From a virus, in IMG/VR virus record IMGVR_UViG_3300024520_000208, positions 1 through 38,723 of that record: a stretch of 38,723 bases of DNA. The stretch is one strand, 5' to 3'. Position 1 is the first letter of the stretch; the number at the start of each line of letters is the position of its first letter. Under the pieces are notes generated by a model, which saw only the letters and a program-made list of their open reading frames with translations, was not told the DNA's origin and made no database searches. The position numbers were made by a program, and so were the translations under genes. This document shows, piece by piece, positions 1-38,723 of this stretch.

Positions 1-57
1 AGAGAGCGTGTCAAGCGACAGAGAGGGGGGGAGACAATCATGGGAGGTATGTACTGA
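1..57 (+). CDS. C-terminal end of an unidentified late gene (partial)
   Basis: A reading frame is open from the first base and ends at the TGA at 55-57, giving an 18-residue basic tail (RERVKRQRGG...GGMY). The stop shares its last base with the ATG of the next gene (TGATG). The same stop-start overlap recurs between real genes in this genome, so this is probably the end of a real upstream late gene. The ribosome-binding site of the next gene (GGGAGGT, 41-47) lies inside it. The product cannot be named from 18 residues; by position it should be a tail or internal virion gene. Confidence 0.5.
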   Translation, partial: RERVKRQRGGETIMGGMY

Positions 58-602
58 TGTGTATCCCAGTTCTAGCGGTATGGGGAGCTTCGATTTTGGG
101 AACCACAGGCACAGCCGCTGCTACTAGCTTTGCGGCTTATGCGGCCGGCACAGCCGCTGCGGCTTCTATAGCCAGCGGCGTAGTAGGCGCATACGGTTCG
201 TTACAGCAGGGTAAGTTCCAGAGTAAGATTGCAAAGAATAACGCGATTGTAGAGAAGCAAAAGCGTGATGATGCAATCGAGCGTGGCAAAACTGAAGAGC
301 AAAACTATCGGCGCCAAATTGCAGGTGTAAAGGGTGAACAACGAGCTGCGATGGCAGCGAACAACCTGAGTCTCGATAGCGACACACCTATGGGGATAAT
401 AGAAGACACCGCACAGTTCGGTGAAATGGATGCACTAACCATTCGTGCTAACGCTGCCAGGGAGGGTTGGGGGTACGACGTCTCGGCCTCGAACGCTTTG
501 GCTAGTTCAAAGATGCACAAGCAGGCTGGCAGATTAAATGCGGCAGGTACTGTACTGTCGACTGCCAGCAGCGTTGGCAGCATGTGGAAGCCGAAGCAGT
601 AG
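57..602 (+). CDS. internal virion protein (T7 gp14-like)
   Basis: The product is 181 residues. The first 50 or so are Ala/Gly-rich and hydrophobic (ASILGTTGTAAATSFAAYAAG...), and the rest is charged and helical (about 55-181). This layout, with position just before a gp15-like and a giant gp16-position gene, is typical of the small inner-core/ejection protein of podoviruses, which leaves the capsid on infection and helps form a DNA conduit across the envelope. The ATG at 57 overlaps the preceding TGA and has a strong GGGAGGT site about 9 bases upstream. I assign the class from context and composition; no catalytic motif is expected. Confidence 0.7.
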   Translation: MCIPVLAVWGASILGTTGTAAATSFAAYAAGTAAAASIASGVVGAYGSLQQGKFQSKIAKNNAIVEKQKRDDAIERGKTEEQNYRRQIAGVKGEQRAAMAANNLSLDSDTPMGIIEDTAQFGEMDALTIRANAAREGWGYDVSASNALASSKMHKQAGRLNAAGTVLSTASSVGSMWKPKQ

Positions 603-633
603 TGGCAACAAAAGACCAGAAGGGGAAGAATTA

Positions 634-2463
634 ATGCCTACCGTACCAGTTATGAATGCTCCAAGAGTAAAAGCTACAGGCTATAGCGGTAACCTGTCGG
701 TAGACATACCTAGAGGTGCGTTCGGAGAAAACATTGCGGCTGGTCTGGAAGACGTCAGCGGAGAACTGGCTAAGACCGCTGACCGCTTGTTCACCGAGGA
801 TGGTGAGACACAAGCGAATGAGCGCATGTCGGCTGCTCGTCGTGAGGTGCTTGCACTTGGCACTGATGATGGTGGCTTTTACTCACTAGAGGGTGGCGCG
901 GCTGTAGATGCTTATCCAGGCTATTTGGACGAAGTCTCTAAGATCTATAAGAAGCACGGAGATGGGCTGCAAAATTCCGTTGGACAGAGGAAATACCAGA
1001 ACGACTCTGAGGCATACATGCTGCGCGAGGATGAAGAGGGTTCCAGCTTCGTTGCTAAAAATCGCAAAATTCACCAGCTAAATGTGCGCAAGGAAACGAT
1101 CGAGATCAACCAGGAGGAGATGGCCGCACATCCTTACGACAATGCTCCGATGATGGACAATATAGTTAGTTCTGTGACTGCCGTTGCAATTGCCAGCGGC
1201 CTGAACCCAGATGTGCCAGAAGAAGCGGAGATCATCAAAAAGATGGCTCAAGACGCGATCGACGTCGGACATGGCGCTGCTATCGACTCATTTCTAGAGC
1301 GCCAAGATCCACAAAACGCTTTACTCTATCTGGAGAAAGCGATTAAAAGCGGTGTAATTAGCGACAACTTTGCAGGAGAGAAGCGATCCGAAGTCGAGGG
1401 ATCTTTGAACTTGCGTGTCTCGATGGACTTTGTTGACCAGTTCGCCGGCATGGGGCTGACCAAGACCCAACTCAGCAAGAAGATCCGCGATGCTTACCAG
1501 GACGGCAGCCTCACAGCCGAACAGCGTGTAATGGCCGAACAGCGAGCTACCTCGTTGGTAACTAACGAGACGGCCAGCCGAACCAAGTACCAGGACTCAC
1601 TTGAGACGAAGTTTGCAAACTATCTGGAGGCCAATCCTGGCAGCACTCATCAGGATCTTCAGAGGGAGTTTGCATCGGAGTGGGCAACTTTGGATCCTCG
1701 TCGACGTGAGTTTTTCAAAGGCGGAACCCTGGATTGGACAGATACAGACGTCCAGACAGAACTTGTGGGTTATCTTGGAATGCCGGATATGAACAGTGAA
1801 GAGATCCGCGAAATAATGGATAAATACACCGACGAAGGTAAGTTAGGGTCGACATTTCGCCTATGGATGTTCGATCACATGCAAGCGGGGAAACAAGGTA
1901 CTTCGGCTGCTGAGAGTGTGGGTGGTACACCGAGGCAGCGATTTGATCTTACGATGGGGAATTTTCTCGAAACGAAACCACAAGCTAGTGCGCCGAAAGC
2001 ACTATCCCGCTATAAAAAGAAATACGCTGTTCTGCTTGGTTTGTATGAACAAAGGCAGAAGGAATGGCTAATAAACAATCCACGATTTAAAACAGTTCCA
2101 AATAATGATCTTGACGAGATGCTGCTTAATTTACAGTGGGGTTACACCAGGAAGCACAAATTAAGCTCGAATGCCTTCGCCCAGGCGACCTGGGGAGATT
2201 CGTTCGATAAACGAATTGATGTCACCAGCTACACCGGCGCCGAGCTTGAAGGCGCACAAAACGCACTTATCGAGCGAGGACTGTCCAGAGAAACGATCAC
2301 AACACGGGAGATCCTGGGCCAATTAAACCTTGAGTACACCTATACTCCTGAAGAGGTCGAGAAGGCGATACTAGAAATGCGGGATGGCAGGGTATCTCCT
2401 AACGATCTTACAGCCAGTAACATTGCCAATTGGATTGAAGACTACTCCGGCGAACAAGACTAA
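634..2463 (+). CDS. internal virion protein (T7 gp15-like)
   Basis: The product is 609 residues, beginning MPTVPVMNAPRVKATGYSG. I choose the ATG at 634 because AGGGGAAGAA lies just upstream; an in-frame ATG at 538 would overlap the previous gene by 65 bases. The protein is soluble, acidic and largely helical, with no membrane segment or catalytic motif. Podovirus internal virion proteins of 500-800 residues between the gp14-like and gp16-like genes look like this and are ejected as part of the trans-envelope channel. Its TAA shares its last base with the next ATG (TAATG), so translation is probably coupled to the giant gene. The assignment rests on gene order, length and general character. 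Confidence 0.65.
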   Translation: MPTVPVMNAPRVKATGYSGNLSVDIPRGAFGENIAAGLEDVSGELAKTADRLFTEDGETQANERMSAARREVLALGTDDGGFYSLEGGAAVDAYPGYLDEVSKIYKKHGDGLQNSVGQRKYQNDSEAYMLREDEEGSSFVAKNRKIHQLNVRKETIEINQEEMAAHPYDNAPMMDNIVSSVTAVAIASGLNPDVPEEAEIIKKMAQDAIDVGHGAAIDSFLERQDPQNALLYLEKAIKSGVISDNFAGEKRSEVEGSLNLRVSMDFVDQFAGMGLTKTQLSKKIRDAYQDGSLTAEQRVMAEQRATSLVTNETASRTKYQDSLETKFANYLEANPGSTHQDLQREFASEWATLDPRRREFFKGGTLDWTDTDVQTELVGYLGMPDMNSEEIREIMDKYTDEGKLGSTFRLWMFDHMQAGKQGTSAAESVGGTPRQRFDLTMGNFLETKPQASAPKALSRYKKKYAVLLGLYEQRQKEWLINNPRFKTVPNNDLDEMLLNLQWGYTRKHKLSSNAFAQATWGDSFDKRIDVTSYTGAELEGAQNALIERGLSRETITTREILGQLNLEYTYTPEEVEKAILEMRDGRVSPNDLTASNIANWIEDYSGEQD

Positions 2464-5400
2464 TGGCACTAGGAGAGACAAACGAAGAAAAACTGAACCG
2501 GCTCCGGTCATCAGGGCTGTTTCAGGAATATGAAAAGCCGGCTCCTACGCTCATGTCTGTGCCGGAGCCTTCGCAGCAGCAAAGAGACCTGCCGCAATTA
2601 CCTGGTGTTGAAGATCCAGCGCAATTACCTGGTGTTGAAGATCCAGAACTACAACTGAATAATAGTTTGCGCTTAGGAATTGGCAAGGATGCCGGCCAGG
2701 CTGCCGAGGCTGAACGCCTGGGTCGTGAGCATGGTGTTCCTGCTCCTGCTATTGAGCATAACCTTGATGAGGCCAGGGTTGAGTCCAGGATCAACCAGGT
2801 CAACGTAAAAAAGTTGATCAAGGAGGCGCCGACTACGGCTCAGTGGCTATCTAATCCTGACAACTCCGCACAGGCTCAAAATGATATTGAAAGGCTCTCG
2901 ATTCTGGAGAGGATCTTACGATCTCCTATTCCTGCTGGCGCTGTCAGTGGCTGGGATAAGCATAGTAAGGCTCTCCTTAGACAAAAAGAGATACTGGGGC
3001 CAGGCCTCACCGCTGCCGAAAAAGAAGAGTTCGATAGCCTGACTCTCAGTCAGCGGTTAGCCCAGCAAGAGCACGGTGATGATGTGTTCGACTTCTTAGA
3101 TCCTGGCAGCTATGGGTTCTTTATGGCCGACCAGGCGGGAATGATCGCTGGCAGAGCTTGGAACACTCTGGTTGATCGCGAGTTCCAGGCGATGGCGGGA
3201 GTGAGTGTTGCCGGAGGCCTCGCCACTGCGGCAGTTCCTGCACCTGGTGTGGCGCAGCTTGCGGGTGCGGGCCTGGCGAGCGCCGGCATCGCCACTGCGT
3301 TCCGAGCAGGGCTAGTTGAGCAGACTGCATATTTGCTGTTCGATGAGGCTTATAGCGACCTGGTCGACGAATATGGCTTCGACCGGGAAACGGCAACAAA
3401 GGGTGCGTTAATTTATACCACCATGATGACTCCTCAAGAGGTTTTCGGTCTTCGCATGCTCTACAAGGCTTTCACCGGCGGCGGCAAGGACATTTCGAGA
3501 GACTTCGCGATGCAGACTGTGCTCAAAGGTCTGAAGAAGAGAGGGGGCAAGGAGATTCTAAAAGATCGCTTGAAGGACATAGGAAAGGCCACAGCCTTCA
3601 ACACAATCGAGGAGGGAGTGCAGAAGGCGACTGTGATCGCATTGCGTGAATACTTCCAGGAAGAAGCTGGTGTAGCAGAGGACTACACCACTGAACAGTT
3701 CGAGGCTGACATCCTTGCCATAGGCCAGGAGATGGCAATGGCATTTAAGGGATCCAGCGGCCTTGCTGTGACAGGTGGCACAGTATCTGGTGTGAGGGAG
3801 GCCAGGCAGTTAGGGGACGCAACAAATATCGACCAGGCTCGCATAGCTGAGTTCTCGAAAGCCGTCGCAGAAAGCGAACTGCGCAAGACGAATCCTGCGG
3901 CGTTCAGTGAGCTGATGAAAGAGCTTGGCGCTGACTCTGGAACCGAGACTGTCTACCTGGATCCAGAGGCTCTCGAAGCGCTGCTCCAGAGCGACCTGGT
4001 CAAGCCAGAGATCATAAACGGAGAAGAGACCTACTTCCTTGAGCATGGCATCGGCAAGCTAATCGTGGATAAGTTTTCAGAGTCGGCTGATGGATCAATG
4101 ATTGAGATCCCGATCGAACTTTTTGCGAATGAAGTTGCCGGTCAGGCAGTGCAACCGATCTTGCGGCCATACATGAAGATGGACATCGACGCGATGACGC
4201 CGCATCAGGAACACCAATCTGGTGTCGAAGAGCAGATCGAGATGCTCAATGCGATTGACAAGGAAAAGCGCACTGCCGGCGCAGAAGTTTACGAAACCGT
4301 GTACAGGGATTTACTGGAGGCAGGGGTGCCAGAAGTTGAAGCCGACAAGGATGCTGTCTTGCATGAAGCAATCTTCCGCACAACTGCCGACAAGATCACT
4401 CGTTCCGGCCGCAAGGTTAGCGCGAAAGAACTGTACGACGAACAAGTTGGTCGTATCCGCCGAGAAGTGCGGCCACACTTGCGGAAGCAGGCGGAGTCGA
4501 TACAGAAGTTCGAAAACCTGGTTGAACGCATTCGTAAGGGCGACCTGATCCAGCCGGTCGAAGAAGGCCAGGAACTTACTCCTGAAGAGCAGCGGCAGAA
4601 GGAACAACTGGATCGTGTTTCGTCCATCCTGTCTGATGCTGGAATTGATCCAGAGATCATGAACAACGAAGAGATTCGTGAAGCTCTCGAAGGCATGCCG
4701 GAATCAGCCATTCAGCAGATTGTGGACGAGCGTCTTGATGAGGACAGTGCCGAGCTTGCCGAGCTTGTGTCGCAAATCAAAGCCGAAGCTCGTGACGCAT
4801 TCTACGCGCTGGACGTTGCTATCAACAACCAGGGCGAGATCGAGATTGAATATATTCGTGTTGAAGAGATGCGCCAGGGTCGTGGTCATGCAACCAGGGC
4901 GCTTAATGCTCTCCGTAAGCTAGGCGACGAGCAAGGACGAGATGTAGTCCTGGAGACAGCTAGGGACGACTTGATGGATCCTCGTGATGGTCTGATCGAG
5001 TTTTATTCCGCCAGGGGCTTTAATCAAGAGCAACTATCAATGCCTGGTGTGATGAGATACAACAATGCTCAGAAACTTGAGCGCGCCAGGGAGCAGGGGT
5101 TCGACACAAGCCGCATCTGGTATCACGGCCGCAGGTCTGCTCCGCAGGATGCCTCCTTCCTTGAGTTCGAAATGGATAAGGCACTTGATGGTGCTCACTT
5201 CTTCACTAAGTCTGAATCTGTTGCAAAGTTTTTCGGCGAGACAGACGGGACTGGTCAAAACCGACAGGCACAGGGCACGCACGCTTACTTCATCAATCCT
5301 GGCAACAGTATGGTTATCAGTAATGATGAATTAAGTGACATGCTGACAGATGAGCAAGTCGATGAGGGCATGCTGTCGCGAGACCTGATAGCCGGCATCA

Positions 5401-8400
5401 TCGAGCAGGCGAAGACCGATGGTTACGACTCCCTGACAATCACTGGGTTTAGTGATTTAGAGGAGGAGGCTGATGCAATCTTGCCGTTTAATCCAGAGCA
5501 GATCCGCCTTGTTGATGCGGTATTCGATGATCCTGGTTCAGCATTAATATATTCACAGGACGATCTGCTGAACCAGACAGTGCCGATGAAAGTTGCTGAA
5601 GATCAGCTTCGCGACAACTTTAGTCTGATGGTACACCAAGAGCCAACCAGCAAGATCCGAGTTGGCATCGACAAGGTTCATAGCCTGGCTGACGCGGCTC
5701 ATATTGCAGCCGCATTCAGAAAACATGCGCAGGAAGTTGCAATCGCAATCATTACTGATGATGAAGGCAACGTACTGAACATCGTGCGTCACTCGAAAGG
5801 AGATAAGTCTTCCGCCACGCTTGTCCCGGTCGTCCTGGCTGGCGCTGCATTGTCGACAGATGGCGCCACTAAGATGTGGGTGGCACACAATCATCCAACA
5901 GGGAGAACTAAGCCTTCGTCTGCTGATCAGCGAATAACCGTAAAGATTGCAGAGGTCATGGATGGGACGAGTATCCAGTTGGCCGGCCATGTCGTTGTTG
6001 GTGAAGGCGCAAAAGCATCCAGAATTGATAACGATGGCTCGACTCACATAGACGTTGTAAACATCACTCCGGCTCCTCGCAATAAACAGGTATGGCTTAC
6101 CGAGCGGGTTATTCGAACCAGGTCTAAGTTACCTGCAATTGATTTACAACGTGACGGCTCACTAACCCCACAAGCATTAGCGAACTTTTCTCGCGAACAC
6201 CTCAGTGGCGGCACTACTCTTTTGCTTATGGACATCGGCTTTAAGCCTGTTGGAACCATGAAACTTAGTTTGGCTGAGATGAGTGCGATGCGAGAAAATA
6301 ACATGCCAGATAGGCTGTTACGCGCGTTCGATCAAACTAATGCAGAAAATTCTGTTCTGCTGACGGCAGATATTGCTAACAGCGATGGTCGGATAGGGCA
6401 ACCACCTGCGTCTATGCAAGAGGCAGTTGCAAACTTCGCCAAGTTTATGAATCGCCAGGCTATTAATGGCGGCATGAGCTTCATTGACTGGGTTCGTGTG
6501 TCAGACAGATCTTACGAATCCAGCAAGATGAATCAAGACGGCATGGCTTCTGCACAAGGCAACTTCTATCAGACAGATATAGATGAAATTAAATTCTGGC
6601 GCGATCAGGTTGCTAAAGTATTTAGTGGTCAGCGAATGGATAAAAAACGTCCACTTCAGCTTGGCATGCCTAGCGAACCATTAAAAGACGTCGGAGTCCC
6701 AAATGTTCAGATCATTATGGGGTCAGAGCTTCCGAGGGTCAATAAACATTCAATTGGTGAAATGACCTGGATGGGACTGCTTCATCAAATAAAAGATCCG
6801 GTCGCTGTGTTCCGTGAGCAACACGGAGACGAAACTCGTGTAACCATACTTACGCAGTTGACTGGGATTGAACCGAATACAGGTTCGGAAAAAAGGCCGC
6901 TTGTTGTTGTGCTGGAGATGAACACACCTCACCAATTACTTGGGCAAAGAGTGAATATGCTTGTCAGCTTTCATCATCGTGAATGGAAAACTATTAAGAA
7001 ATGGGCTGATGACGGACTGCTTTTGGATATGAACAAGGGTAAGGCTGATCGTATGGCCGATGCTGCTCCAATTGCTGATTTGTTCACTAATGCTGCTTTA
7101 GATGACGTTGTGGTTCGCAACAACATCGACGAAAAACTTTTGCAGTTTGATCCAGAAGGTTGGGGGCAGAATCAGCCTGTAGAAACAAAGCCACTTGTTA
7201 AGGTAGATTATTCTGTTCCGCTACGAAGCCCAATCGGATTTATCAGTCGTGCCGAGCAAGTTGTGATCGACATGCGGTTGCCTGAGTGGAAGAAAGAGGG
7301 AGGTAGTGCGAAAGGATCTGTGATCCTGGAAAAACTAAAAAAAGAACAAGTATCAAATGAAGAACTCAAATGGAGCGGCCTACAGGAAATGCTTGGGGAG
7401 ATAGACTTCAAGTTGACTCGTTTGCAGGTTCAGAAATACATTCGTGCGCAAAATATTCGTATGACAGAGCATCTCATGACTCCAGATGGTCTGCGTACTA
7501 GCGTGGCTTATCCCCAGAAATGGGCAGAGCTGAACGCAGCGTATATGGAAGAATTAAGGACGTATCAAGATGTAACTTTGCCGGAGTATAAGGCTAGTTA
7601 CGATAAGTGGGTGAAGGATAAGGCTGAGTGGGAGAAAGCAAGAGAAAATCAATTTTCCTGGACGCAGTACCTTGTGTCACGAAACGACAAAATTGCAAAT
7701 CCTGCCCCAGCAGAACCGGCAGAACCGGTAAACCCAGGAACCGTTAGCGACCTCGCTTCTCTGGATCAGTATGGCTTCGACGCAGGCAGGCTACCGCAGG
7801 CGCAGTTAGCATCGGATGATGGCAATGTGGTCATAAACTACGATCTAGACAATCATCCCGCTGGTGACGTCATCGCAGAACTTCCTATGGTCGTTAATTT
7901 AGAGGCTTACGATATTGTCGCCGCTGATGTCGAAAATGGTTACGAACTTCACGATCAGCAACTTGAGTTGTTAAATGAATTGGCAATGGAATCTTACGAT
8001 CAGGGTGAAACCTATGCTGGCCCTATTGACGCTGACGAGCGGGTTCAGTATCTCCGTGATGAGTATATAGATGAAGTAATACATGAGGCGGAACATTATT
8101 TAGATGAAGATGATTATCGAAATTTTGTAATACGCGCAGAAGTATGGGGGGAAGAATACGATGCTGATGATGTGGCCCAAAAAATGTGGGACTGGATTGA
8201 TGCTAACGGTGGTGATGGCGAGTCTATTTTTCGATCGGTAATGCGAGCACGAGTACAGGAAGAAATAGAAGAAACTAATAGTGAAAGCTACTGGGACGAA
8301 CCACTAGAGTTTGCTACTCACGAGTCACTTAAACGTTTGGCGGACGATACCGGCGAGTTAATAGACAATTATTATACTAAAAACCCGGACTCAGATACAT

Positions 8401-11400
8401 GGAAAATCTACGTCAACGGTGTTGAAATTTATGAAACTCAAATGGACATGGCTGACGCAATGGACAGGCTGGTCAAAGGAGCCGCAGAGGCAGGCTTGAT
8501 CAACCTTGATCTAAGGGAGGATGACCCAGCATTAGGCAGAAGACGACCCAGTTCTCTAAGTCGTGTTCGATCAGCCTCGGCACAAAGGCTGATAGATGAA
8601 GCAGCAGGTCTCCCTGTATCACCAACAGCACCAGCACCACCAATCCCGCCGGAAGATTCTATTGAACCTACTACACGGACAAAATGGGAGAACTCATCTT
8701 ACAGACTTAAGCCTCTTAATATGAATCCGATAAATTATACCGAGAGGTTGCTCCAGTTTCCTGAACTCAGTAAGTTTAAAAACAATAAAAGCGAGACACA
8801 CTTTCCAGGACAAAATAATGTCGTTGCGTTTATGCGTTCAGATGAACGAAGTATGTCTACCGGTTCAGCTCAAGAAAAACTTGATCATAGCGTGCAAGTG
8901 CAGAATGCTTCCAGCGACTTGATTTTCAGAGTAAGGCACATAGAGGATGACGTTAAATTTGAGCACAGAGTTTTGAATGAGTCTATGGTTAATAGTGATT
9001 CTGATCAGCGTGCGTTTATTATGAGGCTTTGGCAACCTACTTCTTATGACATTGTAGATGAGGGTTTGTACTGGGACATATCAACTCGAATCGACAGCGA
9101 TGGCGAGCGTTCAGCTAATTTATATGCATATTACAAAGTCGATGGTGATATGACGCGCGACTTATTATTTACTTCGTATGTGAGAGTGGATACTGCTCTA
9201 TCTGATCTCCAACTTGCTCGTTTTAATCTCTCTGCTGACGATAGCATTGAAGAAGACAACCCAGCGTATTTTAAAGATGCGATTGTCGCCACTGTACTTA
9301 AAGCGTTCGGCAAGGATCTTTCTGAACAAAGACTAATTTCAGATTCCTTATTGGGAGGTGAAACAAGTAACCAGTGGAGATTTGAGTTACCAGAAGACTT
9401 TGATATTCAAACAGACTCACTTGACGAGTCAGTAATTTTTCGATCCAAAATTACTCGCGATATTTCATCGAAAGTCCGTGCACGCACATTTTACCTGGAT
9501 GAGCTTCAATCTGACTGGCACAGAGCTGGTCTTAATTATGGATACAAGATAGGACAAACCATAGACGAAGATGCGCTTAGGCTGGAAGCTGTTGAAAAAA
9601 AGGCGGCAGTGATTGAGATGCTGGAAGAAATGGACGATGTCAAGTATGAAACATTAATTCAGATTTATCGCGATGCCGGCCTGACTCAGGAAATTGAGAG
9701 GGCAGTTGTTATCGAGCGCACGGTAGAGGAACTCATAACAGTTGAGCGCCCTGATGCTATCCAGAAGGTATTAATAAAAACAATCAAAATAATAAATCCA
9801 GAAGCTCTCAGGATTATCGGAGAAGTCAGTAAGATTAGAAGTGATCTGTCAGTTGACTCATCTAAGAGCGTTCCAGACGTGCCGGGTAAGCAAGGAAAGT
9901 GGGTCAAAATTGCACTGCGTCGTGCGCTAATCTTGGCGGCAGAGGGTGACTTTGACGGGTTCGCCTTTCCTAACAGTGGTACGCACATCCGTAGAACGAA
10001 TCCCAGCCTTCTCAAGATGTTTAAAGTGCTGTACGACAATCAGATGACAGCAGCCATCAAGGAATTAACTGGCGAAAAGCCTGTACTTATTAGTATTGAT
10101 ACCGAAGAAATAGTTGATAATCCAATCAACATCGAACAATACGAGAAAAAATGGAATAAGCGACTTGACGAAATTCGCGCCCTCCCTCTAGAGACCCTAC
10201 TTCATTTCGAAGACATTAACGCGACGATACAAGCAGTTAGTGTTTCACAAGGGCAGGTAAGATATAAGGCAGTTCGGACGACAGACAAAGGTATGCCTGG
10301 CGATCCTGAGATTATTTACGACGGCCCAAATACAGTTCAGCTGTTGAATGCATTCGGTATGAAACCACCGGGAGATATGGAGAGTGTGGCAGCTTACTAT
10401 TGGGTCAAGCTGACGCCAGAGCTTAAGAAGGAGATCCTGGATAACGGTACGAATTTGCTCCAGGACGACGACACCGTACAGGAAGGTCAGCGGCCGCGCG
10501 GATACTTTGAGCCGGCAACCAGGCGCATAACATTAACCGAGCGTGCGAACGCCACTACATTTTTGCACGAATCCGGCCATTTGTTCCTGGAGATGTATCG
10601 CGATCTCGCGCAAGAAAGCGAAGAGATTGCCGCCGACTTGCAGACTGTTTACTCCTGGGCTGGCGCCGAAGGTTCCTGGAAAGACATGACCATCGAGCAA
10701 CGCAGACAAGTTCACGAGAAGTTTGCCAGTGGATTCGAATCATGGCTTATGGAAGGCAAGGCTCCGACGGCAGAGTTACAGCCTATCTTCAGTCAGTTTA
10801 AGGCCTGGTTTCTTGATGTCTATAAGAGCCTTACCGAGGTATTCCGTCGCAATCATTTTGCCGGAACGGAACTCAGCGACGAAATGCGCGAAGTGTTTCG
10901 CCGCTTGGTTGCTACTGATGAAGAACTGAAGCGAGCAACATCTGACCAGGGCTTAATTGCGCTTCCGATCGAGCAAATGGGATTGAAGCCAGGTGATGCT
11001 GAGGCCTACTTGAAGGCTGTCGAGGACGCCAAGCTGGAGAGTGATCAGCAACTAACAGAGAAGGTTATGCGCGACATCCGCCGGCAACGTAAAGCCTGGT
11101 GGAAGCTGGAACTGAAGAAGACTGCTTCCGTCATTGAGGAAGAGCTTAATGATAGCAAGGAAAATGTTGCCAGGGACTTCATGTCGGGCAAGCGCATGGT
11201 TGAGGGCATAGAGCAATTCAAGCTGGACACTGACGCTGTTGCCAGGCTGTACGGAGTAGATGTAGCCAGCGCCTTGTCTCGGATGCGCGTACTTAAGAAG
11301 GGCGCGATGCACCCTGATGCCGTTGCTACAAAGCTAGGCTTTGCCACTGGCGAGGAACTTGTCCTGGGCCTTCAGAGCAGCACTAGCAAGAAGGAGCGCG

Positions 11401-14288
11401 CAAATATCGCTGTTAGCCAGGCTCAAGAAAAGATGGATGAGAAGTACGGTGACCTGATGTCGGCTGGCTCTTTGTACGAGGAAGCGAAAATAGTCGTACA
11501 TAACGACATGCAGGGCAAGCGCCTGCTGCTAGAACTGCGATTGCTTAATCAAAAAATAGGCAGCAAGGCTGCAACAAGGAGTGTTCCCCAGGTCACGCTG
11601 GCGCTGTACAAGGAAGCAGCGAGACGTGCCGTGGAGAATATGTCCATCAAGGAGATCCAGCCTCATAAGTATCTTCGGGCCGAGCGTCGTTGGGCACGAG
11701 AGGCTACTAAACTGGCTGCCCAGGGCAAGTATCAGGAAGCACTTGAGGCAAAGCATCGACAACTGCGCCAGTTCTACATGTATCAGCAAGGACATAGAAT
11801 TAAAGAGCGCGGCGAGAAGCATCATCGCCGTCTTCAGCAGATGAAGCTAGGTAAGTATAACGCGAAGCGTGTAGATCCTGAATACATTCAGCAACTGAAA
11901 GTTTTGCTGTCAGTTTACGACCTGCGCAAACGCCCGACTAATCGAGACACCCAGGGCCGGATTGCAAGTGTGCAGAAGTTTCTGGCTGCCCAGGAAGAGT
12001 CGAACCCTGGCCTGATTGCGACCGCATACATTGACAACATCCAGGACTGGCGCAACCTGACCATCCTAGATCTGCAAAGCCTGCGCAATGCCGCTGAGAA
12101 CATGCTGAAAATTGGCAAGGAAAAAAGCGAGGAAGGCTACAAGGATCTGACAATGCAAGCAATCCTGGCAAAGAACGCTATCGAGGCGAGCAGTCAAATT
12201 CGTGCGAGGCCGCTGGGCCAGGATGATGAGACTTCGCTGGAGAAGGGGCGCTCTATTACACAGCGGTTTAGTGAAGACCAGGTGATGCTGTACACCAACA
12301 TCCGCAAATTTGATAGTTACGAGTTTGGTGGAGTCTGGTACAGAAATATCCTGGAGCCTATCAGTCGTGGCACAGAGACCCGCACCAGGATGAATATGGA
12401 AGCATCGGAGAGTCTGAATGACATTCTGAAGCCTTTTCGAGGAAGCAAGCTGAAGCGTTCCTGGCTCAAAAACCGACAAGCAGAGAAGCAAGCAGATACG
12501 GTTGGAGAGTTTCAGCACCTGGACGAGTCGATGGTTAAGCGCACCCTGAATAACGGTGGCTCCTGGACTCTGTCTGCCGGCCAGCGTGTGATGCTTGCAG
12601 TGTATTGGGGTTCGCCTGAGTCGCGCAAAGCGATCGTCGACTCAGGTTACCAGGGCCAGGAAGTCACGGAACTAGATGTCCAGGTGATGCTCGATCTGCT
12701 TACTGACGAACAAGTAGAATTAGTGAAGAAGATCTGGAGCTTCAACGAACAATACTGGAGCGAACTCGCCAGGATCAACAAGGAACTCACTGGCCTGGCG
12801 CCGTTAAAAGTTGATCACATGCCGTTCCGAGCCGGCAATCATGAGCTTGAGGGTGGATACCAGCGCATCTATTACCACTGGACGCCAAAGGACGGTCAGA
12901 AGCTCGACATGCACGATGAAGCATCGAATGCAATGAACGTGAAAAATGGTGTCACGCAGACGAAGACGGGGGCATCTATACAGCGCAAAGGATCCGGCGG
13001 CAGACAGATTCGCCTGGAGACCGACAACATCATGCGCGCGACCGATGAGATCATTAACTTCATCGCCTATGCTGAGATCAGCCGCGACGTTGGGCGCTTC
13101 CTGAATCATCCGATGGTTGCGAAGTCGATCATTGATGTGTACGGCAAGGAGAAGTATCAGTCTTTCTTTGATTCAGTCGACGGTATATTCGCCGGCAATG
13201 TTGAAGGTGGCGCTCCGATCAACACAATGATGCGGATGGTTCGAACTAATTTGTCGATAGCCTATTTGACTTTTTCTATCAGAAACATGATTCAGCAGCC
13301 GCTGGCGATAACGAACTCGTTAGGACGCAATGGTGAGCTTGCTACCCTGGGCGCAATGTCAACTCTGGCGATGCGACCAATCGAGACGATTAAGTGGATC
13401 CATTCGAAGTCGTATTTCATGCAGGAGCGCAATAAGCTGGTCAACCGTGAGGTTGCAGAGCAGTTAGCAGTCCTGGAGAACTCGGCTGGCAAAGGCTTTA
13501 TCAAGCAGCGCATGTTCGTCTTGCAGGTTGTGGGTGATGCGGTCGCGGTATATCCGGCCTGGTTGGCTGCTTATCGTCGTGGATTGATTGAGGTCGCCGA
13601 GTTTGGCATGACGGAAGCAGAGATCTCCGATAAGGCTGCCAAGTTTGCAGACCTGGAGGCTGAAGCGATGATCGGATCTGGGCGCAAGCAGGGATTGGCG
13701 CCTATATTCCAGGGGTCTGGAAACATCGCCAGGACGGTCGGCATCGAGGCCTCAAAGCAATTTACATTCATGGGCACGTTCTTTGGCGTCAACTACAATT
13801 TGTACGGAGACGCCTGGTCGCGCATGAGGAAGGGTAAGATCAGTAAAGCAAAATACACTCGTGAGATGATGTGGTACTTGGTCATTCCTGCGATATGGGC
13901 AAAGTTACTGACTGAGCAACTGCCGGATCCTGATGATGATGAGGGATGGACTAAGTGGATGGTTGCTGGAGTGGCGGAGTTCGGAATGTCGGCGTCGATG
14001 TTTTGGCGCAACATAGCATCAGCACAGAAAGGGTTTGAGCCGAACATACCGGCGTTTTCTGCTTTCACCGGACTCGTCAGGCTCGGCGGCGAAGCCGCTG
14101 AACTTCTTAATGAGGAAGAGGAGTTAGGTATGGACGATATGGCTTCGGTCATCAGGGCTATGCAACCACTACTTCCGATGCCTGCTTCGGGCCAGGTTGC
14201 CAGGTCGCTGGAACAGCTTGAGTCTGTTGAGCGGGGCAGTGAAGACGCAAGCCTTTACAATGCTCTGGTGAAAGGTAAGAAAAGATAA
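2463..14288 (+). CDS. giant polyvalent / DNA-ejection protein (3941 aa)
   Basis: This single frame fills 30% of the window. Regions in order: a QLPGVEDP tandem repeat (45-62); a hydrophobic Ala/Gly stretch (about 240-285); a GNAT-like acetyltransferase segment (about 780-850, RQGRGHA near 802, FYSARGF near 846); an ADP-ribosyltransferase-like segment (about 885-1020, starting WYHGRR); a RadC/JAB-type metal site (H1142, H1144, D1155 in HNHPTGRTKPSSAD); a MuF_C-like domain (about 1395-1510, KHS... DPVAVF); a phage segment typical of large polyvalent proteins (about 1589-1670); ELQSDWH (2347 on) and a WVKIALRRA...DG segment (about 2480-2508); a zincin site (H2702-E-S-G-H2706, E2710); a long helical region; and hydrophobic stretches near 3594-3625 and 3800-3820. 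It sits where T7 encodes gp16, so I infer a virion-borne protein ejected into the host. Domain names follow the polyvalent-protein families of phages; activities are untested. Residues about 1170-2640 are encoded by AT-richer DNA than the rest. Confidence 0.8.
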   Translation: MALGETNEEKLNRLRSSGLFQEYEKPAPTLMSVPEPSQQQRDLPQLPGVEDPAQLPGVEDPELQLNNSLRLGIGKDAGQAAEAERLGREHGVPAPAIEHNLDEARVESRINQVNVKKLIKEAPTTAQWLSNPDNSAQAQNDIERLSILERILRSPIPAGAVSGWDKHSKALLRQKEILGPGLTAAEKEEFDSLTLSQRLAQQEHGDDVFDFLDPGSYGFFMADQAGMIAGRAWNTLVDREFQAMAGVSVAGGLATAAVPAPGVAQLAGAGLASAGIATAFRAGLVEQTAYLLFDEAYSDLVDEYGFDRETATKGALIYTTMMTPQEVFGLRMLYKAFTGGGKDISRDFAMQTVLKGLKKRGGKEILKDRLKDIGKATAFNTIEEGVQKATVIALREYFQEEAGVAEDYTTEQFEADILAIGQEMAMAFKGSSGLAVTGGTVSGVREARQLGDATNIDQARIAEFSKAVAESELRKTNPAAFSELMKELGADSGTETVYLDPEALEALLQSDLVKPEIINGEETYFLEHGIGKLIVDKFSESADGSMIEIPIELFANEVAGQAVQPILRPYMKMDIDAMTPHQEHQSGVEEQIEMLNAIDKEKRTAGAEVYETVYRDLLEAGVPEVEADKDAVLHEAIFRTTADKITRSGRKVSAKELYDEQVGRIRREVRPHLRKQAESIQKFENLVERIRKGDLIQPVEEGQELTPEEQRQKEQLDRVSSILSDAGIDPEIMNNEEIREALEGMPESAIQQIVDERLDEDSAELAELVSQIKAEARDAFYALDVAINNQGEIEIEYIRVEEMRQGRGHATRALNALRKLGDEQGRDVVLETARDDLMDPRDGLIEFYSARGFNQEQLSMPGVMRYNNAQKLERAREQGFDTSRIWYHGRRSAPQDASFLEFEMDKALDGAHFFTKSESVAKFFGETDGTGQNRQAQGTHAYFINPGNSMVISNDELSDMLTDEQVDEGMLSRDLIAGIIEQAKTDGYDSLTITGFSDLEEEADAILPFNPEQIRLVDAVFDDPGSALIYSQDDLLNQTVPMKVAEDQLRDNFSLMVHQEPTSKIRVGIDKVHSLADAAHIAAAFRKHAQEVAIAIITDDEGNVLNIVRHSKGDKSSATLVPVVLAGAALSTDGATKMWVAHNHPTGRTKPSSADQRITVKIAEVMDGTSIQLAGHVVVGEGAKASRIDNDGSTHIDVVNITPAPRNKQVWLTERVIRTRSKLPAIDLQRDGSLTPQALANFSREHLSGGTTLLLMDIGFKPVGTMKLSLAEMSAMRENNMPDRLLRAFDQTNAENSVLLTADIANSDGRIGQPPASMQEAVANFAKFMNRQAINGGMSFIDWVRVSDRSYESSKMNQDGMASAQGNFYQTDIDEIKFWRDQVAKVFSGQRMDKKRPLQLGMPSEPLKDVGVPNVQIIMGSELPRVNKHSIGEMTWMGLLHQIKDPVAVFREQHGDETRVTILTQLTGIEPNTGSEKRPLVVVLEMNTPHQLLGQRVNMLVSFHHREWKTIKKWADDGLLLDMNKGKADRMADAAPIADLFTNAALDDVVVRNNIDEKLLQFDPEGWGQNQPVETKPLVKVDYSVPLRSPIGFISRAEQVVIDMRLPEWKKEGGSAKGSVILEKLKKEQVSNEELKWSGLQEMLGEIDFKLTRLQVQKYIRAQNIRMTEHLMTPDGLRTSVAYPQKWAELNAAYMEELRTYQDVTLPEYKASYDKWVKDKAEWEKARENQFSWTQYLVSRNDKIANPAPAEPAEPVNPGTVSDLASLDQYGFDAGRLPQAQLASDDGNVVINYDLDNHPAGDVIAELPMVVNLEAYDIVAADVENGYELHDQQLELLNELAMESYDQGETYAGPIDADERVQYLRDEYIDEVIHEAEHYLDEDDYRNFVIRAEVWGEEYDADDVAQKMWDWIDANGGDGESIFRSVMRARVQEEIEETNSESYWDEPLEFATHESLKRLADDTGELIDNYYTKNPDSDTWKIYVNGVEIYETQMDMADAMDRLVKGAAEAGLINLDLREDDPALGRRRPSSLSRVRSASAQRLIDEAAGLPVSPTAPAPPIPPEDSIEPTTRTKWENSSYRLKPLNMNPINYTERLLQFPELSKFKNNKSETHFPGQNNVVAFMRSDERSMSTGSAQEKLDHSVQVQNASSDLIFRVRHIEDDVKFEHRVLNESMVNSDSDQRAFIMRLWQPTSYDIVDEGLYWDISTRIDSDGERSANLYAYYKVDGDMTRDLLFTSYVRVDTALSDLQLARFNLSADDSIEEDNPAYFKDAIVATVLKAFGKDLSEQRLISDSLLGGETSNQWRFELPEDFDIQTDSLDESVIFRSKITRDISSKVRARTFYLDELQSDWHRAGLNYGYKIGQTIDEDALRLEAVEKKAAVIEMLEEMDDVKYETLIQIYRDAGLTQEIERAVVIERTVEELITVERPDAIQKVLIKTIKIINPEALRIIGEVSKIRSDLSVDSSKSVPDVPGKQGKWVKIALRRALILAAEGDFDGFAFPNSGTHIRRTNPSLLKMFKVLYDNQMTAAIKELTGEKPVLISIDTEEIVDNPINIEQYEKKWNKRLDEIRALPLETLLHFEDINATIQAVSVSQGQVRYKAVRTTDKGMPGDPEIIYDGPNTVQLLNAFGMKPPGDMESVAAYYWVKLTPELKKEILDNGTNLLQDDDTVQEGQRPRGYFEPATRRITLTERANATTFLHESGHLFLEMYRDLAQESEEIAADLQTVYSWAGAEGSWKDMTIEQRRQVHEKFASGFESWLMEGKAPTAELQPIFSQFKAWFLDVYKSLTEVFRRNHFAGTELSDEMREVFRRLVATDEELKRATSDQGLIALPIEQMGLKPGDAEAYLKAVEDAKLESDQQLTEKVMRDIRRQRKAWWKLELKKTASVIEEELNDSKENVARDFMSGKRMVEGIEQFKLDTDAVARLYGVDVASALSRMRVLKKGAMHPDAVATKLGFATGEELVLGLQSSTSKKERANIAVSQAQEKMDEKYGDLMSAGSLYEEAKIVVHNDMQGKRLLLELRLLNQKIGSKAATRSVPQVTLALYKEAARRAVENMSIKEIQPHKYLRAERRWAREATKLAAQGKYQEALEAKHRQLRQFYMYQQGHRIKERGEKHHRRLQQMKLGKYNAKRVDPEYIQQLKVLLSVYDLRKRPTNRDTQGRIASVQKFLAAQEESNPGLIATAYIDNIQDWRNLTILDLQSLRNAAENMLKIGKEKSEEGYKDLTMQAILAKNAIEASSQIRARPLGQDDETSLEKGRSITQRFSEDQVMLYTNIRKFDSYEFGGVWYRNILEPISRGTETRTRMNMEASESLNDILKPFRGSKLKRSWLKNRQAEKQADTVGEFQHLDESMVKRTLNNGGSWTLSAGQRVMLAVYWGSPESRKAIVDSGYQGQEVTELDVQVMLDLLTDEQVELVKKIWSFNEQYWSELARINKELTGLAPLKVDHMPFRAGNHELEGGYQRIYYHWTPKDGQKLDMHDEASNAMNVKNGVTQTKTGASIQRKGSGGRQIRLETDNIMRATDEIINFIAYAEISRDVGRFLNHPMVAKSIIDVYGKEKYQSFFDSVDGIFAGNVEGGAPINTMMRMVRTNLSIAYLTFSIRNMIQQPLAITNSLGRNGELATLGAMSTLAMRPIETIKWIHSKSYFMQERNKLVNREVAEQLAVLENSAGKGFIKQRMFVLQVVGDAVAVYPAWLAAYRRGLIEVAEFGMTEAEISDKAAKFADLEAEAMIGSGRKQGLAPIFQGSGNIARTVGIEASKQFTFMGTFFGVNYNLYGDAWSRMRKGKISKAKYTREMMWYLVIPAIWAKLLTEQLPDPDDDEGWTKWMVAGVAEFGMSASMFWRNIASAQKGFEPNIPAFSAFTGLVRLGGEAAELLNEEEELGMDDMASVIRAMQPLLPMPASGQVARSLEQLESVERGSEDASLYNALVKGKKR
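2594..2646 (+). repeat. tandem 26-bp repeat, period 27, in the giant gene
   Basis: Two identical 26-base copies (2594-2619 and 2621-2646) are separated by one base and encode the peptide QLPGVEDP twice. The unit keeps the frame (27 = 9 codons), so it looks like a recent slippage or unequal-crossover duplication in the disordered N-terminal linker of the giant protein. Confidence 0.95.
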
Positions 14289-14322
14289 TTAATTTAAACA
14301 AGCAATTTGAGAGGTTGACCAA

Positions 14323-16698
14323 ATGACGATTCCCGCAGGTGAGACGAGTATTAGTAGATGGGTGGGTAACGGAGTTACTCAAGAATTTGATTACCAGTTT
14401 AAGATCACATCTAAGGACGATCTACTGGTAAACACTATTAGTCCTGCTGGTGCTTTAGCGACAATGTCAGAGGGCACTGATTACACCGTCCAGGACGTTG
14501 GTAAGGACAGCGGCTACATTACCTTGACAGTTGCCTTGACAGACACCTGGAAAATTCAGATCTCTGATAATTTAGCAGTTAGCCAGGAAGTGCCGTTCGG
14601 CAACCAGACCAGGTTCTTTGCTTCAGCACACGAGAGTGCTTTCGACAAGGCTACACGTCTGATTAAGCGCCTGTTCACACGCATTGAAGATTGCATCAGG
14701 GTTACCTCAGATGACACCGAAGTAAACCTGGAGCTGCCATCTGCCTCTTCCCGTGCGAACAAGTTCCTATCATTTGGTGCGGCAGGTGAGGTCGATTTAG
14801 CAACATCAATAAGTAATACCACCCTCTCGCGCTCAAATATAGGAGAATATTTATGGCCTAGAACCCAAGCGGAAATAGATTCTTCAGTAACACCAGTAAA
14901 CCTCTATTACCAACCGGGCTGGGTTGAGAGATACCTTGCTAATGCCACTCCCGGCACAACTGATATGGCGGCTGGATTTACTAACGCATTTAAGCAGGCC
15001 AAAGAAATAGATGGCGCAACAGTGCGGGGTGAAGATAGATATAAACTAGGCTCTACGGTTGATTGTCGGGAGGCAAAAGTCGATCTACGGGATTCCACAA
15101 TAGACATTAGTCATTCTGGGATTGGGATAATTGCTGGTGGGCATAGCGACGGCCCCACCAACCCAGAGCAACGATTTGGCACTGTGCTTCGCGTAGGTGC
15201 TGGTTCTGGTACAGACTCCGCCACTTACCCAACAATCAAAATAATGGGTGCATATGGTCAGCACATCCACATCCATTACACCGGGTATATTCAGTTATAC
15301 GCCGACAGCGACGATGGTGCTGTAGGGGATAGCGATGCCATAGCTTACTCGACGTTCTGGTTTAATAGAATGACGACAATGGAGTGGAACACTAATCCAA
15401 GTCCTTCAGGAAGCACGACTCAATGGATCAACGAGAACACTTTCTATCTGAATCGTATGGGTACATTTATTTGTGACGGAACATACCCTCACAACAATAA
15501 CCGTCTTTGGGGCGGTAACATGGAAGCAGCTTCTGCCAGTGTCGGTGCCACTATCACTTTCACTAAAGGCCATACAAATACATGGAATGACATCCGGTTT
15601 GAAAGAACTGGTACCAGACCTTTCGTAGAGATGACTTTCGGGGCTGATTCGCATGGCAACAAAATCTTTCAGTCATGGATGAGTTCTTTGGCCGATTACA
15701 CAACGGAATCCATATACGGAAACACTGCTTTCGATAAAGTCACCGACGCTGGTTATAACAATCAAGTTCTAAAAACATCCTCGATGAGCAGGCAGACATT
15801 TGTCATCGCTCACGCATCAATCGATGATCCAATATTTAACACCACCGTGGGACAGACCTTTGGCTCCGGGTTTTTCACCACTGTTGTGACCTCACCCGCA
15901 GATCAAAAGCCCTCTTTATTCTCACTGCAAACGCTGGGTAGTAATGATTATATTATGTCAACCGATCTATTCCGGGTGAAAAGGGGCGACATAATTGGTT
16001 GGAATACCGAAACCTTCTCATCAGTCAGTCCGGGTTATCGAAGTTATTTTTATTGCTACGACGAAGATGGCGCGGAAATACTGCCCGTTGTGTCGAGTGG
16101 CGCGGCAGATATGTCAACTGATAATTGTTTTTCAGGTCAGTTGAGTGCAGCCCCACCAAATCGACTCGGCCCCACCGGCAACAATTCTAAAGAGTCGGTT
16201 ACTATTTTAGGGCCGAATATTGCTTTCATGAAGATTGTGTGGCTATCAGGCTCTGCGGCAGCCACAACGAATACTGCCAGATCAATAACGGCATATATTC
16301 GCCGGGGCATGAGCATGGCAACAGAAAATATCACCCAAACGTGTGTGCCAGATGTTAAGCAGAAATTTCTGGCGGTCAGCGGTGTGCCAACACAGGGGTT
16401 CGCAAAAGTAGGTTATTCGGTGTGTGACATTGACGGATCGCATCATGTGGTTGATCGCTCCGTTGATACGACTTTAGCATCAGGCGCGAGTTTAGGGGCT
16501 ACTACCGTTGTATTGACTGATGCCACTGGGATTGCTTCTGGTGATGTTATAGGGATATTAAATGATGTGGAATTAGTCACAGACTGGAGAATAGTTGACA
16601 GCGTTGCCGGTTCCCCGTCCATCACCCTGACTGTAGGCTTAACGGGAGCCGCTGCGGCAGGTAATCGTGTGGTATTTCTGCATTGGATAACGGAATAA
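14323..16698 (+). CDS. tailspike / tail fibre protein
   Basis: The product is 791 residues. Residues 1 to about 150 match the T7 gp17-like N-terminal particle-binding domain: ISRWVGNGVTQEFDYQF, then DLLV, then a GxDYTV element and an ExAFDKA helix. The rest is Ser/Thr/Asn/Gly-rich with beta-helix-like repeats (TVRGEDRYKLGSTVDC... VDLRDSTIDIS at about 230-265), as in receptor-binding or polysaccharide-degrading spikes. A small beta domain (about 720-791) closes the protein. The ATG at 14323 has GAGAGG upstream. CCWGG pentamers occur about five times in the first 500 bases and were not seen at all from about 14820 to the stop, which suggests that the receptor-binding part was exchanged. Catalytic residues cannot be identified by eye. 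Confidence 0.8.
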   Translation: MTIPAGETSISRWVGNGVTQEFDYQFKITSKDDLLVNTISPAGALATMSEGTDYTVQDVGKDSGYITLTVALTDTWKIQISDNLAVSQEVPFGNQTRFFASAHESAFDKATRLIKRLFTRIEDCIRVTSDDTEVNLELPSASSRANKFLSFGAAGEVDLATSISNTTLSRSNIGEYLWPRTQAEIDSSVTPVNLYYQPGWVERYLANATPGTTDMAAGFTNAFKQAKEIDGATVRGEDRYKLGSTVDCREAKVDLRDSTIDISHSGIGIIAGGHSDGPTNPEQRFGTVLRVGAGSGTDSATYPTIKIMGAYGQHIHIHYTGYIQLYADSDDGAVGDSDAIAYSTFWFNRMTTMEWNTNPSPSGSTTQWINENTFYLNRMGTFICDGTYPHNNNRLWGGNMEAASASVGATITFTKGHTNTWNDIRFERTGTRPFVEMTFGADSHGNKIFQSWMSSLADYTTESIYGNTAFDKVTDAGYNNQVLKTSSMSRQTFVIAHASIDDPIFNTTVGQTFGSGFFTTVVTSPADQKPSLFSLQTLGSNDYIMSTDLFRVKRGDIIGWNTETFSSVSPGYRSYFYCYDEDGAEILPVVSSGAADMSTDNCFSGQLSAAPPNRLGPTGNNSKESVTILGPNIAFMKIVWLSGSAAATTNTARSITAYIRRGMSMATENITQTCVPDVKQKFLAVSGVPTQGFAKVGYSVCDIDGSHHVVDRSVDTTLASGASLGATTVVLTDATGIASGDVIGILNDVELVTDWRIVDSVAGSPSITLTVGLTGAAAAGNRVVFLHWITE

Positions 16699-16702
16699 GT
16701 TG

Positions 16703-16951
16703 ATGACTACATCAGAAATAATAGCCGGGGCTGGATTGGCAGGTGTGTTAGCAGTCGGGACATGGGTAGGCACTATTAGTACCACGCTGGAACACAAAGT
16801 AAATGCCTCAGATTTTTCAAGGGTTGAGCAAAAGATTGAAGATCAGGGGCAGAACATTTCGCGCATCGAGGAGGATGTAGACGAACTGAAGCAGGATCAG
16901 AAAGAGATACTTGATATTCTGCGACGGGTTGAAGCACAGCAGGGTATATGA
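16703..16951 (+). CDS. small membrane protein with coiled coil, holin candidate
   Basis: The product is 82 residues starting MTTSEIIAGAG at the ATG at 16703; a TTG at 16700 directly before it is also in frame. There is one N-terminal hydrophobic segment (about residues 5-30) followed by a heptad-like charged region (VEQKIEDQGQNISRIEEDVDELKQ, about 40-80). It begins four bases after the tailspike stop and its own stop overlaps the endolysin ATG by four bases (ATGA), so it is the first gene of the lysis cassette. A one-membrane-segment protein here is most likely the holin or a holin partner. A minor structural or phage-exclusion role is possible. Confidence 0.5.
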   Translation: MTTSEIIAGAGLAGVLAVGTWVGTISTTLEHKVNASDFSRVEQKIEDQGQNISRIEEDVDELKQDQKEILDILRRVEAQQGI

Positions 16952-17292
16952 GCATTAACGAAAAGCAGGTCGAGTTTATGCGTACTCTTGCTGCGTTTCT
17001 TGGCTGGTGCTTCCAGAATGGCTACTTAGTTATTGGGGCAGAACTGTACAGAACGAAAGATCAGGCGGAGATTTACAAAGCCCAGGGCAAGGGCATACTT
17101 AACTCGATACATCGCCTGAAGATGGCTATCGACCTCTTCCGATACCTGGACGGCAAGGTGACCTGGGATCCAGAGGACTACCGTGAGATGGGGGAGCAGT
17201 GGAAGTCAATGCACTCTGACGCGCGCTGGGGCGGAAACTTCAGTGGAAGGGATGCAGTTCACTTTAGCTTTGAGCATAAGGGAAGAAAATGA
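16948..17292 (+). CDS. endolysin, M15-family peptidoglycan peptidase
   Basis: The product is 114 residues. It carries the M15 (VanY / L-alanoyl-D-glutamate peptidase) zinc-site pattern: H55 and D62 in IHRLKMAIDL, and D102-x-x-H105 in GRDAVHF preceded by the WGGNF element (94-98). In the T5 endolysin type the same H, D, H ligands and a catalytic D three residues before the last H are found. It should cut the peptide cross-links of murein from inside the cell. No signal peptide is seen, so release depends on a holin. The ATG overlaps the previous stop (ATGA), and the stop overlaps the Rz start in the same way. Confidence 0.85.
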   Translation: MSINEKQVEFMRTLAAFLGWCFQNGYLVIGAELYRTKDQAEIYKAQGKGILNSIHRLKMAIDLFRYLDGKVTWDPEDYREMGEQWKSMHSDARWGGNFSGRDAVHFSFEHKGRK

Positions 17293-17711
17293 GTCAGTAC
17301 CTGACTGCCGGCGCATTTATCCTGGGCCTTATGCTAGGCGCCCAGGCTAACGGTTGGCGTCTGAACAGCCAGATCGCCGCTCTGGAGAGTGGCATACAGG
17401 TCGCGGAGAACGCTGCCCTGGTTCGCCAGGCAGAGGCTGTGGCGGAACGAGACGCAGAACTGAGGGTTATTATCAGCCGGGAGCGCCAAGCTGTTGAAGC
17501 GGCTAGAAGAAGGATGGAGGTGATTAGCGATGAGCGAAACAAAATACAACGGCAGTTTGCCAGGGCGATGGAAGATCCCGATTGTGCTGCCTGGGCTGAT
17601 GTCAGTATTGCTTGTCCTATCGTCATGCACAACGACCAGGACGATAACCGAACTGGTGGAAGTGCCTGGCCCGACACAGTACAGGTTATTACCAGACGAG
17701 CTGTTAATTGA
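17289..17711 (+). CDS. Rz: i-spanin Rz
   Basis: The product is 140 residues. An N-terminal membrane anchor (about 4-22, LTAGAFILGLMLG) is followed by a long Ala/Glu/Arg-rich coiled coil (about 28-95), the standard form of the inner-membrane spanin that spans the periplasm and disrupts the outer membrane at lysis. It starts four bases inside the endolysin gene (ATGA). Rz1 is nested in another frame in its second half, as in lambda and P2-type spanin pairs. Sequence conservation in Rz is low, so the call rests on architecture and position. Confidence 0.8.
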   Translation: MSQYLTAGAFILGLMLGAQANGWRLNSQIAALESGIQVAENAALVRQAEAVAERDAELRVIISRERQAVEAARRRMEVISDERNKIQRQFARAMEDPDCAAWADVSIACPIVMHNDQDDNRTGGSAWPDTVQVITRRAVN

Positions 17712-17868
17712 TTGCAAAGAGGATTTTGTGGCTCCAGCAACAAACGGAGACCTGCTAAATCAGTGGGTCTTACTACAACTGGCGATTGACGAGTGCCAAG
17801 CAAGGATTAACGCGATAAAGTTGATCAACGACGCTGAATTATTGATGGAGAACGACGATGACAGATAA
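17530..17868 (+). CDS. Rz1: o-spanin Rz1, lipoprotein
   Basis: The product is 112 residues in a different frame from Rz. A signal sequence with a positively charged start (PGRWKIP) and a hydrophobic core ends in the lipobox LSSC, giving a lipidated Cys33 followed by TTTRT. The ATG at 17530 has GGAGGT about 9 bases upstream, inside Rz. The gene overlaps the last 182 bases of Rz and continues 157 bases beyond it, so this is an overlapped, not fully embedded, pair. The mature part is larger than the proline-rich lambda Rz1. It should sit in the inner leaflet of the outer membrane and bind Rz. Confidence 0.8.
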   Translation: MSETKYNGSLPGRWKIPIVLPGLMSVLLVLSSCTTTRTITELVEVPGPTQYRLLPDELLIDCKEDFVAPATNGDLLNQWVLLQLAIDECQARINAIKLINDAELLMENDDDR

Positions 17869-19438
17869 ATATGTAGCCGATCCACCATTAGGTGATAATG
17901 GGAATCCCGGTACTCTCGCAGAACCTTATGATGATGTGGATAAGGCAGATAGCGTGACTTCTGCCGGCGAAACAATCTATCTTGTTGATGGTGTTTACAC
18001 GGCTTCCGCCGATTCAGGCGACGTAGCGTTGCGCGATGCTAAGACGCTGCGTGGCGAAACCTACCGAGGCGTCACGGTTCTGCCAAATATTGCTGGTCAG
18101 GTTGTCCGAGTAGCCGGAGGTAATAGTGGCACTGGCAAGATAATCGGCCTAATCCTGGACGGGAACGGTGTCGGCGCTAATGCTGTGAAAACTTTCAGCA
18201 ATGCAACTGTTCTTGACAGGCTGGTGCTGCAAGGCCTAACGCTGAAAAACTACACCACCTATGGTGTTTTTGATCAGAGGAGAGAGGGGGCGCTTGAGAT
18301 GTTGGACTGCGTTTTCCAGGGCGATGTGCAACTGGCTGGTGTGAAGCTAACCACCAGCACAGCACTCAGTGCTGCCGGCTCCGCGTTTATAGACAACATC
18401 TTGTTTGACGACGTAACGTCGGATACCTCGATGGAGGCACTGATTGAGCTACAGCAAGAAGCCACCGGGGCGGAAGCATACAACGTCTATGTTTCTAATG
18501 TGCGGGGCAAATTGACTTCAACAGATACAGGTAGTTACTACGCAATCTCAGTAGATGGCGCTGACCAGGCTCACGTTTCAGGCGTCGATCTCGAAATGGA
18601 TATAGAGAACGCAAGTGCGTCGAGCTATTCGGTATGGATCCGAGGCTCGCAAGCAGCCACCTTAATTGCTAACGCTTCTATCTCCAGGTGCAAAATAACT
18701 TGCAATTCGCCCGTAGGCTACTCCCTGGCGCTCGGTGAATCTGGGAATCCATCATATATTACGAATGCAGAGATGCACGGAAATGTCGTGAAGGGCGCAA
18801 CTTATGGGTCAGCGACTCCTCACGGAATTTTGATGGGGGAAGACCTGGCCGGCGACTGTGACGGCAACTTAGTGAAGAATAAGTACGCAAGCATCCTGCT
18901 TTCAAAAAATACAGGTGGCTTCTGTCGCGGCAACCTGGTACTGGACACTGAAGGCTGTGCCATCTACATGAAAGGAACCAAATCAGGCACCCCAATCATC
19001 GAGAACAACACTATCTCTCAGAGTTCGAAAGTTACTCAGCGTGACCTGGGCCTGCTTGCGGTAAGGGAGCAAGACGGCAACAATGCCGGCGGAACATTCA
19101 GAAACAACGTCGTTATCGTGCAGGACGTTTCAACGATCAGAGCTGTTGCCTCGGTGACTACGAGTCAGGTCTGTGCATTCGCAGACAACCTTTACATCTT
19201 CCCTGACACGTTTAATCCGACGACTGATCTGTTGTGGGATGCCGGCTCTGGCCTAGTAAACTTTGCTGGATGGTTGGGGAACTCAAATGCAGATTTGACT
19301 GTTACCGGTGACCGATACGAAACATTCCCGCAAGGAGTGATTGACGTCATGATTGCCAATAATGAGGCTGCATTTGATGCGGCCATGAATGAGGTATCGT
19401 CAGGCAGTGGGCTGATTCGACCTGTAATTGCTGGCTAG
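17858..19438 (+). CDS. right-handed beta-helix protein, second spike-like or adhesin protein
   Basis: The product is 526 residues. It opens with VADPPLGDNGNPGTLAEPY, like the start of DUF1565/pectate-lyase-type parallel beta-helix proteins, followed by many short repeats with Asn/Gly turns (GKIIGLILDGNG, LVLQGLTLKN, CKITCNSPVG, NGNLVKNKYAS). It lacks the T7-gp17-like anchor of the tailspike at 14323, so it would need another way to attach to the virion or could be released. It begins 11 bases inside Rz1 and so is co-translated with the lysis genes. A depolymerase or second receptor-binding protein is the best guess. No catalytic residues can be assigned. Confidence 0.6.
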   Translation: MTDKYVADPPLGDNGNPGTLAEPYDDVDKADSVTSAGETIYLVDGVYTASADSGDVALRDAKTLRGETYRGVTVLPNIAGQVVRVAGGNSGTGKIIGLILDGNGVGANAVKTFSNATVLDRLVLQGLTLKNYTTYGVFDQRREGALEMLDCVFQGDVQLAGVKLTTSTALSAAGSAFIDNILFDDVTSDTSMEALIELQQEATGAEAYNVYVSNVRGKLTSTDTGSYYAISVDGADQAHVSGVDLEMDIENASASSYSVWIRGSQAATLIANASISRCKITCNSPVGYSLALGESGNPSYITNAEMHGNVVKGATYGSATPHGILMGEDLAGDCDGNLVKNKYASILLSKNTGGFCRGNLVLDTEGCAIYMKGTKSGTPIIENNTISQSSKVTQRDLGLLAVREQDGNNAGGTFRNNVVIVQDVSTIRAVASVTTSQVCAFADNLYIFPDTFNPTTDLLWDAGSGLVNFAGWLGNSNADLTVTGDRYETFPQGVIDVMIANNEAAFDAAMNEVSSGSGLIRPVIAG

Positions 19439-19440
19439 TT

Positions 19441-19770
19441 TCAGAACAGTTCCTGCTGACCGACAGACACCGGGCACATCCACAAGTGCTGCGGCTTTTT
19501 GTACTTGCCCTGGCGCATCTCATCCAGCTTAAGGATCTTATTGTGTCTCATCAGCGTATTTAGCGCCCTGCCGGCAGATGTGATCGGTGAGTTAGGCAGA
19601 ACCTGGTCAGAGATGTCGTCCCTGGTGAACTTCTCGCCTGCCCTGGCTTTCATCCACTCCAGCACCAGACCATCCTGCTTGCTGGCCTTGTTCTTACTGT
19701 CGCGGAGTTCAGCACCAATCAGCCCGGTCGTATTGAAGTACGTCGGGGCTTCGAGAGTAACTTTAGCCAT
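19441..19770 (-). CDS. small protein, winged-helix-like
   Basis: The product is 109 residues, starting MAKVTLEAPTYF. The middle (about 30-85: KQDGLVLEWMKARAGEKFTRDDI...SAGRALNTLMRHNKILKLDE) has the helix-turn-helix-wing pattern of winged-helix DNA-binding proteins. GGAGGAGATCA precedes the ATG. It is the last gene of the leftward early block and its stop lies two bases from that of the convergent plus-strand gene. A regulatory role is inferred only from this pattern. Confidence 0.55.
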   Translation of the reverse strand: MAKVTLEAPTYFNTTGLIGAELRDSKNKASKQDGLVLEWMKARAGEKFTRDDISDQVLPNSPITSAGRALNTLMRHNKILKLDEMRQGKYKKPQHLWMCPVSVGQQELF

Positions 19771-20104
19771 TGATCTCCTCCAATGCGTTTCTGTTGACCG
19801 GGATCTTGTCGATTAAGATTAGCGGCAGCGCCTGGTTTACCCATTCAGGATATGCAATGACCTTTCTCCCATCGGCGGAGATCTCGATGCTGCCGGAGCA
19901 ATATTCGCCACCCACGATACCGTACTGGATTCCCACCGCTATGCGAAAGCGTCCGTCTGACTCTCTGTGCGGCTGGCAGGTATATAGAATGCCGTCATTA
20001 TCTTCTGTGGTGAACCGTCCGTACATGCGTGTATTGAGCCAGTCTGCTTCTTTTAGTGCAGACACCAGAGCGGCTGTTGTGTGTTTTTCTTTAGTTCTGC
20101 TCAC
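19763..20104 (-). CDS. unknown early protein
   Basis: The product is 113 residues (VSRTKEKHTTAALV... with GTG start). I choose the GTG at 20104 because it overlaps the upstream stop by four bases (GTGA) and has GGAG six bases before it; an in-frame ATG at 20116 would give four more residues. The protein is mixed alpha/beta with aromatic residues (GRFRIAVGIQYGIVGGEYCSG) and no recognisable motif. It overlaps the next leftward gene by eight bases. No function can be proposed. Confidence 0.6.
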   Translation of the reverse strand: MSRTKEKHTTAALVSALKEADWLNTRMYGRFTTEDNDGILYTCQPHRESDGRFRIAVGIQYGIVGGEYCSGSIEISADGRKVIAYPEWVNQALPLILIDKIPVNRNALEEING

Positions 20105-20340
20105 TTTTTTCTCCATCTAGCCTGTGCGACTCGCGCCACCAATCGTGGGCAACGTCTGCTTGATTCGCTGGTCTCCGGCTTTAGCCAGGCAAGTATTGTG
20201 TATGCGCTGACATCGTAGTTCTGGCGATCCAATTCAAAAATAAGTTCTCGTGAAAATTGTACCTGGGTCAGACCACTGTAGCTGCATGCGTTACGCAACG
20301 TCTGATTCGACGTGCGACCGTCCATCATCTTCTTATTCAT
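20101..20340 (-). CDS. small basic protein, possible HTH
   Basis: The product is 79 residues, starting MNKKMMDGRTSNQTLRNACS at 20340. The upstream gene stops at 20333, so the two overlap slightly; an in-frame ATG at 20361 is the alternative start. The segment TLRNACSYSGLTQVQFSRELI followed by VSAYTILAWLK resembles an Xre/Cro-type helix-turn-helix, and the C-terminus is Arg-rich (RRCPRLVARVAQARWRKK). It could bind DNA; confidence in that is low. Confidence 0.45.
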   Translation of the reverse strand: MNKKMMDGRTSNQTLRNACSYSGLTQVQFSRELIFELDRQNYDVSAYTILAWLKPETSESSRRCPRLVARVAQARWRKK

Positions 20341-20608
20341 CCCATGCCCTACTTCTCTCATTGAAGTGCTGACCGTCCCGTTCCTGATCATCGGGCCGTC
20401 TTAGGAGATCATGTACTCGGTAAATTCTATCGTCAGATTTAAATACTCCATCCAGGTACTCGATCAGGTACTTCGCGTAGGCGACCAAATACTCGTTGCC
20501 ATCAAGCGTGTATTGATCCTGGCCTTTCTCGACTGCCTCCTTGTACACAGCCTTGAGTCGAGCCAGTGACTCTTCTGTGTACACAACTCGTTTTGTTTCG
20601 TTAGTCAT
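20333..20608 (-). CDS. unknown early protein
   Basis: The product is 91 residues (MTNETKRVVYTEESLARLKA...), charged and mostly helical, with no membrane segment or known motif. The ATG overlaps the upstream stop (ATGA) and GAGAGGAT lies upstream. Position within the coupled early block is the only functional hint. Confidence 0.6.
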   Translation of the reverse strand: MTNETKRVVYTEESLARLKAVYKEAVEKGQDQYTLDGNEYLVAYAKYLIEYLDGVFKSDDRIYRVHDLLRRPDDQERDGQHFNERSRAWDE

Positions 20609-20880
20609 CGTTCTATCCTCTCTTGCATAAGATTGATCGCTTCCTGGATCTGCGTTCGTGCGCAGTCCAGATCAGGCGATGCGTTTTCAGGGTAGACGAT
20701 TCCGTACCTGGCATCGCCTTCATCGCGGCCGTAGTCATCGTAGTGCCCTATTCCTTTCGATACGTCTGCTTCGGCCTTTGTCTGGTCGTCCATGATCTCA
20801 CTTGCCAGGGACTCCTCTATCACCTGGAGTTCACCTAGCAAGCGGCTCAGAGTTTCGATATTTGCGCCCTTTTCGTTCAC
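20605..20880 (-). CDS. unknown acidic early protein
   Basis: The product is 91 residues. I choose the GTG at 20880 because it overlaps the upstream stop as GTGA and has AGGGGC about 8 bases before it; an in-frame ATG at 20916 would lie 37 bases inside the upstream gene. The protein is acidic and helical at both ends (TLSRLLGELQVIEESLASEIM and RTQIQEAINLMQER), with a Tyr/Gly/Asp-rich middle (GHYDDYGRDEGDARYG). It was not recognised. Confidence 0.55.
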   Translation of the reverse strand: MNEKGANIETLSRLLGELQVIEESLASEIMDDQTKAEADVSKGIGHYDDYGRDEGDARYGIVYPENASPDLDCARTQIQEAINLMQERIER

Positions 20881-21347
20881 GATGTTGCCCCTGACCTGGG
20901 CACATCTGCGATCCATTCGTATATTCCGTCGATCTTGTCCTGCTTGTCGACTTGTTCAGTACGACATGCTAACTGCATCTCCTGGATCGAGGCGAACGGT
21001 TGGCTGTGCCAGTGCATGCCGATGATCATGTAGCCAGGTCTGTGCAGACTTCCGCCTGGAAGGATGAATGTGGCATGCACGACATGCACGTCTTCAGCTT
21101 CATACATGCAGTTGGCCTTGCTTCCCATTTTCGTCGGCAACGGATCTAGGAACATCACCTCACGAGATCTGGATTGTTTCTCCACTTGGTATCGGCTGTC
21201 AGCCAAAAGCTGTACCGCATAGTGGAGCCTGACCGCTGTGCCTTCCGAGCACTCGTTGGTGCGGATCACTGGCTTTACGTCTGCTTGCCTGGCGAGAGGC
21301 TCCAGGATCTCAAGGGCCGCGTTTATTTTGTTGACTGTATCATTCAT
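20877..21347 (-). CDS. unknown early protein
   Basis: The product is 156 residues starting MNDTVNKINAALEILEPLAR. The ATG at 21347 is preferred over one at 21368 because AGGTGA lies seven bases before it. It has an N-terminal helical part and a beta-rich, His-containing part (VHVVHATFILPGG... YMIIGMHWHSQPF). No known family was recognised. Its stop overlaps the next GTG start. Confidence 0.6.
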   Translation of the reverse strand: MNDTVNKINAALEILEPLARQADVKPVIRTNECSEGTAVRLHYAVQLLADSRYQVEKQSRSREVMFLDPLPTKMGSKANCMYEAEDVHVVHATFILPGGSLHRPGYMIIGMHWHSQPFASIQEMQLACRTEQVDKQDKIDGIYEWIADVPRSGATS

Positions 21348-21370
21348 GTTTTCACCTAATGGTGTCATGG

Positions 21371-21682
21371 TTATTTACTCCTGCCCATAGCGTCTGCCAG
21401 CGTGCCTTTATAGCTTCTATCGCGCTCAATTTTCATGCCGAACGCACCACGAACTGCTTGCAATTCATTTAAATCGACATAACCCAATTCTTGAAAACCA
21501 AGACCCAAATCACATAAGCCGAAGGCTTCGCCGGTTTCAAAATTGGCCTCAGTTATGAACCAAGTACCCGCGCCATCAGGTGTGAATAGCTTAAATGCTA
21601 CCTTCACCTGCTCCGGCGCAAGCGTAGCCGTAGTTCTGAGTGCTGGTGTGTTTTCTTTGATTTTCTTTGTGAAAAGTTTCAT
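21371..21682 (-). CDS. DUF2958-like protein
   Basis: The product is 103 residues. The segment PEQVKVAFKLFTPDGAG, then WFITEANFE, then LGYVDLNEL and a final IERD matches the layout of DUF2958 proteins of plasmids and phages, whose function is unknown. The ATG at 21682 shares a base with the upstream stop (TAATG); an in-frame ATG at 21694 is less likely. The gene follows a DUF6011-like gene. DUF2958 proteins are often found with mobile-element maintenance genes, but no role can be derived here. Confidence 0.65.
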   Translation of the reverse strand: MKLFTKKIKENTPALRTTATLAPEQVKVAFKLFTPDGAGTWFITEANFETGEAFGLCDLGLGFQELGYVDLNELQAVRGAFGMKIERDRSYKGTLADAMGRSK

Positions 21683-22266
21683 TACATTCCCCACTTGGTT
21701 GCGCAGACCGGGCCGATGCCGGCTTCGATGCTCTTCTGATCCGTGAGTTCACGGCCGCAGCACGAGCAGTTGCCGGTCTCGATGCCGTACTGGCGAGCCA
21801 GGGCTGGCAGATCGGCGTTAGCCAGGGCTTCGAGTTTCGTGCCGTCGACTTCAATGTCGAACTCTCTGTTGGGGTGGAAGTTTCCTTCCGTCGAGATCTT
21901 GCCCAGGTACTGGCCGTCCTCACGCACGACGTAGTACCAGCCGGCGTTCATGCCTTTGTTAGGCGCCATGCTGAACGTGAAGGCTGGCAGGCGCAGCTTC
22001 GGCTTCTTCAGGCCAGAGTCCCTGGCGTGCGCGAACGCTGTTAGGACGCTGCCCAGGTAGATGGGCTTCTGAGATGGTTTTGACGCTGCGTTCTTCAGTG
22101 CGTTCATCATGTTTTCTGTGAGCGGGGTGCTTCCTTTGTTTATCTTGGATCTCATGTTGATAGCGAATCTGCTCCACGATGCGTTCTCCAGGATCCAGGC
22201 GGCCTCTTCAGGGTGATGCTCCGCGAAGAACCGGAAGTTCTGCGATTGTTCGTTTAGTTCAGTCAT
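21682..22266 (-). CDS. protein with C-terminal Cys cluster (DUF6011-like)
   Basis: The product is 194 residues with start MTELNEQSQNFRFF at 22266, chosen because the extended box GAGGAGGC lies eight bases upstream. The C-terminus (165-194) reads GNCSCCGRELTDQKSIEAGI followed by GPVCA, the Cys pattern of DUF6011-type zinc-binding modules found in many phage and actinobacterial proteins. The middle contains an aromatic beta segment (NAGWYYVVREDGQYLGKI). A zinc-stabilised nucleic-acid or protein-binding role is plausible but unproven. Confidence 0.6.
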   Translation of the reverse strand: MTELNEQSQNFRFFAEHHPEEAAWILENASWSRFAINMRSKINKGSTPLTENMMNALKNAASKPSQKPIYLGSVLTAFAHARDSGLKKPKLRLPAFTFSMAPNKGMNAGWYYVVREDGQYLGKISTEGNFHPNREFDIEVDGTKLEALANADLPALARQYGIETGNCSCCGRELTDQKSIEAGIGPVCATKWGM

Positions 22267-22444
22267 TACGATGCCTCCTCGGCGCATGATCTGCGACCAG
22301 CTTGTTCCACTGCTCGTACATCGCTTCTCGATCTCCACCTTCATAGGCGAACCAGCTATCGAAGTTTATCGGCATGCCACAGCTATGGCACAAGCCCTGG
22401 TTGTCTTCGTAGTGGTAGTCGTACTGTCCTGGGCACTCGCTCAT
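22259..22444 (-). CDS. small Cys-containing protein
   Basis: The product is 61 residues starting MSECPGQYDYHYEDNQGLCH. Two ATGs are adjacent; the second, at 22444, has better spacing (five bases) from the GAGGAGG box. Cys4 and the C19-x-x-C22 pair suggest a small zinc-binding fold. A minus-strand terminator lies just upstream, so expression may depend on read-through. It overlaps the next gene by eight bases. No family was recognised. Confidence 0.5.
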   Translation of the reverse strand: MSECPGQYDYHYEDNQGLCHSCGMPINFDSWFAYEGGDREAMYEQWNKLVADHAPRRHRND

Positions 22445-22461
22445 CATTGCCTCCTCGGCAC

Positions 22462-22517
22462 ATTGTAAAAAGAAAGCCGCCCCTTGATAACGCCAAAAAT
22501 TGCACCGTAGGGGCGGC
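22462..22517 (-). terminator. rho-independent terminator, minus strand
   Basis: A perfect 9-bp stem (GCCGCCCCT at 22476-22484 and AGGGGCGGC at 22509-22517), closing a 24-base loop region, is followed on the minus strand by TTTCTTTTT (22475 down). It lies 14 bases past the stop of the 48-residue gene at 22532 and closes that transcription unit. The next leftward gene has no obvious promoter between it and this hairpin. Confidence 0.75.
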
Positions 22518-22531
22518 GAGTTTAACTACTC

Positions 22532-22678
22532 TTAAAAGGTTAGGTACTTCATTAAGGCATCAGGCAGCCTGTCAGGGTCGCGTTTAGGATTCTTTTTAGA
22601 TTCCTTTTTGCGATCCTTCATAGCTCCGCCTTTGCGGAGTATGTCTGGTGGTGCCGGTTGTTTCTGTTTCATTTTCAT
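22532..22678 (-). CDS. 48-aa Lys/Pro-rich protein
   Basis: This short frame encodes a 48-residue, very basic product (MKMKQKQPAPPDILRKGG..., then KDRKKESKKNPKRDPDRLPD). Its ATG overlaps the upstream stop by four bases (ATGA) and is preceded by the GAGGAGGC box at 22685-22692. Both are hallmarks of real genes here. It ends just before a terminator, as the last gene of a three-gene unit. The charge suggests nucleic-acid or acidic-protein binding; nothing more can be said. Confidence 0.65.
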   Translation of the reverse strand: MKMKQKQPAPPDILRKGGAMKDRKKESKKNPKRDPDRLPDALMKYLTF

Positions 22679-22962
22679 GATCCTGCCTCCTCGGCGATCT
22701 CGTTGACGAACTTCCGGCCGGCCTTAGTCATTCCCATGCGGCTCTTAGAGCCGAGTCGGCGGAACTTGTTGACTGCCAGGGCCAGGCGATAAGGCTTGCC
22801 GTTCCTGGTCAGGTCTCTCATGTGCCTGGCTTCACTGCCAGGAACTGTTCGGGCATGTAGCGGGTAGCTGATGGTCATGACTCGCAGGTTTCCGCTGCGG
22901 AGTTCTTTGACCAGGGCGACCATGATGCCGGCGTCGGTGTGATAGATGACTACGCGAACCAT
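22675..22962 (-). CDS. unknown small basic protein
   Basis: The product is 95 residues (MVRVVIYHTDAGIMVALVKEL...), with a beta-rich N-terminal half and a basic C-terminal half (KPYRLALAVNKFRRLGSKSR). The ATG shares a base with the upstream stop (TAATG), and its own stop overlaps the next ATG by four bases. It is the middle gene of a unit running from the promoter at 23150-23178 to the terminator at 22476-22517. No family was recognised. Confidence 0.65.
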   Translation of the reverse strand: MVRVVIYHTDAGIMVALVKELRSGNLRVMTISYPLHARTVPGSEARHMRDLTRNGKPYRLALAVNKFRRLGSKSRMGMTKAGRKFVNEIAEEAGS

Positions 22963-23102
22963 TAGTAGCCTCCCGTATATTCGATGACGTAGACACCATT
23001 CTTAGTGAACGTGTTGTCGACTGCTTCGAACGTGAGACCTTCGCGAACAGCAGCCGCGATCGCTGCGTGCCAGTCCTTCGCTTCTCTGAATGTTGCTTTC
23101 AT
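22962..23102 (-). CDS. 46-aa protein, first gene of a mini-operon
   Basis: The short frame encodes 46 residues (MKATFREAKDWHAAIAAAVR, then ...TFEAVDNTFTKNGVYVIEY). It has the extended box TTGAGGAGGCA four bases before the ATG and ends in a TAATG overlap with the next gene. A near-consensus promoter with an internal palindrome lies 48 bases upstream. The predicted helix plus beta-hairpin resembles no family I can name. Confidence 0.7.
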   Translation of the reverse strand: MKATFREAKDWHAAIAAAVREGLTFEAVDNTFTKNGVYVIEYTGGY

Positions 23103-23149
23103 GTGTTGCCTCCTCAAGCAAAGGGTTAGGATGTCCAACCCATGAGCGA

Positions 23150-23178
23150 ATCTTAGGGTACTTTGTACCTAATGTCAA
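23150..23178 (-). promoter_or_regulatory. sigma70-type promoter, leftward
   Basis: On the minus strand TTGACA (23178-23173) is followed after exactly 17 bases by TAAGAT (23155-23150). The -35 box is a perfect match and the -10 matches four of six. It lies upstream of the 46-residue gene starting at 23102, and downstream of the stop of the preceding leftward gene at 23196, in about 90 bases of non-coding DNA. Confidence 0.65.
23157..23169. promoter_or_regulatory. palindromic operator candidate within the promoter spacer
   Basis: GGTAC-TTT-GTACC (23157-23169) is a perfect 5-3-5 inverted repeat, extended by TTAGG/CCTAA flanks with one inserted G. It fills the spacer between the -35 and -10 boxes, the classic place for a repressor site. 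TTAGGTAC also occurs in the spacer of the predicted leftward promoter at 26987-27015. Confidence 0.55.
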
Positions 23179-23195
23179 CAGCCATAAAACCCTTA

Positions 23196-23495
23196 CTAAT
23201 CACAGGTTTCAAGACATTCTTGTACCCTGGCTTTAACCTGTTCAATCAAATCTTGGGGGGGGTCTTCCTGGTTGAGCAGATCTAGTGTTGACATTAGTTG
23301 GTCGTAAATCTGTTCGAATGTCATATCCATTTGTTGCCCGAAGTCTGCTACTCCGGCTTTGCATGTTGGACAAAATGCTACAGGGATCATTCCGATGAAT
23401 CCTCTTATGCCACCTTCTTTTTCGATGTCGAATGGCCCCCTACAAATAGAACATTGATAAGATGTTGCTTGTACTTCCTGAAATGATTCAGACAT
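23196..23495 (-). CDS. zinc-ribbon-like small protein
   Basis: The product is 99 residues starting MSESFQEVQATSYQCSICRG. Four cysteines (C15-x-x-C18 and C42-x-x-C45) form a zinc-ribbon pattern; the C-terminal half is an acidic helix region (FEQIYDQLMSTLDLLNQ). I choose the ATG at 23495, with AGGACG upstream; a longer in-frame start would run through a terminator hairpin. That terminator (23514-23557) lies directly upstream, so expression needs read-through or an unseen promoter. Confidence 0.6.
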   Translation of the reverse strand: MSESFQEVQATSYQCSICRGPFDIEKEGGIRGFIGMIPVAFCPTCKAGVADFGQQMDMTFEQIYDQLMSTLDLLNQEDPPQDLIEQVKARVQECLETCD

Positions 23496-23647
23496 TTTTT
23501 CGTCCTGTTGTTCATTTTTAAAAAGACCAGGCGCCGGCGGGATAAACTGGCGCCTGGGAATCGCAGGCCACAATAGCTGACGAGGTTGCTACTTTTGCGG
23601 CCAGGGTTTTTATGCTCTTCTTCTTCTTGTTGTTTTTATTGTTGTTG
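23496..23647. other. A-rich non-coding spacer with terminator
   Basis: Read on the minus strand, the part after the HTH gene at 23648 is rich in AAC and AAG triplets, and a strong terminator hairpin follows. I see no start codon with a ribosome-binding site and no frame that looks coding. Confidence 0.5.
23514..23557 (-). terminator. rho-independent terminator, minus strand
   Basis: A perfect 9-bp stem (CCAGGCGCC at 23527-23535, GGCGCCTGG at 23549-23557) with a 13-base loop is followed on the minus strand by TCTTTTTAAA. It stands between the HTH gene ending at 23648 and the zinc-ribbon gene starting at 23495, inside the early block. Confidence 0.75.
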
Positions 23648-24034
23648 TTATTTTTTTATTTCTTGCATCGCTCTCGACAGTGCATCTTTCCCTTGTAGAA
23701 CCCTGCCTACAGATGACAGCGACAAACCAGTGTGTGCCCCAATTTTTCTGTAAGTCCAGTGAGGGTTTACTCTCTTCAGTCGTTTCACCTCACTGCGGCG
23801 TGCCCTGGTAACAGAAACACGATCCTTTCTGCGACCTGTGCTTGTGCTGACGCCTTTGCCGTTACTATTTACACGCGTAACTTTCTTGACCGCTACATTT
23901 TCGGTTGTGAGCTTGTAGCCGATACCGCTTTCCTTACAAAAGTCTGATACCAATGATCCGGCCGTGAAACCATCCACCTCTATTACGAATGTGAATTGTG
24001 GGCTTACTATATTGCTTGTGTTGTCTTGTGACAT
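23648..24034 (-). CDS. protein with C-terminal helix-turn-helix
   Basis: The product is 128 residues. Residues 1-45 look like a small beta/alpha domain (FTFVIEVDGFTAGSLVSDFC). A basic linker leads to a helix-turn-helix (about 85-120): VKRLKRVNPHWTYRKIGAHT then GLSLSSVGRVLQG, the pattern of resolvase/transposase-type or homeodomain-like HTH. The ATG is preceded by the GAGGAGGC box (24041-24048). It is probably an early DNA-binding regulator; its target is unknown. Transcription from here meets the terminator at 23514-23557. Confidence 0.6.
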   Translation of the reverse strand: MSQDNTSNIVSPQFTFVIEVDGFTAGSLVSDFCKESGIGYKLTTENVAVKKVTRVNSNGKGVSTSTGRRKDRVSVTRARRSEVKRLKRVNPHWTYRKIGAHTGLSLSSVGRVLQGKDALSRAMQEIKK

Positions 24035-24063
24035 TTTTAGCCTCCTCGGCTGTTTATTTAAAA

Positions 24064-24510
24064 TTAAAACGGAATATCGTCTTCAAATTCGGCCTGGGGA
24101 GCCTCTTTACTCGGATGATTCGGCGCCTGGTGTCCGGCATGATGTTCTGCCGGGTTACCCTGGGCCTGGTTACCACCTCGAGATCCGAGCATCAGCATGT
24201 CACGACCCTCGATCTCGGTCGTGTAGCGATCGTTGCCGCTCTTGTCTTGCCACTTCCTGGTTTTCAGCTTGCCTTCTATCATGACCAGGGAACCCTTCTT
24301 CAGGTATTGGCCGGCGACTTCTGCAACACGACGGAACAGCACGACACGGTGCCACTCAGTTCGCTCTTTCTGCTCTCCGCTTTGCTTGTCCTTCCAGGCC
24401 TCGCTCGTTGCGACAGACAGGTTACACACAGCGTCTCCGCTGGGCATGTATTTCAGTTCTGGATCCTGGCCCAGGTGACCGATGATTTGTGCTTTGTTTA
24501 GACTTGGCAT
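24064..24510 (-). CDS. ssb: single-stranded DNA-binding protein
   Basis: The product is 148 residues. The OB-fold (1 to about 108) shows typical SSB landmarks: [58 protein letters not shown] Gln/His/Pro-rich linker ends in the acidic tail DDIPF, which recruits host repair and replication proteins. AGGAGAA lies just upstream of the ATG. A UUCG hairpin stands between the upstream gene and this one. The gene clusters with the annealase and exonuclease, so it serves replication and recombination. Confidence 0.93.
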
Positions 24511-24529
24511 TTATTTCTCCTAAAGGCGC

Positions 24530-24547
24530 CCCTGGCCGAAGCCAGGG
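24530..24547 (-). promoter_or_regulatory. UUCG-tetraloop hairpin in the ssb leader
   Basis: On the minus strand CCCTGGC-TTCG-GCCAGGG forms a 7-bp stem with the very stable UUCG tetraloop. No T-run follows, so it is not a standard terminator. It ends just before the ssb ribosome-binding site and might stabilise the ssb message, mark a processing site or block ribosome entry. Confidence 0.5.
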
Positions 24548-24558
24548 TCACATTGTTG

Positions 24559-24789
24559 TTATATTCCCGCTCGAACGAGCAGGCGTTCAATGAGTTTGTC
24601 GCGGAACTTTTCATCGTGCTTCGCGAGATTGTTTAGAGCGCTGCCGGTGCCAGTTATGGCTTCATCAAGCACTTCGTTGGTCAGGACGCTAGTGATCTCT
24701 GTCTCGTTGCCAGCAACGATCAGAACTGCTTCGCCCTGGTGCTGGTCGAGTAGAGTGTTTATGATTTTCTTCGCTTGTGTATTACTCAT
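24559..24789 (-). CDS. small acidic early protein
   Basis: The product is 76 residues (MSNTQAKKIINTLLDQHQGE...). The ATG at 24789 has the GAGGAGGC box nine bases upstream and lies inside the last codons of the RecT gene, indicating coupling. It contains an alternating beta segment (AVLIVAGNETEITSVL) and a helical C-terminus (KFRDKLIERLLVRAGI). It lies between the annealase and ssb, so a recombination accessory role is possible. It was not recognised. Confidence 0.6.
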   Translation of the reverse strand: MSNTQAKKIINTLLDQHQGEAVLIVAGNETEITSVLTNEVLDEAITGTGSALNNLAKHDEKFRDKLIERLLVRAGI

Positions 24790-25585
24790 TGCTTTGTGCC
24801 TCCTCGGCTGTTGGTAATTCAGTTGCCTCTCCATCTAAGGCTCCGATCATTCGGTCGGTCTGTGTTTCGGATTGATTCGGTTCTGCTATGTAACGAATCC
24901 CGTTTGGCTGAGAGTCATGGTCGGCGACCTCCTCCATAGTCATTTCTCCACCGAGCGCATCAGGGAATGCCATTCGCAGTGCTGCTGCTTCAGCACACTT
25001 CGTCAGCATCTGTCGAGGTGCTTTCTTCCATCGTGCGTTAGGAAACAGTGACTTCTGGCCGTTTTTCTTGCCAGGTAGATACTGGTAGGTCTCACTGACA
25101 ACTTCACTGAAGTACGTCACGACGGTGTATTCACCACGTTGTTTTGCGACCGGGTTCCAGCGATACACCTTGACCTCACACCACTCAGGCACGGTAATGT
25201 GCTTGTATTCGATGTTATCTCCATAATGCGGTCTGGCCTGGCCCAGGTATTCGTTCGTGCGCTGTGCCGTTGTCCGGTACTCATAGATGCCTGGCATGAT
25301 CACGTCGCGCCATGTCGTAGCTCCAGTGATGGCATCCTTCACTTTCATCGGTACGATGTGGCACGGCTTCTTCATCGGATCCAGTTGCCTGGCCTGACAG
25401 TAGTCGATGACCATCATCACCGACATAGGATCAGCGCCTGGATACAGACTCGTTCGCATTGTGTTGAATTGTGCCGGCGAGACTTCACGCTTCTCGATCA
25501 TTGAGAGCAGTGACTTGCCTTCGTCTTCTTCAGGCTTTGTGACCACCGGAACATCTGCTGCGTACTCTTTTCTTATCTCAGTCAT
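24782..25585 (-). CDS. recT: RecT/Bet-type single-strand annealing protein
   Basis: The product is 267 residues. The RecT-superfamily signature is seen at about 45-85 (YPGADPMSVMMVIDYCQARQ followed by LDPMKKPCHIVPM), then WRDVIMPGIYEYR and, near 195-215, KAPRQMLTKCAEAAALRMAF, a typical conserved block near the end of the domain. Proteins of this family anneal complementary single strands and work with a partner 5'-3' exonuclease, here encoded directly upstream with an ATGA overlap. The acidic C-terminus (about 225-267) is a common interaction tail. Confidence 0.9.
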   Translation of the reverse strand: MTEIRKEYAADVPVVTKPEEDEGKSLLSMIEKREVSPAQFNTMRTSLYPGADPMSVMMVIDYCQARQLDPMKKPCHIVPMKVKDAITGATTWRDVIMPGIYEYRTTAQRTNEYLGQARPHYGDNIEYKHITVPEWCEVKVYRWNPVAKQRGEYTVVTYFSEVVSETYQYLPGKKNGQKSLFPNARWKKAPRQMLTKCAEAAALRMAFPDALGGEMTMEEVADHDSQPNGIRYIAEPNQSETQTDRMIGALDGEATELPTAEEAQSNE

Positions 25586-26493
25586 TTGACTACGAACCTC
25601 CTGGTTGTTGTTGTCTTTTGGAACTCAGACAGTCGATCGCCGAGTTCCTTTTCTACTGCCGTCTTGTTCAGGTTTTTGATCGCGCTGCCTGCCCAGGTGA
25701 TCATGGGCTTGCCATGCTCTGGATCCAGCAGCACATCAGTCGTTTTCATGAACTTCTTGATGTCTATTTCCAGCTCTTCCTTCTGTGACATTAGGCCTTT
25801 CATCGTTGCGCGTACTTCGCGCAGTTCCTCGACCTGGTTGGCGATGTCTATGCTCGCGATGCAAGCAGACGGATACAGCTTGTCTACGTCGCCAGACGTG
25901 ATTGGTTCGGGCGGATTGCGATGCTCGACTCGCTGCCAGAATAGCGCCAGTTTTTCTTCGAGTATCTTGTTGGCCTTTGCGCTGCTTTCAATGGTGTACG
26001 AGCGGAACTCATTGCCGCCGATCAGAACGCCCAGGTGCCAGCGATCCCACCCTGTCAGTGACAGGTAGCCTAGACACTGCGTCAGGTAGTACATGGGAAT
26101 GTTGTCGGTCTCTTCTGCGCCGAACTGCTTGCCCATGAACTTGTCGGCAGTCTTCGCTTCCATGCCGGCCTTCTCGCCGGTGACCTTGCGGTCGATGTGG
26201 CCGCGAAAGAACGGCAGTTCAGCGTGTTGGAAGTCGCGCCGATCGCGCCGCACGTCGATGCCGGTGCGCCTGGCGAACTCGTCGCAGACTACATCTTCCA
26301 GGACGTTGCCGAAGTGTACACGTTCATTGTTTGACAGGTCGGGCCGCTCTTTATCGCCGACCTTCTCCAGATATAGATCGAGTGGTGTCATGTATGGGTG
26401 TAGCCCGACTGCTGCTGCTACTTCAGATGCGCCGACGTATGTGTGTCGATCGCTGAAGTCGATTCCCGATGTTGCTTGTTTTACTGTTGTCAT
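25582..26493 (-). CDS. YqaJ-type phage exonuclease
   Basis: The product is 303 residues. The PD-(D/E)xK core is visible: GASEVAAAVG (21-30), E66 in FGNVLE, D101 in GHIDRKV, then E112 and K114 in MEAKTAD, followed by YYLTQCLGYLSLTG (Q and Y of motif III). The C-terminal part (about 215-303) is a coiled, charged region as in other YqaJ proteins. It degrades dsDNA from the 5' end to make the substrate for the RecT-like partner. A GAGAGAAC sequence precedes the ATG. This is a typical lambda Exo/Bet-like pair. Confidence 0.9.
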   Translation of the reverse strand: MTTVKQATSGIDFSDRHTYVGASEVAAAVGLHPYMTPLDLYLEKVGDKERPDLSNNERVHFGNVLEDVVCDEFARRTGIDVRRDRRDFQHAELPFFRGHIDRKVTGEKAGMEAKTADKFMGKQFGAEETDNIPMYYLTQCLGYLSLTGWDRWHLGVLIGGNEFRSYTIESSAKANKILEEKLALFWQRVEHRNPPEPITSGDVDKLYPSACIASIDIANQVEELREVRATMKGLMSQKEELEIDIKKFMKTTDVLLDPEHGKPMITWAGSAIKNLNKTAVEKELGDRLSEFQKTTTTRRFVVK

Positions 26494-26507
26494 GTTTGTT
26501 CTCTCAG

Positions 26508-26921
26508 TTACCAGTTAAGGACGTGTTGGTCATCCAGGTGTTCTTGTATCGTGCCTGTGAAGTAATCGAGCAGGCCAACACGACGGCGACTGATTACTTC
26601 ATGATCGTGCATAGATTGTGTGTCGATTATTTGATCCAGGTCGAGCAGGAACAGGTCTTGCTCGTTGTGCGCTTCGACGAGCCATCCTTCGGCATCTTCG
26701 GCTGCTGCGAGCCATGCGAGCACAAGATAGCCCTGGTCTTCGACAGGCAGCTCCTCGTACATGAGGCCTTTATATTCTCCCAAGACATCGAAGTATTTGT
26801 TCCGCGCTATATCAAATTTTTCGGCCGTCTTGTTCCTGTCGACCAGGTTGCGCTCGTCTTCATAGTCAGGATCGTGTGTTGCGGGAACAATGCCTGCTAG
26901 TTTTTGCCAGTTATGCTTCAT
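26508..26921 (-). CDS. unknown acidic early protein, first leftward gene
   Basis: The product is 137 residues starting MKHNWQKLAGIV at 26921, with the TTGAGGAGGCA box eight bases upstream. It is strongly acidic and helical (YEELPVEDQGYLVLAWLAAA...). The first gene behind the leftward promoter of a phage is often a host-takeover or inhibitor protein, and acidic DNA-mimic proteins occur there, but there is no direct evidence of either. No family was recognised. Confidence 0.6.
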   Translation of the reverse strand: MKHNWQKLAGIVPATHDPDYEDERNLVDRNKTAEKFDIARNKYFDVLGEYKGLMYEELPVEDQGYLVLAWLAAAEDAEGWLVEAHNEQDLFLLDLDQIIDTQSMHDHEVISRRRVGLLDYFTGTIQEHLDDQHVLNW

Positions 26922-26986
26922 TTTATGTGCCTCCTCAAGCACTGCTTTCACGAGATTGCTGGTCTTATTCGCCAGATCAGAATCGA

Positions 26987-27015
26987 ATAGTAGTTGATTA
27001 GGTACATTTGCGCAA
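26987..27015 (-). promoter_or_regulatory. predicted leftward early promoter
   Basis: On the minus strand TTGCGC (27015-27010) and TACTAT (26992-26987) are 17 bases apart. The boxes match three and four of six positions, so this is a moderate prediction, supported by its place upstream of the first leftward gene. The spacer contains GTACCTAA (TTAGGTAC on the plus strand, 26998-27005), shared with the promoter at 23150. Confidence 0.4.
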
Positions 27016-27024
27016 GTTTTTTTC

Positions 27025-27037
27025 CATGTTTTACATG
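27025..27037. promoter_or_regulatory. operator candidate between divergent promoters
   Basis: CATGT-TTT-ACATG is a perfect 5-3-5 inverted repeat, with seven of eight bases paired if the flanking TTC/AAA are included. It lies midway between the predicted leftward and rightward promoters and 59 bases before the Cro-like gene. It is a natural binding site for that protein, by analogy with other phage control regions. Confidence 0.5.
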
Positions 27038-27053
27038 AAACAGCGTAAAAACA

Positions 27054-27082
27054 TTGCGCGTCCTGGCCTGGCGTGCCATAAT
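27054..27082 (+). promoter_or_regulatory. predicted rightward promoter of the Cro-like gene
   Basis: TTGCGC (27054-27059) and CATAAT (27077-27082) are separated by 17 bases; the -10 matches five of six. The ATG of the Cro-like gene starts only 14 bases after the -10 box, so the transcript would be almost leaderless, which agrees with the absence of a good ribosome-binding site. Confidence 0.45.
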
Positions 27083-27095
27083 TCGTTTTGTGAAT

Positions 27096-27299
27096 ATGAG
27101 AAAAAACAATTCAAGGCTCATCCAGGCAGTCGAGAAGGCTGGTTCTGTTCGGGCGCTGGCCCTGTCCATCGAGGAGTCGCCACGCACCATACAATATCAG
27201 GTGCGGCGCGGATGGCTGAGTCCAGCGGTGGCTAAGAAAGTCGGAAAACTTTATCTTTGGCCGCGCGTCTATATCGTCGACCTGGCTTCTGCCGTATAG
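27096..27299 (+). CDS. Cro-like HTH regulator
   Basis: The product is 67 residues. The helix-turn-helix of the Cro/YdaS type is clear: LIQAVEKAGSVRALALSIEE (about 7-26), then SPRTIQYQVRRGWLSPAVAKKV (27-48). It is the only recognisable regulator at the divergence point; no CI-like partner is seen on either strand. ATG 27096 is chosen as the first ATG giving the standard N-terminus. It would bind the palindromes around 27000 and control early transcription in both directions. Confidence 0.75.
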   Translation: MRKNNSRLIQAVEKAGSVRALALSIEESPRTIQYQVRRGWLSPAVAKKVGKLYLWPRVYIVDLASAV

Positions 27300-27305
27300 T
27301 ATTAT
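27277..27305 (+). promoter_or_regulatory. possible promoter for the replication gene
   Basis: TCGACC (27277-27282) and TATTAT (27300-27305), 17 bases apart, match four and five of the six consensus positions. It overlaps the end of the Cro-like gene and would give a leader of about 115 bases before the initiator gene. Confidence 0.35.
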
Positions 27306-27430
27306 CCCCGTGTGCTGGTCTCTGCCTCCTCAGATCCAGAACACACCGCTGGTTGGTCTTCAGGTCTATCCTGGGGACTAGCCAGCATTTTAATGAATTT
27401 TAATGAATGACCTGCCGAGGGGGCGCCACA
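27300..27430 (+). other. leader region of the replication gene
   Basis: No gene is seen here. It contains the direct repeat TTTTAATGAA (twice near 27390-27410) and, on the minus strand, an orphan GAGGAGGC box (27331-27324) with no start codon behind it. The inverted elements GTGTG (near 27310) and CACAC (near 27345) may pair. Confidence 0.4.
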
Positions 27431-28342
27431 TTGAGTATCAAACATATAGACGCCGCATTAGATAGCCGTCTGCCGTGCAACCTGAAGCTGGTTGCTATCG
27501 TGTTCGCCGACTGCGCTAACAGCGAGACCGGAGAATCCTGGCCGTCTGCACAGTACGTTGCAAATCGTGCAACGATGTCTCGCCGGCAAGCAATCCGAAA
27601 TATTAACGAGCTTATCAAGTTAGGCATCCTGGTTGAAGTTGGTAAGCGCAGGTCTCCCGGTGGTTACACCAAAGTCAGGATGATCGTGAAGAAAGCCCTG
27701 GAAGAGTTTGGTAGTGACACCCATGACACTGGTGACACATTGTCACTGGTGACACCAGAGGCGCCCGGTAGTGACACCCATGACACTCAGGTAGTGTCAC
27801 CGGTGTCACCCGAACCGTCAAATAACCGTCATAAAGAACCGTTATCTATTGATGAGCTATTTGATGCGTTCTGGTCAGCGTATCCGACGAAGGTCGGAAA
27901 GAAGCCAGCCAGAAAGGCATTTGAGGTGGCGCTGAAGAAAGCCCCAAAATCAGATCTTTGGAAAAAAGAAAAATTTACTGATGTAAGTTGTTTTGTAGCT
28001 TCGATAGTGCGAGGTATTTTTAGGCGGATTAATTTAGATCGCCAGTGGAAGGATGGTTTTATTCCAAATCCAACCACATACCTGAACCAGGAACGATGGG
28101 AAGATGAGATCCAGCAATCTGACAACAATGGCAAACTGGTTGATTCTGATCAAGCCAGGAAGGACGATGAAGCCAGGCGCGCGAACTCCGTGTATCTAAA
28201 GAACCTGGAAATACTGGATCTAATGCGCGCCAGGATCGGTCAACGAGAAGGAAATTTTATGATGCCCAGGAAGTGGGACTGGCAGGAATGCACCAACTAC
28301 ATGATAAAACATGGCATGGATGTGCCTGCATTAGCACATTAA
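27431..28342 (+). CDS. replication initiator, lambda O-like organisation
   Basis: The product is 303 residues from a TTG start giving MSIKHIDAALDSRLPCNLKL, the usual start of this family (helix-turn-helix replication proteins). GAGGGGGC lies eight bases upstream. An in-frame ATG at 27407 without a good site is the alternative. The N-terminal winged HTH (about 1-85) contains SWPSAQYVANRATMSRRQAI. A Gly/Ser/Asp/Thr linker (about 92-130) is encoded by repeated DNA (see origin entry). The C-terminal part contains FWSAYPTKVGKKPARKAFEV and NPTTYLNQERWEDE, common in phage O/DnaT-like proteins. It probably binds the iterons and loads the host helicase; no phage helicase or polymerase is seen in the window. 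Confidence 0.78.
   Translation: MSIKHIDAALDSRLPCNLKLVAIVFADCANSETGESWPSAQYVANRATMSRRQAIRNINELIKLGILVEVGKRRSPGGYTKVRMIVKKALEEFGSDTHDTGDTLSLVTPEAPGSDTHDTQVVSPVSPEPSNNRHKEPLSIDELFDAFWSAYPTKVGKKPARKAFEVALKKAPKSDLWKKEKFTDVSCFVASIVRGIFRRINLDRQWKDGFIPNPTTYLNQERWEDEIQQSDNNGKLVDSDQARKDDEARRANSVYLKNLEILDLMRARIGQREGNFMMPRKWDWQECTNYMIKHGMDVPALAH
27710..27846. other. probable origin of replication inside the initiator gene
   Basis: A 21-base direct repeat (27710-27730 and 27767-27787) contains TGACAC twice per copy. In all, TGACAC occurs six times on the plus strand and twice as its complement GTGTCA (27794, 27803), with one variant (27740), within about 100 bases. An AT-richer tract follows, with ACCGTCA, ACCGTCA and ACCGTTA between 27814 and 27846. 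Clustered iterons followed by an AT-rich tract in the linker of an O-like gene match the lambda origin layout. Confidence 0.65.
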
Positions 28343-28353
28343 GGGGGAAGTAG

Positions 28354-28512
28354 ATGGACAACAAAATATTGGGCCGCCAGGATGGCTGTTCAGCACTTGG
28401 AAAAGGGGTGATCGCAAGCATATGTTTAAGCGCAGTTATATGGTTTGCTATAATTTGGCTTTGGCTGCCTGACGCTTTGATTGCGCTTTCGCTTTGGAGG
28501 GAATACAAATGA
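28354..28512 (+). CDS. 52-aa single-span membrane protein
   Basis: The short frame encodes 52 residues with one hydrophobic helix (about 18-37, VIASICLSAVIWFAIIWLWL). AGGGGGA precedes the ATG, and the stop overlaps the next ATG by three bases (ATGA), so it is probably real and co-translated with the glycosidase-like gene. It was not recognised. Confidence 0.55.
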   Translation: MDNKILGRQDGCSALGKGVIASICLSAVIWFAIIWLWLPDALIALSLWREYK

Positions 28513-29306
28513 AATTTATTAATGCTTCAATGATGCCCAGGCTTGATTACTTCGTGCGAGGTAGATCTGTGCCGGCAGAATCTGTTTGGATGGACGAGTG
28601 TTGGCGCGACAATCAAGCCGCAGACTTTGGTCAGATCGACGAAGTTGGTCACACAACTAGGGCGAATGAAGTAAGTCCTGATGTCGAGTTTATTCATCTA
28701 ATGCACGAGCGGGGCAACAGTTCCGGCCGACACCTGTACGACATCCTTGAACATTCGGCTGATGCGTTCGTTTTATTTCAGCAGGCTTATAAGATATTCA
28801 AGAATCGGCATGCAGATAAACTAATCGGTTTTTATGATCAGTATGATGCGCTGCGCCTGGGGCACATGGGTGTGGACGTGTTCGATCGGTTCGCGCCACA
28901 CAATAAGGACAGTCTGCGCTGCTTTGATTTTTTCATGCCGAGGGCATACCTGGACGCGCCGCTGCCAGAGTTTGTGGCCGCTATTAACTACAAGGTCGAG
29001 TGGCTTCGTTCGAGATCAAGGTCGCCAATTTATTTGTGTGCGACACACAAAACGAGACCGCCAGGGAAGAAAGACTTTCGGTATATGTCGCCGGCGGAGA
29101 TGGATGTTTACCTGAGTGTCCTTCAGGAGTCTGGCGCCGATGGTGTTATCTGGTGGGCATGGAATGTAGAGGGCACAAATAACTCTAATGGTGAAGGCAC
29201 GACCAACAAGTCATTGAAGCTGAAAGCCTGGAACCACAAGTGGCGATACAAACAGGAAGAGAACGCCTGGGCGGAAGCATTTATGGATTACACCTGGGAA
29301 AGTTGA
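28509..29306 (+). CDS. glycosidase-like (TIM-barrel-like) protein of unknown role
   Basis: The product is 265 residues, with start MKFINASMMPRLDYFV and GGAGGG upstream. Strand-like segments ending in acidic or aromatic residues follow each other as in a (beta/alpha)8 barrel: KLIGFYDQYDAL, CFDFFMPRAYL, PIYLCATHKTR and finally SGADGVIWWAWN, the last resembling the closing strand of hyaluronidase- and glycosidase-type barrels. No signal peptide is seen, and it stands among replication genes rather than structural genes, which is odd for a wall or capsule enzyme. The assignment is a weak inference from pattern alone. Confidence 0.4.
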   Translation: MKFINASMMPRLDYFVRGRSVPAESVWMDECWRDNQAADFGQIDEVGHTTRANEVSPDVEFIHLMHERGNSSGRHLYDILEHSADAFVLFQQAYKIFKNRHADKLIGFYDQYDALRLGHMGVDVFDRFAPHNKDSLRCFDFFMPRAYLDAPLPEFVAAINYKVEWLRSRSRSPIYLCATHKTRPPGKKDFRYMSPAEMDVYLSVLQESGADGVIWWAWNVEGTNNSNGEGTTNKSLKLKAWNHKWRYKQEENAWAEAFMDYTWES

Positions 29307-29336
29307 AGTGTATATATCAAGCCAACAATATTCACG

Positions 29337-29642
29337 ATGAGAAGAGCTGCCGCCAGGGATAGGAACGAGCCTGAGATCGTCGAGACTTTCAGGAAAGCCG
29401 GCCGCTTCGTAACCAGGCTGTCTGGGAAAGGTGTGACGGATCTTCTCGTTATTAGACCATCACCTGATGTGCCGGTGTTTGTCGTTGATTCGATTGATCA
29501 GGCTCTTGATCTTGTTCAGCTTGATGAGCCGATCATGCTGGTTGAGGTAAAGGACATACGCGACGATCGTGTTACGCGCGAGCCGCTAACGCCTCAACAG
29601 GTTGAATGGCACAGTTTAGCGATGGGGGTTCCTTTTGGCTGA
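29337..29642 (+). CDS. VRR-NUC-type nuclease
   Basis: The product is 101 residues. It begins RRAAARDRNEPEIVETFRKA, and carries D35 in GVTDLLV, and E70 and K72 in MLVEVKD, then LTPQQVEWHSLAMGVPFG. This is the VRR-NUC branch of the PD-(D/E)xK nucleases, phage versions of which act as structure-specific or Holliday-junction-type enzymes. An unusual insert (about 40-63) separates D35 from the ExK. No strong ribosome-binding site is visible before the ATG. It probably resolves branched replication and recombination intermediates before packaging. Confidence 0.75.
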   Translation: MRRAAARDRNEPEIVETFRKAGRFVTRLSGKGVTDLLVIRPSPDVPVFVVDSIDQALDLVQLDEPIMLVEVKDIRDDRVTREPLTPQQVEWHSLAMGVPFG

Positions 29643-29874
29643 GACCAGGAAGCTGTCTGGCGTGCTAGAGGTTATTCATCGAACTTCTGTGATGCCAGGG
29701 CCGGAATTTTTGCAGCATACCTGGTTAGCAAAAACGGAAGTCAAGATGCTTTATGAAGACCTGGTTAAAGAAGGATATTTACAGGATAAACAACTACTTA
29801 AATTCATATCACAGGGCTGCTGCACATTTAATTTTGGTGATGTAATTGTCAGTTGTGTGTGGGATATAAATTAA
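29635..29874 (+). CDS. small protein, possible winged helix
   Basis: The product is 79 residues if translation starts at the TTG at 29635, which overlaps the nuclease stop; the first ATG (29692) would give 60 residues. The pattern TWLAKTEVKMLYEDLVKEGYLQ suggests a recognition helix of a winged-helix fold. It was not recognised, and the start is uncertain. Confidence 0.45.
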   Translation: MAETRKLSGVLEVIHRTSVMPGPEFLQHTWLAKTEVKMLYEDLVKEGYLQDKQLLKFISQGCCTFNFGDVIVSCVWDIN

Positions 29875-29896
29875 GCCCATCCTTGAGGAGGCACGA

Positions 29897-30043
29897 ATGA
29901 GTAAAATTGAAAGTGATTTTCATTTTTGGTATCACAAACAAATCGGAATAATGTTCTTGTGGGATCACTGGGGAAGCAACTGGAGCATAACGCTGATGTT
30001 GCCGTTCTGTTCGATGTGTTACATGCGCGAAGTGCCGGAGTAA
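29897..30043 (+). CDS. 48-aa aromatic-rich protein
   Basis: The short frame encodes 48 residues (MSKIESDFHFWYHKQIGIMF...), rich in Trp, Phe and Met, with C38 and C41 near the end. The extended box TTGAGGAGGCA lies four bases before the ATG, the only plus-strand copy noticed. Its TAA shares its last base with the next ATG. These two signals make it a real gene in my view; its function is unknown. Confidence 0.6.
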   Translation: MSKIESDFHFWYHKQIGIMFLWDHWGSNWSITLMLPFCSMCYMREVPE

Positions 30044-30480
30044 TGGCAAATCTTAATCAGGTCAGGTTCGTCAGGGTAAGCGACATCGCTAACTCGCAGA
30101 CTGTCGTTTGTGTTCCGAACAACGAGCCGACAGAGATCGAGTTTAAAAAACGCAACGGATCAGGCAAAACTTACAACGCTGTAATAAAGCGAGCCAGGTC
30201 GCCCAAGTTTCACAACCTGGTGATGCGGGTCATTCGCGATCTGTTCGAAAACCAGGATACCTACTCTGACATCGAGGTGTTCCGAGTGGTCATCAAGCTA
30301 AAGTGCGGATGGGTTTACGAGGAGCCAGTTGTTACTGGCAAGGGCCAGGTTCAGTGGGTGCCGAAGCCTACTGACTGGAGCAACTGTGACGAAGACGAGT
30401 TTCGGGAGTTCTTCGATAAACTGAAGCCGATCGTATGGGAAAAGCTGGGCGAAGAGGCCTGGTCGAGATACAGGCTGTAA
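30043..30480 (+). CDS. DUF1367-like phage protein
   Basis: The product is 145 residues. I choose the ATG at 30043 for its TAATG overlap with the 48-residue gene and the GGAG before it. The segment RSPKFHNLVMRVIRDLFENQ, followed by a beta region and WSNCDEDEFREFFDKLKPIV, resembles DUF1367 proteins found near ninB/ninX-type recombination genes of lambdoid phages. Their role is unknown. Neighbours here include nucleases, which fits a DNA-metabolism context. Confidence 0.55.
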   Translation: MANLNQVRFVRVSDIANSQTVVCVPNNEPTEIEFKKRNGSGKTYNAVIKRARSPKFHNLVMRVIRDLFENQDTYSDIEVFRVVIKLKCGWVYEEPVVTGKGQVQWVPKPTDWSNCDEDEFREFFDKLKPIVWEKLGEEAWSRYRL

Positions 30481-30498
30481 GGGAGTACAATCGGACGA

Positions 30499-31056
30499 AT
30501 GATTATCAAAATAATTATCCAGACGGTATTTGCTGTAGTTGTTTACGTTGGCTATGCCATCCCCGGCAAGTTGCTAGGGATAGTGATGATCCCGATAGGT
30601 ATCTGGACGGACTGGCAGCATAGGTTTACTTGGCCCTGGGATGCTGCGGCTAATGCGCATACTGGCAGTTACTACGATCAGTGGTATCCGATGATTGATG
30701 CGCCTCAACACTCAGCGATCAGTCGCTTCTTTTACAAACTGAGTCCATTCTGGCGCGAGTATTACTGGCGTTTACGCAATTCTTTTTCAAATGCGATGCG
30801 TTATACGTTCGCCAATCCAAATACGAAGGGCGAAAAACTGTTAGGAGTTATCACTGTTAAGGGTGATGGCTGGATCTATCAGTACCACGAGGAGAAGTGG
30901 TGGTATGCCCGTTATAGGTATTCCAAGCGCACAGACGGCGACCAGGGCTGGGAGTTTTACATCGGCTGGAAGCTAGACCGATGGACGGGGTTTGGGCTGA
31001 CCTTAAGGATACCGAAGAAGAACTTCATACCACCTGATCAAGATTACGGGGCATGA
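30499..31056 (+). CDS. membrane-anchored phage protein, unknown
   Basis: The product is 185 residues. One long hydrophobic N-terminal segment (about 2-36, IIKIIIQTVFAVVVYVGYAI...) is followed by a Trp/Tyr-rich soluble part (WWYARYRYSKR, WEFYIGWKLDRWTGFGLTLR). Similar proteins are common in the genomes of podo- and siphoviruses but have no known role. It might face the cytoplasm or the periplasm. Confidence 0.6.
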   Translation: MIIKIIIQTVFAVVVYVGYAIPGKLLGIVMIPIGIWTDWQHRFTWPWDAAANAHTGSYYDQWYPMIDAPQHSAISRFFYKLSPFWREYYWRLRNSFSNAMRYTFANPNTKGEKLLGVITVKGDGWIYQYHEEKWWYARYRYSKRTDGDQGWEFYIGWKLDRWTGFGLTLRIPKKNFIPPDQDYGA

Positions 31057-31082
31057 TCATCTGATCAAGCAGGATTAAAGAA

Positions 31083-31373
31083 ATGAGCTATATATTCACA
31101 TGGACGAGGGATAGATCAAGCGACTTGGGGGGCAGTCATTTCGACTGGGAGGAAGATTGCCTGGTGACTTACGGCGTCTTTGGTAAGTATATTCCTGCTA
31201 AAACAAACGCGCCGATGGAGGAGTGTTATCCAGCCGAATATCCAGAGATAGAGATCGAGTCTGTTATTAACTCTGAGGGTGAAGATATAGCAGAAGATCT
31301 ATCCGTCAAGGAAGATGAAAGCGTTCGGCAAGGTGCTGAGGCTGATTACAGCCGTGCTGGATATGTAATATAA
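31083..31373 (+). CDS. small acidic protein, unknown
   Basis: The product is 96 residues (MSYIFTWTRDRSSDLGGSHF...), strongly acidic in its second half (EIEIESVINSEGEDIAEDLS). TTAAAGAA precedes the ATG as a weak site. It was not recognised. Confidence 0.5.
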   Translation: MSYIFTWTRDRSSDLGGSHFDWEEDCLVTYGVFGKYIPAKTNAPMEECYPAEYPEIEIESVINSEGEDIAEDLSVKEDESVRQGAEADYSRAGYVI

Positions 31374-31387
31374 ATCAGGAGAACGAA

Positions 31388-31825
31388 ATGGATACTCAAG
31401 GCCTAAAAAATTCACATGTAGGCATATTCGTAGCAATTCTATCGCTTTTATTGTCTGCGGCGACCTATTTATTATTTAATGTTGCCGTAAGCGAACCCGT
31501 TGAAACTCAAATAAATCTGACATGGGATAGGCCGACCACTCGTTTGGATGGTAGGCCATTGGCTCCATCAGAAATTAATCGCACACAGATTCGCTACAAC
31601 ATAGATGGCGGCACGATGCAGTGGGGAGGTAGTACCACAGACGGTGCTGCTGAGGAGTTGTCGATCGTGGTGAATGGTGAGCCTGGGCAATATTTATTTT
31701 TTGCAAGTGTTGTCACTGAGGATGGATTAATATCAGGCGAAAGTGAACCCGCATCTGTGGACGTGCCTTCCCCTGATTTGTGGCCGGCAAATACAGCGAC
31801 TAACCTTGAAGCCTTTTTGAACTAG
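31388..31825 (+). CDS. membrane-anchored protein with fibronectin-III-like domain
   Basis: The product is 145 residues. A transmembrane anchor (about 11-32, VGIFVAILSLLLSAATYLLF) is followed by a beta-sandwich-like domain (INLTWDRPTT..., IRYNIDGG, YLFFASVVTEDGLISGESEP), the pattern of fibronectin type III or Ig-like folds. AGGAGAAC lies before the ATG. With the next gene, a two-span membrane protein, it may form an envelope-located pair. Confidence 0.55.
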   Translation: MDTQGLKNSHVGIFVAILSLLLSAATYLLFNVAVSEPVETQINLTWDRPTTRLDGRPLAPSEINRTQIRYNIDGGTMQWGGSTTDGAAEELSIVVNGEPGQYLFFASVVTEDGLISGESEPASVDVPSPDLWPANTATNLEAFLN

Positions 31826-31877
31826 ATTAACATGATAGATCCATATAGATGGAATCGTATTTATTAAGGGTGATGTA
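31826..31877 (+). other. short intergenic region
   Basis: This holds 52 AT-rich bases between two membrane-protein genes, ending in AAGGGTGATGTA before the next ATG. It is of a size that could hold a promoter, but no convincing -35/-10 pair is seen. Confidence 0.3.
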
Positions 31878-32180
31878 ATGGACACATCAGTAGATTGGAT
31901 ATATTGGTCGTTAATTTCAGTAACAGCAATTTGTGGTTGGCTTTTGAAAGTATTAGAAAAGGTTATTAAGATTCACGAATCCGGTCTGCCCATGAGCATC
32001 GGAAGGTATTTATCAGAGGATAGGTATCGCATCGCAATATCAATTATTGGGACATTTGTTCTGATAGCTGCGTTGGAGTCATTAGGCCAACTCAATTACG
32101 CAATGGCAGCAGCCAGCGGCTATGTTGGTGAATCAGCATCCCGGTTTTTGCGGAATATTTCTGACGACAAAATTATTTGA
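31878..32180 (+). CDS. two-span membrane protein, holin-like
   Basis: The product is 100 residues with two hydrophobic segments (about 8-26, YWSLISVTAICGWLLKVL, and 50-70, RIAISIIGTFVLIAALESLG), then an Ala/Gly-rich amphipathic tail. Small two-span proteins of this kind near the terminase genes are often annotated as holins, although another holin candidate is in the lysis cassette at 16703. The stop overlaps the next ATG (TGATG). Confidence 0.5.
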   Translation: MDTSVDWIYWSLISVTAICGWLLKVLEKVIKIHESGLPMSIGRYLSEDRYRIAISIIGTFVLIAALESLGQLNYAMAAASGYVGESASRFLRNISDDKII

Positions 32181-32584
32181 TGAGCATTATTAGTAAAGCC
32201 ATCCGCAGATACCCGTCGGATCCAGACGTGATGTGTGCGAACTGCGGCGCACCAAATTGTGTCTGGGCACATCTACCGTTTTTCGATGCCGGCATGGGAC
32301 AGAAGTGTGATGATTATTTTGGCGCACCGCTGTGTCAACTTTGTCACGACTACGTTGACGGCCGTCGTGACGCTGATGCGATGGGTCACTCTAACCAGGA
32401 TGCCTATTATAACGAGCTTATAAAGTTAGGCATCGTATTGAGGCCAGCCAGCGGCCGAACAGATTATGAATGGCAGTATCGAGTTCTCAGGAAGGGGATC
32501 TCATTGCTGGTAGAAGCTGGGATCTTGCGGATCCAGGGAGTGGAAGATGTTGCTCGCTCAAGCGTGGGAGCGCATATCCGATAA
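32180..32584 (+). CDS. HNH-like (DUF968/Ref-type) zinc-finger nuclease
   Basis: The product is 134 residues. C19-x-x-C22, H31 (VWAHLPF), D44/D45 (QKCDDYFGAPLC), C52-x-x-C55 and H56 give the HNH/treble-clef pattern C-C...AH...DD...LC..CH of DUF968 and Ref-type phage nucleases. The start is the ATG at 32180 overlapping the previous stop; a TTG just before it is in frame. HNH proteins next to terminases take part in DNA packaging in some phages, and Ref-type proteins help recombination. Either role is possible here. Confidence 0.65.
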   Translation: MSIISKAIRRYPSDPDVMCANCGAPNCVWAHLPFFDAGMGQKCDDYFGAPLCQLCHDYVDGRRDADAMGHSNQDAYYNELIKLGIVLRPASGRTDYEWQYRVLRKGISLLVEAGILRIQGVEDVARSSVGAHIR

Positions 32585-32873
32585 ACCTGGTTACCGGTTC
32601 CAGGTGTTTGTTCAGTATCCACAAAACTGGTCAGTAAAAGGATGGATCGCAGTCTTCCAGCATGACGGCACGCCGGAATGTGAAGCAAGGATCCAGGATA
32701 AGGCCGACCGTTTTATCGGTGTGTATGACAGTTCTGCAAAACGCCAGGACTTTTTTTCAGATTGCTCGTTTGCATGCCTTCAATACCGATTCAAGGACAA
32801 ACCGGTATCGTGCCCTATAGTGGACACCAGGGCAGCAATCGGCGATTCTAAAGCCCCTGGATGGCTTCTCTAA
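32547..32873 (+). CDS. unknown small protein
   Basis: The product is 108 residues (MLLAQAWERISDKPGYRFQV...), overlapping the end of the HNH-like gene by 38 bases, with GAGTGGAAG before the ATG. It has beta-rich segments (FQVFVQYPQNWSVKGWIAVF) and scattered Cys. It was not recognised. It is followed by a short gap and then the small terminase. Confidence 0.55.
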   Translation: MLLAQAWERISDKPGYRFQVFVQYPQNWSVKGWIAVFQHDGTPECEARIQDKADRFIGVYDSSAKRQDFFSDCSFACLQYRFKDKPVSCPIVDTRAAIGDSKAPGWLL

Positions 32874-32890
32874 AGTAGACGGAATTAGAT

Positions 32891-33220
32891 ATGGCTACGA
32901 AAGATGGTAAGAAGACCGGCGGCCGCCAAAAGAATACGCCTAATAAGTTGACCGTTGAGATTCGTCAGATGATTCTGGGCGCTCTCGATGCTGTCGGAGG
33001 ACAGGAATACCTGACTAAACAGGCTGAAGAAAACCCCACTGCATTCATGACTCTCCTGGGCAGAGTAGTACCAAAAGAGATCGAGGCTAAGGTCACGGTA
33101 ATCGACCAGTACAGCGCCAGGCTGATTAAAGCCCAGGAGCGCGCGATCGAACACGACTTAGAAGAAGCCGAGAAGTTCATTGATGTTGACTTCGAGGAAG
33201 TGGTGGAGAAAAGCGTTTGA
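32891..33220 (+). CDS. terS: terminase small subunit
   Basis: The product is 109 residues. It starts with a basic tail (MATKDGKKTGGRQKNTPNKL) and a helical body with GGQEYLTKQAEENPTAFMTL then LGRVVPKEIEA, the usual text of this family of short phage TerS-like proteins, and ends acidic. It should recognise the phage DNA and pass it to TerL. Its stop overlaps the TerL start by three bases. Confidence 0.75.
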   Translation: MATKDGKKTGGRQKNTPNKLTVEIRQMILGALDAVGGQEYLTKQAEENPTAFMTLLGRVVPKEIEAKVTVIDQYSARLIKAQERAIEHDLEEAEKFIDVDFEEVVEKSV

Positions 33221-34713
33221 ACGAGGTCGCGCCTATTCAGCAGGAGGAGGACGTTTACGATGAGATCGTCGACCGACTGATCGAATATCGGAATGACCCA
33301 CTGGCATACACGCAATGGGCATTCCCCTGGGGCGAGGGCCCGCTTAAGAAGAAGAGCATACGCAAGTGGCAGAAGAGCGTGTTGCGCGACATCAGAGATC
33401 ATCTCTCTGATCCAGAGAAGCGTTACGAACCAATTTTGATCGCCAGGGCGAGTGGACACGGCATCGGGAAGAGCGCGCTTATAGGCATGGTTATATCCTG
33501 GGCGCTCGACACGATGGTCGGCGCCAGGTGCAATACGACAGCGAACACCGAAGCACAGTTACGCACCAAGACAGTACCGGAGGTGACGAAGTGGTCGCAG
33601 ATGCGGATTACCGCAGAGTTCTTTCATCACACAGCGACAGCTATATTTAGCAAGGTCAAAGGCCAGGAGAAGTCCTGGCGCGCAGACTTCCTGCCCTGGA
33701 GCATAAACAATCCCGAAGCGTTCGCCGGCCTGCACAACGAGGGCAACAGGATTGTGATTGTGATGGACGAGGGCAGCGCAATCGCCGACAAGATCTGGGA
33801 AGTCACCGAGGGTGCGCAGACTGATGCCAACACACAGATCATCTGGATTGTGTTTGGTAACCCAACTCGCAATGCGGGAAGGTTTCGGGAGTGCTTCCGC
33901 AAGTACCGCAAGTATTGGAATATCGGGCAGATTGACAGCCGTGACGTTGAAGGCACCAACAAGAAATTGTTTGAGAGGTGGGCAGAACAGTACGGAACTG
34001 ATAGCGACTTCTTCAAGGTGCGTGTACGAGGAGAGTTCCCTGACATGAGTATGCGTCAACTATTCAACACAAAGGATGTCGACGAAGCGCGAGGCAAGCA
34101 TCTGCGCGAGGAGCAGTACACTTTTGCTCCGAAGATCCTGTCGTGCGATCCAGCCTGGGAGGGTGATGACGAACTGGTCATCGTGATGCGCCAGGGGCTG
34201 AAGGTTGAGATATTAAAGCGCATGCCGAAGAACGATAACGACATTGAGGTCGCAAATTGGATCGCCAGGTATGAAGACGAACATGAGGTCGACGCAGTGA
34301 CCATCGACGCTGGATACGGCACAGGCATTGTGTCTGCGGGAAGAACGATGAAAAGATCCTGGCACTTAATTTGGTTTTCAGGCAAAAGTAGTAGAGAAGA
34401 TTGTTACAATAAGCGCGCAGAGATGTATCTTAACGTCAGAGACCTCCTGAAGGAGGGGCTTGCTTTGCCTGATAATGACGATTTGTACTACGAGATGATC
34501 AGTACAGAGCTTGTTACTACCCTGGACGGGAAGTACAAATTGCCACCGAAGGAAGACCTTAAGCAGATCATTGGCCGGAGTCCTAACATTATCGACGCTA
34601 TAGCACTGACCACTGCCGTGCCAGTGGCAACAAAAGACCAGAAAACGTATGCAAAATTGCGCCAGGCTAAGGCGCTTAAGTACAATCCGACGGATCGACT
34701 GAAAAGGAAATGA
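33217..34713 (+). CDS. terL: terminase large subunit
   Basis: The product is 498 residues. The ATPase part has a Walker A at about 80-86 (GHGIGKS) and a Walker B at 179-185 (IVIVMDE). The nuclease part shows the RNase H-like acidic residues D311 (SCDPAWEGDD), D364 (VTIDAGYGTG) and D460 (NIIDAIAL). It starts with TTG at 33217, overlapping the TerS stop (TTGA), with GGAGA upstream; no ATG is available until well inside the domain. It cuts concatemers and drives DNA into the capsid through the portal. Confidence 0.92.
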   Translation: MNEVAPIQQEEDVYDEIVDRLIEYRNDPLAYTQWAFPWGEGPLKKKSIRKWQKSVLRDIRDHLSDPEKRYEPILIARASGHGIGKSALIGMVISWALDTMVGARCNTTANTEAQLRTKTVPEVTKWSQMRITAEFFHHTATAIFSKVKGQEKSWRADFLPWSINNPEAFAGLHNEGNRIVIVMDEGSAIADKIWEVTEGAQTDANTQIIWIVFGNPTRNAGRFRECFRKYRKYWNIGQIDSRDVEGTNKKLFERWAEQYGTDSDFFKVRVRGEFPDMSMRQLFNTKDVDEARGKHLREEQYTFAPKILSCDPAWEGDDELVIVMRQGLKVEILKRMPKNDNDIEVANWIARYEDEHEVDAVTIDAGYGTGIVSAGRTMKRSWHLIWFSGKSSREDCYNKRAEMYLNVRDLLKEGLALPDNDDLYYEMISTELVTTLDGKYKLPPKEDLKQIIGRSPNIIDAIALTTAVPVATKDQKTYAKLRQAKALKYNPTDRLKRK

Positions 34714-34717
34714 TCTT

Positions 34718-34915
34718 ATGTGTATGTCTGCAAGTGCCCCACCACCACCAGCACCACCACCAGCAGCACCAAACTTTGATGCAGTCAAGAGCGTTCGCGC
34801 CGATGAGCGCCGCAGGCTGCTTGCTGCGAGGGGAGGCCAAGACACCATCTTGACTGGCCCTGGTGGCCTGGATACAAAATATGCCTCGACTGGCAAGACG
34901 ATGTTAGGCGCCTGA
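34718..34915 (+). CDS. small Pro-rich virion-associated protein
   Basis: The product is 65 residues. MCMSASAPPPPAPPPAAP is followed by RADERRRLLAARGGQDTILT and a C-terminal TGKTMLGA. This proline-rich start and TILTG...K.LLG end are common in a small protein encoded next to the portal of podoviruses. Its role is unknown, perhaps in portal or core assembly. Its TGA shares its last base with the portal ATG. Confidence 0.7.
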   Translation: MCMSASAPPPPAPPPAAPNFDAVKSVRADERRRLLAARGGQDTILTGPGGLDTKYASTGKTMLGA

Positions 34916-36579
34916 TGTCTCACGAACTGCGCGGCGAGGTAATTAAGCGGTACTCTGCTCTTGAAATGCAGCGCAGCCCTTATATCGGAATGTGGCAGGA
35001 TCTGAGCGATTACATCATGGGCGGCCGAGGAAGATTCCTCCAGGATGATCAGCTCAAGGTTCGCCGCAACGAGAACCTGTACAACGAGATCGCGAAGATA
35101 GCAGCCAACACTCTGGCATCCGGCATGCAGTCGGGCATCACTTCGCCGGCTCGTCCCTGGTTTGAACTGACAACACCGGATCCTGAACTCGCAGAGTATG
35201 GCTCAGTGAAGACCTGGCTCGACCAGGTTCAGAAGCGACTGCTACTCGTTTTTGCTAGGTCGAACTTCTACACCGCTATGCACTCTATGTATCTGGAGAT
35301 GGGCACGTTCGGCCAGATGCCGGTCGGGATCTACGAGGACTTTGAGAACGTCATCCGCTGTGTGCCTTACACGGTTGGAAGTTATTGTTTAGCGACCAAC
35401 GGCAAGCGCGAAGTGGACACGCTATATCGCGAGTACAAGATGACTGTCAGGCAGATGGTTGATCGCTTTGGCAAGGACAACGTGAGTCGATCCGTCAGGC
35501 AGTGCTACGAGAAAAAGCAGTACGACGAATTTGTACCGGTCATCCATGCTTGTGAGCCAAACATTGGCCGTGATCCTGCCTCGCCGCTATCGAAGGAAAT
35601 GCCCTGGCGCTCGGTTTACATCGAGAAGAATGGCGATGCTGAAAAGATTCTGCTGCAAACTGGCTTCGAGGAGCGACCATTCATCTGTCCCAGGTGGGAG
35701 ATTGCCGGCGAGGATGTTTACGCGACAGCCTATCCTGGTCTGAACTCTATTGGCACGAACAAGTCGTTGCAGATTGAGGAGATCGACAAGCAGATCGCTA
35801 TCGAGAAGATGCACAATCCTCCTCTGATTGCTGACGCTATCCTAGAGAACTCCGGTGTGACCACCTCGCCAGGCGACATCAGCTACATCGCCGGCATGGC
35901 CTCCCAGGGCAAGCCTGGCATGGCGAGTGTCTATGAGGTCAATCCCCGTATCGCTGAACTTACTCAGGACATCAAGGAGAAAGAAGCTAGGATCCAGCGA
36001 CACTTTTATGCCGACCTGTTCATGATGATCACGGAGATGGACAGGGCGCAAATCACCGCGACTGAGATTGCCGAACGCAAGGAAGAAAAACTTCTGATGC
36101 TAGGTAGCGTGCTAGAGAGGCTTAACAACGAGGCTCTTGATCCGATCATAGATCGTGTTTTCGCCATTGCGAACAGGGCCGGCATACTTCCTCCACCTCC
36201 ACCAGAGATTGAGGGGGTGGATCTGCGAGTCGAATACATCAGCGTATTAGCTCAGGCGCAGAAGGCAGTGGCGACTGCGAGCATCGAGTCAACAGCCTCA
36301 TTTACGATGCAACTCTCCAATGTATTCCCTGAAGCCAGGCACAAGTTTGATGCCATGCAGGCAATTGATGAGTATGCGAAAGCGAAGGGAGCACCACCGA
36401 AGGTGATTAGAACTGACGCTGAGGCGCAAGAATTATTATCAGCCGAGTCTCAACAGGCTGCCGCAGCTAATCAAGCAGCAATGGCGGCTGAGGCTGCCAA
36501 CACAGCAGCGACGTTGAGCAAAGCTGAAATATCAGAAGACAATGCGCTCGGCGCCCTTGCCGGTGCTGGGCCACAGTGA
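34915..36579 (+). CDS. portal (head-to-tail connecting protein)
   Basis: The product is 554 residues. The N-terminal part (RYSALEMQRSPYIGMWQDLS...GRGRFL, ...NEIAKIAANTLASGMQSGI) and the following SPARPWFELT match the podovirus head-tail connecting protein family. The portal forms a dodecameric ring at one capsid vertex through which TerL packages DNA. The C-terminus (about 500-554) is Ala/Gln-rich and probably flexible. The ATG overlaps the previous stop (TGATG). Confidence 0.9.
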   Translation: MSHELRGEVIKRYSALEMQRSPYIGMWQDLSDYIMGGRGRFLQDDQLKVRRNENLYNEIAKIAANTLASGMQSGITSPARPWFELTTPDPELAEYGSVKTWLDQVQKRLLLVFARSNFYTAMHSMYLEMGTFGQMPVGIYEDFENVIRCVPYTVGSYCLATNGKREVDTLYREYKMTVRQMVDRFGKDNVSRSVRQCYEKKQYDEFVPVIHACEPNIGRDPASPLSKEMPWRSVYIEKNGDAEKILLQTGFEERPFICPRWEIAGEDVYATAYPGLNSIGTNKSLQIEEIDKQIAIEKMHNPPLIADAILENSGVTTSPGDISYIAGMASQGKPGMASVYEVNPRIAELTQDIKEKEARIQRHFYADLFMMITEMDRAQITATEIAERKEEKLLMLGSVLERLNNEALDPIIDRVFAIANRAGILPPPPPEIEGVDLRVEYISVLAQAQKAVATASIESTASFTMQLSNVFPEARHKFDAMQAIDEYAKAKGAPPKVIRTDAEAQELLSAESQQAAAANQAAMAAEAANTAATLSKAEISEDNALGALAGAGPQ

Positions 36580-36590
36580 GGATATAGATT

Positions 36591-36887
36591 ATGCCCAATA
36601 TTACAGCAGCAGGAACATACACAAAGGACACCAGTGGCTTTAGCTTCCTGACGTCTTCGGGAGGGTCAAGCAGAACCTTGTTGATTGACGGTGACAGCAG
36701 TGTAGACATTAAGCTCAAATACACTGATGATGCCGGCACAGACCGAACTCTTGAGAACGGCACGATAACTTCTTTACCCAAAAGCATAGAGATCGGTGTG
36801 CTCGCGAAGGATCTTAAAATTGTTGTTGGTGGTTCACCTACATTGATCAATGTCACCGGTGGTGGCATTCAAAATGTCAGAGCATAA
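36591..36887 (+). CDS. small beta-rich structural protein
   Basis: The product is 98 residues, Gly/Ser/Thr-rich with alternating beta pattern (MPNITAAGTYTKDTSGFSFL..., SVDIKLKYTDDAG, SIEIGVLAKDLKIVVGG). Its location between portal and scaffold and its composition suggest a minor capsid, decoration or head-completion protein. GAGGATATAG precedes the ATG. No specific family was recognised. Confidence 0.55.
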   Translation: MPNITAAGTYTKDTSGFSFLTSSGGSSRTLLIDGDSSVDIKLKYTDDAGTDRTLENGTITSLPKSIEIGVLAKDLKIVVGGSPTLINVTGGGIQNVRA

Positions 36888-37191
36888 CGAACATCGGCTA
36901 GATCGCAGGGAGCGCGAGAAGCGAGGAAAAGAAGCTGAACTACAAAGGCTCAGAGAGTATTCGGCACGGTTGCACAATGACCGTACTACTTTACTTGGAA
37001 TGCCTGAGTTTCAGCGAGTGATGGCTGATATAGTCGCAAGGAGTGGACTGTTTCAGTCAGTTATGACTGGTAACTCGATGACGTATCACAAGTCGGGACG
37101 CCAGGACTTTGGGCGCGAGATCTTTGAAGACTTCTTGAAAGTCGATGTGGATCAATCGTTCGAGATACTGAAACCTAAAACGGAGAAATAA
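36874..37191 (+). CDS. Bbp19-like small phage protein
   Basis: The product is 105 residues from the ATG at 36874 (MSEHNEHRLDRREREKRGKE); an ATG at 36850 would add eight residues. It overlaps the previous gene by 14 bases. The body (TLLGMPEFQRVMADIVARSG, then FQSV...GRQDFGREIFEDFL) matches the Bbp19-like domain seen upstream of scaffold and capsid genes in BPP-1-like podoviruses. Its role is unknown; a head-assembly role fits the location. Confidence 0.65.
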   Translation: MSEHNEHRLDRREREKRGKEAELQRLREYSARLHNDRTTLLGMPEFQRVMADIVARSGLFQSVMTGNSMTYHKSGRQDFGREIFEDFLKVDVDQSFEILKPKTEK

Positions 37192-37195
37192 TTCG

Positions 37196-37867
37196 ATGGC
37201 TGATGAAAACGACAACGGACAGAATGACACCAGAACCGAAGGCGGATCTGAAGCCGACGACACTCTGCTGAGTGGAGGCGATGTTAATCAGGGCGGCGAT
37301 CAGGGAACTGATGGCAACCAGGAAGGCAAAGCTGACAACCAGGGGGGTGAAAAAGCTGGGAAGGAAGAGGGCAGCGAAGATGGCGGCTCGGTTCCTGAAG
37401 GTGAGTATGAGCTTGAAGCTCCTGAAGGCCTGGATATGGATGCGGGACTTGCGTCTCGTGCTCAAACCACGTTTAAGGAACTTGGCCTAACGCAAAACCA
37501 GGCTACATCACTGAACAAAATGTTCGGTGAGCATGTAGCGGAGATGCAAGGGCAAATGTCTGATAACTTCACCAACCAGTTAGATTCCTGGGTGAGCGAA
37601 CTCAAAGCCGATAAAGAAATTGGTGGCGACAAGTTTGATGAGAATGCTGGTGTTGCAGCGAAGGCAATCGAGAAATTCGGTTCGCCTGAACTGAAGCAAG
37701 TGCTAAACCAGACGGGTATGGGCAATAACCCTGATCTGTTTCGGTTCGCACTGAACATCGGCAGACATCTCATCGAGGATAATCCAGGAACAGGTAGTCC
37801 TGCTGGCACTGAAACGTCGATGCAAGATCGTTTGTATGGAAAGACGACTTCAGATTCAAATGGATAA
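37196..37867 (+). CDS. capsid scaffolding protein
   Basis: The product is 223 residues. The first 70 are Asp/Glu/Gly/Asn-rich and disordered, followed by helices containing FKELGLTQNQATSLNKMFGE and WVSELKADKEIGGDKFDENA, a pattern common in scaffold proteins next to podovirus capsid genes. It directs capsid-shell assembly and is then lost. GGAGAAATAATTCG precedes the ATG. Confidence 0.8.
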   Translation: MADENDNGQNDTRTEGGSEADDTLLSGGDVNQGGDQGTDGNQEGKADNQGGEKAGKEEGSEDGGSVPEGEYELEAPEGLDMDAGLASRAQTTFKELGLTQNQATSLNKMFGEHVAEMQGQMSDNFTNQLDSWVSELKADKEIGGDKFDENAGVAAKAIEKFGSPELKQVLNQTGMGNNPDLFRFALNIGRHLIEDNPGTGSPAGTETSMQDRLYGKTTSDSNG

Positions 37868-37901
37868 ACATTCTGTCAACAAACACAGGGATTAAAATCT
37901 C

Positions 37902-38723
37902 ATGGCAACTTTAAATCAATCATATCCGACGCTGTTAGACCTGGCGAAGCAATCGGACTACACAGGGACTGTTGTGGCTGACATCATTGAGATGCTGGCT
38001 GATACAAACCTGATACTCCAGGACATTCCTTTCATGGAGTGTAACAACGGCACGAAGCATCTCACGACGATGCGTTCGGGCATCCCACAACCAACATGGC
38101 GGCGCTTGTACGAGGGTGTGCAGCCTCTAAAGGGAACTAACGTACAGGTCGAAGACACCTGTGGCATGTTGGAATCCTGGTCAGAGGTCGATGCCAAGCT
38201 GGTTGACCTGTCGAACAATCCGCGTCAGTTCCGACTGAACGAGGCGACTGCCTTCATCGAAGGCATGAACCGCGAGATGGCGGATGCGTTGTTCAACGGT
38301 GACACCGATACTGATCCTGAGAAGTTTATGGGCTTCGGGCCTCGCTTTGACAGCACGACCGCTGATAATGGCGGCCAGGTTGTTCTTGGCGGAGGTTCTG
38401 GCGCAGATAACACCTCGATTTGGATGGTAGTGTGGGGGCCAAGAACCGTTCACGGCTTGTATCCGAAAGGATCAAAAGCTGGACTTTCCCGCGACGACAA
38501 AGGCAAGACCACGAAGGAAAATAGCAACGGGTCTTTGTACGACGTCTTCCGCGAGAAGTTCACCTGGGACGTTGGACTCACAGTTCGAGATTGGCGCTAC
38601 GTTGTGCGGATCGCGAACATTGATGTGAGTGCGATGGCCGCAGGCAGTACAGACGTGCTTGGGTTATTGCGTCAGGGCTATTGGAAGCTGAAGCAGCGAC
38701 AGATTACCGGCGGAAGAGCCGCT
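37902..38723 (+). CDS. major capsid protein (partial, N-terminal 274 aa)
   Basis: The frame from the ATG at 37902 stays open to the end of the window. It begins MATLNQSYPTLLDLAKQSDY; blocks such as LQDIPFMECNNGTKHLTTMR, SWSEVDAKLVDLSNNPRQFR and ALFNGDTDTDPEKFMGFGPR match the BPP-1-like major capsid proteins, HK97-fold shells. Position after the scaffold supports this. The upstream gap (37868-37901) has a weak ribosome-binding site (CAGGGATTAAAA). The missing C-terminal part is cut by the window edge. Confidence 0.87.
   Translation, partial: MATLNQSYPTLLDLAKQSDYTGTVVADIIEMLADTNLILQDIPFMECNNGTKHLTTMRSGIPQPTWRRLYEGVQPLKGTNVQVEDTCGMLESWSEVDAKLVDLSNNPRQFRLNEATAFIEGMNREMADALFNGDTDTDPEKFMGFGPRFDSTTADNGGQVVLGGGSGADNTSIWMVVWGPRTVHGLYPKGSKAGLSRDDKGKTTKENSNGSLYDVFREKFTWDVGLTVRDWRYVVRIANIDVSAMAAGSTDVLGLLRQGYWKLKQRQITGGRAA

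Follow-up and report, generated by a model that had tools for sequence, protein, structure and literature searches.

The analysed window comprises the entire virus record IMGVR_UViG_3300024520_000208 (38,723 bases). It begins within the gene for an internal virion protein and breaks off in the major capsid gene, so that it most likely represents an incomplete genome of a BPP-1-like podovirus. Another, independent IMG/VR contig (L001) shares a 14-kb stretch identical to the window, and the final 4.1 kb of the giant open reading frame (ORF) described here are 100% identical in it. Positions 24782-28342 of the window encode a RecT-like annealing protein, a RecE-like exonuclease and a replication initiation protein; PADLOC gave no match on the window. 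The features considered in this study are listed below, with window coordinates, strand and, where applicable, residues of the giant protein.

57..602, +: internal virion protein, homologue of BPP-1 Bbp12 (PHROG 418, E 1e-35; blastp)
634..2463, +: ejection-cluster neighbour, Bbp11-type over its first ~240 aa (HMM, E 1.7e-16)
2463..14288, +: 3941-aa polyvalent protein, homologue of BPP-1 Bbp10
2640..4580, +: N-module, residues 60-706, LPD22 plus about 550 aa, first part of the conserved scaffold
2679..2927, +: LPD22, residues 73-155 (Pfam PF18834, E 5.5e-14)
4395..10448, +: cargo bay, residues 645-2662 (2018 aa)
4818..5033, +: GNAT acetyltransferase-like domain, residues 786-857, motif QGRGHA (relatives' profile and Pfam)
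5115..5513, +: ART-PolyVal ADP-ribosyltransferase-like domain, residues 885-1017 (relatives' profile and Pfam)
5625..6032, +: RadC-like JAB domain, residues 1078-1186 by Pfam (E 4e-17, above cut-off)
6084..6500, +: probable degenerate second JAB-like domain, residues 1208-1346 (AlphaFold and hhalign)
6738..7049, +: MuF_C domain (PBECR predicted RNase), residues 1426-1529 (Pfam E 5.8e-11, above cut-off)
7140..9392, +: stretch without a family, residues 1560-2310, partly strongly acidic
9393..10427, +: 'QSDWH' domain, residues 2311-2655, unnamed in Pfam
10440..11162, +: zincin metallopeptidase-like domain, residues 2660-2900, HESGH at 2702-2706 (conservation)
11163..14237, +: C-terminal, mostly alpha-helical scaffold, residues 2901-3925

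The giant ORF opens with an ATG that overlaps the stop codon of the upstream gene (TAATG) and continues for 3941 stop-free codons; its length and single frame are as the first-pass annotation of this DNA had stated. The upstream neighbour had been listed as 538-2463; this start is probably too early, because the HMM match begins at an internal Met at position 634. The product of 634..2463 matches the Bbp11-type family of lysozyme proteins over family positions 1-243 only, and no peptidoglycan hydrolase or lysozyme part was recognised in it. The same gene slot is seen in Bordetella phage BPP-1, Caulobacter phage SR18, Cobetia phage Carin1, DC33, ctQRb9 and Ab9, in which tail genes, an internal virion protein and a Bbp11-type (lysozyme-type) protein precede the giant gene, and a tail fibre, spike or other large gene lies 3' of it. 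The annotated gene order of HU1 agrees with the BPP-1 slot as far as the HU1 fragment reaches. As for the taxonomy of these phages, Limnohabitans phage DC33 (L007, PQ492659.1) is listed under Inoviridae, yet its genes resemble those of BPP-1-like tailed phages, so that its taxonomy line looks wrong. The giant gene had also been assigned to the position of T7 gp16. As a statement about an ejection-protein cluster this assignment stands, but the demonstrable homologue is BPP-1 Bbp10; the likeness to T7 gp16 is an analogy of slot only, and neither gp16 homology nor a transglycosylase domain is present among the Pfam and PHROG matches of the giant protein.

Membership of the Bbp10 family follows from three features of the giant protein, namely an N-module beginning with LPD22, a zincin joined to a helical C-module, and the same slot. 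In tblastn searches, the C-terminal third found 43 phage records, whereas the N-terminal two thirds found Carin1 only. At the N-terminal side, the N-module profile matches residues 60-644 (74.6 bits) and the blastp alignment to Carin1 spans residues 297-706; LPD22 is found in all seven annotated relatives scanned (7/7), weakly in Ab9 (E 0.09). At the C-terminal side, the match to PHROG 9880 has an E-value of 1e-194, with its best stretch at residues 2673-3929. The zincin proposed in the first-pass annotation is borne out by conservation, as relatives show little or no variation in the HExxH motif and in the H/E residues downstream of it. Bbp10 and its homologues (PHROG 9880) thus resemble the window protein in their LPD22 start, zincin, helical C-terminus and gene slot. 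The two differ in cargo: Bbp10 has 2052 aa with a single recognised PBECR1 in a short bay, whereas the window protein has 3941 aa and several effector-like domains.

To describe the family, we assembled 89 complete ORFs of at least 1800 aa, the window included, from 117 further loci and annotated phages; the loci were chosen by zincin similarity, which biases the set toward C-modules of this type. For the N-module profile we used the 15 members in which the zincin is preceded by the shortest stretch. Across the set, both the N-module (~600 aa from LPD22 onward) and the C-module (the zincin and ~1000 mostly helical residues) have near-constant lengths. In the 82 ORFs with a usable N-module end, the coefficient of variation of length is 0.07 for the N-module and 0.04 for the C-module but 0.88 for the bay between them. 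The bay ranges from 0 to 2018 aa and accounts for almost all length variation (r 0.99 between bay and total length in the 82 ORFs; 0.985 in the 81 without the window). The window bay is the longest of the set, followed by one of 1434 aa, and minimal relatives such as L025 (8 aa) have next to no bay.

Bay contents change while the flanks stay. L071 and L088 are 92% identical in the N-module and 95% in the C-module, and one of them carries PBECR3 and ART, the other PBECR3 only. Between L075 and L044, with scaffolds 98/94% identical, an LPD3 has been gained; L045 and L056 (91/95%) likewise differ by LPD3, and L021 and L029 (81/87%) have bays without any match to each other. The scaffold is conserved and the insertion site fixed, and whole domains are gained or lost between near-identical scaffolds. 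This fixed, refillable bay is the main insight of our analysis. Pfam applied to 64 bays found ART (29), Acetyltransf_7 (9), LPD3 (8), MuF_C (5) and PBECR3 (5) and, more rarely, PBECR1 (3), PBECR5 (2), RadC (2) and fewer of others. In one relative, L082, residues 638-1351 of the ORF hold three ART-PolyVal matches.

Scans with the window's own bay returned no close relatives, and we therefore compared its cargo through the domains of relatives. Four of the five domains named in the first-pass annotation (GNAT, ART, RadC/JAB and MuF_C) are confirmed by profiles. For GNAT, Pfam on the whole protein gives residues 788-853 at E 0.02, short of the cut-off on its own, and a profile made from the GNATs of 11 relatives, with the window excluded, recovers residues 786-857 with an i-E of 6e-9. 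Similarly, the Pfam match of ART-PolyVal (886-1017, E 3e-4) does not reach the cut-off, and the relatives-only profile, again with the window excluded, recovers residues 885-1017 with an i-E of 2.5e-6. The ART-PolyVal assignment rests on the family profile together with the YHG motif, which begins at residue 887, and the strand motifs; Phe stands at the usual position of Tyr. In MuF_C, the alignment places H1429 and S1502 at candidate catalytic positions, consistent with the His of the N-terminal helix and the later Ser/Thr expected of a PBECR domain.

The remainder of the bay is less familiar. Family and relative searches found neither a family nor a relative for residues 1560-2310, within which residues 1751-2000 have a net charge of -51. 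An HEAEH at residue 1874 has no counterpart in the relatives compared and was taken as chance. The 'QSDWH' domain that follows, with the motif (D/E)(E/Q)xQSDW, occurs in several giant phage proteins and is common to L069 (two copies), L070, L080 and L053; identity of residues 2311-2655 with LPD23 is unsupported by Pfam. This domain, LPD22 and the probable degenerate second JAB had been missed at first pass. The hydrophobic stretches reported then are not of transmembrane grade, the maximal Kyte-Doolittle value of any 19-residue span being below 1.6. As to the suggestion that the order of domains might be new, none of the relatives examined has exactly this order, although adjacent domains recur as pairs, GNAT-ART in L062 and L037 and ART-RadC in L177 and L152.

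RadC was the sole bay part that we folded, mixed whole-bay alignments having misplaced the ART and MuF_C rows. The AlphaFold model of the 341-aa RadC module (pLDDT 82, pTM 0.81) matched RadC 2qlc in Foldseek (E 3e-7, TMt 0.78), which confirms the fold proposed for this segment. Residues E1091, H1142, H1144, S1152 and D1155, which correspond to the metal and catalytic residues of RadC, are invariant in 24/24 sequences. The second half of the model shows the same order of strands and helices as RadC, without the HxH, and it follows RadC in relatives too. An hhalign comparison of the two halves with 24 sequences placed them in register, weakly (P 0.024), and one with four sequences only gave no match. 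Residues 1208-1346 are thus likely, though not proven, to be a degenerate JAB copy lacking the metal site, as judged from the model. The RadC-module profile found 53 viral loci, in 52 of which the module lies within an ORF of at least 1202 aa; as these ORFs reach 4676 aa, the 3941 aa of the window protein, earlier considered as potentially novel, are no record. The same ORF holds a window-type zincin in 28 RadC loci and, in 21, the N-module as well. RadC is a frequent component of giant proteins of viruses, although Iyer et al. (2017, PMC5512222) listed it for conjugative elements only. Other giant polyvalent-type proteins with the RadC module, the viral ORFs L140, L176, L155 and L181 (4052-4676 aa), show no match to the window's zincin. 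The module also occurs in genome-assembly loci (L110, from Oryzomonas japonica, L113 and L118, the latter two from MAGs), presumably prophage or phage-derived.

The AlphaFold model of the C-module (residues 2662-3855) is mostly helical (pLDDT 80, pTM 0.58) and has no Foldseek match below E 0.2 in the PDB, whereas 74 viral models match it at E 0.001 or better; among the names listed for these matches are several polyvalent, ART, N-acetyltransferase or nuclease proteins.

As a single chain that unites domains of disparate activities and is encoded near late virion genes, the giant protein is a phage polyvalent protein in an ejection-protein cluster, as the first-pass annotation had suggested. 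It is a large and unusually cargo-rich addition to this known class and no new type of system. The phage-type polyvalent proteins described by Iyer et al. (PMC5512222) likewise combine zincin, ART, GNAT and PBECR/MuF_C domains near virion genes; the window protein differs from them in having RadC and a two-sided conserved scaffold with a single insertion site. The orthologous polyvalent proteins of Helicobacter prophage jhp1044, likened here by their description in PMC5512222, show comparably extensive domain mosaicism with domains other than those of the window protein.

We consider it probable (about 0.75) that, in a BPP-1-like podovirus, this phage-type polyvalent protein serves as the giant ejection protein and is built as a chassis whose cargo bay can be refilled. 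In favour of this reading we count the shared gene slot, the constant flank lengths, the enzyme contents of the bays, their change between near-identical scaffolds, the similarity of the C-module to 43 phage records and its recurring viral fold; against it we count that the zincin could act in assembly or on host proteins instead, and the bias of a set chosen by zincin similarity. T4 Alt (PMC5512222) and N4 vRNAP (PMC12633501) are phage proteins that are packaged and injected, and P1 DdrB is discussed as a precedent in PMC5512222. Judging by gene position and such precedents, the giant protein is probably packed in the virus particle. It would lie in the capsid beside two smaller ejection proteins and would be threaded through the tail with the DNA, partly unfolded, the N-module and the helical C-module serving in packaging and in association with a transient channel. 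The zincin may then cut the chain and free the cargo, which would act in the host cytoplasm during the first minutes: ART and GNAT might modify host proteins, the MuF_C/PBECR domain might cut RNA, and the RadC/JAB domain might cleave a nucleic-acid or peptide conjugate. For the role in disarming host defence at entry that the first-pass annotation had suggested, the PADLOC scan gave no support. We found no virion proteomics in the literature for any member of the Bbp10 family; the accessible part of the BPP-1 head study identified two major head bands only.

The chain might instead be mainly a structural protein of the ejection channel or motor, its cargo being domesticated or inactive and aiding only packaging or refolding. 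The concentration of conservation in the scaffold rather than in the cargo, the almost bay-less minimal relatives such as L025, and the missing metal site of the second JAB would all fit such a role. However, the E/HxH/S/D set of RadC is intact in every sequence aligned, the GNAT, ART and MuF_C motifs are retained, and enzyme families recur in bays family-wide, so that we regard this role as distinctly unlikely. Even less probable, in our opinion, is a late cytoplasmic protein that is not injected and acts in the producing cell in assembly, in lysis or as an exclusion or toxin-like factor. Some relatives are indeed annotated as lysin or lysis protein (PMC9239159), but their gene sits in an operon of tail and ejection proteins, and Pfam found no peptidoglycan hydrolase domain in the giant protein.

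Within the ejection-chassis reading, a further comparison concerns N4 vRNAP (gp50), an ejected protein of giant size that contains a zincin and ends in a large helical region (PMC12633501). The window protein resembles it in these respects, its own ejection being our inference, and carries effector domains where gp50 carries an RNA polymerase. It is tempting to ask whether the zincin and the ~1000-aa helical C-module are homologous to the C1-C2 end of N4 vRNAP, so that one chassis would have received RNA polymerase as cargo. The C-terminal domain of the N4 protein is made up of C1, which is of zincin type, and then C2, which is helical, ~1100 aa long and of unknown fold (PMC12633501). Total lengths are similar, and each gene adjoins two other ejection proteins. 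However, the hhalign score was non-significant (29.2, when the highest-scoring of 25 block-shuffled controls reached 35.9), and the C-module model has no PDB match in a library in which the presence of the N4 coordinates was not established. Homology seems doubtful, and since the sequence comparison falls short of significance, the likeness is architectural only. Equally speculative is a general podoviral injection chassis in which a fixed N-module and a zincin-helical C-module surround one site for interchangeable effectors of the first minutes; N4 vRNAP would be the version loaded with RNA polymerase.

At least four effector-like enzyme domains thus sit within the conserved, probable injection framework of the window protein, in a slot that other enzymes fill in related phages. 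RadC with its conserved, probably inactive JAB partner adds a phage side to the list that assigned RadC to conjugative elements, and provides a defined module for asking what RadC does. If the chassis model is right, bay contents across phages would form a readable list of each phage's first-minute effectors, and the conserved flanks would mark where to look for them in any new genome.
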